Source: Colwellia sp. MB3u-45 (lineage in GTDB: Bacteria > Pseudomonadota > Gammaproteobacteria > Enterobacterales > Alteromonadaceae). Taken from it: a stretch of DNA of 64,000 nt. The DNA lies in contig NZ_JACGVC010000049.1 in NCBI RefSeq assembly GCF_014077005.1, forward strand, positions 434,001-498,000, written 5' to 3'. Shown here piece after piece: positions 1 to 64,000 of the stretch. Below the pieces are notes generated by a model. The model saw only the letters and a program-made list of their open reading frames with translations, searched no databases and was not told where the DNA came from. The position numbers were made by a program, and so were the translations under genes. Numbering within the stretch: the stretch's first letter is position 1; each line of letters opens with the position of its first letter.

Positions 1-252
1 TTAAATAAAGCGAGTAATAGCGATATTGATCATCAGCTCCACAGTAAATATCCAGGAATCTGCTTAAAAGAAATACCTTTTGAGGCATTTAAAAGTATTA
101 TATTTGGCTATGCTTCTCCTCCAGAATTTGTTGATAGAGTTATATCTGTAATAAAAAATAATAATTCATTATCTCATATATGTATAAAGCACGTTAAGCA
201 CGATCACTTCGGCAATGTGATTTATAATGATAATAAACAAAAAACCCGCTAG
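1..252 (+). CDS. C-terminal fragment of an unidentified protein
   Basis: An open frame enters from the left edge and runs for 83 codons to a TAG at 250-252. The residues look like an ordinary protein C-terminus: a mixed helix/strand stretch, an SPPEF motif, and a Lys/His-rich tail. I do not recognise the family. The last codons and the stop lie inside the left arm of the hairpin terminator at 241-263, a compact arrangement that supports a genuine gene end. It converges on sucD. The start lies outside the window, so the length and function cannot be judged. Confidence 0.4.
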   Translation, partial: LNKASNSDIDHQLHSKYPGICLKEIPFEAFKSIIFGYASPPEFVDRVISVIKNNNSLSHICIKHVKHDHFGNVIYNDNKQKTR

Positions 253-264
253 AAGCGGGTTTTT
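241..264. terminator. Bidirectional rho-independent terminator
   Basis: A 10-bp perfect stem (AAAACCCGCT / AGCGGGTTTT) has a 3-nt loop and A/T tracts on both sides. It lies between the convergent partial gene and sucD, so it can end transcripts from both directions, including the long sdh-suc operon. Confidence 0.85.
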
Positions 265-294
265 ATCAAGATTTACAAGCTGTAAGCGAATCGC

Positions 295-1167
295 TTACCA
301 ACCTGTTTTCTCTTTAAGTGCTGAGCCAATTTCAGCTAAAGAACGTACAGTTTTAACACCGGCCGCTTCTAGTGCTGCAAATTTCTCATCAGCTGTACCT
401 TTACCACCAGCGATAATCGCGCCAGCGTGACCCATACGCTTACCTTCTGGTGCAGTAACACCAGCAATGTAAGATACTACAGGTTTAGTAACATGAGCTT
501 TGATATATTCCGCAGCTTCTTCTTCAGCAGTTCCGCCAATTTCACCAATCATTACGATTGCTTCAGTTTGTGGATCGTTTTGGAACATTTCCAATACGTC
601 GATGAAGTTAGTGCCTGGGATAGGGTCGCCACCAATACCTACACAAGTAGATTGGCCAAAACCAGCATCAGTTGTTTGTTTAACGGCTTCGTACGTTAAT
701 GTACCAGAACGTGAAACAATACCAACTTTACCTGGTAAATGGATGTGACCTGGCATGATACCAATCTTAGTTTCGCCTGGAGTGATAACACCTGGACAGT
801 TAGGACCGATCATACGAACGCCAGATTGATCAAGCTTAGCTTTAACGTCAACCATATCTAAAGTTGGAATACCTTCAGTGATAGTAACGATAAGCTCGAT
901 GCCTGCATCAATAGCTTCTAAAATTGCATCTTTACAAAACGGAGCTGGAACGTAGATAACTGTTGCTGTTGCGCCAGTTGCTTCTACTGCTTCACGTACT
1001 GTATTGAATACTGGTAGGCCTAAATGCGTTTGACCGCCTTTACCTGGGCTTACGCCACCAACCATTTGTGTACCGTACTCAAGTGCTTGTTCTGAATGGA
1101 ATGTACCTTGACCACCAGTGAAACCTTGACAGATTACTTTAGTATCTTTGTTAATTAAGACAGACAT
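295..1167 (-). CDS. sucD: Succinyl-CoA synthetase (ADP-forming) subunit alpha
   Basis: This is the alpha subunit of the TCA-cycle enzyme that converts succinyl-CoA to succinate with formation of ATP or GTP. The 290 residues match the usual family length. The N-terminal CoA-binding Rossmann region carries [10 protein letters not shown]. The phosphorylated histidine is His247, in the motif GHAGAII, the position expected from E. coli SucD. The start overlaps the sucC stop by one base (TAATG), so the two subunits are translationally coupled. It is the last gene of the sdhCDAB-sucABCD operon and is followed by the terminator at 241-264. Confidence 0.97.
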
Positions 1168-2333
1168 TATTTGCCCTCCGCAGCTGCTACAACTTTAGTC
1201 GCTGCATCAGTTAATGACTCAGCAGCAATGATATCTAAGCCAGAGTTTTTAAGAACTTCACGACCTAGTTCAGCATTAGTACCTTCTAAACGTACTACAA
1301 CAGGTACTTTAACGCCTACTTCTTTAACCGCGCCAATAATACCTTCAGCGATCATGTCACAACGAACGATGCCACCAAAGATGTTAACTAAAACAGCTTT
1401 AACGTTGTCGTCAGAAAGAATGATTTTGAATGCTTCAGAAACACGTTCTTTAGTCGCCCCGCCGCCAACATCTAGGAAGTTAGCTGGCTTGCCGCCGTGT
1501 AAGTTAACGATATCCATAGTACCCATTGCTAGGCCTGCACCGTTAACCATACAACCAACGTTACCGTCTAAGGCTACGTAGTTTAATTCAAAGCGTGCTG
1601 CATGAGCTTCACGTTCATCTTCTTGAGATGGATCGTGGAACGCGCGCATTTTAGGTTGACGGTATAAAGCATTACCATCGATACCAATTTTACCATCTAA
1701 ACAGTGAAGATTACCTTCGTCAGTAATAACTAACGGGTTGATTTCTAATAAGGCAAAATCGAAATCTTCAAACATTTTTGCAAGACCTAAAAAGATCTTA
1801 ACAAATTGCTTCATTTGCGTTGGGTTTAAACCTAACTTGAAGCCTAATTCACGTGCTTGGTACGGTTGAGCGCCAACAAGTGGATCGATTTCAGCTTGAT
1901 GAATTAACTCAGGAGTCTCTTCAGCAATCTTCTCGATATCAACACCGCCTTCAGTAGAGGCCATGAATACTACTCTACGACTTGCGCGGTCAACAACAGC
2001 ACCAAGGTATAATTCGTTAGCAATATCTGTACAGCTTTCTACTAAAATTTTAGCTACTGGCTGACCGTTTGCGTCAGTTTGGTAAGTAACTAAGTTCTTA
2101 CCTAACCAGTTTTGGGCGAAATCTTTGATTTCTTGTTTTGTTTTAACTAGCTTAACACCGCCAGCTTTACCACGGCCACCGGCGTGTACTTGAGTTTTAA
2201 CAACCCACATTGTGCCGCCGATTTTATCAGCCGCTTCTGCCGCTTCCTGAGGAGTATCGCAAGCGAACCCTTCAGAAACTGGTAAACCATATTCAGCGAA
2301 TAATTGTTTCGCTTGATATTCATGCAAATTCAT
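1167..2333 (-). CDS. sucC: Succinyl-CoA synthetase (ADP-forming) subunit beta
   Basis: This is the nucleotide-binding beta subunit of succinyl-CoA synthetase and the partner of SucD. The 388 residues are the family's normal length. The N-terminal [12 protein letters not shown] and the ATP-grasp fold region with [13 protein letters not shown] are characteristic. The C-terminal ligase domain contains the [13 protein letters not shown] stretch. It ends in a one-base overlap with sucD. A 162-bp gap separates it from sucB upstream and holds a small hairpin (2422-2447), so SucCD levels could be set separately from the E1/E2 subunits. Confidence 0.97.
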
Positions 2334-2408
2334 GGTGTTTTATCCATTTATCTGTAGATGAAAATGGCAATAATCATTAAATTACTACCATCGAAAAAAG
2401 TCGAAAGA

Positions 2409-2455
2409 GTATAGTACAAAAGCTCTAAAGAACATAGTCCTTAGAGCCTAATACT
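2409..2455 (-). promoter_or_regulatory. Hairpin in the sucB-sucC spacer
   Basis: GCTCTAA (2422-2428) pairs with TTAGAGC (2441-2447), and the flanking AGTAT/ATACT (2409-2413, 2451-2455) can extend the helix. There is no T tract. It may be an mRNA processing or stability element in the otherwise empty 162-bp gap between sucB and sucC. Confidence 0.35.
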
Positions 2456-2495
2456 ATAGTCTAGATCGAACAATAGATTTTATTATTACTACTTA

Positions 2496-3998
2496 CTATA
2501 TGTTTAGCAACAAGCGTGTTGGGTCTTCCAACAGCTCTTTAATTGTTACTAAGAAACCTACTGATTCTTTACCATCGACTAAACGATGGTCATAAGAAAG
2601 TGCTAGGTACATCATAGGTAAAATTTCAACTTTTCCGTCAACAGCCATTGGGCGGTCTTGGATTTTGTGCATACCTAAAATTGCCGCTTGTGGCAAGTTA
2701 AGTATAGGTGTTGAAATTAATGAACCAAAAACGCCGCCATTAGTGATAGTAAAATTACCACCTTGCATTTCGTCCATGGTTAATTTTCCGTCACGGCCTT
2801 TAATTGCTAAGGCGCGAATACCGTTCTCGATGCCCGCCATGCTGAGTTGATCTGCATCACGTAATACCGGTGTAACTAAGCCACGTGGCGTAGATACGGC
2901 AATCGATATATCAAAAAAGTTATGATAAACAATATCATCACCATCAATTGAGGCATTAATTGCTGGGTAGCGCTTAAGTGCTTCAGTGACCGCTTTAACG
3001 TAGAACGACATAAAACCTAAACGGGTATCATGCGTTTTCTCGAACACGTCTTTATATTGCGTACGAAGATCCATAATTGGCTTCATGTTAACTTCGTTAA
3101 ACGTGGTTAACATAGCCGTAGAATTTTTCGCTTCGAGTAAACGTGTCGCGATTGTTTTACGCAAACGTGTCATAGGTACACGTTTTTGTGTGCGCTCACC
3201 TAATGCGGCAGAAGCTGGTGCAGTTGGCGCTGGCGCCGCTGCTTTAGCTGGTGCTGCTTTTGGCGCACTTTTAGCTGCAAGGGCAGCTGATTCTACGTCT
3301 TCTTTAGAAATACGACCGCCTTTACCTGTGCCAGTAACATTACTAGCCGTTAGACCTTTCTCGGTCATTAAACGACGTACTGATGGGCTAGCGAGTTCGT
3401 CAGAACCAATAGCTTCTTCAGCTGAAGCAACTGGCGCTGAACTTGCTGTTGCACCGGCATTAAGCTCACCAAGTTTTTGACTGCCTAAGACGGTATCACC
3501 TTCAACATGGATTATTTTACCAATAACACCATTTTCTTGTGCAACAACTTCTAAAACGACTTTATCAGTTTCAATATCAACTAAATTTTGGTCAACAGTA
3601 ACTGTATCGCCTTCAGCAACATGCCAAGAAGCTACAGTTGCATCAGCAACTGATTCTGGCAATACCGGCACAACGATATCAATCACTTTAACTGCACTGT
3701 CTGATGCTTTAGGAGCACTTGCGGTGGCTGTGGCTTCTTCGCTCTTACTTTCAGATGCTTTACCTTCAGACAAAATAGCAATAACTTGCTCGCCTAAAAC
3801 CGTAGCACCTTCAGCTTGAGATATTTCAGTAATAACGCCATCTGATGTTGCTGGTACTTCAAGTACCACCTTGTCAGTTTCGATATCTACTAATACTTGA
3901 TCGCGAGTTACTTTATCGCCTACTTGTACATGCCAAGTCGCTATTGTTGCATCTGCAACTGATTCAGGTAAAACGGGAACCTTGATTTCGGTTGTCAT
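2496..3998 (-). CDS. sucB: 2-oxoglutarate dehydrogenase E2 (dihydrolipoyl succinyltransferase), two lipoyl domains
   Basis: This is the core of the 2-oxoglutarate dehydrogenase complex; it transfers the succinyl group from E1 to CoA through a swinging lipoyl-lysine. The 500 residues exceed the roughly 400 of E. coli SucB because the lipoyl domain is duplicated. Domain 1 (about 2-77) has DIETDK with Lys43, and domain 2 (about 105-180) has DIETDK with Lys146. A peripheral-subunit-binding domain lies near 202-238, then an Ala/Pro linker, then the acetyltransferase domain. The catalytic motif HRLVDG places His471 and Asp475. It is 51 bp downstream of sucA in the same operon. No E3 (lpd) gene is present in the window. 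Confidence 0.96.
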
Positions 3999-4049
3999 TT
4001 ATATAATTCCTTACACACTCTTAATTAATCTCTTTATAAAAAAGAGGGT

Positions 4050-6854
4050 CTATTCCACATTAAGCGCGTCATAAACTAGCGCCTGTTGTTCTTTTACATG
4101 TACTGACATATAACCTACAGCTGGTGCTGCAGAGGCATTACGACCTGCATATGTCAAATAGCCTTTCTCAGGGATAGCCGCTCTAAAGTGATGCTGTGAA
4201 CAGTACCAAGCACCCTGATTTTGCGGTTCTTCCTGACACCAAACGAATTGCTTAACGTGCTGATATTTTGCAATTTCAACTTTTAGCTCATCTTCTGGGA
4301 ACGGGTATAATTGTTCGACACGAATGATGGCAACATTAGTTTGCTCATTCTTACGGCGTTGATCCAGTAGTTCGTAGTAAACTTTACCACTACAGAACAC
4401 TACGCGTTCAACACTGTCAGCATCAAGCTCATCAACTTCACCAATAACATTATGGAAAACACCGGTAGAAAGCTCTTCTAATGAAGAAACGGCCATCGGG
4501 TGACGCAATAATGATTTAGGTGACATAACCACCAATGGACGACGCATAGGGCGAACCACTTGGCGTCGTAACATATTAAACACTTGTGCAGGTGTTGTAG
4601 GTACACACACTTGCATGTTGTGATCAGCACACAGTTGTAAAAAGCGTTCTAAACGTGCAGATGAATGCTCTGGGCCTTGACCTTCATAGCCATGAGGTAA
4701 CAACATAGTTAAGCCACATAAACGGCCCCACTTTTGTTCACCTGAACTGATAAATTGATCAAATACCACTTGTGCACAGTTAGCGAAATCACCAAATTGT
4801 GCTTCCCAAAGGGTTAAGCCACTTGGCTCTGCTGTAGTATAACCATATTCAAATGCTAGTACTGATACTTCTGATAATACTGAGTCATTGACATTAAATG
4901 GGCCTTGACCTTCTCTAATGTGTTGCAATGGTAGATGACAACTAGCATCGTCTTGATTATGTAAAACGGCATGACGATGGAAAAACGTACCACGACCTGA
5001 GTCTTGACCAGTCAAACGAACACGCTTGCCTAAATCAACAATTGAGGCATATGCTAAGTTTTCTGCCATGCCCCAATCTAGTAATTTTTCACCACTGGCC
5101 ATTTTCACACGATCATCGTAAATTTTATTTACGCGGTTGTGTACTGGAAAACCGTCAGGAATAGTCGAAATTTTATTCGCAAGCTCTTTTAACTTCTCAA
5201 GCGAAATTTCTTTATCGTAGTCGTCATCCCAGTTATGACCAATATAAGGTGACCAATCAACAGAGTGTTCTGTCATCGGACGCCACTGTTCTACAGTACA
5301 TTGGCCTTCATCAAGCAATTTACGATAATAAGCGGTTAACTCATCAGTTCTCGCTTTGTTAAGCGAGTTTTCAGCATTAAGCTTATCAGCGTAAAGTTGA
5401 CGGGGAGTCGCATGCTTTTTAATTTTTTTGTACATAACTGGCTGAGTGGCACTAGGCTCATCAGCTTCGTTATGACCATGACGGCGGTAACAAACTAGAT
5501 CGATTACCACATCACGTTTAAATTCATTACGATAATCAAGGGCGATTTGTGTTGCTAAGATCACCGCTTCAGGGTCATCACCATTAACGTGAAGAATCGG
5601 TGCTGAAACCATTTTTGCCACTTCAGTACAGTATTCACCACTGCGGGTATCTTCTGAACTTGATGTCGTAAAGCCTACTTGGTTATTCACCACGATACGA
5701 ATAGTACCGCCAACTTTAAATGCCCTTGCTTGCGACATATTAAAGGTTTCTTGCACGACACCTTGGCCAGCAATTGCCGAGTCACCATGAATGGTGATAG
5801 GTAATACTAAATCACCCTCATTGCAATCACGACGGTCTAATCGTGCACGCACAGAACCGATAACCACAGGGTTAACAATTTCAAGATGCGATGGATTAAA
5901 GGCCAGTGCTAAATGAACATTGCCACCTGGAGTAACAAAGTCAGACGAGTAACCTTGGTGATATTTAACATCACCAGAAGATAATATTTCGTCATGCTTA
6001 CCGGCAAACTCGTCAAATAGCTTAGATGGGTTCTTACCCATCACATTAACTAACACATTTAAGCGACCACGGTGGGCCATACCCATGACGACTTCTTTAG
6101 CGCCTTGTGTACCGGCACGAGTGATGAGTTGTTTCAACATGGGGACTAGCGCATCAGCACCTTCAAGAGAGAAGCGTTTTGCACCTGGGAATTTTGCCCC
6201 TAAGTACTTTTCAAGTCCATCAGCCGCAACTAATCCCTTAAATATTTCTTCTTTCTCTTCAACGCTAAGTACAGCTTGTGACTGCACTGATTCCAAACGT
6301 TGTTGTAACCAACGCTTCTCATCAGTGGAGTTAATGTGCATATATTCTGCACCAATAGAGCCACAATAAGTCGTTTTAAGGGTTTTATATAAGTCACCAA
6401 GTTTCATTGAGTCATGGCCAGTCGCCAAAGAACCAATTTTAAACTCACGATCAAAATCATTTTCTGATAGATCATGGTGAGATAATTGCAGGTCACGTAC
6501 TTTATCACGTTTCCATAACCCTAAAGGGTCAAGGTTAGCATTTTGATGTCCGCGAAAACGAAAAGCATTGATCAGCTGTAAAACTTTTACTTGCTTAGCG
6601 TCACTGCCACCTGAAACAACCACGGTTTTTTGTGTTTGCTGGGCCAGCTCTTTAAATTCATCGCGGATTTCAGAATGCCGATATTCAACGTCAGCACCTT
6701 CAATTTTAGGAAGTTGTTGGAAAATACCTCGCCACTCTGCAGTAACAGATTGTGAGTTATTAAGATAAGATTCGTATAATTCTTCAATATAAGCAGCGTT
6801 TGCACCACTTAAATGGGAAGACTCTATCCAAGCCTTCATAGCACCTTCGGGCAT
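4050..6854 (-). CDS. sucA: 2-oxoglutarate dehydrogenase E1 component
   Basis: This is the thiamine-diphosphate-dependent decarboxylase of the 2-oxoglutarate dehydrogenase complex. The open frame extends to 6917, but I place the start at 6854 (MPEGAMKAW). An AAGGAA ribosome-binding site sits just upstream, and the resulting 934 residues match E. coli SucA (about 933). Visible features are the N-terminal SGANAAYIEELYESY region for E2 contact, GDSAIAGQGVVQE in the ThDP domain, the HRHAVLHNQ segment, and the transketolase-like C-terminal half. It lies between sdhB and sucB in the operon. Confidence 0.96.
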   Translation of the reverse strand: MPEGAMKAWIESSHLSGANAAYIEELYESYLNNSQSVTAEWRGIFQQLPKIEGADVEYRHSEIRDEFKELAQQTQKTVVVSGGSDAKQVKVLQLINAFRFRGHQNANLDPLGLWKRDKVRDLQLSHHDLSENDFDREFKIGSLATGHDSMKLGDLYKTLKTTYCGSIGAEYMHINSTDEKRWLQQRLESVQSQAVLSVEEKEEIFKGLVAADGLEKYLGAKFPGAKRFSLEGADALVPMLKQLITRAGTQGAKEVVMGMAHRGRLNVLVNVMGKNPSKLFDEFAGKHDEILSSGDVKYHQGYSSDFVTPGGNVHLALAFNPSHLEIVNPVVIGSVRARLDRRDCNEGDLVLPITIHGDSAIAGQGVVQETFNMSQARAFKVGGTIRIVVNNQVGFTTSSSEDTRSGEYCTEVAKMVSAPILHVNGDDPEAVILATQIALDYRNEFKRDVVIDLVCYRRHGHNEADEPSATQPVMYKKIKKHATPRQLYADKLNAENSLNKARTDELTAYYRKLLDEGQCTVEQWRPMTEHSVDWSPYIGHNWDDDYDKEISLEKLKELANKISTIPDGFPVHNRVNKIYDDRVKMASGEKLLDWGMAENLAYASIVDLGKRVRLTGQDSGRGTFFHRHAVLHNQDDASCHLPLQHIREGQGPFNVNDSVLSEVSVLAFEYGYTTAEPSGLTLWEAQFGDFANCAQVVFDQFISSGEQKWGRLCGLTMLLPHGYEGQGPEHSSARLERFLQLCADHNMQVCVPTTPAQVFNMLRRQVVRPMRRPLVVMSPKSLLRHPMAVSSLEELSTGVFHNVIGEVDELDADSVERVVFCSGKVYYELLDQRRKNEQTNVAIIRVEQLYPFPEDELKVEIAKYQHVKQFVWCQEEPQNQGAWYCSQHHFRAAIPEKGYLTYAGRNASAAPAVGYMSVHVKEQQALVYDALNVE

Positions 6855-6946
6855 TGCCTGTTCCTTTATGGGATAAAAGCAATCAAAACATATGGTTAAA
6901 ATAAAATATCCGAGCACATTCGCTAGAAAGCACTCGGATGATTAAA

Positions 6947-7657
6947 TTAAACCGCTCTGGTTAGCAACATTGACTTAATATGGCCAATAGCTTTGGTTGG
7001 GTTTAATCCTTTCGGACAAACGTCAACACAATTCATGATACCGTGGCAGCGAAATACACTGTAGGCATCTTGTAGATCATCTAAACGTTCTTCTGTCGCG
7101 GTATCACGGCTATCGATAAGAAAACGATAAGCATGTAATAAACCCGCTGGACCGATAAATTTATCAGGATTCCACCAGAAAGAAGGACAAGATGATGAGC
7201 AACACGCGCATAAAATACATTCATAAAGCCCGTCTAATTTTTCACGTTCTTCAATAGATTGCAAGTGCTCACGTGCAGGTGGCGCTTTACCATCATTAAT
7301 AAGGTAAGGTCTGATTTTTTCATATTGATTATAGAACTGGGTCATATCAATAACTAAATCACGTATCACCGGTAAACCAGGTAATGGGCGTAAAACAATC
7401 TTCTTTGCTGGAACAGCAGATAAAGGTGTTATACAAGCCAAACCATTTTTACCATTAATATTCATACCATCAGAGCCACAAACACCTTCACGACATGATC
7501 GACGAAATGATAATGATGGATCTTTTTCTTTTAATAACGTGATAGCGTCAAGTACCATCATGTCTGAGCCTTCTGGAATTTCCAGCTCATAGTCTTTCAT
7601 GTAAGGCTTGTTATCAACATCAGGGTTGTAACGGTATATCGAAAAAATTTGTTTCAT
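6947..7657 (-). CDS. sdhB: Succinate dehydrogenase iron-sulfur subunit
   Basis: This is the electron-transfer subunit of complex II, carrying electrons from the SdhA flavin to the membrane anchor. The 236 residues are of normal length. An N-terminal 2Fe-2S ferredoxin domain has CREGVCGSDG. The C-terminal domain carries CILCACCSSSCP and CHGIMNCVDVCPKGLNP, the 4Fe-4S and 3Fe-4S ligands. It starts 12 bp after sdhA ends. Confidence 0.97.
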   Translation of the reverse strand: MKQIFSIYRYNPDVDNKPYMKDYELEIPEGSDMMVLDAITLLKEKDPSLSFRRSCREGVCGSDGMNINGKNGLACITPLSAVPAKKIVLRPLPGLPVIRDLVIDMTQFYNQYEKIRPYLINDGKAPPAREHLQSIEEREKLDGLYECILCACCSSSCPSFWWNPDKFIGPAGLLHAYRFLIDSRDTATEERLDDLQDAYSVFRCHGIMNCVDVCPKGLNPTKAIGHIKSMLLTRAV

Positions 7658-7669
7658 CGATAGTTCTCC

Positions 7670-9439
7670 TTAGTAAGTTCTTGCTTTCGGAGGGAAAGCT
7701 TCACGGTGGACCGGTGCCATATTTACTTGACGCTTAGACATAGATTGTGTCTCTGGCGTATAAATACTATGGCATAACCAATTTTCATCATCACGAACAG
7801 AAAAATCTGCACGCGCATGCGCACCGCGTGATTCAGTACGGAAATTCGAAGCTTTTGCCGTACAAAAAGCAGTTTCCATCAAGTTGTCTAATTCTAAACA
7901 CTCGATACGCGCAGTGTTAAATTCTGAAGACTTGTCATCAAGGCTGGCATGTTGAATACGTTCACGAATTTCTGTTAATTCTTTCATACCTTCAGCCATG
8001 GCATCGCCTTCACGAAACACTGAGAAGTTATATTGCATGCACTTTTGTAGATCTTTACGGATCTGGAATGGACTTTCACCTTTAGTAGATGACTCCCAAC
8101 GATTTGTACGCGCTAATGAAGCCTCTAAGTCAGACTCAGATGCATCTGTACCTGCTTGGGTATCATTTAGGTAAGTCCCTAAGAAATTACCTGCAGAACG
8201 ACCAAATACTACTAAATCAAGTAAAGAGTTACCGCCTAAACGGTTTGCACCATGAACTGATACACAAGCAATTTCACCAACAGCAAATAAGCCTTCTACA
8301 ATCGTCTCTTTACCCGTTTCTGGGTTGAAGTTAATTGCTTGACCATTGACATTACAAGGTATACCACCCATTTGGTAATGACATGTTGGTATAACTGGAA
8401 TAGGCTCTACCGCTGGATCAACATGAGCGAATGTTTTAGATAAATCACAAACACCTGGCAAACGTTTTTCTAACGTTTCACGACCTAAATGATCAAGTTT
8501 AAGCTTAAGATGTGGACCCATAGGACCGTCAAAACCACGACCTTCACGGATTTCTGTCATCATAGATCGAGCTACAACATCGCGTCCTGCTAAATCTTTA
8601 GCATTTGGCGCGTAACGTTCCATGAAACGTTCACCGTCTTTGTTAAGCAGGTAACCACCTTCGCCACGACAACCTTCAGTTACTAGCGTACCTGCACCAG
8701 CAATACCTGTTGGATGGAACTGCCACATTTCCATGTCTTGCATTTGTATGCCTGCACGAACCGCCATGCCAACGCCGTCACCAGTGTTGATATGGGCATT
8801 AGTGGTTGATGCATAAATACGACCAGCACCACCAGTAGCAAGTACTGTTGCACGGGCTTTAAAGTAAACTATTTCACCTGTTTCAATGCAAATAGCCGTA
8901 CTACCAACAATGGCACCGTCACTATTTTTAACTAAATCTAAAGCGTACCATTCTGAGTAGACGTTAGTTTTGTTTTTAACATTTTGTTGATACAAGCAAT
9001 GTAACAATGCATGACCGGTACGGTCAGCTGCTGCTGCTGTACGTGCGGCCTGTTCGCCACCAAAGTTTTTAGATTGACCACCGAATGGACGTTGGTAAAT
9101 TTTACCTTCTTCGGTACGAGAAAAAGGTAAGCCCATTTTCTCTAATTCGATAATGGATTCTGGACCCGTTTTACACATATATTCGATAGCGTCTTGGTCA
9201 CCGATATAATCAGAACCTTTAACCGTATCGTACATATGTTGTTCCCAATGATCTTCATGAGCATTACCCAAGGCTACGGTAATACCGCCTTGCGCTGATA
9301 CCGTATGAGAACGAGTAGGAAATACTTTTGAAATCAAAGCACAAGATTTGCCTGATTCCGATATTGCTAAGGCAGCGCGCATACCTGCACCACCTGCGCC
9401 AATAACAATGGCGTCGAATTCACGAATTGGAACGTTCAC
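7670..9439 (-). CDS. sdhA: Succinate dehydrogenase flavoprotein subunit
   Basis: This catalytic subunit oxidises succinate to fumarate. The 589 residues match E. coli SdhA (588). The N-terminal dinucleotide-binding motif is [10 protein letters not shown], and the covalent FAD histidine lies in [10 protein letters not shown]. Substrate-site motifs HPTGIAGAG and [13 protein letters not shown] are intact. The start abuts the sdhD stop directly (9439/9440). Confidence 0.98.
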
Positions 9440-9787
9440 TTACACACCCCACACAGTTAATAAGCCTGCTACAAGATATACTAGCAACAGAACAGAAAAG
9501 AAAAATTGCAAACCACCACGTAAAAGCGCTGGTTTAATGTAATCGGAAAGTACTTGCCAGACACCAATCCACGCATGCACTAGTAACGCAATAAGTGCTA
9601 AGATTGTAAATATTTTAGTGCCAAAACCACTAAAAAATGACTGCCAGATTTCAAAAGTTACATCTGGGGTTATAACGAAAAAACCGACAAGATATAAAGT
9701 ATAAAATGCTAAAATTATTGCACTTGCACGAACAAGTACATAGTCATGTACGCCACTACGGCCTACTGTTGCTGCATTGTTTACCAT
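9440..9787 (-). CDS. sdhD: Succinate dehydrogenase membrane anchor subunit D
   Basis: This small anchor of complex II has 115 residues and three hydrophobic segments (about 20-40, 50-75 and 90-113). HAWIGVWQVLSDY is the helix that carries the haem/quinone-site residues in SdhD proteins. It overlaps sdhC by 7 bp and abuts sdhA, as expected for the sdhCDAB order. Confidence 0.94.
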   Translation of the reverse strand: MVNNAATVGRSGVHDYVLVRASAIILAFYTLYLVGFFVITPDVTFEIWQSFFSGFGTKIFTILALIALLVHAWIGVWQVLSDYIKPALLRGGLQFFFSVLLLVYLVAGLLTVWGV

Positions 9788-10155
9788 AATTTAACTCCTA
9801 CCACTACAGTAAGCACTAACCAAAGTGCGATAACAAATTTTGCTGTAGCATTACCCGAAGCTAACTCTTCAAAATAACCTAAATCCATAATTAAATGACG
9901 AATACCGCCAAGTAGATGATAGATAAGAGCAGAAAGCGTACCAAGGATAATTATTTTGAAGAATACACCACTAAGTAGTGCCTCTATTTGGCTGAAACCT
10001 TCAGCAGAAGATAGGGATAAAGAAAGCGTCCACAATAAAATACCAATAGCAAACACCATGATTACACCTGATACTCGGTGTAATATAGAAGCATTAGCTG
10101 CTGCATGCATTTTAATTGTTGACAAATCTAAGTTTACAGGACGTTGTTTTTTCAC
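9781..10155 (-). CDS. sdhC: Succinate dehydrogenase cytochrome b556 subunit
   Basis: First gene of the sdh-suc operon, with 124 residues and three membrane segments. N-terminal RPVNLDL and the HRVSG motif are typical. HLLGGIRHLIMDLG carries the presumed haem-ligand histidine. The start codon is GTG at 10155-10153, with an AGGCGA element upstream. The TAA-rich 400-bp region upstream is shared with the divergent gltA. Confidence 0.95.
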   Translation of the reverse strand: MKKQRPVNLDLSTIKMHAAANASILHRVSGVIMVFAIGILLWTLSLSLSSAEGFSQIEALLSGVFFKIIILGTLSALIYHLLGGIRHLIMDLGYFEELASGNATAKFVIALWLVLTVVVGVKLW

Positions 10156-10576
10156 GATTGTCGCCTAAGGAGCTCTTGGAGCATTCAACTTATTTGTTTT
10201 TTACGCTACCTAACTAATTTACTCGGTTAGATAACCCCCTTTCGATTCAAATTATATTTCTACACTTAATAATTGAATGCAAAAAAAAGAATTTAGATCG
10301 GCCCGATTATATAGGTGAAATCCATTAATTACAATTCTCTTGCCGACAAATTAGCGCCTATTTTCAAGGCTTGCGACTAATGGCTAACCTTAGTTTACAA
10401 ATATTTATTTGCGCATCTGACTTTAGTCTAAGTGTTCAACAAACGAATTGACTTATAGGGGGTGATCTGAAGTAGAATGGTGTTAGTTTTATATTAACAA
10501 AAATTGTCTAAGCGCTTAATTTTAACGTTTTAACAATTTTCAAGATAAGCAATTTATTATAATGGGGACGAAACAT
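10156..10576. promoter_or_regulatory. Divergent promoter region between sdhC and gltA
   Basis: This gene-free AT-rich stretch must hold the promoters of both TCA operons. For gltA I see TTGACT (10448-10453) and TAGAAT (10473-10478) with a long 19-bp spacer, so this is only a candidate. A perfect palindrome TAAGCGCTTA lies at 10509-10518, between that promoter and the gltA start. No binding site could be assigned to a known regulator. Confidence 0.5.
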
Positions 10577-11863
10577 ATGGCTGATTCAAAAGCCTCTCTT
10601 AGTATCGACGGTAATGTAATTGCAGAATTGCCAATTCATAAAGGTAGTGCGGGTAACGATGTAATAGACATCCGTACTCTAGGTGCTGCAGGCTACTTTA
10701 CCTATGACCCAGGCTTTATGGCAACAGCGTCTTGTGAGTCTGCGATCACTTTCATTGACGGTGATAAAGGTATCTTACAACACCGCGGTTATGCGATAGA
10801 TAATCTTGCTAAGCAAGCAGATTACTTAGAAGTTTGTTATATTTTATTGCACGGCGAAGCGCCAAATAGAACGCAATACGATGAATTTAAAAGCATTATC
10901 AATAATCACACCATGGTACATGAAAAATTAGTACACTTTTTTCATGGTTTTCTCCCTGATGCGCATCCTATGGCGATGCTATGTGGTGTGGTTGGCGCGC
11001 TATCTTCGTTTTATCATAGTGACTTAGATATCCACGCACCTGATCAACGTATGCGTAGCGCACATCGCTTAATTGCCAAAATGCCCACTATTGCGGCAAT
11101 GGCATACAAATATAGTATTGGACAACCATTCGTTTACCCACGTAACGATTTAAATTATGCAGAAAACTTTTTGCATATGATGTTCTCTGTTCCAGCAGAA
11201 CCCTATGTTGTTAGCCCAACAGTTGCGCGTGCGATGGACAGAATTTTTACGTTACACGCTGACCATGAGCAAAATGCCTCAACGTCTACTGTGCGCTTAG
11301 CTGGTTCTTCTGGTGCTAATCCATATGCCTGTATTGCTGCGGGTGTTGCATCATTGTGGGGCCCTGCACACGGCGGCGCAAATGAAGCATGTTTGACTAT
11401 GCTTACAGAAATTGGTTCTTTAGACCGTGTTGACGAATATGTTGCTAAAGCAAAAGATAAATCTGACCCTTTCCGTTTAATGGGCTTTGGTCATCGTGTT
11501 TATAAAAACTTCGATCCTCGTGCTACGGTAATGCGTGACACTTGTCACGAAGTATTAAAAGAATTAGGTATTCAAGATCCGTTGCTTGACGTAGCAATGG
11601 CGTTAGAAAAAGTAGCGCTTGAAGACCCTTATTTCATTGAGAAAAAATTATACCCAAATGTTGATTTTTATTCAGGCATCATTCTAAAAGCTATTGGTAT
11701 TCCAACGAATATGTTCACGGTAATCTTTGCCATGTCACGTAACGTTGGTTGGATTGCTCATTGGGATGAAATGCTAGGTCAACCTGGACAAAAAATTGGT
11801 CGTCCTCGTCAAAAATATACTGGCGAAATCAACCGTACATTTATTCCTCTAAGTGAAAGATAA
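10577..11863 (+). CDS. gltA: Citrate synthase
   Basis: It condenses acetyl-CoA and oxaloacetate to citrate, the entry step of the TCA cycle. An in-frame ATG lies at 10562, but the start at 10577 (MADSKASL) has GGGGAC at the right distance and gives 428 residues, close to E. coli GltA (427). The catalytic motifs are present: [10 protein letters not shown] and [12 protein letters not shown] for the two histidines, and PNVDFYSG for the aspartate. This is the type I hexameric, NADH-sensitive form common in Gram-negative bacteria. It ends in a strong terminator. Confidence 0.97.
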
Positions 11864-11903
11864 TAAAGGCTAAATCTCATTAGCTAACCCTTTACCTTAG
11901 ATA

Positions 11904-11932
11904 AAAAAGGCAACCTCTTGGTTGCCTTTTTC
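11904..11932 (+). terminator. Rho-independent terminator of gltA
   Basis: A 12-bp stem (AAAAAGGCAACC / GGTTGCCTTTTT) with a TCTT loop lies 40 bp after the gltA stop. Confidence 0.9.
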
Positions 11933-12074
11933 GATTTATAATTTTGTTCAGTCCTGAAATAAGTTATTGCTCAACTAATAGCCTAATATATTAGGTAGAC
12001 AAAGTTCTGTACATTGTTGTTTCAAACACTATATTGTTACAGCAATTTTTTATAATTTAAACGGTATCATATTT

Positions 12075-13625
12075 GTGCTTGACCATATTTTAATCGTCGA
12101 TGAAAGTCGCTTAGTACGCGAAGCTCTTGCTAAAATATTACTCTCCTGTGGTATTAGTAAAAATGCCATTGCTTGTATCGAAAATGCTGAAGACGCAATA
12201 GAATATGCGCAATTTTCAGCTATAAGTTTGTTGATTTGTGCAGATAATTTAACCAATAAAAACAGCTTAAATTTTCGTGACGAATTAGCAAAAGCATCAA
12301 AGATAAAACAGCTGCCTTTAATGGTACTCTTGCATCAAATTGACGAAAAAAATTCAGCAATAAAGTTAAACAAAGCCCAAAATGTAAAATGCACATTAAC
12401 AAATAGCATCTCTCTATTTCCCCCCTTTAGAAAACAATATGTGATCGAAGCATTATTTGCCTTAACACAAAACGCTATATTTACTGCTCAAACTTATCAA
12501 GAAGATGATAATGATAGTGGTGTGTTATCAAAGCCTGCTAGTAACACAGCACCTGTGTTACTAGCACAAAAGCCAACTATCCTTGTCGTTGACGATGAAA
12601 GCAGTAACATTGATGTAGCAGCCGGAAACTTGCGTGATCTTTACCGCGTAATGGCAGCAAAATCAGGTGAACATGCACTGAAAATAGTGGCCAATAATAA
12701 GTATAATATCAGATTGATTTTACTTGATATTATGATGCCAAAAATGGATGGCTATCAAGTTTGTAAAAGCCTTAAAGACAATGAGGCAAGCGCCAGTATC
12801 CCGGTAATATTCCTCAGCGCTAAAGCACTCGTTGAAGATATAAAATATGGTTTTGATTTAGGTGCTGTTGATTATATTACCAAACCATTAAATGGTGATT
12901 TGCTGCGTGCTCGTGTTGCTATACATATCCGCTTACAGCAGCAAAAGCTAGATCTGTCTGCGCAAGTAGCTACTCTTAAAGAAAATGCCAAGTTACGTGA
13001 AGATATTGAGAAAATAACTCATCATGATTTAAAAGCGCCTTTGAACAATATTTTATTTGAAACATATCGATTAGCTGATAAAAAAGCAGCAAAATCAATT
13101 AATCGCGCAGTAAATAATGTTGTAAACATGGTTAATAACTCACTCAATGTCTACAAAATTGAGCAAGGTATTTATACACTAATGCCGCAGGCAACCAACT
13201 TAAACTTGTTAATTGACGATGCCATCAATGCGATATCCAGTACTAGCCATGATAAAAAAGTCCACTTTGTATTAAATGGCTTTGATAGTGAATATGCCAT
13301 TATGGTTGAGCCATTACTTTGTTTGTCAATTTTCAATAATTTGATCAAAAATGCAGTAGAGGCCTCACCTGTAAATCACGCGATAACGATAGCATTAACC
13401 CATGATAATAATGATATATGCTTTAAACTCACCAACCACGGGATTATTGCTAAGCACTTACGCTCATCGTTATTTGAGAAGTACACCAGCTCAAACCATA
13501 GTACTGGCACAGGATTGGGCACCTATTCAGCTAAACTAATGACTGAAGTACAGCATGGTGAAATATCATTTACTATTATCAATGAACAGCAAACACAGTT
13601 TATCGTCAAACTGCCTGCGGCTTAA
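12075..13625 (+). CDS. Soluble hybrid with two receiver domains and a histidine kinase
   Basis: This is a signal-transduction protein of 516 residues with no membrane segment. An N-terminal receiver-like domain (about 1-125, ILIVDES) seems to lack the conserved lysine. The second receiver (about 168-290) is complete: acidic pair Asp173-Asp174, phospho-acceptor Asp218 in LLDIMMPKMDG, Ser248 and Lys270. A HisKA helix follows with His317 in HHDLKAPLN, then an HATPase domain with NLIKNAVEAS and GTGLGT. The receiver-before-kinase order suggests input by phosphotransfer or protein contact. The start is GTG with no clear ribosome-binding site. No partner gene is adjacent, so the output is unknown. 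Confidence 0.85.
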   Translation: MLDHILIVDESRLVREALAKILLSCGISKNAIACIENAEDAIEYAQFSAISLLICADNLTNKNSLNFRDELAKASKIKQLPLMVLLHQIDEKNSAIKLNKAQNVKCTLTNSISLFPPFRKQYVIEALFALTQNAIFTAQTYQEDDNDSGVLSKPASNTAPVLLAQKPTILVVDDESSNIDVAAGNLRDLYRVMAAKSGEHALKIVANNKYNIRLILLDIMMPKMDGYQVCKSLKDNEASASIPVIFLSAKALVEDIKYGFDLGAVDYITKPLNGDLLRARVAIHIRLQQQKLDLSAQVATLKENAKLREDIEKITHHDLKAPLNNILFETYRLADKKAAKSINRAVNNVVNMVNNSLNVYKIEQGIYTLMPQATNLNLLIDDAINAISSTSHDKKVHFVLNGFDSEYAIMVEPLLCLSIFNNLIKNAVEASPVNHAITIALTHDNNDICFKLTNHGIIAKHLRSSLFEKYTSSNHSTGTGLGTYSAKLMTEVQHGEISFTIINEQQTQFIVKLPAA

Positions 13626-14340
13626 CAGTATTGTTATAGGTATTATTTAGCTATAGCACGAACAGCGCTTATAAAATGGCTAAAAATTAAGGCTATATTC
13701 ATATTACAGTGGCCAAAAAAAACTTAATTAATCGCCTAATTTTTAATGGCATCTAACTCAGAGACTTGGTAAATGGCTAATGAGCACCTGATAGAACACT
13801 TAGTTAAACCGCTTTAACTATCCTATGCAAAAGCCAATAATGTGGCTAAACCATCATTAAAAAAAATCAGCATATGACTAATACAGCTTGAATATTTGTT
13901 GTTTTTAGCCATGAAGATGTCAAAAATAACCTCATTTTATCGCGATTAAAAAGTAGTAGAGTGATATTTCGATAAATATCAGCGTTAATTAAGTAAATTA
14001 TTTTATAAAAATGAGTCTAAATTAGCTAAAAAATGACATATTCAACTACATTTACAGCTATATTTATCACAATTTTTTACACTCTGACTAAATCAAGCTT
14101 GATTTATGGTTAAAAAACCAACACCTCTGATTATTTATCATCAAGATAGGGCTATTTTTCTATCAATACCATAAATATTCATTATAAGGCTAATAAATAC
14201 TAAATAGAGCAATAGGGTAAAAATTGCAGCTAAAAAAACTAAAATGATGTCTTTACTGAGCACTATATTACCTGCGCTCGTAGCTTTACTGAAAGGTACT
14301 GCTATAATGCGCAGCGAATTTTCAAGCGAGTAGCTAAATA
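13626..14340. other. Gene-free AT-rich region
   Basis: These 715 bases hold no convincing gene. The only structure seen is a 16-bp perfect palindrome, AAATCAAGCTTGATTT, at 14090-14105. The promoter of tcdA is presumably at the right end. Confidence 0.5.
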
Positions 14341-15126
14341 ATGTCAGATTATCAATTAAGGTTCGGTGGGATTGCCAGGTTATATGGTAACAGTCAAAGT
14401 GCAGCGCTACAGCAGGCACACTTTTGTGTGATCGGCATCGGCGGTGTTGGCTCATGGGTCGCAGAAGCCTTAGCCCGTAATGGCATTGGGCAGATCACAT
14501 TAATTGACCTAGATGATTTATGCGTCACCAATATTAATCGCCAAATTCATGCCTTAACCGATACCGTAGGCTTAAGTAAAGTTGACGTTATGCGCGATAG
14601 AATAAAGCAAATTAATCCTGAGTGCTTGGTTAGCACCATAGAAGACTTCGTAACGTTGGAAAATGTCGGTGATTTACTGTCAAATTCGTTTGATTACGTT
14701 ATCGATGCTATCGACTCTGTTAATGTTAAAACGGCGATTATTGCTCATTGTAAACGAAATAAATTACCGATTATTACCATTGGTGGTGCTGGTGGTCAAA
14801 TTGATCCCAGTAAAATTGCCATTGCCGATTTAAGCCAAACATTTCAAGATCCGCTGCTAGCGAAAGTACGTAACCAACTGCGCAGAGAGTACAATTTTTC
14901 ACGGAATGTGAAACGAAAGTTTTCAATTGATGCGATATTTTCCACTGAACAACTACGTTACCCAGACTCCGAAGGTAATGTTTGCCATGCTAAGCAGTCA
15001 GGCGATGGATCAATGCGTTTAGATTGTAGTGGTGGCTTTGGCGCAGCAACTCACGTTACCGCTTGTTTTGCTTTTTTTGCGGTTGCTAAGGCAATGGATA
15101 AATATTTGAAAAAGGCGCTTAGTTAG
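14341..15126 (+). CDS. tcdA: tRNA threonylcarbamoyladenosine dehydratase
   Basis: TcdA (CsdL/YgdL) converts t6A37 in tRNA to the cyclic form ct6A with ATP. The 261 residues form an E1/ThiF-type fold. The nucleotide loop is GIGGVGSWVAEALARNGIG, followed by DLDDLCVTNINRQIHA. In E. coli the enzyme takes part in a sulfur relay with CsdA and CsdE. Here it converges on a CsdA-CsdE fusion gene, which supports the assignment. Confidence 0.93.
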   Translation: MSDYQLRFGGIARLYGNSQSAALQQAHFCVIGIGGVGSWVAEALARNGIGQITLIDLDDLCVTNINRQIHALTDTVGLSKVDVMRDRIKQINPECLVSTIEDFVTLENVGDLLSNSFDYVIDAIDSVNVKTAIIAHCKRNKLPIITIGGAGGQIDPSKIAIADLSQTFQDPLLAKVRNQLRREYNFSRNVKRKFSIDAIFSTEQLRYPDSEGNVCHAKQSGDGSMRLDCSGGFGAATHVTACFAFFAVAKAMDKYLKKALS

Positions 15127-15154
15127 CCTTTATATATTCGACATAAAGGCTAAC
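15122..15154. terminator. Hairpin between convergent tcdA and csdA-csdE
   Basis: A 12-bp perfect stem (GTTAGCCTTTAT / ATAAAGGCTAAC) has a 9-nt loop and overlaps the tcdA stop codon. It has no long T tract, but its place between convergent stops suggests a two-way terminator. Confidence 0.6.
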
Positions 15155-15163
15155 AGGTTACTG

Positions 15164-16855
15164 TTATTGGGCTATCGAGTGCTGTATTTTCTGCACAATA
15201 GCCCGAAGTCCATTACCACGTGAAGGGCTTAAGTGTTGTAATAAGCCTAACTTAGCGAAATAACTGTCCATATCAAAAACGCTTATTTGTGCTGCCGTTT
15301 TGTTATCAACCGCGGCCAATATAATGGCAAATAGACCCCTGATAACTTTGGCGTCACTATCACCTTTAAAGCGAAACGAATTATCTGCCTCTTGATAACA
15401 CAACAACCATGCCTGACTTTCACAGCCAGAAATTAATGACAGCTCGGTTTTATCTTCATCAGGTAAGCGTAATTGCTTTTTACCCAACATCATAATTTCA
15501 CGATGTTTACTGTCCCAACTTTTTGCTTTAGCGAACATAGCTAATATGTCATCAACGGCTAAATTACTGTTGGCAAGCGCATCAACGCTAATAATGTCAT
15601 CAGGTTTTGAAGCACTTAAATCATCACTAACATTCGATATTGGCTCACTCAAGCTTCGTAATTGCTGCACCGTAAAGTCTATCTCTTGAAAGCTATTATA
15701 TGCCGACAAAGATAAGCGGATGCAGCCATCAATATTGAGATATTGCATTAAAGGCATAGCACAATGATGCCCCGAGCGAACCGCAATCCCTACGCTGTCT
15801 AGCGCAGTAGCAACATCATGATTATGTTGCCCTGCAAGAGTAAATGAAAATACCGGAATATCAGGCACTTCATCAACAATAAAGTTTAACCCTTGTACGC
15901 TTGATAACTGCTCAAAGCAATATTGTGTTAATTGTCTTTCGTAGGCAAATATCCCGCTATGCCCTTGTTTTTCAATAAAACTAATCGCCGCACCTAAGGC
16001 TACAACACCAGCAATATTAGGGGTACCGGCCTCAAACTTATACGGTAATTCATTAAATGTTGTTTGCTCAAAGCTCACCGCTTTGATCATTTCGCCACCG
16101 GCTTGATATGGTGGCATTTCCTCTAATAATTCCCGCTTCCCGTACAGCACACCAACACCCGTTGGGCCATACATTTTATGAGCAGAAAAAACATAAAAGT
16201 CGCAGCCTAATGCCCTGACATCAACACTTAAATGAGCAATTGCCTGAGCGCCATCAACTAAAGTTAATGCTTGGTACTTATTCGCTACACGAATGATCTC
16301 TTCAATTGGATTAATTCGGCCAACAACATTAGAGATATGACCAAAACAAACAATTTTGGTGCGTTCGCCAATAATCCCCTCTAATTGAGCAACATCTATT
16401 TCACCGGTTTGCATTAGTGGCAATACTTTAATTTTAGCACCCGTTTGCTTTGCAACAATTTGCCAAGGCACAATATTAGCGTGATGCTCGCTATAGCTTA
16501 AAACAATTTCGTCATTGGGTTGTAATCTTGTTCGTCCCCAACTCTGCGCAACTAAATTAATACTTTCAGTACAACCTTTGGTCCAGATAATTTCTTTGCT
16601 GGTTTTAGCATTAATAAATTTCTGTGCTTTTTCTCTAACGCTTTCATAAGCCACAGTGGCTCTGGCGCTTAAGGCATGAGAAGAGCGATGCACATTGGCA
16701 TTATTCGATTGATAATAATTTTTATGGCTGTCAATAACACAGTTTGGTTTCTGAGTTGTGGCCGCATTGTCAAAATAAATTAACGGTTTGCCATTAACTT
16801 TGCCGGCAAGAATAGGAAATTTTTGACGAAAGGAAGTAAAAGAAAATTTTTCCAT
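15164..16855 (-). CDS. csdA: Cysteine desulfurase CsdA fused to sulfur acceptor CsdE
   Basis: A single 563-residue protein joins two proteins that are separate in E. coli. Residues 1 to about 405 are a class V aminotransferase-type cysteine desulfurase: the PLP lysine is Lys227 in SAHKMYGPTG and the persulfide cysteine is Cys365 in RSGHHCAMPL. After a linker (about 405-430), residues 430-563 match the SufE/CsdE fold, with acceptor Cys478 in SGCESQAWL and the LSPSRGNGL C-terminal motif. The protein should release sulfur from cysteine as alanine plus persulfide and pass it within the same chain. The convergent neighbour tcdA is the known client of this pathway. No frameshift or stop separates the two parts. 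Confidence 0.93.
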   Translation of the reverse strand: MEKFSFTSFRQKFPILAGKVNGKPLIYFDNAATTQKPNCVIDSHKNYYQSNNANVHRSSHALSARATVAYESVREKAQKFINAKTSKEIIWTKGCTESINLVAQSWGRTRLQPNDEIVLSYSEHHANIVPWQIVAKQTGAKIKVLPLMQTGEIDVAQLEGIIGERTKIVCFGHISNVVGRINPIEEIIRVANKYQALTLVDGAQAIAHLSVDVRALGCDFYVFSAHKMYGPTGVGVLYGKRELLEEMPPYQAGGEMIKAVSFEQTTFNELPYKFEAGTPNIAGVVALGAAISFIEKQGHSGIFAYERQLTQYCFEQLSSVQGLNFIVDEVPDIPVFSFTLAGQHNHDVATALDSVGIAVRSGHHCAMPLMQYLNIDGCIRLSLSAYNSFQEIDFTVQQLRSLSEPISNVSDDLSASKPDDIISVDALANSNLAVDDILAMFAKAKSWDSKHREIMMLGKKQLRLPDEDKTELSLISGCESQAWLLCYQEADNSFRFKGDSDAKVIRGLFAIILAAVDNKTAAQISVFDMDSYFAKLGLLQHLSPSRGNGLRAIVQKIQHSIAQ

Positions 16856-17024
16856 AAAAATGTAATAGTAATTTCATTAAGTTGCCACAATTATATCTTA
16901 ACTTGTTGGTTAAAATCTTTATAAGCGCGATAAAATCTTCATATAGATAAAATATTAAATATCGTTCAGCAAAAAGAAATAATTTACGCTATACCTTAAG
17001 TGAGTAATTGGAGGGATAAATACT

Positions 17025-17267
17025 ATGGCATTATTTTCATGGTTTCTGAGAAGGAAAAAAGTTAGCTCCACCAAAAATAGTAAAGCGTTAATAGAGGAAG
17101 AACTATCAGTATTTAACAACAACACCATGTGGCCGATAGCTAAAGTAAGAATAAAAACTGCATTACAGCAGGAATACCTAAATTCGGCAGCACATTTAAA
17201 AAAAGTAAATAAGTTCAATTCACTAAAGGAATCTAAGATTAATGTACTTAAAGAACATATTAGCTGA
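17025..17267 (+). CDS. Small hypothetical protein
   Basis: This 80-residue basic protein is of unrecognised family. A strong ribosome-binding site, GGAGGG at 17010-17015, lies 9 bases before the ATG and is the main reason to believe the gene. The N-terminus (MALFSWFLRRKK) is short, hydrophobic and then positively charged, so it could touch the membrane. The rest is a charged, probably helical Lys/Glu-rich region. It stands alone between csdA, transcribed away from it, and the gene at 17439, transcribed towards it. Confidence 0.55.
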   Translation: MALFSWFLRRKKVSSTKNSKALIEEELSVFNNNTMWPIAKVRIKTALQQEYLNSAAHLKKVNKFNSLKESKINVLKEHIS

Positions 17268-17361
17268 CATCAAGTTAACTAATGAAACGAAAAACATAAC
17301 CATATAGCCAATAAGGATAATGTTTAAGTTGGCTGTATTTTAAGTTGTTAAGTTGCTAAGT

Positions 17362-17389
17362 GTTAATTGTTAATTGTTAATTGTTAATT
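17362..17389. repeat. Four tandem copies of GTTAATT
   Basis: A perfect 7-bp direct repeat (28 bp) lies in the noncoding gap between the two convergent genes ending at 17267 and 17439. No function is apparent; copy number may vary between strains. Confidence 0.8.
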
Positions 17390-17438
17390 AATCAAATTAC
17401 TTAGCCTTTACTATACCTACCACCTTGGCATGATTCTC

Positions 17439-18875
17439 TTAATGAGCTAAATCTCGCTTCAGATTAAAATGATAATTTGGCATTAAAAAAAGCTTGGGTG
17501 CTAACTCAATAATATTTAAATATATTTCTGGAAAATACAATTCAAAATACTCCAGCTTTGTACGCGAGGCTAAGGGTTTAAACGCTTGCGTTTTACGCTG
17601 TTTATTACAAGAAGCTGTGGTAAACAGCCCTATTTCGTTTTGATATGTTACTGGTGTGGCTAACGTCCAGCCTTGCTTATACTTCGACAATATTGGTGTT
17701 GAGTGTTTAATTAAATTTCGCCATGGCACCTGAGACAGTATGCTTGCTCGCAACTTTTCACGCTGCCCTTGATAAAAATCAGGTAAAACAACCAAATTAT
17801 GTGCAAAGGGGCTTTGCTGAACTTGCTGACACTTTTGATGTTGTTTTGGCAGCGGATATTCATCAACAAAGCCAATGAAATGACTAAGCTCATGAATTAA
17901 AACATCAAGGTTGTCATCCTGGTCTATGTACATAATACCATGATCGACATTAGCACCACCTTGCTCAACAATAACACCAAGATAACGAGTATTAATGTCA
18001 TTGCGTGTGGTCCAAACGCTGGTATTACAGCTTATATTTTCACTAACGCCATGCAGGCAATTAATGGCTTCGGCAGGAATATATTTAGGTGTTCGCAAAC
18101 AAATATATTTTGCCAACTTGTGCTGCCCAAAGGCTGACATTAACTGTTGGCCATGTCGTAAACCTTTTAAGCTTGTGGCAAACAGTTGTACATCTACCGA
18201 GCAAGCTGAATTTTGTTTTATATTTTTTTTTATATTATGTTCTGTATTTTGTTCTGTATTTTGTTCTGTATTGTACTCGAGTTTTTCTTCACTCTTCGTT
18301 TGATCTTGGCTTTCACTAAATACAGAAAATTGTTCAAGCTCATTGTACAAGCCAATATTTCCACCTTGCGCTAACCTGTTTTTATGCGCTGCAATAAAGG
18401 CTAGATCACCTTGATATAAGGCTATTTTATATAACATGGCTAGCGCATTGTCATTGCCCACAATAGGTAATAATAATGGTTTAATGTCAGCATATTGTTG
18501 TTGCTTAAAATAAATATTTGCCAAGGCTATTCGCGCCTCAACATGCTGCTGACGTATCGCTACTCGATACCATAGTTCAGCTGATGTTATTTGCTTATCG
18601 CGACGATAATATTCAGCTAATTGATAAGCCGTAAGGGCGTTGGAGTCGCCATGGAGTTTTGCTAGGTGTAGCCATGCCTTATTATTACCTTTTGCTAACA
18701 GCTGAACTAATCGTTCATCGGTATTAATAAATAGGTCTAAGGTTTCTAATATCGATAGTTGTTGACGGGTGATCTCGGCGTTAGCAATTTTTTCACGATA
18801 ATCAGTGATGAAAAAAAATAAACTTAGCGATGTAAAGACAACTAAGCTTATTAGAATTTTTTTAATTATTATCAC
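17439..18875 (-). CDS. Membrane-anchored TPR protein with an HExxH metallopeptidase-like domain
   Basis: This 478-residue protein is of no family I can name. An N-terminal hydrophobic segment (about 6-24) makes a signal anchor, so the rest is likely periplasmic. Residues about 50-170 form TPR/Sel1-like helical repeats. A low-complexity Asn/Gln/Thr/Glu linker is encoded by a 12-bp repeat. The C-terminal half contains HELSHFIGFVDEY, with His328, Glu329 and His332, a zinc-peptidase HExxH signature extended by a GFxDEY segment. Five or more cysteines in this half suggest disulfides. It lies 20 bp downstream of nlpI and is probably co-transcribed. Catalytic activity is inferred only from the motif. 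Confidence 0.7.
   Translation of the reverse strand: MIIIKKILISLVVFTSLSLFFFITDYREKIANAEITRQQLSILETLDLFINTDERLVQLLAKGNNKAWLHLAKLHGDSNALTAYQLAEYYRRDKQITSAELWYRVAIRQQHVEARIALANIYFKQQQYADIKPLLLPIVGNDNALAMLYKIALYQGDLAFIAAHKNRLAQGGNIGLYNELEQFSVFSESQDQTKSEEKLEYNTEQNTEQNTEHNIKKNIKQNSACSVDVQLFATSLKGLRHGQQLMSAFGQHKLAKYICLRTPKYIPAEAINCLHGVSENISCNTSVWTTRNDINTRYLGVIVEQGGANVDHGIMYIDQDDNLDVLIHELSHFIGFVDEYPLPKQHQKCQQVQQSPFAHNLVVLPDFYQGQREKLRASILSQVPWRNLIKHSTPILSKYKQGWTLATPVTYQNEIGLFTTASCNKQRKTQAFKPLASRTKLEYFELYFPEIYLNIIELAPKLFLMPNYHFNLKRDLAH
18239..18274 (-). repeat. 12-bp tandem repeat inside the TPR/HExxH gene
   Basis: Three copies of a 12-bp unit (TGTTCTGTATTT on the plus strand, the last with one change) encode repeated Glu-Gln-Asn-Thr in the linker between the TPR and metallopeptidase-like parts. 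The unit is a multiple of three, so copy changes would alter linker length and not the frame. Confidence 0.85.
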
Positions 18876-18895
18876 ATTTTGTCTGTAAATGCAGA

Positions 18896-19813
18896 TTAAG
18901 GTTCACTACTTTCTAGTGCTGTTTCGCGCATTAAATCTAATTCAAGTTTGGCATACCTGTGCTCAACAAATTCATATACGTTGGTACTGAGCGCCAGTTT
19001 AAAAAAGTTAATAGCGGCATTAACATCACCTTGCAGTTGACTATACTTACCTAAATAAAAATAGGCTTCACATAAGCGCTCTGTCAGTGCTTCATTTGAA
19101 GTAACATCTTCTGCCATCCGATCAATAAAAGTACCTTGGCTCATTTCGCCTAAGTAAAGTTTAATAACATTTTTTGCCCACACCCTTTCATCTATCTGTT
19201 GCGCATACACTACTAAGTCTTGATTGGCTTTTTGCTGATCTAATTCTACGTCCGCCAAATATTGCCACAACAGGCGATAAGGATCGTTCTGCTGGTATTG
19301 TCTAAATACCTTAAAGTCATCTGCAGCTAGATTTGGCCGGCCACCATAATATAGCGCAATGCCACGATTTAAATAAGCATATTCATGATCGGGAGCCAAT
19401 TCTATCGCGGAATCAAAGGCATCGTATGCCTGATTAAACTCTCGTAACTGAGTAAAATGAATACCTAAGAAATTGTAGGCGTCTGACATATCAGGTTTTA
19501 GATTAAGCGCTTGGTTAAAATCAAAGCGAGCTAAAGCACGTAAACCCACCTTGTCGTATTCAACCCCGCGCTGATAAAACAATTCTGCTCTTTGGCCATC
19601 GCTGATTTCAGCGCGTTGTAACACTTGTGTTAATCGTGCCAGCGCTATTTCATTTTTATAACTAATGGCAATGGGTTCAGCAATAATCAAGTCGCCAATA
19701 ACTGATTGCTCAGGGGTTGTTGATAAGCAACCTTGAGTGAGCAATAAACCTGAAATAAGTAACACTTTAGAAAATAAAGCTTGAGAAAGTTGAGTTTTAG
19801 AAAGTAAGCGCAC
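18896..19813 (-). CDS. nlpI: Lipoprotein NlpI, TPR adaptor
   Basis: In E. coli NlpI is an outer-membrane lipoprotein that tethers murein hydrolases and the protease Prc. Here a signal peptide ends in the lipobox LTQGC with Cys29. TPR motifs follow (about 72-105, 106-140 and 141-175; for example AELFYQRGVEYDKVGLRALARFDFNQAL in pieces), then a helical C-terminus. The 305 residues are close to the usual 294. Its position directly downstream of pnp is the same as in E. coli and supports the name. Confidence 0.9.
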   Translation of the reverse strand: MRLLSKTQLSQALFSKVLLISGLLLTQGCLSTTPEQSVIGDLIIAEPIAISYKNEIALARLTQVLQRAEISDGQRAELFYQRGVEYDKVGLRALARFDFNQALNLKPDMSDAYNFLGIHFTQLREFNQAYDAFDSAIELAPDHEYAYLNRGIALYYGGRPNLAADDFKVFRQYQQNDPYRLLWQYLADVELDQQKANQDLVVYAQQIDERVWAKNVIKLYLGEMSQGTFIDRMAEDVTSNEALTERLCEAYFYLGKYSQLQGDVNAAINFFKLALSTNVYEFVEHRYAKLELDLMRETALESSEP

Positions 19814-19856
19814 GAAAAGCAGTATCCTAGTAAGTATTTATACTATTGAGTATATA

Positions 19857-19884
19857 AAAAAGGGAGCAATTAAGCTCCCTTTTT
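19857..19884 (-). terminator. Rho-independent terminator after pnp
   Basis: Stem AGGGAGC / GCTCCCT is flanked by A and T runs and lies between the pnp stop and the nlpI start. Reading leftwards it ends in a T6 tract, so it terminates pnp transcripts at least partly before nlpI. Confidence 0.85.
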
Positions 19885-19947
19885 GTGTACAAGATGTCAG
19901 GTAGGTTTTACAAACGCACCTGATACACTTGATTTATAACAAAATAA

Positions 19948-22068
19948 TTATTCTGCTGCGTCAGTTGTAGGCGCTACAACAGGTTTTTCCATTGCTTCTT
20001 TCATGCTTAAACGTACGCGACCTTGACGGTCAACTTCTAATACTTTAACCGTTACGTCTTGGCCTTCTGTCAATACGTCGCTAACAGCGTTAACACGTTC
20101 TTCAGAGATTTGAGAAATATGTACTAAACCATCTTTACCTGGCAATACGTTAACAAACGCACCAAAATCAACGATACGTACAACTTTACCTGTGTAAATA
20201 GTACCCACTTCAATTTCAGCAGTTAATGCAGTAATACGTGCAATAGCATCTTTAGCTTGCTCGCCATCAGTCGCCGCAATTCTAACTGTACCATCGTCTT
20301 CAATTTCAATGGTCGTGCCGGTTTCTTCAGTTAACTGACGAATAGTTGCGCCACCTTTACCGATAATGTCACGAATTTTATCTTGAGGAACTTTCATGGT
20401 ATGAATACGTGGAGCAAATTGAGAGATATCATCACGATGTCCGCCAATAGCTTCATCCATAACAGCTAAGATGTGATTACGCGCTGCTTTTGCTTGGTTT
20501 AAAGCAAGTTGCATGATTTCTTGCGTAATACCTTCAATTTTAATGTCCATTTGAAGTGCAGTAATACCACCGGTAGTACCCGCTACTTTAAAGTCCATAT
20601 CGCCTAAGTGATCTTCATCACCTAAAATGTCAGAAAGTACAACAAAGTCATCGCCTTCTTTAACTAGGCCCATAGCAATACCAGCAACTGAAGCTTTGAT
20701 TGGTACACCAGCATCCATAAGTGCTAATGAAGTACCACAAACAGAAGCCATTGAAGATGAACCATTTGACTCAGTAATTTCAGACACTACGCGAACTGAA
20801 TACGGGAATTCTTCAGCAGAAGGCATAACAGCCAACATACCGCGTTTTGCAAGACGACCATGGCCGATTTCACGACGCTTAGGAGAACCAACAAAACCCG
20901 TTTCACCAACACAGTATGGAGGGAAGTTATAATGTAGCATGAAGCTATCAGTTTTCTCACCCATAATAGTGTCAAGACGTTGTGCATCACGTTGTGTACC
21001 TAAAGTAGCAACAACTAAGGCTTGAGTTTCACCACGAGTAAACACAGCAGAGCCATGAGTACGTGGTAATACGCCAGTCATTACGTCTAGTGCGCGGATC
21101 ATTTCAGGATCACGACCATCGATACGAGGCATGCCTTTTGTAATACGACCACGAACGACTGTTTTCTCTAAGTCGTGAAATAAATCTTTGGCTTCTTGCA
21201 CGTCAAGCGCAGGATCAGCCGCTAATAATGTTTCGATAACACCATTGCGAATTTCTTTAATTTTTTCGTAACGAACTGCTTTTTCAGTGATTTGATAAGC
21301 TTCGTTTACTTGGCTTTCAGAAAGCTCTGTAATTTTAGCAATAACATCAGCGTTCTTAACCGGTGCAACCCAATCCCATTTAGGATTGTTAACTTCTGCA
21401 GCCATTTCTTTAATAGCCGTGATAGCTGTTTGCATTTGCTCATGACCAAACATAACAGCGCCAAGCATAACTTCTTCAGAAAGCACGTCAGCTTCTGACT
21501 CAACCATTAATACGGCAGAGTCTGTACCAGAAACAACTAAGTTCAACTGAGAAGCTTCTAATTCAGATTGTAATGGGTTAAGAATGTATTTTCCGTCAGT
21601 ATAACCAACGCGCGCTGCACCAACAGGACCGCTAAAAGGCATACCTGAAATGGCTAATGCAGCAGAAGTACCTAATAAAGCAATAATATCAGGAGAAATT
21701 TCTGGGTTAGCAGAAACTACAGTGATGACGACTTGAACTTCGTTAGTAAACCCTGCAGGGAATAGTGGACGAATTGGACGATCGATTAAACGACAGATTA
21801 ATGTTTCTTCTTCTGAAGGACGGCCTTCACGTTTAAAGAAACCACCTGGGATTTTACCAGCAGCATAAGTACGCTCTTGATAGTTAACCGTTAATGGGAA
21901 AAAGTCTTGTCCTGGTTTTGCTTCTTTTTTACCAACAACAGAGACTAATACTGAGGTATCGTCCATGCTAGCCATAACGGCACAAGTGGCTTGACGAGCG
22001 ATAACGCCCGTTTCTAGAGTTACGGTATGTTGACCGAACTCAAATGTTTTAGTAACTGGATTAAACAT
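19948..22068 (-). CDS. pnp: Polyribonucleotide nucleotidyltransferase (PNPase)
   Basis: This 3'-5' phosphorolytic exoribonuclease is an RNA-degradosome component. The 706 residues are the normal size. Two RNase PH domains (about 10-230 and 310-540) contain [21 protein letters not shown] and the second-core segment GRLAKRG. A KH domain (about 550-615, [15 protein letters not shown]) and an S1 domain (about 620-690, [26 protein letters not shown] in pieces) complete it. Unlike E. coli, it does not follow rpsO directly: an alpha/beta-hydrolase gene lies between them. Confidence 0.98.
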
Positions 22069-22610
22069 TTAGTTAGTTCCTTAGATATTTTTGATTTTAA
22101 TCAATCTGTACAATTATTTATTCACTTAGTTAATCATTAAGTATTAAGGCGTTACCGATAAGTTACGCACTAAGCTGAACAAAAAATTATACAGTTTGAT
22201 TGATTAGTTTTTTACAAATACGAAATTTGCACGCACATTATACTTAACACCTATGTTTTTACTAGCCTGAAAGCATAAATGATGGGTTTAAAAGAGTAAA
22301 ACCTGAAGATTTTCGCCTATATTCGCTATTCTGACAATTTGTATTGCATGTTATATCGGCTCAACTTCAAGATGCAGATTTGGGTAAGTTGAGCAAAAGT
22401 TACTGGCATGGCTTGAAGACAACACTAAGAATGCTAAAAGATAGTAAAAGTTGAGCGCATCAGGATGGCAGAACAGAGCATAGTTGTGCTCGGTAACCTA
22501 ACTGCCTCAAGTGTTATTCTAATAAGCTAGCTATAAGTAAAACTAGTGTCTAAAATCACAATGCAGGCAACAACCCTTTATCAACTTACCAGTAAGAGGC
22601 TAAGTTGGCC
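22069..22610. promoter_or_regulatory. Leader and promoter region upstream of pnp
   Basis: This 542-bp gap must contain the pnp promoter and 5' leader. It holds an inverted repeat, GCTCAACTT (22359-22367) with AAGTTGAGC (22386-22394), and a third copy of AGTTGAGC near 22448. In E. coli the pnp leader hairpin is the site of RNase III and PNPase autoregulation; whether this hairpin plays that role cannot be told from sequence. Confidence 0.4.
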
Positions 22611-23618
22611 TTAGTTAACCTGTAAAAATTTTATCACTGCCGACACTGTTGCTTGGGGATCTTCCTCATGTGGTACATGGCCTAATTTTTCAAAAACAAT
22701 CAATTGACTATTAGCGATTTCTTGCGCAAATTGCACGCCAAGTTTAACCGGTATTAGCTGATCTTTTTTACCCCAGAGTATAAGTGTAGGCTGTTTTATT
22801 GTTTGAATTTTTTTTGCTAGCGGCCCGGGTAATGTTTGCTCAAAACGTGCTTTTAAAGCACTACGGTTACCCTCACGAAGAGATAGTTGATAGTATCGCT
22901 CAACTAATTTATCGCTGACCAAATCAGGATTTCCATAAACATTTTTAACACTGCGTGCTACCAAGCATTTTGGTAAAACATTATTTAATAAGAGACTTGT
23001 GACCGGATTTTTTGACAATTTAAAAGCAAGTGGCATGGATGTAGACTCATAAGGATACCCACTGGCATCAACTAGAATCAATTTTGAGACTCTATCGGGG
23101 TGTAATACAGCGGTTGCCCAAGCAATATAACCGCCTAAAGAGTTACCAGCTAAGACACTCTTATTGATTTGCAATTTATCTAACACGGCAATAACTACTT
23201 CAGCGTAATGTTCAATTTTATAGTTGTTTTGTGGATCGGGGCCCGTCAAACCAAAAGCGGGTAAGTCAAAACGAATAACTCTACGTTGCTCTTTTAAGAC
23301 CTCAACCCAACCGTCCCACGTATGCAATGACGCACTCGTGCCGTGGATTAACACAATAGGCTCTTGATCAGATGTTGGCCCTTCATCTCTGAGATGAATA
23401 TTCATACCGGCAATATTTAAAAATTGTGAGGGTTCAGGTGCCCAACGTTGACTAAGTTCTGCAACAGATCTGTCAGGCGCTTTATTTACATAGAGATAAA
23501 TGGCAAGGGAAACTATTGCTATTAGCAATAGGTAGAAACTGCTCTTTAAAATTATCAACGTTTTTGACGCCTTATTTTTATTTTTATTTTTATTTTTATT
23601 TTTTACCATATTAATCAT
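22611..23618 (-). CDS. Membrane-anchored alpha/beta-hydrolase
   Basis: An alpha/beta-fold hydrolase of 335 residues. The N-terminus is a Lys-Asn repeat (6-16), followed by one membrane segment (about 25-43), so the catalytic domain is probably periplasmic. The oxyanion motif is LIHGTSAS. The triad is Ser160 (GNSLGG), Asp286 (GKKDQ) and His314 (LGHVPHEED). The substrate cannot be inferred; an esterase or lipase is likely. It lies between rpsO and pnp on the same strand. A second start at 23609 (MVKNKN) is possible; neither start has a clear ribosome-binding site. Confidence 0.85.
   Translation of the reverse strand: MINMVKNKNKNKNKNKASKTLIILKSSFYLLLIAIVSLAIYLYVNKAPDRSVAELSQRWAPEPSQFLNIAGMNIHLRDEGPTSDQEPIVLIHGTSASLHTWDGWVEVLKEQRRVIRFDLPAFGLTGPDPQNNYKIEHYAEVVIAVLDKLQINKSVLAGNSLGGYIAWATAVLHPDRVSKLILVDASGYPYESTSMPLAFKLSKNPVTSLLLNNVLPKCLVARSVKNVYGNPDLVSDKLVERYYQLSLREGNRSALKARFEQTLPGPLAKKIQTIKQPTLILWGKKDQLIPVKLGVQFAQEIANSQLIVFEKLGHVPHEEDPQATVSAVIKFLQVN
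23574..23603 (-). repeat. Five tandem hexanucleotide units encoding Lys-Asn
   Basis: AAAAAT (minus strand) is repeated five times just after the hydrolase start codons. The 6-bp unit keeps the frame, so slippage would lengthen or shorten the basic N-terminus before the membrane segment. Slippage could also affect translation initiation. Confidence 0.85.
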
Positions 23619-24068
23619 TGCAGCTATCTATATCAAATTAACTAATACTGACTTTATTAATTTCGTTGTTACTCAAAAAAATCATTACTATGGGTATGAC
23701 TAAAATGTATGTTCACTTATATCTAACTTCTGACTTTAACAGCTAATTTCTGATTTTAACGCTAAGAATACCTGATAATTTTCAGTTTATTAGAGCAACG
23801 TCATAGACGACATAGGCATTATATTTTTGCATAAACCTTAGCGGTCATAACGATAAAGTACGAGCAATCTCACTTATCTATCAGGCTTAAATTTAGGTTT
23901 TATGCCCAATAATAGTTAAGTAGCTACATTATGATGCTGATCTCTATAAAAACAACGTAGAACACAGTTTCATATCTCTCAAACTGAGGTGGGTAAATTC
24001 AAGGGATAAAAAAAGGAGCCATTAGGCTCCTTTTTATGATTTTTGCTTATTTTATAATAAAGCTCGTC
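23619..24068. other. Gap between rpsO and the hydrolase gene
   Basis: This 450-bp stretch has the rpsO terminator at 24010-24035 and no gene. The hydrolase therefore probably has its own promoter somewhere in it; no confident -35/-10 pair was found. Confidence 0.45.
24010..24035 (-). terminator. Rho-independent terminator of rpsO
   Basis: An 11-bp stem (AAAAAGGAGCC / GGCTCCTTTTT) with an ATTA loop lies 33 bp after the rpsO stop on the minus strand, and its A run gives a T tract in the minus-strand transcript. Confidence 0.88.
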
Positions 24069-24338
24069 TTAACGACGTATACCTAATTTACCGATTAAGA
24101 CAGTATAACGTTCAACGTTTTTGCCTTTTAAGTAATCAAGTAATTTACGACGTTGGCTTACCATGCGTAATAAACCACGACGTGAATGGTGATCATGGAT
24201 GTGCTCTTTGAAGTGACCTTGTAAGTGGTTGATTTGTATAGCTAACAAAGCAACTTGTACTTCTGGAGAACCAGTATCACCTTCAGATTGTCCGTATTCT
24301 GCAACGATAGCAGCTTTTTCAGCAGCATTTAAAGACAT
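24069..24338 (-). CDS. rpsO: 30S ribosomal protein S15
   Basis: The primary 16S-rRNA-binding protein of the small-subunit platform, 89 residues as in E. coli. Typical segments are [37 protein letters not shown] and the basic C-terminus. It lies downstream of truB, conserved across gammaproteobacteria. Confidence 0.98.
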
Positions 24339-24463
24339 AATATTTACCTTAATTTTTAGTGTTTAAAATCGCGTCGAGCCGAACACTAAGTCAGCAAGAC
24401 GTTCTAAGAGCGCACAGTCTATCAATAACGGCTGTAATTGCAACCTAAACCTAAGGTATAAAG

Positions 24464-25408
24464 TTATCCAACAACAGTGATACGTTTAGGATTAACTAAA
24501 CCATCATCATCAATTTCCCCAACGCCAATAAACTCACCCGTATCAACATCATCGCCAATGAATACTTGTACTAGACCATTTGCCGGCGCATTTGAGCACT
24601 GTACAGGGTTACCGTGGCGTAAAAAGTTTGCTGACATATCATCAACAAAAACCGCAGGAATACCATCACAAGCGGTTGTCATCGGTAATAATAAGTCATC
24701 TAAATACACCGATGGCGGAACATCTTCAGCGACGGCTTGTGCTAACAGGGTTTCTAATGTTTTGATTGTCACCATTTTTTCTGTCGGGTAATTACCCACA
24801 GCACTGCGACGTAAATGAGCAACATGAGCACCACAGCCCAAAAGCTCGCCTAAATCGTCAATAATGGTGCGAATGTAAGTACCTTTAGAAACATGAATAT
24901 CTAAATCAACTTCATCACCTTCAAAACGTAATAAATCCAAGCGAAATACCGTAATGTCACGTGACTCTCTAGGTACTTCAATACCTTCACGAGCATATTT
25001 ATATAAAGGTTGCCCTTGATACTTTAACGCTGAATACATTGATGGGATCTGTTGAGTTGTACCGCGAAATGAGTCTAATGCTATGGCTAATTGCTCAGCA
25101 CTGACATCAACAGACTTTTCACTAACAACCTCACCATCCGCATCGCTAGTGGTAGTACGCACACCTAATTTAGCAGTAACTTGGTAAGTTTTATCGGTAT
25201 CAAGTAAGAACTGAGAGAACTTAGTTCCTTCACCCAAACATATCGGTAACATACCAGTGGCTAATGGATCTAAAGCGCCGGTATGACCTGCTTTTTGCGC
25301 GAAATAAATGTGTTTAACTCGCTGTAGCGCATTATTAGACGACATATCATAGGGTTTATCAAGTAATAAAACGCCGTTAATAGCACGGCCTTTTCTTTTC
25401 TTCGCCAT
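24464..25408 (-). CDS. truB: tRNA pseudouridine-55 synthase
   Basis: It makes pseudouridine 55 in the T-loop of tRNAs. The 314 residues match E. coli TruB. N-terminal [14 protein letters not shown] is followed by the catalytic aspartate, Asp47, in [12 protein letters not shown]. The later [21 protein letters not shown] (in pieces) is the RNA-binding region. The C-terminal PUA-like domain starts near 250. It starts 2 bp after the rbfA stop, so the two are coupled. Confidence 0.97.
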
Positions 25409-25410
25409 GT

Positions 25411-25818
25411 TTATTCGCTCTCTGCGGCCGGGGCTTCGTCTATTTCACCTTCGTGATTCTTCACGTCTTCAGCAACCGCTTTATCAACTAGGTTACCCAT
25501 GCGAACACCTTCAACCATAGAGCTATCATAAATAAATCGTAGCTCTGGCATAATGCGGGCATTAATACGCTTAGCTAACAAAGTGCGAATGTAACTTGCC
25601 GCTTCATTTAATACCTCGATTGACACATCAACATTTTGACCTTCCAAAGTGAAGAAGGTAACAAATATTTTTGCATAAGCTAAATCACGGGTAATTTCTA
25701 CCGCATTTACCGTCACCATACCTAAACGTGGATCTTTTACTTCGCGCTGAATAATCATCGCGATTTCTTTTTGAATTTCTTGTGCAACTCGATCAGTACG
25801 AGCAAATTCTCTGGCCAT
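25411..25818 (-). CDS. rbfA: Ribosome-binding factor A
   Basis: A cold-shock-related 30S maturation factor of 135 residues with a KH-like fold. N-terminal [16 protein letters not shown] and the segment [18 protein letters not shown] (in pieces) are characteristic. The acidic C-terminal tail is usual. It lies between infB and truB. Confidence 0.96.
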
Positions 25819-25952
25819 AAATAATTCCTACAACGTAATGAGTTAATATTGATAACAGTATACCTGCATCAATATTAAGTATTACGTATATTTTGCAAAT
25901 GAAAATGGAGGCTAAGCCCCCATTTTAACTAAACCATGAAAACTAAACGCGA

Positions 25953-28640
25953 TTAAAGTGTGCGTTTAATCTCAATCGTTTCAAATACTTCGATTTGGTC
26001 ACCAACACGAACATCATTATAGTTCTTAACACCGATACCACATTCAGTAGCGTTACGAACTTCTGCTACATCATCTTTAAAGCGACGTAAAGATTCTAAC
26101 TCACCTTCGTAAATAACTATGTTTTCACGCAATACACGAATCGGTGCTGAACGTTTGATAATACCTTCAGTAACCATACAACCAGCAATTGCGCCAATTT
26201 TTGGTGACTTAAATACATCACGTACTTGTGCTAAACCAATGATCTCTTGCTTAAACTCAGGAGCAAGCATACCGCTCATTGCTGCTTTAACTTCGTCGAT
26301 TAAGGCGTAAATAACGCTGTAGTAACGTAAGTCAATTTTCTCAATTTCAATGACTTTACGCGCTGCTGCATCGGCACGAACATTAAAACCAATCACAATA
26401 GCGTTAGAAGCCGAAGCTAAGGTTGCGTCTGTTTCAGTAATAGCACCAACGCCACTACCAATAATGCGTACTTTAACTTCATCAGTAGAAAGCTTAGTCA
26501 ATGAATCTGAAATGGCTTCAAGTGAACCTTGAACATCAGATTTAAGTACTACATTAACTTCAGAAACTTCACCAGTAGCCATGCTCGCAAACATATTTTC
26601 AAGTTTAGCTTTCTGTTGACGAGCAAGTTTCACATCGCGGAACTTGCCTTGACGGAATAAAGCAACTTCACGCGCTTTCTTCTCATCTTTAACAACAGTT
26701 GCTTCATCACCTGAGATTGGAACACCACTTAAGCCAATAATTTCTACTGGAATAGATGGACCGGCAGATTGAATAGCATTGCCGTTTTCATCACGCATAG
26801 CACGAACACGACCGTATTCTAAACCACAAAGTACGATATCACCTTGGTTCAATGTACCTTCTTGAACAAGTACTGTAGCCACTGGGCCACGGCCTTTATC
26901 AAGTTTAGACTCAACAACAACACCATTAGCCATTTTATCAACAACAGCCGTAAGTTCTAGAACTTCTGACTGTACTAATATAGCGTCAAGTAATTCGTCA
27001 ATACCTAAACCAGTTTTAGCTGATACATGACAGAACTGAACGTCACCGCCCCACTCTTCAGAAAGTACGCCGTGTTGTGATAATTCACTCTTAACACGGT
27101 CAGTATCTACACCTTCTTTATCCATTTTGTTGACAGCGATGATAATTGGCGCGTCAGATGCTTTAGCATGCTGGATAGCTTCAATTGTTTGTGGCATTAC
27201 ACCATCATCTGCGGCAACAACAATAATAATAATATCTGTTGCTTTAGCACCACGTGAACGCATGGCTGTAAAGGCCGCGTGACCAGGAGTATCAAGGAAT
27301 GTGATCATTCCGTGCCCTGTTTCTACATGGTAAGCACCGATATGCTGGGTAATACCACCCGCTTCGCCATCAGCTACTTTAGCTTTACGAATGTAATCAA
27401 GTAATGACGTTTTACCATGGTCAACATGACCCATAATAGTCACAACAGGTGCACGTGTAATAGCTTCACCGGTATGATCACGATCTGAAAGTACCGCTTC
27501 TTCTAAGGCATTTTCTTTCACTAACACAACTTCACGACCCATTTCTTCAGCAACTAATGCTGCAGTTTCTTGGTCAATCACTTGGTTAATGGTTGCCATA
27601 GCACCCATTTTAAACATGGCTTTAACGACTTCAGCGCCTTTAACAGACATTTTATTCGCTAACTCTGCTACCGAAATTGTTTCGCCGATACGAACTTCGT
27701 TCAGCTTAATTTCAACTGGCTTAGTGAAACCATGCTTTAAGCTTTGAGGTGAAGATAAGCCTAACTTGCCTTTGCCTCTGGCATTACGACCACGGTTATT
27801 TCTGTCTTGGCCAGCAGGTTTTTTCTTCTTGCGGCGACGACCACTTTCATCTGCCGAGTCACTTTTGTCTTCAGCTTCTTGCGCGTATTTAGAAGAGGTT
27901 AAATGCACTACTTCTTTTTCTTTCGCTTTACGCTCTGCTTCTTGCTCTTTCCAACGTGATTCGTTTTCTTCAGCAAGTTTACGTGCTACTTCTGCAGACA
28001 AGCGGGCTTCTTCTTCAACTTTAGCGGCTAATTCAGCATCTTGCTGTAAGCGTAATTTTTTCGCTTCTTCAGTTTCAGCTACCACTGGTGCTGGTTTAGC
28101 AGCCGACTCTTCAATATTCTTTGCTTTCACTACAGCAGCTTGCTTAGCTTTAGCGTCTGCTTCAACTTTTGCTTCGGCTTTAGCTTCTGCCTGCACTTCT
28201 GCTTTTACTGCAGCTACTGCAAGCGCGTTTACTACTTCTTTAGCATCAGCTTCTGCTTTAGCTTTCAAGTCGACTTCTGCTTGAATGCGTGCTTCTTCAG
28301 CCGCTTTCGAATCAACTTCAGCTTGTTGTTGCTCTTCTAAATCGCTACGTTTTACGTAGGTACGTTTTTTACGTACTTCTACTTGAACCGACTTAGCTTT
28401 GCTGCCGTGACCTAACACCAAAGTAGACTTTTGCTTACGGCTAAGGGTCATTTTGCTTGGGTTAGCGGTTGAGTCATCACCATGTTGCTTTTTCAAGTGG
28501 TCAAGTAATGCTTCTTTTTCTTCTTGCGAAACAGAATCAGTTGCCGATTTATTCACGCCAGAGTCAGCCAATTGGCTAACTAAACGCTCCACCGGTGTAC
28601 CGATCTCTGTGGCAAGTTGTTCTACTGTTACGTTTGCCAT
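25953..28640 (-). CDS. infB: Translation initiation factor IF-2
   Basis: A GTPase that brings initiator tRNA to the 30S subunit. The 895 residues are like E. coli IF2-1 (890). The order is an IF2-N domain (1-50), a long Ala/Lys/Glu-rich coiled linker (about 90-270), a second IF2-N domain (about 310-370), and then the G domain with GHVDHGKT (404-411), DTPGHAAF and NKMD. Domains II, III and the tRNA-binding C-terminus follow. The linker is highly repetitive and of low complexity, as is normal for this region. Confidence 0.98.
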
Positions 28641-28661
28641 CTATATAATTCTCCCGGTGAG

Positions 28662-30158
28662 TTATTCTTCGTTAAACCAACAAATATTACGTGCAGCCAT
28701 AATTAGCTCGCCCGCTTTGGTTTCATCTAATTCTTCAATGTCTGATATTTCATCAACACCTTGTTCAGCAAGATGTTCTAATGTTGTAATACCACGACTC
28801 GCTAATACAAACGCTAAATGACGTTCTAAACCGGCAAGATTTAATAAATCTTCTGCTGGCTCTGAACCTTCAAGTGTTTCTTCACTGGCTAATGCTTGCG
28901 TAGTAATTGCTGCTTTTGCACGTTCGCGCAATTCTTCAACCATGTCTTCATCCATGCCGTCAATATCAAGCATTTCAGCAACAGGTACGTAAGCAATTTC
29001 TTCTAACGATGTGAAGCCTTCTTCTACTAACATCAAGGCAAAGTCTTCATCAAGGTCTAGCTTGTCAATAAATAGCGTTAATACTTTATCGTTTTCAGCT
29101 TGGTGCTTTTCGTTCATGTCTGCAACGGTCATGACGTTTAGTTCCCAGCCTGTTAATTGGCTAGCTAAACGTATATTTTGACCACTTCGACCAATCGCCA
29201 TGGCTAAGTTGCCTTCTTCAACAGCGATATCCATGGTATTTTTGTCTTCGTCAACAATGATAGAGGCAACTTCTGCCGGTGCCATTGCATTGATAACATA
29301 TTGTGCCGGGTTGTCATCATATAAAACGATATCAACACGTTCACCGCCTAACTCACTTGAAACGGCTTGTACGCGTGATCCACGCATACCAACACAAGCA
29401 CCCACTGGATCGATGCGTTTGTCGTTACTTTTTACAGAAATTTTTGCACGAGAACCTGGGTCGCGAGCTGCGCCTTTGATCTCAAGCATTTCTTCGCCAA
29501 TTTCTGGTACTTCAACACGGAAAAGTTCAATTAACATTTCTGGTTTTGTACGGCTCACAAATAACTGCGCACCACGTGCTTCTGGTTTAATTTCATAAAG
29601 TAAACCACGAACACGATCGCCTGGACGGAAACTTTCACGCGGTAACATGTCATCGCGGTAAATAATCGCTTCTGCATTATTTCCTAAGTCTAAAATAACA
29701 CTGTCACGGCTGGCTTTTTTCACCACACCTGTGATAATTTCGCCAATTTGCTCTTGGTAAGCATCAACAATAAGACCACGTTCTGCTTCACGTATTTTTT
29801 GTACAATAACTTGTTTTGCCGTTTGCGTTGTTACACGGTCAAACTTAACAGATTCGATTTGATCTTCAACATAATCACCAACGTTTAATTCTGGTTCATC
29901 ATATTGTGCTGCTGCCAAACTAATTTCAGCATACGGGTTTTCCATTGGTGTATCGCTTTCTTCAACGATTAACCAACGACGAAAAGTATCAAATTCACCC
30001 GTTGTACGGTCTATACTGACACGAACTAAAATGTCGCCTTCGTATTTCTTTTTTGTCGCTGTTTCTAAAGCGGTTTCCATCGCTTCAAAAATGCTTTCTC
30101 GTGGTAATGCCTTTTCATTAGAAACAGCATCTACAACCAGTAATATTTCTTTACTCAT
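28662..30158 (-). CDS. nusA: Transcription termination/antitermination factor NusA
   Basis: This RNA-polymerase-binding factor controls pausing, termination and antitermination. The 498 residues carry an N-terminal RNAP-binding domain (1-125), an S1 domain (about 135-200), two KH domains (about 230-345; [17 protein letters not shown] and [16 protein letters not shown]) and two acidic C-terminal repeats (about 365-495). NusA is known to act on its own operon leader in E. coli, relevant to the terminator-bearing leader upstream of rimP here. Confidence 0.98.
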
Positions 30159-30187
30159 GCTAGTTAGCCTTTCTCAGTATTTTAAAT

Positions 30188-30649
30188 TTATTTACGATGG
30201 TTATAAACAAGGTGAGCCTTATCTATGTTACTGATAACAAGTTCATATTCTTCGTTATCAACCATGACAATTAAACTGTCGTTTTCAACAGTAACTAATT
30301 TACCTTTGAATTTCCGACGGCCGTTCAATGGCATTGAAATTTTTACTTCTACCGTTTCATCAACAACCGCTTCGAAGTGCGCTTTATCAAAAAGCGGGCG
30401 ATCAAGCCCGGGTGATGAAACTTCTAAGCTATATTCACTACTGATTGGGTCTTCTACGTCTAGCATAGCCCCTACTTGACGACTGACTTCAGCACAGTCA
30501 TCAACATCGATACCATTTTCATGGTCGATAAATATTCGTAAAACCGAGTGGTTACCCGCGCTATGAAATTCAACGCCTAATAACTCCTTACCCGTTTCTT
30601 CAACGGCAGGACGTAACATTGCGGTGAGTTTGTGTTCAAATTTAGCCAA
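30188..30649 (-). CDS. rimP: Ribosome maturation factor RimP
   Basis: A 30S assembly factor of 153 residues. Its N-terminal domain (LRIFIDHENGIDVDDCAEVSRQ in pieces) and SPGLDRPL motif are typical of the DUF150 family. It is the first gene of the rimP-nusA-infB-rbfA-truB-rpsO operon and follows a 245-nt leader. Confidence 0.96.
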   Translation of the reverse strand: MAKFEHKLTAMLRPAVEETGKELLGVEFHSAGNHSVLRIFIDHENGIDVDDCAEVSRQVGAMLDVEDPISSEYSLEVSSPGLDRPLFDKAHFEAVVDETVEVKISMPLNGRRKFKGKLVTVENDSLIVMVDNEEYELVISNIDKAHLVYNHRK

Positions 30650-30681
30650 TCATTTTCTCCAATTTGGAAGAGTCCAGAAAC

Positions 30682-30701
30682 AAAAAAAGGGCATAAAGCC
30701 C
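30682..30701 (-). terminator. Weak second hairpin with T7 tract in the rimP leader
   Basis: GGGC / GCCC with a 5-nt loop is followed on the minus strand by seven T. The stem is only 4 bp, so termination would be weak. It lies between the main leader terminator and rimP. Confidence 0.4.
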
Positions 30702-30746
30702 AGCGATATACCTTGCTGCTATTGCACCTTTTCACAAAGTTAAGAT

Positions 30747-30895
30747 ACAAAAAAGCCCCATTACGCGGGGCTTATTCACTGAACCCACGATGTAAACCAA
30801 GCAATAACTCTCTTGGTTCTGTATAACAATATCTTAGAAGTTTTACCTAATTGCGATAAAAATCTATTCAGTGAAATATTGCTACATTCAAGCTG
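30747..30895 (-). ncRNA. Structured rimP-operon leader with terminator (attenuator-like)
   Basis: Downstream of the minus-strand promoter, the RNA can form a long-range 9-bp helix: TTCAGTGAA (30867-30875, plus strand) with TTCACTGAA (30775-30783). It encloses a 7-bp hairpin, AACCAAG/CTTGGTT (30795-30801, 30812-30818). A rho-independent terminator follows at once: 7-bp GC-rich stem AAGCCCC/GGGGCTT (30753-30759, 30767-30773) and six T. No ORF or tRNA is present. The position and form agree with the rimP-leader attenuator family that I recall being described in gammaproteobacteria; a separate small RNA is the alternative. Confidence 0.65.
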
Positions 30896-30900
30896 CGCGT

Positions 30901-30929
30901 ATTATATAGAATAGCTATTTTGATAGCAA
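30901..30929 (-). promoter_or_regulatory. Sigma-70 promoter of the rimP-nusA-infB operon
   Basis: On the minus strand TTGCTA (30929-30924), a 17-bp spacer and TATAAT (30906-30901) form a near-consensus promoter. Transcription would start near 30894, just before the structured leader. Confidence 0.65.
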
Positions 30930-31136
30930 GTTAATTTTCTTAAACACGATAAGGCTAAAGTAGTAAGCTAAGCGCGCCCTAGCGAAAAAAATTACTACAA
31001 ACTTCACCGAGATGAGTATAATAATTATTGCGGCATAATCAGATAGTTAGTAAATTACTCTAATTCATGTTAAAAATCATTCGCAACACTTAACTTGTGA
31101 TCATTACAGCGGCACATACCGGCATTCTGGAATTAT

Positions 31137-33023
31137 ATGTATAGATATTCTCAATTACTTTTAAGAAATTTTCTCTTTGCTTTGGGCTTCATTGCTAGCA
31201 TAGCAATTACCTGTACTTTGCTATTGGCCTTTCAAATTTCTGAGCAACAAATTCAACACCAGCAGACATTACTCACTGTAGACCAAGAGATAAAACCTGG
31301 CGACAGTGCAACCTTTGCCAAGCAAGTATCAAAGTTCAACCGTTACCAATTTATCAATATTGCTAATAATGAGGGTGCCATCATTATTAATCAGCAACAA
31401 GAGCCTATGCAGTTTGCCGACTTGATACTGGCGCCTATTAGCCAAGTGAAATTGCCTAATTCAGCGTTAACGATACGATATCAATTAGATGCCAATCATG
31501 CGGTAGTCTTTTTACGTAAAGCGGTATTATCGGTGTTTGTATTAAGTATTTTATTCATTTTTATTGCAACCTCATTTAGCCTTGCACGCTATCGTCGATT
31601 AACTCAAAATATTTGTGAGCAAATAAAGCAAGACCTTAACCTTATCATTTCCGGTCAAGATGACCCTGATGAGGTTAAAGATAATATAATTGATTTACCT
31701 GAAATTCAGCAAAATTTAACTGAACTCAAAACACTGCTTGCTAAAAAAACTAGCGCAACAGCCTTATTAGAAAAAGATGCCTACATCGACCCAGTAACTA
31801 AATTAGAAAATCGTAACTGTTTTATTCAATTTTTTGAAAATGCAGATAGCCGTTCTGATTTCGGGGTTTTGTCGATTACTCGTTGCTCTGAATTACAAAC
31901 CATTAATCAAGTGCACGGTTATCATGAAGGTGATAATTATATCCGCAAGGTGGCTGACATAATGAAAAATGCCATCAGTCGATATAGAGGTGCGCAAGTT
32001 TTTCGTTTAAATAGTTCTGACTTTGCGACATTAATCCCCAATGTGAGCTTAAAAAGCGCAGAAACATTTGCGGCAGACCTCACGGCAAGTTTTAATGAAT
32101 ATCAACATACGTCAGATTTAGACTCTATCGGCTATACAGGTTTGGTTTATTTTAATGATAACAAACCTGTAGGTGAACTTTTAGCGTTAGCTGATACTGG
32201 CATTAGTGTCGCCCAAACCAAAAGCGTTAATGCTTGGTATGCCCAAGCTGACAGTAGCATTTTATACAACATCAGCGCGAGTTATGGCAATCAACATTGG
32301 CGGCAAGAAATTGATAGTGTTATTGAAAACCAAAGAGTTAATTTACTTGTCCAGTCGATTAAGCCCAGCAGCCCTAACAACCGGGTATACTCAGAAGTTT
32401 TGGCTCGTTTTTTAAATAGTAATGACGATATGCTTCCCACGGCTTCTTTCTTCGCTATGGCTGAAAAGCTCGACAAAATTGCTGCTGTTGACCAGATGAT
32501 TATAGAGACTGTAATAAAAGAAATTGAGGATAGAAATATGCAAAATCATTTCTTTGGTATTAATATTAGTGCTCGTTCGATAAACGACGGTCATTTCGTT
32601 ATTTGGCTAGAAAGACGGCTTTTGCGCGATACCGCCATTGCCTCAAAACTGGTGTTTGAAATTACTGAAAGTGGCTTACAACAAAATATAAAAACCAGCA
32701 AAAAATTTATTGATATGATCCACCGGGTTGGCGCCAGAATTACCGTTGAACGTTTTGGTATTGGCTTAACTTCATTTAAATTCTTTAGAGATTTAAAGCC
32801 TGACTTTATTAAAATGGATAGCACTTACACTCGAGATATTGACGAAGACAAAAATAATCAATATTTTATGCGGTTGATGGTAGATTTAGCCCACAGATTA
32901 AGTGTGAGTGTACTGGCAGAAAGCGTTGAAACCCAAGAAGAAAAATTTATGCTTGAAAAACTATTTGTTGATGGCTGTCAGGGTTTCTATATTGGTAAGC
33001 CCAGAGCTATTTCTTTGGTGTAG
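31137..33023 (+). CDS. Degenerate GGDEF/EAL membrane protein, CsrD/MshH-like
   Basis: A 628-residue protein with two membrane segments (about 10-30 and 126-146) flanking a periplasmic region, then a GGDEF-like domain (about 210-365) and an EAL-like domain (about 390-628). The GGDEF signature is replaced by SSDF (293-296). The EAL motif reads EVL (420-422) and the DDFG metal motif reads ERFG, so neither cyclase nor phosphodiesterase activity is expected. This pattern recalls E. coli CsrD/MshH, which governs decay of Csr small RNAs, and its length is similar (646). A LapD-like c-di-GMP receptor is the other option. It is monocistronic and ends in a terminator. Confidence 0.8.
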   Translation: MYRYSQLLLRNFLFALGFIASIAITCTLLLAFQISEQQIQHQQTLLTVDQEIKPGDSATFAKQVSKFNRYQFINIANNEGAIIINQQQEPMQFADLILAPISQVKLPNSALTIRYQLDANHAVVFLRKAVLSVFVLSILFIFIATSFSLARYRRLTQNICEQIKQDLNLIISGQDDPDEVKDNIIDLPEIQQNLTELKTLLAKKTSATALLEKDAYIDPVTKLENRNCFIQFFENADSRSDFGVLSITRCSELQTINQVHGYHEGDNYIRKVADIMKNAISRYRGAQVFRLNSSDFATLIPNVSLKSAETFAADLTASFNEYQHTSDLDSIGYTGLVYFNDNKPVGELLALADTGISVAQTKSVNAWYAQADSSILYNISASYGNQHWRQEIDSVIENQRVNLLVQSIKPSSPNNRVYSEVLARFLNSNDDMLPTASFFAMAEKLDKIAAVDQMIIETVIKEIEDRNMQNHFFGINISARSINDGHFVIWLERRLLRDTAIASKLVFEITESGLQQNIKTSKKFIDMIHRVGARITVERFGIGLTSFKFFRDLKPDFIKMDSTYTRDIDEDKNNQYFMRLMVDLAHRLSVSVLAESVETQEEKFMLEKLFVDGCQGFYIGKPRAISLV

Positions 33024-33043
33024 TGGATTAAGCAACCTTAACT

Positions 33044-33070
33044 AAAGCCACTGAAATACTGTGGCTTTTT
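33044..33070 (+). terminator. Rho-independent terminator after the GGDEF/EAL gene
   Basis: AAAGCCAC / GTGGCTTT with a 9-nt loop and a following T-rich tract lies 20 bp past the stop. Confidence 0.8.
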
Positions 33071-33250
33071 ATTTTTTCATCTAATTTTAAAAGCCATTAA
33101 CTTGTGGCTTCATTGTTTAACTTTACTCGGTTTTTTTCACCACAAGTAATTAACCACACATTAAAATGAATATCCTTACGGTTCGTATGTTGTTTATTGC
33201 CAGATAAACACGGATAATAGCGCGAATTTCCACAGTAATATATTGATCAA

Positions 33251-33832
33251 ATGACTGATTATCTCTTGCTACTTGTTGGCACAGTATTAGTAAATAACTT
33301 TGTTTTGGTTAAATTCCTAGGCTTATGCCCATTTATGGGCGTGTCGTCTCGCACTGAAACTGCCATAGGTATGTCGTTTGCGACAACATTTGTTATGACG
33401 CTAGCTTCGTTACTGAGCTACATCGTCAATAGTTATATTCTAGCGCCCTTAGGTTTAGAATATTTAACCACCATGACCTTTATTTTAGTGATTGCCGTTG
33501 TCGTGCAATTTACTGAAATGGTTGTGCATAAAACCAGTGCAAACTTATATCGCTTGTTAGGTATTTTTCTGCCACTGATCACCACTAACTGCGCCGTACT
33601 TGGTGTTGCGCTATTAAACCTTTATGAGCAACATAATTTTTTCGAATCTATCATTTATGGTTTTGGCGCCGCTGTCGGCTTTTCTTTAGTATTAATCATG
33701 TTTTCAGCTATGCGGGAAAAACTGGCTAATGCCGATGTACCAGCGCCATTTAAAGGCTCAGCTATTGCCATGATCACGGCAGGTTTAATGTCATTAGCAT
33801 TTATGGGCTTTACAGGATTGGTTAAGTTTTAA
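33251..33832 (+). CDS. rsxA: Rsx/Rnf electron transport complex subunit A
   Basis: A six-helix inner-membrane subunit of the Rnf-type complex, 193 residues, which in E. coli keeps SoxR reduced. Typical segments are [18 protein letters not shown] and [17 protein letters not shown]. First gene of rsxABCDGE-nth. It overlaps rsxB by one base. Confidence 0.97.
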
Positions 33833-34386
33833 TGAATACAATCATCGCAATATTAGTACTGGGTGTTCTAGCCGCCTTATTTGGTGCCTTGTTAGGTTTC
33901 GCTTCAGTGCGGTTTAAAGTACAAGGTGATCCACTGGCTGAACAGTTAGATGCACTGCTGCCACAAACACAATGTGGCCAATGTGGTTACCCTGGTTGTA
34001 AACCATATGCAGAAGCCGTTGCTAATGGTGAAGCTATAAACAAATGTGCGCCAGGTGGTGAAGACACCATTAAAAAAATTGCTGATTTAATGGGGGTAGA
34101 GGTTCAGCCTTTAGATGAGAATCATGAAGCAGATAACTCCCCTAAAGTCGCTTTTATTATTGAAGAAGACTGTATTGGCTGTACCAAGTGCATTCAAGCC
34201 TGTCCGGTTGATGCCATTATAGGCACAACCAAACAAATGCACACTATCATTGCTGATGAGTGCACCGGTTGCGACTTATGTGTTGCACCGTGCCCAGTAG
34301 ATTGTATAGAGATGATCTCAGTTGCCACAACAACACAAAACTGGCAATGGGATTTAGATAGTATACCTGTAGTACAAATAAATTAA
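33832..34386 (+). CDS. rsxB: Rsx/Rnf electron transport complex subunit B (ferredoxin type)
   Basis: 184 residues: an N-terminal membrane helix (about 4-26), a CxxCGYPGC 4Fe-4S motif of the Fer4_12/FeS type (CGQCGYPGC), and two ferredoxin-type clusters ([12 protein letters not shown] and [12 protein letters not shown]). It relays electrons in the Rnf complex. Confidence 0.97.
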
Positions 34387-34398
34387 GACGAGGTTTGG

Positions 34399-36639
34399 GT
34401 GGAATCGGTAATTGAACGTATAAAACGAGGAAGTTTTTCGCAGTTTCATGGCGGCATACATCCGCCTGAGCAAAAATTTCTCACCTGCTCCAAACCCATT
34501 GCCAGTGCGCAAATTCCTGAACAGTTGATTATCCCTATTCGTCAACATATTGGCCAGGCAGGTAATGTCATGGTCAAAGTCGGCGACAAGGTGCTTAAAG
34601 GGCAAATATTAAGTGATTGTGACAGCCCAATGTCGGTGCCGATTCACGCCCCTACCAGTGGTACAATCACGGCCATTAAATCAATGGCGATCCCTCACCC
34701 TTCTGGCTTAAGTGAAGCTTGCATTATATTAACACCTGACGGAGAAGACACTTGGAAACAGCGTCATATTTGTCCTGATTTTCACTCATTAAGCAAAACG
34801 CAAATATTAGAGAAAATAGCTAATGCAGGTATTTCTGGTATGGGAGGCGCAGGCTTTCCAACACAGGTCAAAGTAAGCACCTTAGCTAAAATAGATTACT
34901 TAATTATCAATGCTGCTGAGTGTGAGCCTTATATCACTGCTGATGATTTATTGCTTCAAGAACATAGCCCAACCATTCTAGATGGCATTAAAATTCTTGA
35001 CCATTTATTAACTCCAAAAAACATTCTTATCGGTATCGAAGAAAATAAAACTAAGGCCATTTCAGCCTTAAAAAAAGCCACGGCAGATATTGACCATATC
35101 GACGTTTGTGTTATTCCAACGAAATACCCAAGTGGTGGTGAAAAACAACTGATACAAATATTAACCGGTCAAGAAGTCCCTAGTGGCGTTTTACCAAGCT
35201 CGTTGGGTATAGTGATGCAGAACGTTGCCACCTGCTTTGCTATTGCTGACGCCGTTATCAATGACACACCACTGATCAAACGCGTTGTTACCGTTAGCGG
35301 CCAAGCGCTAGAAAAACCACAAAATATCTGGGCACTTATTGGCACTCCCGTTGGTTTTTTAACGGATCAATGTGGCTACAAAAATAGTCAAAATAGGCAT
35401 TTAATCATGGGTGGCCCTATGATGGGTTTTAGTTTACCTCATGATCAAGTTCCGGTGATAAAAACCACCAACTGTATTTTAGCGCCTAGTGAAATTGAAA
35501 TAGCCTCACCCTTTTCGTCAACGAGTAGTAAAGAGGTTGAGTGTATTCGTTGTGGTCAATGTGCCGATGTATGCCCTGCACAATTGCTACCACAAGAATT
35601 ACTATGGAGTGCGAAAGCAAAAGATCAGGCACAACTGGCAAAGCTTAATCTATTTGACTGTATTGAATGTGGTGCTTGTGCTTACGTTTGCCCAAGCCAA
35701 ATACCTTTAGTGCATTATTATCGTGTTGCCAAAGCTGAAATCCGTCAACAAAAATTACTCGATATCAAAGCCGAAAAAGCCAAAGTTAGATTTGAAGCGC
35801 GTAAGCAAAGACTTGAACGCGAAAAAGTTGCCCGAGTAGAAAAACATAAAAAAGCTGCCGAGGCGCGCAAAGCCAGAATGAATACAGATACAAGTGCAGC
35901 AAAATCAGAGAAATCTGCAGTAGCAGACGCACTTGCTCGGGTAAAAGCAAAAAAAGCTCAAGCCAGCCTAAAGCAAAATACTGCAGAAGGTTCTGTTACC
36001 AGTACTGTCGAGATGACTGCTGAATCAGTTGTACCCGTTGCACCCGTTGACGAGAGTAAAAGCCAAGTGGCCAATGCTATTGCAAGAGCAAAAGCGAAAA
36101 AAATAGCACAGAAAAACCAAGCACAAATAGAGTCGTTAGATACGCTGCAAAACAACGAGTCACTAAGCTCATCGCAAGCAGCGCCGGTTGTCATTGATAA
36201 AAAAGCTAAGGTTGACGTAGCTATTGCAAAAGCAAAAGCAAACGAAAATAAACCTCAAGCAGAAACAATATCAGACAGCCCTAATGCTCAAGTTGACGCA
36301 ACAACAAAAGCACTTCCCCTTGAGATAGTTAACTTAGCATCAGATTCAGATGACAAAGCCACTCAAGCACTAAATAAAAAGGCGAAAGTGGCCGCTGCAA
36401 TCGCGAAAGCAAAGGCTAAAGCTAAAGCTAAAACAGCAGCAAATTTAGCGGCTGAAACATCGTTTGACCGTGCCGAGCCATCAACAACGCCCGCTAACAT
36501 TGATGTTATGCAAGACAGTAATACAGCAGCACAAGCGGATATTGCGGCAACTAAAAAAGCGCGCGTAGCGGCAGTAGTGGCTAAAGCAAAGGCGAAAAAA
36601 CTAGCCGCTTCATCCAACAAATCAACAACTTCAGAGTAA
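34399..36639 (+). CDS. rsxC: Rsx/Rnf electron transport complex subunit C
   Basis: The NADH- and FMN-binding peripheral subunit, 746 residues. The start is GTG with a GAGG ribosome-binding site 5 bases upstream. The core has the GISGMGGAGFPTQVK nucleotide-binding loop and two 4Fe-4S motifs, CIRCGQCADVCP and CIECGACAYVCP, near 378-430. After about residue 455 an Ala/Lys-rich tail contains five copies of a helical motif of the form V-A-x-A-[IL]-A-[RK]-[AV]-K-A-K. RsxC/RnfC tails of this kind are known and vary in length. Confidence 0.95.
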   Translation: MESVIERIKRGSFSQFHGGIHPPEQKFLTCSKPIASAQIPEQLIIPIRQHIGQAGNVMVKVGDKVLKGQILSDCDSPMSVPIHAPTSGTITAIKSMAIPHPSGLSEACIILTPDGEDTWKQRHICPDFHSLSKTQILEKIANAGISGMGGAGFPTQVKVSTLAKIDYLIINAAECEPYITADDLLLQEHSPTILDGIKILDHLLTPKNILIGIEENKTKAISALKKATADIDHIDVCVIPTKYPSGGEKQLIQILTGQEVPSGVLPSSLGIVMQNVATCFAIADAVINDTPLIKRVVTVSGQALEKPQNIWALIGTPVGFLTDQCGYKNSQNRHLIMGGPMMGFSLPHDQVPVIKTTNCILAPSEIEIASPFSSTSSKEVECIRCGQCADVCPAQLLPQELLWSAKAKDQAQLAKLNLFDCIECGACAYVCPSQIPLVHYYRVAKAEIRQQKLLDIKAEKAKVRFEARKQRLEREKVARVEKHKKAAEARKARMNTDTSAAKSEKSAVADALARVKAKKAQASLKQNTAEGSVTSTVEMTAESVVPVAPVDESKSQVANAIARAKAKKIAQKNQAQIESLDTLQNNESLSSSQAAPVVIDKKAKVDVAIAKAKANENKPQAETISDSPNAQVDATTKALPLEIVNLASDSDDKATQALNKKAKVAAAIAKAKAKAKAKTAANLAAETSFDRAEPSTTPANIDVMQDSNTAAQADIAATKKARVAAVVAKAKAKKLAASSNKSTTSE

Positions 36640-36648
36640 TTAAGTACC

Positions 36649-37713
36649 ATGGCCTTTTGGATAGCAAGTTCACCGCACAATCATCAACAAAATGAAACAT
36701 CAAGCCTAATGAGGCTGGTGATTTATGCCACCATTCCAGGGATATTTGCGCAATGGTACTTCTTTGGCTGGGGTAACTTAATTCATATTTCTTTAGCAGT
36801 AGCTGCCGCAATCATCGCTGAGTTTACGGTACTATCATTAAGAAATAAAAAAATTACGCCTCAGTTATTTGATGGTAGCGCCATATTAACCGCTGTTTTA
36901 CTGGGTATAAGTTTACCTGCCTTAGCCCCTTGGTGGATATCAGTTATTGGTAGCGTTTTTGCGATTGCACTGGTTAAACAACTCTATGGTGGTTTAGGAC
37001 ATAACCCTTTCAATCCAGCCATGGCGGCCTATGTAATGCTGCTGATTTCATTTCCGCTGCAAATGACTCAGTGGCAACCACCACTATCATTACTGGCCAT
37101 GGATATACAATTAACTGACACGCTTGCCGTTATTTTTTCTGGCTATACGCCACAAGGTTACTCAGTTGAACAAATTCGTACCCACATCGATGGTTTTACT
37201 ATGGCGACCCCGCTAGATACGGTTAAAACTAATATGACTTTAGGCTTAACCGTAGTTGAGAGTATGCAAGCCCCAACCATAGGTAAACATTTTGGCGTGG
37301 GTTGGGAGTGGATCAATGCTGGCTTTCTACTTGGCGGCTTATTTTTATTGAGTAAAAAAGCCATTCCTTGGAGCACACCCGTAAGTTTTCTATTAAGTTT
37401 ATTTGTTTGTAGTTTCATTGCCTTTATGATTAGTCCTGATAGCAATGCCTCAACTATGTTTCACTGGTTTACTGGCGCAACCATGCTAGGGGCATTTTTC
37501 ATTCTGACCGACCCTGTTTCTGGTGCAACGAGCGTTAAAGGTCGACTCGTCTTTGGCGCACTGGCTGGCTTATTAGTTTTTCTGATCAGAAAGTTTGGTG
37601 GCTATCCTGATGCTGTCGCCTTTGCGGTTTTACTCTGTAATATGTCCGCGCCTTTAATTGATCAATATACCCGCCCTCGCACTTATGGCCACGACTTAGG
37701 AGTGAAAAAATAA
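36649..37713 (+). CDS. rsxD: Rsx/Rnf electron transport complex subunit D
   Basis: A polytopic membrane subunit of 354 residues related to NqrB. The residue for covalent FMN is Thr187 in DGFTMATPLDT, the same number as in characterised RnfD proteins. It overlaps rsxG by one base. Confidence 0.96.
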   Translation: MAFWIASSPHNHQQNETSSLMRLVIYATIPGIFAQWYFFGWGNLIHISLAVAAAIIAEFTVLSLRNKKITPQLFDGSAILTAVLLGISLPALAPWWISVIGSVFAIALVKQLYGGLGHNPFNPAMAAYVMLLISFPLQMTQWQPPLSLLAMDIQLTDTLAVIFSGYTPQGYSVEQIRTHIDGFTMATPLDTVKTNMTLGLTVVESMQAPTIGKHFGVGWEWINAGFLLGGLFLLSKKAIPWSTPVSFLLSLFVCSFIAFMISPDSNASTMFHWFTGATMLGAFFILTDPVSGATSVKGRLVFGALAGLLVFLIRKFGGYPDAVAFAVLLCNMSAPLIDQYTRPRTYGHDLGVKK

Positions 37714-38354
37714 TGTCTGAGTTAACGCCTGCAATAAGTAAAAACTCAAAAATATTAGCCTTATTCGCGGTAGCCTGTACGGCAACCGTTGCTTTAGTGC
37801 AGCTACTGACAGAAGATCGTATTGAACTTCAGTCTCAACAACAATTAATTCAACAATTAAACCAAGTTATTCAAAAAGATAGTCATGATAATGAAATGTT
37901 CCGTGATTGTATTATAGCGCCTACGGGCAAGGACACAGAGTTGTTAATCGATGTAATTTACCGCGCGCGATTAAATAATATGCCGACAGCTGCTGCCATT
38001 AAAACAGTGGCACCCGATGGCTACAGTGGCAATATTGAATTGTTAATTGCGCTCAACATTGATGGTAGTGTGAGTGGCGTTAGAACATTACTACATAAAG
38101 AAACACCCGGTTTAGGTGATAAAATAGAACTCAGAAAAAGTGACTGGATAACAACATTTGCTGGAAAAAAAGTCTTAGATAAAAACGATAGTCGCTGGGC
38201 GGTTAAAAAAGACGGTGGTATGTTTGACCAGTTTACCGGAGCTACCATTACCCCCAGAGCTGTAGTAAAAACAGTTAGAAAAACCATTGACTACTTTCAA
38301 GCTAATCAAAAAGTCATTTTTAATACCGCCAGTAACTGTGGAGTGGAACAATGA
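37713..38354 (+). CDS. rsxG: Rsx/Rnf electron transport complex subunit G
   Basis: A 213-residue periplasmic flavoprotein with one N-terminal membrane anchor (about 14-32). The covalent FMN threonine is Thr178 in [22 protein letters not shown] is a family hallmark. Its last four bases overlap the rsxE start. Confidence 0.96.
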
Positions 38355-39055
38355 AAATAAATCCAGAATATAAAACATTAGCTTGGCAAGGTTTATGGAA
38401 AAACAACCCAGGCTTGGTGCAGTTGCTTGGCCTTTGTCCCTTATTGGCGGTAACCTCAACGGTTGTTAACGCTTTAGGCTTAGGCATAGCAACCATGTTT
38501 GTCCTGATTTGTTCAAACGCCACCGTCTCAGCCATCAGACAATGGGTGCCCAAAGAAATCCGCATTCCAATTTTCGTGCTTATTATTGCCACTTTTGTTA
38601 CCTGTGTGCAGTTGCTGATGAACGCCTTTACTTACGACTTATACCAATCGTTAGGCATTTTTCTGCCGCTCATCGTCACCAACTGCGCTATTATTGGCCG
38701 GGCAGAAGCCTACGCCTCTAAAAACCCTATTAAACAATCTAGTTTTGATGGCTTAATGATGGGGCTTGGTTTCTTAGCCGTATTAGTTGTCTTAGGGGCA
38801 ATACGTGAAGTTTTAGGTCAAGGTACATTGTTTGATGGCGCAAACCTGCTTTTAGGGCAATGGGCCACAGGATTAAGAGTAGAGATTTACCAGCTTGATA
38901 GCCAATTTTTATTGATGATATTACCGCCAGGTGCCTTTATTGCCATGGGCTTTTTAATCGCAGGTAAAAATATTATTGATCATAAAATAGCACAAGCAAA
39001 GCCTAAAAAATTAGAACAAGCGATTGAACGTGTTCGTGTAAACTTTGAAAATTAA
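38351..39055 (+). CDS. rsxE: Rsx/Rnf electron transport complex subunit E
   Basis: A six-helix membrane subunit paralogous to RsxA, 234 residues. [26 protein letters not shown] (in pieces) and [18 protein letters not shown] (in pieces) mirror RsxA. The C-terminal basic tail is cytoplasmic. It starts in an ATGA overlap with rsxG. Confidence 0.96.
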
Positions 39056-39121
39056 CTAGCGCACTTAAATAAGAATACCTAAATAAGCATACCTAAATGA
39101 AAATAATAAAAAATATCTCTG

Positions 39122-39784
39122 ATGAATAAAGAAACACGACTAGATATGTTAACGCGGTTGCGAGACAACGACCCAAGCCCAACCACAGAGCTTAATTTCT
39201 CCAGTGCTTTTGAGTTATTAATTGCGGTGTTATTATCTGCTCAAGCCACTGATGTCAGTGTCAACAAAGCCACTGACAAACTTTATCCTGTCGCTAATAC
39301 ACCACAAGCACTACTTGACCTTGGTCTTGACGGCTTGAAATCTTACATCAAAACCATAGGTTTATTTAACACCAAAGCGGTAAATACCCTTAAAACCTGT
39401 CAAATGATAATCGATTTGCATAATGGTGAAGTGCCTGAAAATAGAGCGGCCCTTGAAGCCCTACCCGGCGTTGGCAGAAAAACCGCTAATGTGGTACTCA
39501 ACACAGGGTTTGGTTGGCTAAAAGATAATGAGGGTAAATACTTTATTGCCGTTGATACCCATATCCAACGCGTCGCTAACCGCACTGGCTACGCCAAAGG
39601 CAAGACAGTAGAAGAAACAGAAAAAAACATCATCAAACACACGCCAAGAAAAACAGAATTTTTTTTTAATTTACATCATTGGCTCATTCTTCATGGCCGC
39701 TACACCTGCATAGCCCGCAAACCAAAATGCGGTTCATGTATTATTGAAGACTTATGCGACTTTAAAGATAAGACTGAAGACTAA
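39122..39784 (+). CDS. nth: Endonuclease III (DNA glycosylase/AP lyase)
   Basis: A base-excision-repair enzyme for oxidised pyrimidines, 220 residues. The HhH motif LPGVGRKTANVVLN contains the catalytic Lys120, and the second catalytic residue is Asp145 in VDTHIQR. The 4Fe-4S cysteines are in CIARKPKCGSCIIEDLC. A short insertion of about 7 residues (131-139) between the two catalytic residues makes it longer than the 211-residue E. coli enzyme. The rsx-nth linkage is conserved. Confidence 0.97.
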   Translation: MNKETRLDMLTRLRDNDPSPTTELNFSSAFELLIAVLLSAQATDVSVNKATDKLYPVANTPQALLDLGLDGLKSYIKTIGLFNTKAVNTLKTCQMIIDLHNGEVPENRAALEALPGVGRKTANVVLNTGFGWLKDNEGKYFIAVDTHIQRVANRTGYAKGKTVEETEKNIIKHTPRKTEFFFNLHHWLILHGRYTCIARKPKCGSCIIEDLCDFKDKTED

Positions 39785-39984
39785 AAGTTTACTTAACCTA
39801 TTTAAGACCAGTACAAGTGCAATATTAGCCATTGAGCTTAAGTGTTTATCGTTAACGCCAGCAGCGAAAGTAGATGAAAACCACCTTGTTAATCCTGCTA
39901 TGTTTTTCAACACTTTACTGATAATTTAGCGGTTTTTACTGACAAACTAAACCTATCAAACTCCTATGTGTTGATGACAATCAC

Positions 39985-40893
39985 TTAGCCGTCTGATTTA
40001 ATTATCTGTAATTTTTGTTTCATAAAATCGATAAACATGCGGTTTTTATTGGGCATATATTTACTTTGCACATACTGCAAACAAATGTCTCCATGATAAC
40101 TACATTGTAACTGCCAGTCTTTCAATAGCGGGATCAGCCTTCCCGCTTCAAGCCCTTGCTGCGCGGTGTAATCGGGTAAAGAGCCAATACCAAAGCCCTG
40201 TTCAATCGCGTCTCGACGCATTTCACTGTGGTTAAGTAAATATGATCCCGTGACTTCTACGGTAGTTTTATGATTTTCATTACTAAATCGCCATCGGTTG
40301 TCGGTCATATTTTCGCCTAAGCAAATGCAAGGTAAAGCTTTTAAATCATCGGGATGTTTTGGCAGAGCATGCTTGGCTAAAAAATCAGGACTGGCACATA
40401 ACACCTGTTCAACGCGGCCAATGTTAACATTGACCAAAGCTTCAATAGGATAGTCATTAATATGAATCAAAAAATCGACACCGTCATGGATCGGATCTAA
40501 AATACGGTCGGTGACTTTTAAATGTAACTGAATGTCTGGATAGCGTTTTAAAAACTCAACAAAAAGTGGCCGTAATACCTGATTGGCCAGTGATTTTGGT
40601 GCCGCCACCCTCAATAACCCACTCACCGTCGATGTGATAGAACGACTGGCATTAACCGCTTTTTCTGCCGACTCAACCATCTGTTTACAGTAATCAAAAG
40701 TTATTTTTCCTGACTCAGTTAACGCCAGTTGTCGTGTTGTACGCTGTAATAGTTTGATGCCTAATGCATCTTCTAATCTGCTTATTTGACGGCTGACTGC
40801 TGAGGGTGTTACGCCAAGTTTTTTTGCCGCTTTACTAAAATTTCCCTGCTCAACCACAGTGACTAAAATAGCCATATCAGACAATAAAGGCAT
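39985..40893 (-). CDS. LysR-family transcriptional regulator
   Basis: An N-terminal winged helix-turn-helix (NFSKAAKKLGVTPSAVSRQISRLEDALGIKLLQRTTRQ in pieces) is followed by a substrate-binding domain. I chose the start at 40893 (MPLLSDMAIL), which gives the usual spacing to the HTH; the frame is open to an ATG at 40959. It is divergent from the exporter gene at 41027 with a short shared promoter region, so it most likely controls that gene. The effector is unknown. Confidence 0.88.
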   Translation of the reverse strand: MPLLSDMAILVTVVEQGNFSKAAKKLGVTPSAVSRQISRLEDALGIKLLQRTTRQLALTESGKITFDYCKQMVESAEKAVNASRSITSTVSGLLRVAAPKSLANQVLRPLFVEFLKRYPDIQLHLKVTDRILDPIHDGVDFLIHINDYPIEALVNVNIGRVEQVLCASPDFLAKHALPKHPDDLKALPCICLGENMTDNRWRFSNENHKTTVEVTGSYLLNHSEMRRDAIEQGFGIGSLPDYTAQQGLEAGRLIPLLKDWQLQCSYHGDICLQYVQSKYMPNKNRMFIDFMKQKLQIIKSDG

Positions 40894-41026
40894 GAGTTTA
40901 TTTGTGTCCACTAGGCACAAGTCCTTATACAAATATGTGTATTGTTTTAAATATCTCATAGATTAACATATATCCGCAGTCATGAGTTGGCTGCTATGAG
41001 CATATGTTAAATGATGAGAGGTAAAT

Positions 41027-41668
41027 ATGGAGTTGTTAATCAATACGTATATGGCAGAAATTATCGCGGTGGGCACTATCGCTATTTTTATGGCTATGTT
41101 ACCTGGGGCTGATTTTGTGTTAGTGACCCGCACGAGTATCTACAATGGTCGTTTGGCCGGTTTATATATGAGCTTAGGCATGTGTTTATCTGTTTGTATT
41201 CATGCCAGTTATTCAATTGCAGGCTTAGCCGTGGTGATTGCAAGTTCAGCCTGGTTATTTTCTGCAATCAAATATTTAGGCACGGCTTATCTTATCTATA
41301 TTGCTTGGCAGTTGTTAACAACACGCGAGCCTTTACATAATGACCAAAAACATCAAACAGCAGATATTTCGGCCTTTATCGCGCTGCGTCGTGGCTTTAC
41401 TTGCAACATATTAAACCCTAAAACCTCTATCTTCTTCTTAAGTATTTTTACCCAAGTAGTGTCGGTAGATACCCCCTTAATAATGCAAATAAGCTATGGG
41501 TTGATCATTATGTTGGCACATTTTATCTGGTACAGCGGTGTTGTTTTACTGTTATCACACCCCAGTATATTGCCTCGCTTTAATCGCCAAAAACAAAAAA
41601 TTGATAAGGTAGCAGGATTTATCCTGATGCTCATTGCTATCAAGCTCAGCCTAATCAGTGCTATTTAA
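41027..41668 (+). CDS. LysE/RhtB-family amino-acid exporter
   Basis: An inner-membrane exporter of 213 residues with about six hydrophobic segments. The N-terminal MLPGADFVLVTRTSIYNGRLAG (in pieces) and the NILNPKTSIFFLSIFTQVV segment are typical of the RhtB group, which exports homoserine, threonine or similar compounds. AGGTAA precedes the ATG by 2 bases, with GAGAGG just upstream of it. It is divergent from the LysR gene, a common exporter-regulator pairing. The substrate cannot be determined. Confidence 0.88.
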   Translation: MELLINTYMAEIIAVGTIAIFMAMLPGADFVLVTRTSIYNGRLAGLYMSLGMCLSVCIHASYSIAGLAVVIASSAWLFSAIKYLGTAYLIYIAWQLLTTREPLHNDQKHQTADISAFIALRRGFTCNILNPKTSIFFLSIFTQVVSVDTPLIMQISYGLIIMLAHFIWYSGVVLLLSHPSILPRFNRQKQKIDKVAGFILMLIAIKLSLISAI

Positions 41669-41675
41669 GTAAGAG

Positions 41676-41711
41676 CTACAATTAGCGATCTCAAGACATA
41701 GCTAATTGTAG
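41676..41711. terminator. Hairpin after the exporter gene
   Basis: An 11-bp perfect stem (CTACAATTAGC / GCTAATTGTAG) with a 14-nt loop lies 7 bp past the stop, in the gap before the convergent homocysteine methyltransferase gene. A T5 run follows about 16 bases later. Confidence 0.5.
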
Positions 41712-41882
41712 GCTTTCAGACTTCGTTTTTATCAGAATATGACCAAAAAACTTCAGGTTTCAGTTTTATTTTCGCTCAATACTTATTGTTATACAAAGAC
41801 TAATAGTACCGCGGCAGATATTAAGTATTAAGATTCAACATTCAATATTCCACATTTAATATGTGTCTTCCAAGTGATGACA

Positions 41883-42797
41883 TTATTTAAGTTCAGCTAA
41901 TTTTTTGATATGTGCCGGTGAAATCCCACAACAGCCACCGATAATAGAGGCACCAGATTTAAGCCAAGATGAGGCAAATTCGCAATACTTTTCTGGTGGA
42001 ACATCATCTCTGATACCAGAAATACCATTACTTTTATTCGCTTCGTGTAGTTCACCAATTACTGAAAAATTATTAGCGTACACACCTAACTGAACTTCGT
42101 TTTCAATTCCTTGATCTAATAGCGCCTGTTTAGCGGTGATAAGTACGGTCTGCATGACTTCGACACAGCTACAATTAAATAATATTGCCGAAACATTTTG
42201 CCCTGCAATTTCGCTAACGGCATCATAAACTGACTCTCCTGAACGTAGAGTCGACTCGGTGGATATTTCATCTTTAACAGTAAAGGCAATCCAAGTAGGT
42301 TTGCCAGTAACAAGAGTGCGAGCCTTGATCATTGCGGCTTCTGCGATAGATGATATCGTTTCGGCTAGCCATAAATCTACATCAACTTCCTGATTTTTTA
42401 TTAATAACTCAAGCAAGGGCTGCGCTTGTGCCACTGAAAAAAGATCTGGTCGGTAAGAGCCTAACAATGGCGGAATACAACCCGCGACTAACAAACTTGA
42501 ATTATCCTTAACGCACTCTCGTGCTAACCTAGCGGCTAGTTTAATAAGCTCAGCCCCTTGTTCGTTAAAGCGTTTCTCACCAATATGAAAAGGCACTAAC
42601 GCGTAGGTATTGGTGGTAATGATATCAGCACCGGCCTTGATAAAGCTACGATGCACTTGAGAGATAAAATGAGGCGCTTCAATTAACGCTTGAGCTGACC
42701 ATTCTGGTTGTTGAAAAGGGGCACCAATACGTTGCAGTTCACGGCCCATACCACCATCAAGAATTATCGGAAATGTAAAGGGTAATTTCATACTCAT
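41883..42797 (-). CDS. Homocysteine S-methyltransferase family protein
   Basis: It resembles MmuM/BHMT-type enzymes that methylate homocysteine to methionine from S-methylmethionine or a similar donor. The 304 residues begin with ILDGGMGRELQR. The zinc-binding cysteines are FNCSC in the middle and GGCCGISPAHI at the C-terminus. No S-methylmethionine permease is next to it. The donor is unknown. Confidence 0.88.
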   Translation of the reverse strand: MSMKLPFTFPIILDGGMGRELQRIGAPFQQPEWSAQALIEAPHFISQVHRSFIKAGADIITTNTYALVPFHIGEKRFNEQGAELIKLAARLARECVKDNSSLLVAGCIPPLLGSYRPDLFSVAQAQPLLELLIKNQEVDVDLWLAETISSIAEAAMIKARTLVTGKPTWIAFTVKDEISTESTLRSGESVYDAVSEIAGQNVSAILFNCSCVEVMQTVLITAKQALLDQGIENEVQLGVYANNFSVIGELHEANKSNGISGIRDDVPPEKYCEFASSWLKSGASIIGGCCGISPAHIKKLAELK

Positions 42798-43024
42798 TCT
42801 TTCATCTGTTATCTATAAAAATAAGAGCAGAATAACCATGCGGTTGGCGTAAAGCAAGCGTAAATAGGACATTGATAAAATTGAACTAGGCTTTGCGTTT
42901 TTGGATGTTGATCTCTAGTAGCAAGCTACTGGCCTAGTCAACTAAAAACATGCCCTTTCCTACTTAAATCACATAAAAATCATTATACCAGACATTAGTT
43001 ACCCTACTATTTACCGAAAACAGA

Positions 43025-43065
43025 TTGACCTTTAATATCAATCGAGCTAAATTGAAAGCGCTTCC
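43025..43065 (+). promoter_or_regulatory. GH1 promoter with overlapping LacI-type operator
   Basis: TTGACC (43025-43030), a 17-bp spacer and TAAATT (43048-43053) form the promoter. GAAAGCGCTTCC (43054-43065), one mismatch from the palindrome found at the other promoters of the locus, starts at the next base. A repressor bound there would cover the transcription start. Confidence 0.75.
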
Positions 43066-43105
43066 AAATTCGATAAAAAACTGAAAGTTCTAAAAATAAT
43101 TAACG

Positions 43106-43149
43106 CTAACTAAAACCACTAACTAAAACCACTAACTAAAACCACTAAC
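43106..43149 (+). repeat. 13-bp tandem repeat in the GH1 5' UTR
   Basis: Three full copies of CTAACTAAAACCA and a partial fourth lie between the promoter and the GH1 start codon, ending 25 bp before it. They lengthen the untranslated leader. No function is known. Confidence 0.85.
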
Positions 43150-43174
43150 AATAAATCATTAAGAATAAATAACT

Positions 43175-44521
43175 ATGAAATTGACTTTACCTTATAACTC
43201 AAAAATGAATTCAACAGATTTTATTTATGGTGTTGCTACTGCCTCATTCCAAATCGAGGGCGGTATCGAGCAACGATTGCCCTGTATCTGGGATACATTT
43301 TGCTCTTTAGAAAACAGTATTGTCGATGGTTCAAATGGAGACGTTGCCTGTGATCATTACCATAAATGGCCTCAAGACATCGAAATGATTGAATCTCTCG
43401 GCGTTGATGCTTATCGTTTATCTATTTCGTGGGGAAGAGTTGTTAATGAAGATGGCAGTATCAATGCCACAGGTGTAGCATTTTATATTGCCTTGTTAGA
43501 TAAATTAGTAGAGAAAAACATTAAATCCTTTGTTACGCTTTATCACTGGGATTTACCTCAACACCTTGAAGATAAAGGTGGTTGGTTAAACAGAGAAACG
43601 GCTTACGAATTTCAAAAATATACCGAAATAGTGATTAAAGCATTTGGCAATAGAGTGCATTCGTATGCTACGTTAAATGAGCCTTTTTGTAGCGCTTATT
43701 TAGGCTATGAAATTGGCATTCATGCACCAGGTATTAAAGGTAAAGAGTTTGGCAAAAAGGCAGCTCATCATTTATTACTTGCTCATGGTTTAGCGATGAA
43801 ATCTCTTAAAAAATTAAGCCCGAACACACTTAATGGCATTGTACTTAATTTTACCCCTGGCTACCCTGCTTCTCAAAATCCAGCTGATATAGCAGCAGCT
43901 CAGTTTGCCGATGAATATTTTAATCAATGGTATATAAAACCTATTTTTGATGCTCAATATCCAGAAATACTTGCGCAACTGCCATTATCACAACATCCTG
44001 ATATTATTGCAGGTGATATGGACATCATTTCAGAGTCTGTTGATTTTTTAGGTATTAATTATTATACACGTGCAATATATCAAGCTGATGAAAATGAAAT
44101 ATTCACTCAAATTTCCCTTAAAGATGTTGCTTTAACCGATATGGGTTGGGAGATATATCCATCAGGGTTTTCTGATTTATTGATTTCTTTAGATGCCAAA
44201 TACACCTTACCTCCTATTTATATTACTGAAAATGGCGCTGCAATGCCTGACAGTATCAAAGATGGCAAAGTAGAAGATGCTCACCGAGTCGCTTATTACC
44301 AAAGCCACCTTAACGCGGTAAATACAGCCATTGAATCAGGTGTCGACATCAGAGGTTACTTTGCTTGGAGTTTAATGGATAATTTTGAATGGGCTGAAGG
44401 CTATTTAAAAAGGTTTGGTATTGTCTACGTCGATTATCAAAGCCAAGAAAGAACTATAAAAGCCAGTGGTTATGCCTATCGTGATTTAATCCATCAACGA
44501 AAAAGCAATAACAACAAATAG
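43175..44521 (+). CDS. GH1 beta-glucosidase
   Basis: A 448-residue family GH1 enzyme that removes glucose from beta-linked oligosaccharides. FIYGVATASFQIEGG starts the barrel. The acid/base is Glu169 in TLNEPF and the nucleophile is Glu352 in ITENG. WSLMDNFEWAEGY is the usual sugar-binding C-terminal motif. There is no signal peptide, so it acts in the cytoplasm on imported di- or oligosaccharides. It is followed by an MFS carrier on the same strand, and it has its own LacI-type operator. A start at MNSTDF, ten codons in, is possible. Confidence 0.93.
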   Translation: MKLTLPYNSKMNSTDFIYGVATASFQIEGGIEQRLPCIWDTFCSLENSIVDGSNGDVACDHYHKWPQDIEMIESLGVDAYRLSISWGRVVNEDGSINATGVAFYIALLDKLVEKNIKSFVTLYHWDLPQHLEDKGGWLNRETAYEFQKYTEIVIKAFGNRVHSYATLNEPFCSAYLGYEIGIHAPGIKGKEFGKKAAHHLLLAHGLAMKSLKKLSPNTLNGIVLNFTPGYPASQNPADIAAAQFADEYFNQWYIKPIFDAQYPEILAQLPLSQHPDIIAGDMDIISESVDFLGINYYTRAIYQADENEIFTQISLKDVALTDMGWEIYPSGFSDLLISLDAKYTLPPIYITENGAAMPDSIKDGKVEDAHRVAYYQSHLNAVNTAIESGVDIRGYFAWSLMDNFEWAEGYLKRFGIVYVDYQSQERTIKASGYAYRDLIHQRKSNNNK

Positions 44522-44701
44522 TTAATTGAAAAACCGAATACTTTAAACACAACTATCATTAAAATAAATGTTATTTCCATGTGATACCAATAGCGCTGTT
44601 TCAAGTGTTTATAAACTAGCCTTTGAATATAATTGAACAACGTAAAGTGTCATTGTATATAAAATAAGAATAATATTAACTTTAAAAAAAAAGAGATTCA
44701 C

Positions 44702-46030
44702 ATGCTAAAAATTAAAGAAAAAATAGCTTACGGTTTGGGCGACACAGCCAGTAATATCATCTTCCAAACCGTGATGATGTTTTTACTTATTTATTATACT
44801 GATGTGGTTGGTCTTTCTCCCGCACTTGTTGGCACTCTTTTTCTTGTTGTTAGAATATTTGATGCAATCACTGATCCCTTAATGGGAGCAATGGCTGATA
44901 GAACGAAAACTAAGTGGGGACAATTCAGACCTTATTTATTATGGCTAGCCCTGCCTTTTTGCCTGATCAGTATTTTAGCTTTTACCACCTTTGATTTATC
45001 TGAAAATGGTAAAATCGTTTATGCATTTGCTACTTATACTTTATTAATGATCGCTTATACCGCGATAAACATTCCTTATTCAGCGCTGGGTGGTGTACTT
45101 ACCGCTGACCCTGAAGAACGCGTATCAGTACAATCATATCGATTTGTTTTTGGTATGTTAGGTGGTCTAATCGTTGCAGCAGGTACTATGCCATTAGTAG
45201 AGTGGTTTGGTGCTGGAGATAAAGCACAAGGCTATCAGTACACTATGATAGCCATGAGCTTGCTAGGCTTAATGCTTTTTCTGCTTTGTTTTGCCGGTAC
45301 TAAAGAAAGAGTTAGCCCGCCAAAAGATCAAAACTCAAGCTTTAAAGAAGATTTGTCTGCCTTATGGAAAAATGATCAATGGCGAATTCTTTGCTTAGCT
45401 GGATTATTGTTATTAAGTGGCCAAGTACTGCGCGGCACACTGGCGGTTTATTATGTGAAATATTATTTAGGTCGCGCTGACCTGATCACCTTGTTTATGA
45501 CTTTAGGGATGATAGGTAGCATTCTAGGTTGTGCACTGGCGTTACCACTATCTAAAAAAGTATGTAAAATTAAAGCCTATATTTGTTTACAATCAATCGC
45601 TGCTTTTATTTGTATTATCAGTTATTTTGTTGGCAGTGAACAAACAGTTATGGCCTTCACTTTATTCTTTCTTTGGAGTTTTTTCCTGCAGATGGCCACC
45701 CCCTTACTTTGGGCTAAAATGGCTGATACCATCGATTATGGACACTGGAAAACTGGCGTTAGGATAACGGGTATGGTTTATTCAGCTATCGTTTTTTTCA
45801 TCAAACTTGGCGTTGCCATTGGCGGTGCATTAGCGGGTTGGTTATTGGCCTATTATGGCTACCAAGCTGATATAGAACAAAGCACTAACACGCAACAAGG
45901 CATATTAGCTGCTTTCACTATTTTTCCTGCTGTAGGGTCGATATTAGTTGCCTGGGTAATGCGCTGGTACATACTTGATGCAAAAAAAGTGCAATTTATT
46001 CACCAAGCTTTAAAAAACACATCAAGTTAG
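44702..46030 (+). CDS. MFS sugar:cation symporter (GPH/MelB type)
   Basis: A 442-residue inner-membrane carrier with about 12 membrane helices. LKIKEKIAYGLGDTASNIIFQ and RIFDAITDPLMGAMADRTKTKWGQFRPYLLW (in pieces) are hallmarks of the glycoside-pentoside-hexuronide family. It lies 180 bp after the GH1 gene, so it probably imports the beta-glucoside or disaccharide that GH1 cleaves. The exact sugar is not visible from sequence. Confidence 0.92.
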   Translation: MLKIKEKIAYGLGDTASNIIFQTVMMFLLIYYTDVVGLSPALVGTLFLVVRIFDAITDPLMGAMADRTKTKWGQFRPYLLWLALPFCLISILAFTTFDLSENGKIVYAFATYTLLMIAYTAINIPYSALGGVLTADPEERVSVQSYRFVFGMLGGLIVAAGTMPLVEWFGAGDKAQGYQYTMIAMSLLGLMLFLLCFAGTKERVSPPKDQNSSFKEDLSALWKNDQWRILCLAGLLLLSGQVLRGTLAVYYVKYYLGRADLITLFMTLGMIGSILGCALALPLSKKVCKIKAYICLQSIAAFICIISYFVGSEQTVMAFTLFFLWSFFLQMATPLLWAKMADTIDYGHWKTGVRITGMVYSAIVFFIKLGVAIGGALAGWLLAYYGYQADIEQSTNTQQGILAAFTIFPAVGSILVAWVMRWYILDAKKVQFIHQALKNTSS

Positions 46031-46338
46031 TTAATTTGAAAAATGTAAATCGCTAGCCTAAAATAATATAGTTAGCGTTTTATTAGCGAGTTAACGTCGC
46101 CTCTATCAAATAAATAAATGCATGCTAAATCTAACAACTAAACAACATTTAAACTTAAATTTAACGAGTAAAAGCTCTAAAATAGTTAACTTTATTTATT
46201 AAAATACGGTTGACCTTATTAGTAAAATATTTTAAATTGTGGAAGCGCTTCCTGATTGAAGGATGTTTTTTTAAATTGAACTGGAAGCGCTTCCAAATAT
46301 ATAATAATCATAATATGAAATACCTCGGGAGACACACG
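46031..46338 (+). promoter_or_regulatory. Promoter region of the TonB-dependent receptor with two operators
   Basis: TTGACC (46210-46215), a 17-bp spacer and TAAATT (46233-46238) make the promoter. The perfect palindrome GGAAGCGCTTCC lies at 46241-46252, over the start site, and again at 46283-46294. The two copies are 42 bp apart, about four helical turns, which would favour cooperative binding on one face. The rest of the gap holds nothing recognisable. Confidence 0.8.
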
Positions 46339-49317
46339 ATGAATTCAACTTTTAAAAAAACTCAACTTGCTACAAGTTTATCTATAATTTTAGGCGTAAC
46401 GGCAATAACGCCGGTTTTTGCTGCTGAAGAAGTTGCAAAAGATAAAACTGAAGTGATCGAAGTTACGGGTATCCGTAGCAGTATGGTTAAATCGATGGAT
46501 ATGAAGCGCTCAGCTAGTGGTATCGTTGATGCTATTAACGCTGAAGACATTGGTAAATTTCCCGACAGTAACTTAGCTGAATCGTTACAACGTATTACGG
46601 GTATTTCTATAGAAAGATCAAACGGCGAAGGCAGTAAAGTAACCGCTCGTGGTTTTGGTCCTGAACGTAATTTAGTCACGCTTAATGGTCGTCAACTTCC
46701 GACTACTACCGGTGATCGCTCGTTTGATTTTTCCAATCTTGCCGCTGAAGGTGTTAGCGGTGTTCAGGTATACAAAACCTCAAAAGCAGATGTTCCTACC
46801 GGTGGTATTGGGGCAACAATTAATATTACTACCCATCGCCCTCTTGATAATCCAGGCGAAAAAGCGGTATTTAGCGCTGAAGCATTAAAAGATCAAACAA
46901 CCAAAGAAGGCTCTACTACGCCACAATTTTCGGGCTTGTATTCAAATACATTTGATGATGGTAAATTTGGTATTTCGATATCAGGTAGTTATTCAGAGCG
47001 TGAAAGTGGTAGTCAGCAAGGTAAAACAGCTTTCTGGCGAAGCTTTTCAGGTGTACAGGATAATGACTGGGGTGGCTCTAATGCGGCATGGGGTGGTGTA
47101 GGAAGAGATGATAGCCAAACTAATCGCCCAGGCGACGATGACATTTATTCAGTACCACAAAATACTATTTACAAGTTTGAAGAACAACAGCGTAAAAGAA
47201 GTAATGCGCAATTAGTGCTGCAATATAGTCCAACAGATGCTATTACTGCGACACTTGATTACACCTATGTAAAAAAAGAAAATGACACACAATTTAACGA
47301 CATTTCAGTATGGTATAACTTTGGACCAAGCGAAAATATTTGGACAGATGGCCCAATAAGTTCTCCTGCTGTTTATTCTGAAACTTTTGATCCAAATAAC
47401 CCTACCGATCTTGCAATGGGTGGTGGTGACTTTAGTGTTAAAGATGAAACTAAATCGCTTGGTTTAAATTTAGAATGGCAAGTAAACAACAGCTTAAGTC
47501 TAAGATTAGATCATCACGACTCGTCAGCTCAAAGTGATCCAAATAGTCCTTTAGGTTCAAGCAACACTATCGGTATGGCTGCTTTTGTTCGTACAGCTTC
47601 TGCAACTGACTATACAGGTGATATTCCAGTACTATCTGTTACTGGCGGTAATGCAGTTCAAGCCTCAGACATGATTGTAACCGGTAGTTCTTTTATCAAC
47701 ATCAAAAACCGTGCTGATATTACGCAAACTCAACTGCATGGTAATTATATTCTTGAAGAAGCCGGTAGCATAGATTTTGGTCTATCATTGACCAGTTCTG
47801 AAAGCCGACATAGAGAAAAGAATGTTCAACGAAATAACTGGGGTGGTGAAGGTACTGCTGGTTCATTCGATGAGTCATTATTTCCACGTAGAAGCATTCA
47901 AGACCAATTTGACAATTTAAGCGGTGGTAACTTTGAAGGTTATAATGGCGATGTCGAAATTTTAGAAAATTATTTCGCCTTTGATTTTAATGGCGTTAGA
48001 GAACGTGCTGTTGATGTATTAGGTGTTCAAGCATCTGCTTTAGGTGATTGTGGTAATTCATTTTGTCCATCAAGCGACTATGCTTCACAAACTGACCAAT
48101 ATACTAAAGAAGAAATGACTTCAGTTTACTTCCAATATAACTACGAAGGTGAAATTGGTACTATGCCATTTGATGTGCATTTTGGTATCCGTTATGAAGA
48201 AACAGATGTTACTTCAACGTCTTCAGTGCCTGAATTTACTAATGAACCTCGTTGGGAAGGTACCAGTGAAGTATCACTATTAAGCTCTGGTAATGTTATC
48301 TACGGTACACAAGAAGCAAGCTATGATCATTTGCTACCCAGCATTAACTTCAATTTAGAAGTTACTGATGATGTTATTCTTCGCGCAGCTTACAGTGAAA
48401 CTATTGGCCGCCCTCAATATAACAATATGATTGGTGGCACACTGCTAAACCCTGGTGCTCGTGTAGGTGGCGGTATAGGTTCTACCGGTAACGCTGGTTT
48501 ATTACCACTTGAATCTGAAAACATCGATTTATCAGCAGAATGGTACTACGGCGAAGGTAGTTACGTTTCATTAGGTTATTTCACTAAAGACGTAACAAAC
48601 GATATATTAGTAGACACGGTAAATACTACCACGGGTATTGTTAACCCTGCAGACGGTCCTTATACAGAAGAAGCACGAGCAGCTGTTGGCAATGATGGTT
48701 TAGCACAACGTCAATACATCTTTGATACCTATGCGGCAACAGATCCAGAACACGTCTTCATGGAAGGTGGCAACATTATTATTTTAGGTAATGCTGAAAC
48801 TGATAACTTGATGAACTTCGGTATTAGTACTCCGATAAACTTAACTGAAAAAACCGGTTATGACGGTATTGAGTTTGCCGTACAACACTTATTTGGTAAT
48901 AGCGGTTTTGGTACTATTGTTAATTACACTAAAACAAATACTGACAATGAACATGATGACTTTGACATTGGCGCTCAAGCGGCTGAATTAGGTATTAGTG
49001 ATTCGGCTAACGTTGTTGGCTTCTACGAAAAAGATGGTTTATCAATTCGTATTGCTTATAACTGGCGTGATAAATTCTTAGTAGCGCTTGTACAAGATGG
49101 TCAAGCAGGTCCTGGCCCACGCTATATTGAAGAATATGCTCAAGTTGATATGACCGTAAGTTACGATGTACCACAAGCAGAAGGATTAACTGTTTTCTTC
49201 AATGCCATCAACATTACTGAAGAAAATGCCCGCACTAGTGGACGTGACGAACGACAAGTATTAGATTCTATTCAACAAGGTGCACGTTACTCTTTAGGTG
49301 CTCGCTATACATTCTAA
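46339..49317 (+). CDS. TonB-dependent outer-membrane receptor
   Basis: A 992-residue receptor for energised import across the outer membrane. I start it at 46339 (MNSTFKKTQL), with GGGAGA just upstream; the frame is open to 46210, inside the promoter. The signal peptide is cut near VFA-AEE (28/29). A TonB-box-like EVIEVTGI is followed by the plug (about 50-200; GKFPDSNLAESLQRITGI and RGFGPERNLVTLNGRQLP in pieces). The barrel ends in the terminal aromatic, ARYTF. It resembles the large Xanthomonas/Caulobacter-type carbohydrate receptors. With neighbouring GH16 and GH3 enzymes, the cargo is probably a beta-glucan oligosaccharide. Confidence 0.93.
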   Translation: MNSTFKKTQLATSLSIILGVTAITPVFAAEEVAKDKTEVIEVTGIRSSMVKSMDMKRSASGIVDAINAEDIGKFPDSNLAESLQRITGISIERSNGEGSKVTARGFGPERNLVTLNGRQLPTTTGDRSFDFSNLAAEGVSGVQVYKTSKADVPTGGIGATINITTHRPLDNPGEKAVFSAEALKDQTTKEGSTTPQFSGLYSNTFDDGKFGISISGSYSERESGSQQGKTAFWRSFSGVQDNDWGGSNAAWGGVGRDDSQTNRPGDDDIYSVPQNTIYKFEEQQRKRSNAQLVLQYSPTDAITATLDYTYVKKENDTQFNDISVWYNFGPSENIWTDGPISSPAVYSETFDPNNPTDLAMGGGDFSVKDETKSLGLNLEWQVNNSLSLRLDHHDSSAQSDPNSPLGSSNTIGMAAFVRTASATDYTGDIPVLSVTGGNAVQASDMIVTGSSFINIKNRADITQTQLHGNYILEEAGSIDFGLSLTSSESRHREKNVQRNNWGGEGTAGSFDESLFPRRSIQDQFDNLSGGNFEGYNGDVEILENYFAFDFNGVRERAVDVLGVQASALGDCGNSFCPSSDYASQTDQYTKEEMTSVYFQYNYEGEIGTMPFDVHFGIRYEETDVTSTSSVPEFTNEPRWEGTSEVSLLSSGNVIYGTQEASYDHLLPSINFNLEVTDDVILRAAYSETIGRPQYNNMIGGTLLNPGARVGGGIGSTGNAGLLPLESENIDLSAEWYYGEGSYVSLGYFTKDVTNDILVDTVNTTTGIVNPADGPYTEEARAAVGNDGLAQRQYIFDTYAATDPEHVFMEGGNIIILGNAETDNLMNFGISTPINLTEKTGYDGIEFAVQHLFGNSGFGTIVNYTKTNTDNEHDDFDIGAQAAELGISDSANVVGFYEKDGLSIRIAYNWRDKFLVALVQDGQAGPGPRYIEEYAQVDMTVSYDVPQAEGLTVFFNAINITEENARTSGRDERQVLDSIQQGARYSLGARYTF

Positions 49318-49350
49318 CAGCCCTTTATTGAGCTGATAAGAAAGTAAATT

Positions 49351-49403
49351 AAAGGCCGTATAAATTATTCGATAATGTATTTGATATTTTATGCGGCCTC
49401 TTT
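49351..49403 (+). terminator. Possible terminator after the TonB receptor
   Basis: AAAGGCCGTATA can pair with the AT-rich/GCGGCCT arm near 49390-49399, enclosing a small ATTAT/ATAAT hairpin, and CTTTATAT follows. It lies 34 bp past the stop and may separate the receptor from the halogenase cassette. Confidence 0.5.
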
Positions 49404-49591
49404 ATATATGATGTAAAAATAGAATTATTACAAAAAACATCGGTCTTAAACAAATATTTTCAAGCGCTTAAGTAGGTTAGATACCCAGTTAGTCGTTAAC
49501 TAGCAGTAGATCGCCTAAAGAAAGCACGATATAGTTTTAGTTGAAATATGTCCTTATGTTTTTTGTAAATATTTTAATTTTAAGTAAATTT

Positions 49592-51145
49592 ATGAATAAA
49601 CCATTAAAGAAAATTGTGATTGTTGGTGGTGGCTCGGCTGGCTGGTTGACCGCTGGAATAATTGCGGCAGAACACGCCAGTGCTCAAGATTCGGGTATCG
49701 AAATCACCCTAGTTGAATCTGCAGATGTTGCCACTATGGGGGTTGGCGAAGGTACTTGGCCATCAATGCGTACTACCTTGAAAAAAATGGGAATTTCAGA
49801 AACCGAATTTCTCATCGAGTGTGATGCTAGCTTTAAACAAGGGTCAAAATTTACTCATTGGATTACCAATACTCATGAAGGCTATTATCATCCTTTTACT
49901 TTGCCACATGGCTTTAATGACATAAACCTATCATCGTATTGGCAACCCTTTCGAGATAAAATCAGTTTTGCCGATGCCGTTTGTCAACAAAGTCATTTAG
50001 GCGCTCATGGTCTAGCCCCTAAACAAATCACCAGCGCTGAATATTCATTTGCAGCCAATTATGGTTATCATTTAGATTCAGTTAAATTTGGTCGGTTTTT
50101 ACGCAAACACTGCACTGAAAAATTGCATGTTAAACACATTGTTGATCATGTCAGTAAGATCAACTCAGCAAAGAATGAAGATATAGCCTCAATTACCACC
50201 ACAAAACATGGTGATATTTCTGCTGATTTATTTATTGACTGTACCGGCTCAGCATCGATTTTATTAGCTAAACACTACAAGATTCCTTTCATCAGTAAAA
50301 AACATATTTTATTTAATGATTCCGCTCTAGCGGTTCATGTTCCTCATGAAAATGAAGATAGCCCTATTGCTTCTTTTACTTCATCAACCGCGCAAACGGC
50401 CGGTTGGATTTGGGATATAGGCTTACCTTCACGCCGTGGTGTCGGTTACACCTACTCCAGTGCTCATATTAGCGATACAAAAGCTGAGGAAGAGTTAATA
50501 GAGTACATTACTCCTCTTATTGGTAAAAAGTCTGCCAACGCTGCCATGATGCGTAAAATAGCACTAAACCCTGGACACAGAGAAAAGTTCTGGCATAAAA
50601 ATTGTGTCGCTGTAGGAATGTCTGCTGGTTTTATTGAGCCGCTAGAAGCTTCAGCATTAGTGTTAATAGAGCTCTCAGCTAAAATGATCAGTGAACAATT
50701 ACCTGTAAACCGTCAAGCAATGGACATTGTGGCTAAGCGCTTTAATAGCAAGTTTTTACATCGTTGGGACAACATCATTGATTTCCTCAAATTGCATTAC
50801 GTGTTAAGTAAAAGAACGGATTCAGATTATTGGGGCGATAATAAAAATGCAATGCATATCCCAGAGAGCTTACGAGAACAGTTAGCATTATGGCAATATC
50901 AAGCGCCATATAAATACGATGCAATTCATACGGAAGAAATGTTTCCGCCAGCAAGTTTTCAATTCGTTTTATATGGTATGGGCTTTGTTACCCAAGCTCC
51001 CCATAAAAAAAGAACAGACCAATCAGCAAAAGCAGAGGCTTTGTTCAATGAAAATGTACAACGAACAAAACAACTATTATCTGCCTTGCCAACAAATCGT
51101 GAATTAATTAATAAAATTAAAAAATATGGCTTACCAAAAATATAG
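49592..51145 (+). CDS. Flavin-dependent tryptophan-halogenase-like protein 1
   Basis: A 517-residue protein of the tryptophan halogenase (Trp_halogenase) family; I prefer the start at 49592 (MNKPLKKIV) over the TTG at 49541. The FAD-binding motif is GGGSAGWLTA. The conserved active-site lysine is Lys82 (SFKQGSKF). The WxWxIP halogenase signature reads WIWDIG from Trp272, with the proline displaced by two residues. Family members chlorinate or brominate aromatic substrates with FADH2, but those found in polysaccharide loci have no proven substrate. It heads a same-strand run of six genes after the receptor. Confidence 0.87.
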   Translation: MNKPLKKIVIVGGGSAGWLTAGIIAAEHASAQDSGIEITLVESADVATMGVGEGTWPSMRTTLKKMGISETEFLIECDASFKQGSKFTHWITNTHEGYYHPFTLPHGFNDINLSSYWQPFRDKISFADAVCQQSHLGAHGLAPKQITSAEYSFAANYGYHLDSVKFGRFLRKHCTEKLHVKHIVDHVSKINSAKNEDIASITTTKHGDISADLFIDCTGSASILLAKHYKIPFISKKHILFNDSALAVHVPHENEDSPIASFTSSTAQTAGWIWDIGLPSRRGVGYTYSSAHISDTKAEEELIEYITPLIGKKSANAAMMRKIALNPGHREKFWHKNCVAVGMSAGFIEPLEASALVLIELSAKMISEQLPVNRQAMDIVAKRFNSKFLHRWDNIIDFLKLHYVLSKRTDSDYWGDNKNAMHIPESLREQLALWQYQAPYKYDAIHTEEMFPPASFQFVLYGMGFVTQAPHKKRTDQSAKAEALFNENVQRTKQLLSALPTNRELINKIKKYGLPKI

Positions 51146-51199
51146 CGATACCAACGCTTAAAAAATCTAGCCACACATCAGTAAACAACATAATTTGGA

Positions 51200-51934
51200 A
51201 TGAAAATGGCAAATCACGTATTACTAAATAGTACCGATCATCAAAATTTAAAAGTTATTACCGAACGTGAAGAAAAATACGGCGACAATGTTTGGTTTAC
51301 CCTAACCTTCCCCACTGAATTTAGAAGCGTTCAGGCCTATTATCCGATATTTTTTAATAAAGACTCAAGTACAGGTCAATTTTATGCGGTTGCGCTATTT
51401 GGTTTTCAAGAAAATGAAAACTTATTTTTATCAAAAGATGGCTGGCAGACACCTTACATTCCATTAAGCGTAGCAAGACAGCCGTTCTTAATTGGTGTCC
51501 AAAAAGTTGTAGAAGACGGCGAAGAAAAAGAACAAAGAATGTTACATATTGATCTTGAACACCCAAGAGTGAGCCAAGACAAAGGTGAAGCACTGTTTTT
51601 AGAGTTTGGTGGCAATACCCCTTACTTAGATAATGCAGCAGATATACTCGAAACCATGCATCATGGCCTTATCGACAGTAAGTTATTTATGGAATTACTG
51701 ATTGAACATGAGTTGTTAGAGCCTTTCTCGCTAGATATGACATTAAACGATAAAAGCCAAAACCAAATGGTTGGTTTTTATACTATTAATGAAGATAAAT
51801 TAAAAACGCTAACCCCGGATACTTTGGCCAAACTGCATCAGTTGGGATATTTACAAGCCATTTATATGGCGATTGCTTCGCAATCAAATGTTCGAGCGTT
51901 AATGAATAAAAAAAATGAACAGTTGGGTTTGTAA
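51200..51934 (+). CDS. SapC family protein
   Basis: 244 residues with the SapC-type core: YYPIFFNKDSSTGQFYAVALFGFQENENLFL (in pieces), followed by YIPLSVARQPFLIG. SapC was named from a Campylobacter S-layer locus, but its role in TonB-receptor loci is unknown. There is no signal peptide, so it is cytoplasmic. GGA before the second ATG at 51206 suggests that as an alternative start. It sits between the halogenase-like gene and the cupin-like gene with gaps of 54 and 33 bp. Confidence 0.88.
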   Translation: MKMANHVLLNSTDHQNLKVITEREEKYGDNVWFTLTFPTEFRSVQAYYPIFFNKDSSTGQFYAVALFGFQENENLFLSKDGWQTPYIPLSVARQPFLIGVQKVVEDGEEKEQRMLHIDLEHPRVSQDKGEALFLEFGGNTPYLDNAADILETMHHGLIDSKLFMELLIEHELLEPFSLDMTLNDKSQNQMVGFYTINEDKLKTLTPDTLAKLHQLGYLQAIYMAIASQSNVRALMNKKNEQLGL

Positions 51935-51967
51935 AACCATTAATACAGAGCTAAATAAGGTGATTAG

Positions 51968-52984
51968 GTGCTAACAATTAATCATAAAGTAAAAGAAATT
52001 CACCATTGCCAACCCGGCAATATTCCAGAATTTGTCTTGTCTTCTACTGAGCCCATGATTTTGAAAAATTTTGGCAGTAATTGGCCCGCAGTTATTGCGG
52101 GTAAAACCTCGCCACAATCAGCTGCTGATTACTTAAGAAAGTTTTATACCAATGCGCCTATAACTGCCTATTATGGTGAGTCTAAAAATAATGGCCGTGT
52201 TTTTTACAATGAAAACATGACAGGTTTTAATTTTAACAGTTCAAAAGCCAACCTGAATCAAGTGCTTGATAAGTTACTTGAGCATGTCAATGATCCGCAA
52301 CCACCGACAATGTATGTGGGTTCGACTGAAATTAACCATTGCTTACCGGGCTATAATGAAGAAAACAATGCCTCCATCGACCATTTAAAGCCGTTAACCA
52401 GCATATGGTTAGGCAATAAAAGCAAAATAGCTGCACATTTTGATTTCCCTAATAATTTAGCTTGTTGTGTAGTGGGTAGTCGTAAATTTACTTTGTTCCC
52501 ACCAGAGCAGCTTGAAAATTTGTACGTTGGCCCGATGGAATTTTCCCCCGGTGGACAAGAAATTAGTTTAGTGGATTTTGACAACCCTGATTTTGTTAAG
52601 TATCCAAAGTTTAAACAAGCGTTAGCCTCGGCACAAGTTGCCGAATTGGAAGCTGGCGACGCCCTATTTTTACCTAGTATGTGGTGGCATCATGTTGAAA
52701 GTTTAACCGCGTTTAACGTGCTAGTAACCCATTGGTGGCGTGATAGCCCCGCATTTATGGGACGCCCTAACAATGCCCTTATGTTGGCAATGTTAAGCTT
52801 AAAAGACTTGCCTTTAGCTCAGCGAAAAGCATGGCAAGCGCAATTTAACTATTATATTTTTGAGCATGACCAAGAAGATTTCTCTCATATTCCTACCGCT
52901 GCTCAAGGGCGATTGTCAAAACCCCTTGATGAATTATTAGCGAAACAAATACGCGCAGATTTACTGAATAAATTAAAACGATAG
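51968..52984 (+). CDS. Cupin-like (JmjC/cupin_8) protein
   Basis: A 338-residue protein starting at GTG with AAGGTGAT upstream. The double-stranded beta-helix has an Fe(II)-type facial triad: His157 and Asp159 in AHFDFP, and His242 in WWHHVES. The segment GSRKFTLFPPEQ is typical of the JmjC-like hydroxylase group that uses 2-oxoglutarate and often modifies proteins. Its substrate is unknown. Its place between two halogenase-like genes suggests a shared target. Confidence 0.87.
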   Translation: MLTINHKVKEIHHCQPGNIPEFVLSSTEPMILKNFGSNWPAVIAGKTSPQSAADYLRKFYTNAPITAYYGESKNNGRVFYNENMTGFNFNSSKANLNQVLDKLLEHVNDPQPPTMYVGSTEINHCLPGYNEENNASIDHLKPLTSIWLGNKSKIAAHFDFPNNLACCVVGSRKFTLFPPEQLENLYVGPMEFSPGGQEISLVDFDNPDFVKYPKFKQALASAQVAELEAGDALFLPSMWWHHVESLTAFNVLVTHWWRDSPAFMGRPNNALMLAMLSLKDLPLAQRKAWQAQFNYYIFEHDQEDFSHIPTAAQGRLSKPLDELLAKQIRADLLNKLKR

Positions 52985-53035
52985 TAACTAAGTACAACAA
53001 ATCATCCTACTAAAGTTAATTAATAAGGTTTTATT

Positions 53036-54532
53036 TTGAAAACACAAAACAAAAAAATTAAAAAAGTCGTTATTGCTGGTGGTGGTACTGCGGGTTGGAT
53101 GACAGCAGCAGCACTCTCAAAATTATTAGGTAAAGGCATAGAGGTTGTTTTAATAGAGTCAGACGAAATCCCTACGGTTGGCGTTGGTGAAGCAACGATT
53201 CCTACCTTACATATTTTTCACCAATTATTAGGCATTAATGAACAAGAGTTTATGGCAGCAACCAATGCCACCTTTAAGCTGGGCATTTCTTTTGAAAACT
53301 GGCGCGACATAAGTAAAGATTATATTCATTCCTTTGGTTTTCTAGGTAAAGGTTGTTGGGCGGCTGGTTTTCAACATTTTTGGCTAAAAGGCCGTGCAAA
53401 AGGCATTGTTTCTGAGATTGGTGATTATGTTCCTGAACATTTGGGCGCAAGAGCCGGAAAGTTTGCCGTTTTAGCAAATCAAGAGTTAAACCATGCTTAT
53501 CACCTTGATGCTGGGCTCTATGCTAAGTTTTTAAGAAGTCTTGCTGAAAAACATGGCACAACACGCATTGAAGGTAAAATATCCCAGGTTAATCTAGATA
53601 ACGAATCCGGCTATATAGACTCAATTACTTTAGCATCAGGTAAAATTGTTGAGGGGGATCTCTTCATCGACTGTACCGGCTTTAAAGGCATGTTAATCGA
53701 AGGAGCACTCAATACAGGCTTTGAAGATTGGAGTCATATCTTACCTTGTGACAGTGCTATCGCAGTGCAAACTAAAATGGTCAGAAAACCGGTTCCATAT
53801 ACCCGCGCTATCGCCAGGGATTCTGGTTGGCAATGGCAAATACCGCTGCAAAACCGCACCGGTAATGGTTTAGTCTTTTGTAGTAAATACATGACAGATG
53901 AAGAAGCTAAGCAAACACTTTTAGCGAATGTTCAAGGTGAGTTGCTCAACGAACCTCGTGTGATCAAATATAAAACCGGCACACGCCGTAAACATTGGAA
54001 TAAAAACTGTGTTGCTATTGGCTTATCTTCTGGTTTTATCGAACCATTGGAGTCAACCGGTATACATTTATTTCAAAAGTCCATTGTGCGATTAATGCAA
54101 ATGTTTCCTTCTCAGGGTATTAATCAAGCTGATGTTGATGAATTTAATAGCCAAACTAAAACTGAAGTCGACAACATTAAAGATTTTATTATTCTGCATT
54201 ATCATTTAACAGAGCGCACAGATTCACCATTTTGGCGCTATTGCAAAAATATGGAAATTCCAGATACCTTAAAACATCGTATGTCGTTGTTTAAGGAAAG
54301 TGGCCAGGTATTTAAAAAAGCAGAAGACTTATTCGGTGAAACCTCTTGGATACAAGTCATGATGGGACAAGGGTTAATGCCTGAGCAATATCATCCTATT
54401 GTAGATTTGATGAGCGATGAAGAATTAACGAGCTTTTTAAATAATATAAAATCAGCCGTAAAACGCAAAGTGGATAACTGGCCTGACAATAACGATTTTA
54501 TCAATCATTATTGTAAATCCACTACGATGTAA
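53036..54532 (+). CDS. Flavin-dependent tryptophan-halogenase-like protein 2
   Basis: A 498-residue paralogue of the protein at 49592, starting at TTG with an AAGG ribosome-binding site. GGGTAGWMTA binds FAD. The active-site lysine is Lys81 (TFKLGISF) and the signature WQWQIP (Trp265-Pro270) is complete, so this copy has all the visible halogenase residues. No separate flavin reductase is encoded nearby; FADH2 would have to come from elsewhere. Confidence 0.9.
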   Translation: MKTQNKKIKKVVIAGGGTAGWMTAAALSKLLGKGIEVVLIESDEIPTVGVGEATIPTLHIFHQLLGINEQEFMAATNATFKLGISFENWRDISKDYIHSFGFLGKGCWAAGFQHFWLKGRAKGIVSEIGDYVPEHLGARAGKFAVLANQELNHAYHLDAGLYAKFLRSLAEKHGTTRIEGKISQVNLDNESGYIDSITLASGKIVEGDLFIDCTGFKGMLIEGALNTGFEDWSHILPCDSAIAVQTKMVRKPVPYTRAIARDSGWQWQIPLQNRTGNGLVFCSKYMTDEEAKQTLLANVQGELLNEPRVIKYKTGTRRKHWNKNCVAIGLSSGFIEPLESTGIHLFQKSIVRLMQMFPSQGINQADVDEFNSQTKTEVDNIKDFIILHYHLTERTDSPFWRYCKNMEIPDTLKHRMSLFKESGQVFKKAEDLFGETSWIQVMMGQGLMPEQYHPIVDLMSDEELTSFLNNIKSAVKRKVDNWPDNNDFINHYCKSTTM

Positions 54533-54606
54533 CGGATTGAAAAATAAAATATTCCGGCAGATCTTACTGCGCTGCCGATTAATTGTTCTATTTTATGATA
54601 TAAAAA

Positions 54607-55320
54607 ATGAATGACTTAGCTATACAAATAAATCGCGATATTAAGCTTAAAATAATGACCGTCGGTGTTGATAAAACACCGGTGATCGTCATTGATGACT
54701 TTGCTATTGATACCCATAACATTATCGCTCACGCTTGTGCTCATGCTGAATTTAAAGCACTTGATAACACTTATTATCCAGGTATAAGAGCACCTTTACC
54801 TAAAAACTATGTCATCAATGTACTACAAGCCATTTATCAAGATATTTGCCATATCTATAACATTCCTCAGCACTTACAATTAAAACCTCAAGAAGCTTAT
54901 TTTTCTTTGATCACTACAGCCGCAACCGAGTTAAACTTACTGCAGCGCATGCCTCATTTTGACACCAGTAGGCCATTTTACTTTGCTATTTTGCATTACC
55001 TCAATAATGATAAGCACGGAAATACAGGCTTATTTCGTCACAAACCTACGGGGTTAGACAAAATTGAAACGCATAATGTGGAATATTATTTAACTTCGGC
55101 TCAACGCTTTATTGATAATAATGGCGAGTCTGCTCAGGAATATTGTATTCGTTCAAATGAGCATTTTGAGTTATATCAACAAATTGAATATAAACCCAAT
55201 CGTTTAGTTATTTATCCTGGACAATTACTTCATTCGATCATTATTTCCCCTGAAAATGATATAGACCCAAATCCCGAAACAGGTCGGCTCACGGCAAATG
55301 TTTTTATAGAATTTACATAA
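54607..55320 (+). CDS. DUF6445-like protein of unknown function
   Basis: 237 residues, with no signal peptide. N-terminal PVIVIDDF is followed by a YYPGIRAP motif. A central MPHFDT (His117, Asp119) and FYFAILHYLN, then GTGLFRHKPTG-like residues (NTGLFRHKPTG), and a late RLVIYPGQLLHS histidine resemble a 2-oxoglutarate/Fe(II) dioxygenase core. The family name is from memory and the enzymatic role is inference. It follows halogenase 2 by 74 bp and precedes the deacetylase by one base. Confidence 0.72.
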   Translation: MNDLAIQINRDIKLKIMTVGVDKTPVIVIDDFAIDTHNIIAHACAHAEFKALDNTYYPGIRAPLPKNYVINVLQAIYQDICHIYNIPQHLQLKPQEAYFSLITTAATELNLLQRMPHFDTSRPFYFAILHYLNNDKHGNTGLFRHKPTGLDKIETHNVEYYLTSAQRFIDNNGESAQEYCIRSNEHFELYQQIEYKPNRLVIYPGQLLHSIIISPENDIDPNPETGRLTANVFIEFT

Positions 55321-55321
55321 C

Positions 55322-56119
55322 TTGAAAACAAAAACGATAACGATAACGATATTATCAATATTCATTTGCTCAAACGCAGCAGCTAAGACAATTTTCGAAT
55401 GGCCTAATCATGCTAAAGCAGCGATTAGTCTGGCCTATGATGATGCATTAAATAGTCAGTTAGATCATGCCTTGCCTGCGCTAAATAAGCTCAATTTAAA
55501 AGCTTCATTCTATTTAACCTTGAGTTCACCAACGGTTAGCAAACGCTTAGAAGAGTGGCGTCACATAGCTAAACAGGGCCATGAATTAGGTAATCATTCA
55601 ATAAATCATGCCTGTCATGGCTCGCTACCTGGCAGAGATTGGGTACTAACCTACAATGATCTTGATAAAAAACAATTTAATGAAATTATTCAAGAGATTA
55701 ATACCGCTAATACATTTTTAAAAGCTATTGATGGTGAAACGCTAAGAACCTTTACTGTACCTTGTGCCGATCAGTTGGTTGAGCATAAGAATTACGTGCA
55801 TGCGCTTCATGATGCTTTTGTCGGTATTAAATCTCATGTCGGTAAAATCCCAAAAAGTCGCAGTTCAATCAATGTGATGGATGCTGCAGTTTGGTCGCCA
55901 TCGGGGAACTCGGGGACCGAGTTAATAGCTTATGCAAAGCAAGCGGCTTTCTACGGTACTATCGCTAATTTTACTTTTCACGGCGTTGGCGGTGATCATC
56001 TGCCTGTTTCTATAAAGGCTCATCAGGAGCTACTAGATTTCTTAGCAAAAAATAAAGATATTTACTGGGTTGATACCTATCGTAACATTAGTTTATACAT
56101 CAAAAAAAATGCTAACTAG
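55322..56119 (+). CDS. Secreted polysaccharide deacetylase (NodB type)
   Basis: 265 residues starting at TTG; a signal peptide (about 1-21) ends near NAAA. NodB-type motifs are YDD (Asp40-Asp41) and HSINH (His92, His96), giving the Asp-His-His metal site. The family removes N- or O-acetyl groups from sugars. It is translationally coupled to the gene before it. Its presence suggests that the target glucan or a modified glycan carries acyl groups, which is inference. Confidence 0.85.
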   Translation: MKTKTITITILSIFICSNAAAKTIFEWPNHAKAAISLAYDDALNSQLDHALPALNKLNLKASFYLTLSSPTVSKRLEEWRHIAKQGHELGNHSINHACHGSLPGRDWVLTYNDLDKKQFNEIIQEINTANTFLKAIDGETLRTFTVPCADQLVEHKNYVHALHDAFVGIKSHVGKIPKSRSSINVMDAAVWSPSGNSGTELIAYAKQAAFYGTIANFTFHGVGGDHLPVSIKAHQELLDFLAKNKDIYWVDTYRNISLYIKKNAN

Positions 56120-56142
56120 CATCATAAAGATATTAGTTAGCA
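56110..56142. terminator. Hairpin between convergent deacetylase and GH16 genes
   Basis: TGCTAACTA / TAGTTAGCA with a 15-nt loop overlaps the deacetylase stop codon. The GH16 gene ends 33 bp to the right on the other strand. Confidence 0.5.
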
Positions 56143-56174
56143 GAAATTTCAATTTAGTCAATTCTATATTAACG

Positions 56175-57293
56175 TTACAGCGCCGGTGCTTGCTTACCAC
56201 CCACTAAAGCGGCGTCATCACCGATTGTTGCGCAGCCAGCACCTGTGATAGGTGACACTGAGCATTCATACACTCGGACATAATCTATTTCTAATGATTG
56301 TGGAAATACACTGTCATTAATGCCTTTGTCGTTAACCGAAGCGGACCAATTCCCGCCAACAGCAAAATTTAATAATAAATGAAATTTTTGATCAAAAGGT
56401 GCACCACCCGCACCGTTTACCAATAAACCCTCATCATTCATATATTGGCTATACCAGCCGGTATCACGCTGTGTAGCAAAATGAATATCATCAACATACC
56501 AACGAATTTCCCCTGCTTGCCATTCAACAGCGTATTCGTGGAAACCATCTGCTGGGTTTACACCATCAGGTAAGTTAAATCCTTTACCCGAATAAACATT
56601 CTCAGGCCAGGCACGGCCATAATGAAGCGTGCCATGCACACGTGATTCTTCTTCTCCTGAGCTCGCACCCGCTTCATCTGATTGTGTTTTTAAGTTCACC
56701 GCTTCCATAATATCAATTTCACCCGAGCCAGCCCATCCACCATAAGCCCAGTCAGTAGGCAGCATCCAAATGGCTGGCCAAGTGCCTTGTCCTTGCGGTA
56801 ATTTAGCGCTAATTTCAAAGCGTCCAAAAGTCCAGTCACCTTTGTTTTTGCTGCGTAAACGTGCTGATGTATAAGGTAGAGTGCGGGTATTCATAGCGTT
56901 GTAATTAGTATCATCGTCATGTGCCGCAGGACCGGTAAAATTTTCTTTTAATGCCACTATTTTCAAAATACCTTGTTCAATAAAAGCATTATCTTCTCGG
57001 TCGGTATAACATTGTTGTTCATCATTACCCCCACCAAAACAATTGACCTCAAAACTCCATTTGTTTAAATCAATATTGTTATCATTAAATTCATCCTGCC
57101 AAATTAACTGCCATTGATTATTCTCTACAGAAGCAGTTGTAGGGTCTTTACTCTCTTCACTCGCATGATCAGAAGATATATCTGTAGCTGGCGTACTTGA
57201 TATATTAGTCGTGTTCGTGTTGTTACCCGATCCGCCACCACATCCAAGTAAAGTCATTGAACAGGCTATGAGTAATAATGTTAAATGCTGCAT
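56175..57293 (-). CDS. GH16 endo-beta-glucanase (laminarinase-like) lipoprotein
   Basis: A 372-residue family GH16 enzyme. A lipoprotein signal has the lipobox LLGC with Cys18, followed by a Ser/Thr/Asn-rich linker. The catalytic motif GEIDIME gives Glu192, Asp194 and Glu197, which in laminarinases are nucleophile, helper and acid/base. WQDEFND starts the fold and FHLLLNFAVGGNW lines the cleft. It should cut beta-1,3- or mixed-linkage glucan at the cell surface. It is the third gene of the MFS-GH3-GH16 operon. Confidence 0.92.
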   Translation of the reverse strand: MQHLTLLLIACSMTLLGCGGGSGNNTNTTNISSTPATDISSDHASEESKDPTTASVENNQWQLIWQDEFNDNNIDLNKWSFEVNCFGGGNDEQQCYTDREDNAFIEQGILKIVALKENFTGPAAHDDDTNYNAMNTRTLPYTSARLRSKNKGDWTFGRFEISAKLPQGQGTWPAIWMLPTDWAYGGWAGSGEIDIMEAVNLKTQSDEAGASSGEEESRVHGTLHYGRAWPENVYSGKGFNLPDGVNPADGFHEYAVEWQAGEIRWYVDDIHFATQRDTGWYSQYMNDEGLLVNGAGGAPFDQKFHLLLNFAVGGNWSASVNDKGINDSVFPQSLEIDYVRVYECSVSPITGAGCATIGDDAALVGGKQAPAL

Positions 57294-57346
57294 AGAAAAG
57301 TCCTTGTTATATATATGTTTTTATTAATAAATTGCAATCAGTAGTT

Positions 57347-57374
57347 ACCGCCGTAATTCTAGTAATACGGCGGT
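57347..57374. other. Hairpin between GH3 and GH16 genes
   Basis: ACCGCCGTA / TACGGCGGT with a 10-nt loop lies in the 105-bp gap. It lacks a T tract in the direction of transcription, so it is more likely an mRNA processing or stability element than a terminator. Confidence 0.5.
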
Positions 57375-57398
57375 TTAATTTAACGCGTCAATAATAGT

Positions 57399-59993
57399 TT
57401 AATCACAGCTCATTGTTGCTTTATCAATACCTTGTGGCGTTAAGTTTATATCAGCGAAGCTTAATGAAACTTTGCCATTAGTCGACAAGTTAAATGGCGA
57501 CATAATTTTGGAGAAATCTGTACCTGCTTTTTTAAAGCAAGCTAAGTCTATCGTTACGTTATGCCATTCATTTAAACTCTGGTTAATTAACAATGAGGTG
57601 ATATCAAGTGAACCTTTGCAATCCCCTTCACAACTCATAGCTAAATTAATCGGTGCTACTGGTGTAGTTTCTAAACGCACGCTAAAACTTAATACCGAGT
57701 CAGCCTCGCTATATGCCCGCAAATCTTCCGGAAAGTTACTAAAGATATTGACACTGGCCAGTTCACTGCCATCAAAGGTTATTGTTCTAGCATCTTCTTG
57801 TACCACTTTGTCCATAGTTCTTAAGGTAATAGCCCCTAATGACTGCGTATTTGAAGTAACAGGAGATGACTGTTCACCTGATTGCAACGCAACACTCCAT
57901 GGCTGCTTAATCGCTAATTCAAATATTTTAAAAGTGGCTAACTCATCAGAAGATATTTTAGAGACTTCACTTAACTGATCAGACAATAGGGTCATTTTTT
58001 TATTATCTTGCTGCTGATAGGTTAAACCAAAACCATAAGGTAATAGGGGTTGATAGTTTTCATCAAATCTATTAACAGAGGTTTGATCGGCACTAGCAGG
58101 CCATGAATATGAAAGCTTACCCTTAAAGTCATTACGTAAACTGCTATCCGCTTTACTAAATAAAACGTCAGCGACACCATTGCCTTCTGAACCTGGCAAC
58201 CAAGCAGCAACAAAAGCATTTGACGCATTAAGTTCCGCATTTACCCACATTGGTCGTCCGCTAATAAAAACAGAAACAACAGGTATCCCTTGTGCTTTTA
58301 AACGTTTGAGTAAAGCTAAATCGGTTTTATTACCGCGTTGATACTCAAGGTTATCTAAGTCACCATTACCCTCGGCATAAGGTTCCTCACCAAAAACAAC
58401 AATAGCAACATCTGGCTTTTCAGTGAACTCACCTGTAGGGCTTAATTGCACTTTACCGCCAGCCGCATTAACAACTTGCTCTATACCGTCATAAATCGAA
58501 GACCCACCCGGAAAATCAGCGTTAGTGTTACCTGTACCTTGCCAAGTAATACTCCACCCTCCTGACTGCTTGCCAATATTGTCAGCGCCATCTCCTGCAA
58601 CTAATACATTTGCACTCGGCGTTAAGGGTAATAAATTAGCTTTATTTTTAAGCAAAACTAAAGATTCACGTACGGCTTGACGAGCAACTAAACGATGCTC
58701 TGCTGAGCCAATTAAGTCAGTTTTTCCTGACAATGGACGATTTTTTGGGCTGGGTTTAGTGAATAAACCTGCGCGTATTTTTACTCTTAAAATACGGCTA
58801 ACTGCATCATCTATTCTTGATAAGCTAATTTCACCATTGTTAACTTGTTTAATGGTATTTTCATACAAAGGTTTCCAAGCAGCTGTTGGCACCATATAGA
58901 TGTCTAAGCCCGCATTGACTGCTTGTGGACAGCTTTCATTAGTACAGCCTTTTACTTGGCCATGGCCGTTCCAGTCACCAACAACAAAGCCGTCAAAGCC
59001 CATACGATCTTTTAAAACATCGGTCATTAAATACTTGTTGCCATGCGTTTTAGCGCCATGCCAGCTATTGAATGATGCCATTACTGATTGCGCGCCAGCC
59101 GTTAAGCCACCAACATAACCTTGGGCATGATGTTTAAAAAGATCACTTTCGCTATCTAAGTTATCCCCTTGGTCATCACCACCTTTTGTGCCACCATCAC
59201 CAATAAAGTGTTTAACCGTACTGATAACGCGAGTGTCGCCTAAAAAGTCATCGCCTACAGCACCTTGTAGCCCTTTTACAATAGCGGCCGAATATAAGCC
59301 AACTATTTCAGGGTCTTCAGAATAACCTTCATAGGTTCTGCCCCAACGATCATCTCTAACAACGGCAACCGTAGGAGCAAACACCCAATCAATACCGGTT
59401 ACCATCACTTCTTTAGCCGTGATACTGGCGATATTTTCCATAAGTTCAGCATTATTTGCCGCGCCTAAGCCAATGTTATGTGGAAATAATGTTGCGCCAA
59501 TCACATTGTTATGACCATGTACTGCATCAGTACCCCACATAGTTGGAATATTTGTCCCATCTACTGAGTCATCGATTGATGCTTGATACAGAGATTCAGC
59601 CAATTTTATCCAATCAGCAGGTGTTGCGTGCTTATTATTATCAGGAAAAGCACCCCCACCATTTAAATATGAGCCAAAACCATATTTACGCATATCTTCA
59701 ACCGTAATGTCTCGGATTTCAGGTTGGATCATCTGGGCAACTTTTTGCTCTAACGTCATAGTTGCTAGAATTTTGGCAACTTTAGTTTCAACGTTACTGT
59801 CTTTTTTAACTTCAATATCAAGTACCGGCCAAATGGCTATATTGTTTTCGCCATAAGGGGCAACATCAACCTGAGCTATATCCGAGTTAGCGTTAGAGTT
59901 AGCGTTATCAGTACAAGCAAAAAGTGACATGGCGACAGCAATCCCCATGAAGGGTTTAGCAACGCTTTTAAGTGAATTTATTTGAATAAACAT
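57399..59993 (-). CDS. GH3 exo-beta-glucanase/beta-glucosidase lipoprotein
   Basis: An 864-residue GH3 enzyme. The signal peptide ends in LFAC with Cys27. The catalytic barrel contains GVFAPTVAVVRDDRWGRTYEGYSEDP-type residues (in pieces) and KHFIGDGGT. The nucleophile is Asp340 in VVGDWNGHG. After the alpha/beta sandwich a C-terminal galactose-binding-like region (about 690-864) resembles that of the marine exoglucanase ExoP. It would release glucose from beta-glucan oligosaccharides in the periplasm or on the surface. It starts 8 bp after the MFS gene. Confidence 0.93.
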   Translation of the reverse strand: MFIQINSLKSVAKPFMGIAVAMSLFACTDNANSNANSDIAQVDVAPYGENNIAIWPVLDIEVKKDSNVETKVAKILATMTLEQKVAQMIQPEIRDITVEDMRKYGFGSYLNGGGAFPDNNKHATPADWIKLAESLYQASIDDSVDGTNIPTMWGTDAVHGHNNVIGATLFPHNIGLGAANNAELMENIASITAKEVMVTGIDWVFAPTVAVVRDDRWGRTYEGYSEDPEIVGLYSAAIVKGLQGAVGDDFLGDTRVISTVKHFIGDGGTKGGDDQGDNLDSESDLFKHHAQGYVGGLTAGAQSVMASFNSWHGAKTHGNKYLMTDVLKDRMGFDGFVVGDWNGHGQVKGCTNESCPQAVNAGLDIYMVPTAAWKPLYENTIKQVNNGEISLSRIDDAVSRILRVKIRAGLFTKPSPKNRPLSGKTDLIGSAEHRLVARQAVRESLVLLKNKANLLPLTPSANVLVAGDGADNIGKQSGGWSITWQGTGNTNADFPGGSSIYDGIEQVVNAAGGKVQLSPTGEFTEKPDVAIVVFGEEPYAEGNGDLDNLEYQRGNKTDLALLKRLKAQGIPVVSVFISGRPMWVNAELNASNAFVAAWLPGSEGNGVADVLFSKADSSLRNDFKGKLSYSWPASADQTSVNRFDENYQPLLPYGFGLTYQQQDNKKMTLLSDQLSEVSKISSDELATFKIFELAIKQPWSVALQSGEQSSPVTSNTQSLGAITLRTMDKVVQEDARTITFDGSELASVNIFSNFPEDLRAYSEADSVLSFSVRLETTPVAPINLAMSCEGDCKGSLDITSLLINQSLNEWHNVTIDLACFKKAGTDFSKIMSPFNLSTNGKVSLSFADINLTPQGIDKATMSCD

Positions 59994-60001
59994 AACAATA
60001 T

Positions 60002-61273
60002 TTATACCTTTACTGATACAGGTTTACTACCTGACAAGCCATAATAAGCAATGAATACATAGCAAATAATGGGTAAGAAAAATGAGTTTTGTAGGCCAAT
60101 ACTGTCGGCCAAAACGCCTTGAATAAGTGGTAAAATAGCACCGCCAACAATCGCTAAACATAAAATACCTGAACCTTGGCTAGTATGCTGGCCTAGACCA
60201 TTAATGGCCAAACTAAAGATGGTAGGGAACATAATTGAATTACATAAACCTACTAACAGAATGGCCAACATCGCTATTTGACCAGATGCAAAGATAGTAA
60301 TAATAATAAATACTACTGCCATAAAAGCGTTGAAGGCTAATACTTTTCCTGCGGCTAATTTTTGCATAACCGCGGCACCAATAAATCGTCCCACCATTGC
60401 ACCGCCCCAATAATAGGCAATATATTTTGCGGCTTGGGATTCTTCTAAACCAGCAATGTTCGGATCATTAAAAAAGCTCACTAAGAAGCTGCCAATAGAA
60501 ACCTCAGCACCCACATAAACAAAAATACCAATGGCACCTAAAACTAAATGGCGATATTCCCAAGCGCTACCCGCTATCGGTTTTTCAGCCACTGACTCTT
60601 CAATATGTTCAATATGTTCAATGACAGGTAATTTTATATAAGAAAAAATAGCCGCAAGTATTAATAATAAACCAGCGAGTAATACATAAGGTAATTGCAC
60701 CGATTCTGCTTGTTGAGCAACCGACATCGACTCTGCTACTTGATCTAAGATCAAATAAGCACCAAAAAATGGCGCGACTGTGGTGCCAAGTGAATTAAAT
60801 GCCTGTGTCATCGTCAGACGTGAAGAGGCTGTTTCAGGATTGCCTAAAATACTGACATAAGGATTAGCTGACACCTGTAATATCGTAATACCACTGGCTA
60901 ATATAAATAGTGCCAATAAAAACACCGGGTAGCTGTGCATAGCTGCTGCTGGGTAAAAAGCAAAACAACCAATGGCAGCAACAATCAAACCAAGCACAAT
61001 GCCTTTTTGGAAACCTACTTTTTTAACTATTTTTCCTGCCGGAATAGAAACAAGAAAGTAAGCACTAAAAAAACAAAACTGTACCAGCATTGCTTGGCTA
61101 TAAGATAAATCGAAAATAGCTTTCAAATGAGGAATTAAAATATCATTTAAGCAAGTAATGAATCCCCACATAAAAAAGAGTGATGTTAATGATGTAAGTG
61201 CAAAGGTATAATTTTTGTTTTCAGTGTTTGATGAAAACCTATTCACATTTGATTGAATCGGTGTACTAGCCAT
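60002..61273 (-). CDS. MFS sugar transporter, FucP/GluP type
   Basis: A 423-residue inner-membrane carrier with 12 helices. [19 protein letters not shown] (in pieces) is characteristic of the fucose/glucose-galactose permease group, as is [37 protein letters not shown] (in pieces). With GH3 downstream, glucose or a small gluco-oligosaccharide is the likely cargo. First gene of the operon; its promoter carries the LacI-type operator. Confidence 0.93.
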
Positions 61274-61577
61274 ATAATTCCCCTAATAATTATGAACAAC
61301 AGGTCATTGCTGTTGTTATTTTTATAATTTTCCACTTTAATATACCTAAGTAGTCCTTAAGTAAGTATTTTTTACAATAAACTGGAAGCGCTTCCATATT
61401 GAATGCCATTAAGATAAAAAGCAACTATTATTTATAGCCATAGGAAGCGCTTCTAAAATAGAAATTATTTGTGTATCTTGTAACAGATATAACTATAGGC
61501 TCAGTATTTGGTTTAGCTAAGACCTTTTATGTTTAAATCCTCTAAAGCAGCATTAATAAAAAATATGAAGGAATAAA
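61274..61577. promoter_or_regulatory. Divergent MFS/LacI promoter region with two operators
   Basis: For the MFS operon (minus strand), TTGCTT (61424-61419), a 17-bp spacer and CAATAT (61401-61396) are followed at once by the perfect palindrome GGAAGCGCTTCC (61384-61395). A second copy, GGAAGCGCTTCT, lies at 61443-61454 with centres 59 bp apart, next to where the lacI-type gene's transcript could start. This fits both operon repression and autoregulation. Confidence 0.78.
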
Positions 61578-62576
61578 ATGGCGACTATATACGAAGTTTC
61601 CGCATTAGCGGGAGTCTCATTATCATCTGTATCTCGCGTACTAAATGATCATGAGCATGTGAGTAAAAAAACTAAAGAAAAAGTTGTGGCAGCAATGAAC
61701 GAGTTAAACTATCGCCCAAATACCATTGCCCGATCATTAGCCTCCAATCGTTCAAACAGTGTTGGTGTACTAGTTTCTGAACTCCATGGTCCCTTTTTTG
61801 GTGCCATGTTGAGCAGTATTGAGTTAGAGCTCAGAAAGGCAGGTAAACATGCGGTTATTACTGCAGGCCATAGTGATGAAGAAAGTGAAATAAATGGCTT
61901 AGATTTTTTAATTGATCGAAAATGTGACGCACTTATTTTACTGGTTGACGCCATTTCAGATGACTACTTAATTAAATTAAGTAAAGGTAACACCCCTTTT
62001 GTTATCTTGAACCGCAATATCTCAGAAATTAGTGACCATTGCTTTTATTTAGATAACGAACTAGGGGGTTATTTAGCCGCAAAATATCTAATTGAACAAG
62101 GGCATAAAGAGATTGCTTATATATCTGGACCTTTAACAAAACAAGATTCTACTGAGCGCTTAACTGGCCATAAAAAAGCATTAGCTGAAGCCAACATTCC
62201 CTTTAAAGAAAGTTTACTCTATGAAGGTGATTATTTAACAAAAAGTGGTCGAGATGGTATCAATTACCTCATCAAGCATAAAAGCACATTTACTGCTGTT
62301 GCTTGTTCAAATGATGAGATGGCCTCTGGGGCCATGCGAGGAGCCAGAGATCACAAATGGTTAATCCCCGAACAATGTTCATTTATTGGTTTCGATAATG
62401 CTTTTTTCACTGAGTATCTCTACCCTCAATTAACGACTATTAATTTTCCAGTTAACGATATGGCGAAAATGTCTACTCAATGGATTCTGAAAAATGTCTA
62501 TAAGCAAAAAGAGTTAGACATCACAAACATGTTTATTCCTGAACTTATTGAACGACAATCAGTCAAAAAAAATTAA
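61578..62576 (+). CDS. LacI-family transcriptional regulator
   Basis: 332 residues: an N-terminal HTH (ATIYEVSALAGVSLSSVSRVLND, in pieces), a hinge helix near NTIARSLASNRS, and a periplasmic-binding-protein-like sensor domain with the DFDN-type effector loop (FIGFDNAFF). Downstream of GGAATAAA it starts with ATG. It is divergent from the MFS-GH3-GH16 operon. Palindromes of LacI type with a central CG recur at the locus promoters, so it is the probable local repressor. The inducer should be a breakdown product of the glucan. Confidence 0.93.
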   Translation: MATIYEVSALAGVSLSSVSRVLNDHEHVSKKTKEKVVAAMNELNYRPNTIARSLASNRSNSVGVLVSELHGPFFGAMLSSIELELRKAGKHAVITAGHSDEESEINGLDFLIDRKCDALILLVDAISDDYLIKLSKGNTPFVILNRNISEISDHCFYLDNELGGYLAAKYLIEQGHKEIAYISGPLTKQDSTERLTGHKKALAEANIPFKESLLYEGDYLTKSGRDGINYLIKHKSTFTAVACSNDEMASGAMRGARDHKWLIPEQCSFIGFDNAFFTEYLYPQLTTINFPVNDMAKMSTQWILKNVYKQKELDITNMFIPELIERQSVKKN

Positions 62577-62922
62577 CCTGAGATGTAATCATCCACGAAC
62601 TTAACTGAAGCGATTTAAATTGATGCAAATATTGAGCTAATTAATCTTCCAGCATCACAATTTCTCTTAAGTAAAAGATAACAAGAGTTAAAATACGATG
62701 GTAAATAAAACGCTAATATAGACATGGTGCTTAAACTTGAACTCAATAATTTTCACCTGTTTTAAAAACTAAAAATCCAATACTTTCATTATGGGAAGTC
62801 GAAACTGTGAGATATATTTTTACAATAAATAACTTAAAAACCTTCCCAAATAATAATATCAAAGACTAAAAATGATAAGGTTATAAATTTTTATCATTAA
62901 ATATAAACTGGATGAGTAAACT
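62577..62922. other. Gene-free gap between lacI-type gene and gloA
   Basis: 346 bases, AT-rich. No gene, clear terminator or operator copy was seen; the gloA promoter is presumably here. Confidence 0.45.
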
Positions 62923-63342
62923 ATGAAATTTTTACATACTATGATTCGTATTACGGATTTAGATAAGTCACTAGATTTTTTTATTAAGCATTTAGGTTTA
63001 GTAGAAACCCGCCGTTTTGATGTTCCTGCAGGTAAATTCAGCTTAATATTTTTAGCAACAGAGCCCGGTGCAGCTGAAATAGAACTTACCCACAACTGGC
63101 ATTCTGCAGAAGAATATACTGTGGGTAGAAACTTTGGCCATTTAGCCTTTGAGGTTGACGATATATATGCCTTGTGTGAAAAACTAATGGCTGCAGGCAT
63201 CACTATTAACCGACCACCACGCTGTGGCCACATGGCATTTGTTAAATCACCTGATAATATTTCAATCGAATTATTGCAAAAAGGTGAGCGATTAGCGCCA
63301 CAAGAACCTTGGTTAAGTATGGAAAATTCAGGTAGCTGGTAA
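62923..63342 (+). CDS. gloA: Lactoylglutathione lyase (glyoxalase I)
   Basis: It converts the methylglyoxal-glutathione hemithioacetal to S-lactoylglutathione. 139 residues, as in E. coli GloA (135). The four metal ligands are visible: His5, Glu54 (IELTHNW), His73 (FGHLAFEV) and Glu116 (ISIELLQKG). This is the short, nickel-type class of the vicinal-oxygen-chelate fold. Confidence 0.95.
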
Positions 63343-63458
63343 AATAGCACATACTAGCTGAAGATTAATTAATTCACTTGTTATAAGTTGCTATCACAAG
63401 GACTTAATACGCGTTAATATACTGAATTAATTAATCAAAAATAATACTCAGAATCTTC

Positions 63459-63992
63459 ATGGCCTTAAAAGCAACCATCAAAAAAGCGACGATCCATCTC
63501 TCTGATATGGATCGTCACTATTATGACACCATACAATTAACCATAGCACAGCACCCTTCTGAGAATGACCGTCGTATGATGATCAGACTCATTGCCTATG
63601 TCCTCAATGCCAGTGAAAACCTACAATTTGGTAAAGGTGTTAGTGATGAGGACGAAGCAGCCATTTGGCGAGTTAATTACAGTGATGTCATTGAACTATG
63701 GATTGAGCTAGGCCAACTCGATGAAAAAAGGCTGAAAAAAGCCTGTAATCGCGCCCAACAAGTAAAGCTTTATTGTTATGGCAGCAGCGTAGACACCTGG
63801 TGGCAACAATCTAAAAGTAAACTAAATCAACTCAATAAACTATCGGTAGAAAGCTTTAGTGAAGAAACATCACAAGCTTTGGAGCTACTCGCCAATCGCT
63901 CGATGGAGTTTCAAGTGAGTATACAAGATGGCCAGTGCTGGCTTACCTGTGGTGAACAGTCACTATTAATTGAACTCGATAAACTTAAATAA
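63459..63992 (+). CDS. yaeQ: YaeQ family protein
   Basis: 177 residues with the YaeQ-type pattern: MALKATIKKATIHLSDMDRHYY (in pieces), then RLIAYVLNASENLQFGKGVSDEDEAAIW (in pieces) and LWIELGQLDEKRLKKACNRAQQVKLYCYG (in pieces). The fold is of the PD-(D/E)XK-nuclease type, but the family's role is not established; E. coli YaeQ was linked to RfaH suppression. The stop is 8 bp before the window edge. Confidence 0.93.
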   Translation: MALKATIKKATIHLSDMDRHYYDTIQLTIAQHPSENDRRMMIRLIAYVLNASENLQFGKGVSDEDEAAIWRVNYSDVIELWIELGQLDEKRLKKACNRAQQVKLYCYGSSVDTWWQQSKSKLNQLNKLSVESFSEETSQALELLANRSMEFQVSIQDGQCWLTCGEQSLLIELDKLK

Positions 63993-64000
63993 CCTTAGCC

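Follow-up and report, generated by a model that had tools for sequence, protein, structure and literature searches.

In the window, a 64,000-nucleotide stretch of the genome of Colwellia sp. MB3u-45, a TonB-dependent receptor gene is followed by a core cassette of five genes (HAL1, SapC, Cupin_8, HAL2 and DUF6445). The five genes are conserved together and accompany one set of TIGR01782 receptor lineages irrespective of the sugar that the locus serves; a recurrent terminator-like hairpin, a new observation here, separates the receptor from the enzymes. With a probability of roughly 40%, the five core genes form a receptor-coupled tailoring system that acts on the receptor precursor before export.

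Layout of the locus and the hairpin

Seven open frames, all on the + strand, occupy positions 46339-56119, from the ATG of the receptor at 46339 to the end of the last gene at 56119. The preliminary description had placed six same-strand genes after a TonB receptor here, and profile searches bear out both the coordinates and the gene families. The receptor (46339..49317, +) is of the TIGR01782 (TonB-Xanth-Caul) type, scoring 621.5 bits against that profile and 84.1 and 63 bits against the Pfam barrel and plug, and its N-terminus is signal-peptide-like by eye. The open reading frame list also holds an alternative TTG start at 46210, upstream of this ATG.

The core genes follow on the same strand: HAL1, a putative flavin-dependent halogenase of subfamily h1 (49592..51145, +, in a frame running from 49541); a SapC family protein (51200..51934, +; SapC, 241.8 bits); a Cupin_8/JmjC protein (51968..52984, +); HAL2, a putative halogenase of subfamily h2 (53036..54532, +); and DUF6445 (54607..55320, +). 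By eye, none of these enzymes has a signal peptide. The last frame encodes a polysaccharide deacetylase (55322..56119, +; Polysacc_deac_1, 56.9 bits), which the preliminary description had counted as a cassette member. Since it occurs in only 4 of 123 mapped neighbourhoods, is absent from the locus of the closest relative (L008) and has a signal-peptide-like N-terminus, it is assigned to the glycan locus as an accessory gene.

The surroundings are those of a beta-glucan locus, as had been proposed. GH1 (43175-44521, +) and an MFS_2 sugar transporter (44702-46030, +) lie upstream, GH16 (56175-57293, -), GH3 (57399-59993, -) and a gluP-type MFS (60002-61273, -) lie downstream, and a LacI regulator is also present. 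Receptor, glycosidases, transporter and regulator thus occur together, as in a TonB-receptor carbohydrate utilisation locus.

Between receptor and HAL1 lies a terminator-like hairpin (49353..49399, +; fold -20.8 kcal/mol, z -4.74), and the same GGCC stem is found in L008, L009 and L010. Across loci, such a hairpin is present in 44 of 57 receptor-cassette gaps versus 1 of 58 gaps within cassettes, under a rule that allows loops of <=40 nt, is the same for the controls and misses the L008 copy. A standard terminator scan of the region (loops <=8) returned 3 sites versus 8.4 in shuffles, and the hairpin at 49353..49399 is not among them. A search of the receptor-HAL1 gap in four related loci for a conserved small frame or precursor peptide found none; the gap holds the hairpin.

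Recurrence and co-divergence with the receptor

Genomic neighborhood analysis shows that the gene set recurs near TonB receptors to an extent beyond that claimed at the outset. Of the 57 halogenase genes in 11 genomes, 55 have a TIGR01782 receptor no more than 8 kb away, where 2.6 would be expected; the exceptions are G441:C1:2220925 and G301:C5:1083807 (L136). In another class the figure is 25 of 29 (0.67 expected), with four exceptions. In the source genome, all 6 strong halogenase matches are beside such a receptor (a seventh match, at 20.8 bits, was dropped). Because the combined count is 80 of 86 across 20 halogenase-bearing genomes, 13 of which had been chosen through SapC or DUF6445, the receptor link may be the main job of the halogenase family in the counted genomes. 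Gene order is nearly fixed, a cassette gene comes directly after the receptor in 57 of 71 cases, and the recurrence extends over two classes, partly in divergent orientation.

No halogenase or SapC is found near 53 of 90 TIGR01782 receptors, so the cassette is dispensable for these receptors in general. The 11 genomes have 33 SapC genes, of which 10 lack both a halogenase and a receptor nearby. One cassette, L068, has no adjoining TIGR01782-type receptor; a different TonB receptor is found at a distance of 3.4 kb. Annotators have noticed halogenase and SapC genes next to TonB receptors. A search of titles and abstract starts in the openly licensed literature found nothing treating this gene set, which is weak evidence of absence.

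Cassette proteins also diverge with their receptors. Their pairwise distances track those of their own receptor (r 0.80-0.90), also among paralogues of the same genome (r 0.60, 0.78 and 0.80), and cassette-linked receptors form clusters in the tree (9 changes versus 25.8 when shuffled). Neighbouring sugar enzymes vary from locus to locus while the receptor lineage stays constant. Plain joint inheritance also yields such distance correlation and clustering.

An alignment of 58 linked and 31 of the 53 unlinked receptors, the latter having neither a halogenase nor SapC within 5 kb, was scanned for residues that track the cassette; 12 further receptors from mapped loci, which satisfied neither definition, were omitted. 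With phylogeny considered, none was found, in a comparison that has no power at 3 (Cupin_8) to 8 (any link) independent pairs, and residue differences follow clades. Position 737, aromatic in 25/25 Cupin_8-linked receptors, was considered as a signature and rejected: it is also aromatic in 14/27 h1/SapC-linked and 10/31 unlinked receptors, and independent pairs are few. Two loci scored as unlinked deserve mention: L237, whose receptor is also seen in L157, has DUF6445 alongside, and L194 stops close to the edge of its contig.

Catalytic motifs of the enzymes and the distribution of SapC

The enzyme families named in the preliminary description hold up: two flavin halogenase homologues (Trp_halogenase, 385.3 bits for HAL1 and 633.9 for HAL2), a JmjC-type Fe(II) protein (Cupin_8, 234.9 bits), and a "DUF6445-like" protein with an HxD pattern that is a true DUF6445 (228.7 bits). 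The halogenases were compared with the GxGxxG flavin motif, the catalytic Lys (PrnA K79), the Glu (E346) and WxWxIP. In 42 h2 proteins aligned to PrnA, K81 (0.98) and E339 (0.98) are conserved, as is WxWxIP (W265 1.00, W267 0.98, I269 0.95, P270 0.98); judged by these motifs, HAL2 is a flavin-dependent halogenase. HAL1 (numbered from 49541) keeps the flavin motif, K99 (1.00) and E369 (1.00) across 54 h1 proteins, and its WxWxIP site reads WxWDI, with Gly instead of Pro in the last place in most. Flavin-dependent halogenases of this type act on aromatic rings.

The predicted metal triad of Cupin_8, HxD...H (H157, D159, H241), is invariant in 33/33 members, and residues 154-262 resemble FIH (70.6 bits), a protein hydroxylase. 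In DUF6445 the pattern HxD...H...R (H117, D119, H209, R227) is invariant in 31/31 members, of which 3 match 2OG-FeII_Oxy_3 weakly (best E 0.0022) and 1 matches 2OG-FeII_Oxy_5 weakly (best E 0.017); it is probably an Fe(II)/2-oxoglutarate oxygenase. As to the double-stranded beta-helix fold of such oxygenases, the DUF6445 structure model, from 4 sequences, has a mean pLDDT of 34.6, and a profile search found no solved relative. Twelve DUF6445 genes stand alone in their run.

For SapC, the structure model from 6 sequences is of low confidence (mean pLDDT 51.4); Foldseek with this model gave nothing at E <=0.001, and a profile search found no solved relative. One of 61 SapC members matched the WelO5 halogenase model, at E 0.018, which was taken as chance. 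Of 106 SapC genes, 59 are beside halogenases, 12 beside giant frames and 31 in mixed places, and 4 have only the receptor or other cassette genes as neighbours. The position beside giant secreted proteins is taken by 12/106 SapC genes versus 2/976 control genes. On the whole distribution, a role of SapC as a general factor for surface proteins is only partly supported.

Candidate targets and known relatives

The proposal of an oxidative modification system with the receptor, a secreted peptide or the glycan as target stands in part. The recurrent enzyme set and its kept catalytic residues argue for it; with phylogeny considered, no receptor residue could be tied to the cassette. The receptor protein is the best candidate target, a secreted peptide is unsupported by the four receptor-HAL1 gaps searched, and the glycan is unlikely because glycosidase partners vary while the receptor lineage stays and because these halogenases act on aromatic rings.

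Modification of the receptor is favoured by the halogenase-receptor linkage (55/57 and 25/29), the position of a cassette gene after the receptor (57/71), co-divergence, the clustering of linked receptors, the varying sugar enzymes and the hairpin (44/57 versus 1/58). The FIH-likeness of Cupin_8, the presence of SapC also beside giant secreted proteins, and the HAL2 relatives, whose authors describe open sites, rejection of free tryptophan and possible peptide substrates, point the same way. It is weakened by the lack of a cassette-tracking residue once phylogeny is considered (a comparison with no power), the 53/90 receptors without halogenase or SapC nearby, joint inheritance, the 31/106 SapC genes with mixed neighbours, L068 and the lack of a fold for SapC.

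In the proposed scheme, SapC would recognise or present the receptor precursor, and the halogenases, FIH-like hydroxylase and DUF6445 oxygenase would modify side chains of the unfolded precursor in the cytoplasm, before Sec export and outer-membrane assembly. FADH2 would come from general flavin reductases of the cell, and the hairpin would keep receptor output high and enzyme output low. Such changes to the receptor could adjust how it binds its ligand, how stable it is, or how phages or bacteriocins recognise it. Slightly more tentative is the proposal that TonB receptors undergo dedicated cytoplasmic halogenation and hydroxylation before export, as a new type of protein modification in bacteria, and that this is what Xcc4156/BrvH-type halogenases do in nature. 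We know of no precedent for this chemistry on an unfolded Sec substrate.

The enzymes could instead act on a phenolic or indolic ligand brought in by the receptor together with algal or plant glycans, halogenating and hydroxylating it after uptake as the opening step in its breakdown or detoxification. This would account for the receptor link and the cytoplasmic enzymes, and it agrees with an HpaB-type phenol hydroxylase in the L068 neighbourhood and with the bromination of free indole and derivatives in vitro by halogenase relatives, as their reports state. However, sugar partners change between loci while the cassette is constant, no recurring ring-cleavage or aromatic-degradation set was seen in the mapped loci (by gene sizes and scanned families), and halogenation is an odd way to begin breakdown; the explanation is doubtful. 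A small halogenated signal or antimicrobial, made out of indole or another general precursor and induced with feeding, is unlikely: halogenases are common in natural-product pathways, and BrvH and the Xcc enzymes are reported to act on indole, but assembly-line or scaffold genes are absent from the cassette and the tight receptor tie is left unexplained. It is about as unlikely that the enzymes tailor some other exported product, a protein or peptide whose gene lies at a different site, with the receptor merely co-regulated; SapC does occur without halogenases, next to giant secreted proteins and to other genes, but the receptor is the sole constant partner and the four receptor-HAL1 gaps hold no conserved small frame. 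Hitchhiking with carbohydrate loci without joint function, for which the mobility of such loci and the 53/90 bare receptors could speak, is very unlikely given the kept catalytic residues, near-fixed order and a recurrence that spans two classes, some of it in divergent orientation.

For modification of the receptor, the cassette supplies a short partner list for co-expression and one protein for mass spectrometry. A modified receptor would mean an extra chemical layer in nutrient uptake across the outer membrane, one that escapes routine proteomics when halogen mass shifts are not searched for.

Among known systems, the solved structures nearest HAL2 are Xcc4156 (6y1w, 626.6 bits), 9luq and BrvH (6frl, 462.5 bits), and HAL2 shares with Xcc4156 and BrvH the catalytic Lys, Glu and WxWxIP. 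These two were studied singly; the terms TonB and SapC are absent from the BrvH text, and TonB from the Xcc4156 text. Their authors describe open active sites and rejection of free tryptophan, and suggest larger or peptide substrates. The view that no reaction has been proven agrees with PMC7336383 (2020), which describes the closest characterised halogenases as having no known native substrate. The best solved match of HAL1 is 2pyx ("tryptophan halogenase", 636 bits). To our knowledge, 2pyx has no assigned function.

MibH, the lanthipeptide tryptophan halogenase, is reported to act on tryptophan within a peptide and offers a model for HAL1/HAL2 action, but its sequence similarity to HAL2 is low (5uao is among the weakest matches listed), and a MibH-type RiPP cluster has a precursor peptide, with none seen in the receptor-HAL1 gap of the four loci. 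TonB-receptor carbohydrate utilisation loci (Blanvillain et al. 2007, PMC1790865) combine receptor, glycosidases, transporter and regulator as here, while the words halogenase, SapC, pass1 and cupin are all absent from the main text of that paper. FIH and other JmjC/Cupin_8 hydroxylases share HxD...H with the cassette Cupin_8, which differs from FIH in being bacterial and in sitting in a receptor cassette.

A receptor-linked gene set and its recurrence

Pfam and NCBIfam profiles identified a TIGR01782 TonB receptor, two Trp_halogenase proteins (HAL1 and HAL2, of subfamilies h1 and h2), SapC, Cupin_8, DUF6445 and a polysaccharide deacetylase at window positions 46339-56119; the genes and coordinates of the preliminary description were the same on re-examination. 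The genome is 4.17 Mb, and the nearest named locus comes from a Colwellia, with 94% identity in SapC. Profile matches place GH1 and an MFS_2 transporter upstream of the cassette, and GH16, GH3 and a gluP-like transporter (all on the opposite strand), then a LacI regulator, downstream. By eye, a signal peptide is seen at the N-termini of the receptor and the deacetylase, and none in those of both halogenases, SapC, Cupin_8 and DUF6445; the cassette enzymes are probably cytoplasmic. The window also holds a 478-aa open frame (17439-18875, minus strand) without a Pfam match at E 1e-5.

All six strong halogenase matches in the same genome adjoin TIGR01782 receptors, and four of its seven such receptors have a halogenase alongside. 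The comparison was extended to 11 genomes chosen among SapC carriers: the window's own, nine others from the same family and one more from the order. Together they contain 57 halogenases, 33 SapC genes and 90 receptors scoring above the family cut-off. A receptor lies within 8 kb of 55/57 halogenases, against 2.6 expected from receptor density, and is upstream on the same strand for 54. SapC has a receptor near in 22/33 cases and a halogenase near in 22/33; 37/90 receptors are accompanied by a halogenase or SapC. In one family from a different class of the phylum, 9/14 genomes carry halogenases; these number 29, and for 25 of them one of the 30 receptors lies no more than 8 kb away (expected 0.67); without G302 and G306, the two genomes originally found via DUF6445, 11/13 in the remaining seven are near a receptor. 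These counts support the earlier claim that such gene sets recur near TonB receptors. Several halogenases of this class are oriented divergently from the receptor, so a single frozen operon does not account for the link. Among genomes sampled from the window's own class, 27/185 have SapC, and from its order 35/148; DUF6445 was present in 16/299 sampled from the phylum.

Gene order and enzyme chemistry

Gene order was mapped in 123 neighbourhoods, the majority selected through SapC or DUF6445. Halogenases longer than 420 aa comprise two main subfamilies, h1 (54) and h2 (42), and five small ones totalling 10 proteins. The gene directly after the receptor (n=71) is h1 in 36 cases, SapC in 15, h2 in 5 and h4 in 1. 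SapC directly follows h1 in 40/54; Cupin_8 (n=33) is preceded by SapC in 28 and followed by h2 in 27; h2 lies before DUF6445 in 14/33. The full order receptor-h1-SapC-Cupin_8-h2-DUF6445 occurs at nine loci and the short order receptor-h1-SapC at 13. From this arrangement we infer two working pairs, HAL1 with SapC and Cupin_8 with HAL2.

Variants were also seen. At L021:6127-15371, in the window's own genome, two halogenases come after a receptor, together with a GMC oxidoreductase. Four consecutive h2 halogenases adjoin a divergent receptor, DUF6445 and Cupin_8 at L145:13746-19721. At L068:2042-17921 the cassette is accompanied by GH16, an HpaB-type phenol hydroxylase, a carbamoyltransferase, a TPR protein and a TonB receptor missed by the receptor profile. 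ECF sigma factor and FecR-like genes accompany SapC, DUF6445 and a receptor at L019:8450-17103, L134, L136 and L139; HAL1 is present in 3/4 of these loci, the receptor N-terminus is long in L019, L134 and L139, and L136 has no receptor within the 20 kb. Cell-surface signalling may control the cassette in these loci.

HAL2 is nearest to Xcc4156 (6y1w), with BrvH (6frl) also close, and retains the flavin motif, the catalytic lysine and glutamate, and WxWxIP. HAL1, 33% identical to HAL2, has 2pyx as its nearest solved structure and retains Lys and Glu, its motif reading WxWDIG in place of WxWxIP. Cupin_8, in which HxD...H is present in 33/33 proteins, resembles FIH by sequence comparison. All 31 DUF6445 proteins carry HxD...H...R, as do Fe(II)/2OG oxygenases, and their matches to those families are weak (4/31 members at most). 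For SapC, sequence comparison found no solved relative, and its structure model was of poor quality.

Giant secreted-protein loci are a second, separate setting of SapC. Giant frames (at least 1500 aa) lie beside 12/106 SapC genes versus 2/976 control genes in the same loci, and those examined showed starts of a LEPRxLL-like kind as well as a TPS domain, ShlB-type partners and a TolC-like protein. SapC without halogenases lies by giant secreted-protein genes at L054, L055, L057-L059, L061-L064, L074, L077, L081 and L088, some with a TPS domain, ShlB or TolC-like partners.

Association with the receptor lineage

Pairwise distances of cassette proteins correlate with those of their receptors (h1, r = 0.80, 47 loci; SapC, 0.86, 48; Cupin_8, 0.85, 24; h2, 0.90, 29; DUF6445, 0.88, 15), and 0/2000 permutations reached each observed value. 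Among same-genome paralogues, r is 0.60 for h1 (28 pairs), 0.78 for SapC (29) and 0.80 for h2 (7). Such values would also be expected from joint inheritance alone. On a FastTree phylogeny of 58 linked receptors (halogenase or SapC nearby) and 31 unlinked ones (none within 5 kb), labels change 9 times versus 25.8 when shuffled, a difference to which near-copies contribute. All 25 Cupin_8-linked receptors fall within one clade of 27, every member of which is linked. Ten neighbour proteins were scanned: six belong to carbohydrate families (GH20, GH10, GH3, GH36 and, twice, an agarase-type binding domain), and the remaining four comprise a further TonB receptor, a sodium symporter and two proteins lacking any match. 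The cassette is tied to the receptor rather than to the sugar.

A hairpin at window positions 49353-49399 (-20.8 kcal/mol, z -4.74) separates receptor and cassette; L009 and L010 share its GGCC stem, with shorter loops. Defined as a perfect stem of 6-9 pairs with at least 4 G/C, a loop of 3-40 and a T-rich tail, a hairpin occurs in 44/57 receptor-cassette gaps versus 1/58 intra-cassette gaps, and shuffled receptor gaps give a mean of 1.1/56. Among gaps of 60-310 nt, the counts are 41/50 for receptor-cassette and 74/341 for other same-strand gaps (Fisher p 1.2e-16). The hairpin may mark the cassette or these receptors generally: just four receptor gaps lead to other genes, and three of them have a hairpin.

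Candidate target and relation to known systems

The simplest common target would be the receptor chain, on which the enzymes would act before export. Several points suggest this reading: the enzymes probably reside in the cytoplasm and follow a single protein lineage, one of them resembles a protein hydroxylase, and another, HAL2, is close to open-site halogenases for which the authors of PMC7336383 and PMC5945002 suggest peptides as possible substrates. The hairpin would allow high receptor and low enzyme output, which would fit enzymes acting on the receptor and equally any operon whose first product is abundant. The main rival is that the enzymes act on the ligand that the receptor carries in. 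No receptor residue was found to appear or disappear with the cassette, since there are too few independent events.

A literature search over titles and abstract starts of openly licensed texts returned no paper treating the gene set, and the main text of PMC1790865 does not mention halogenase, SapC, pass1 or cupin. The individual parts and the locus type are already known; the cassette would be categorically new only if receptor modification proves true.
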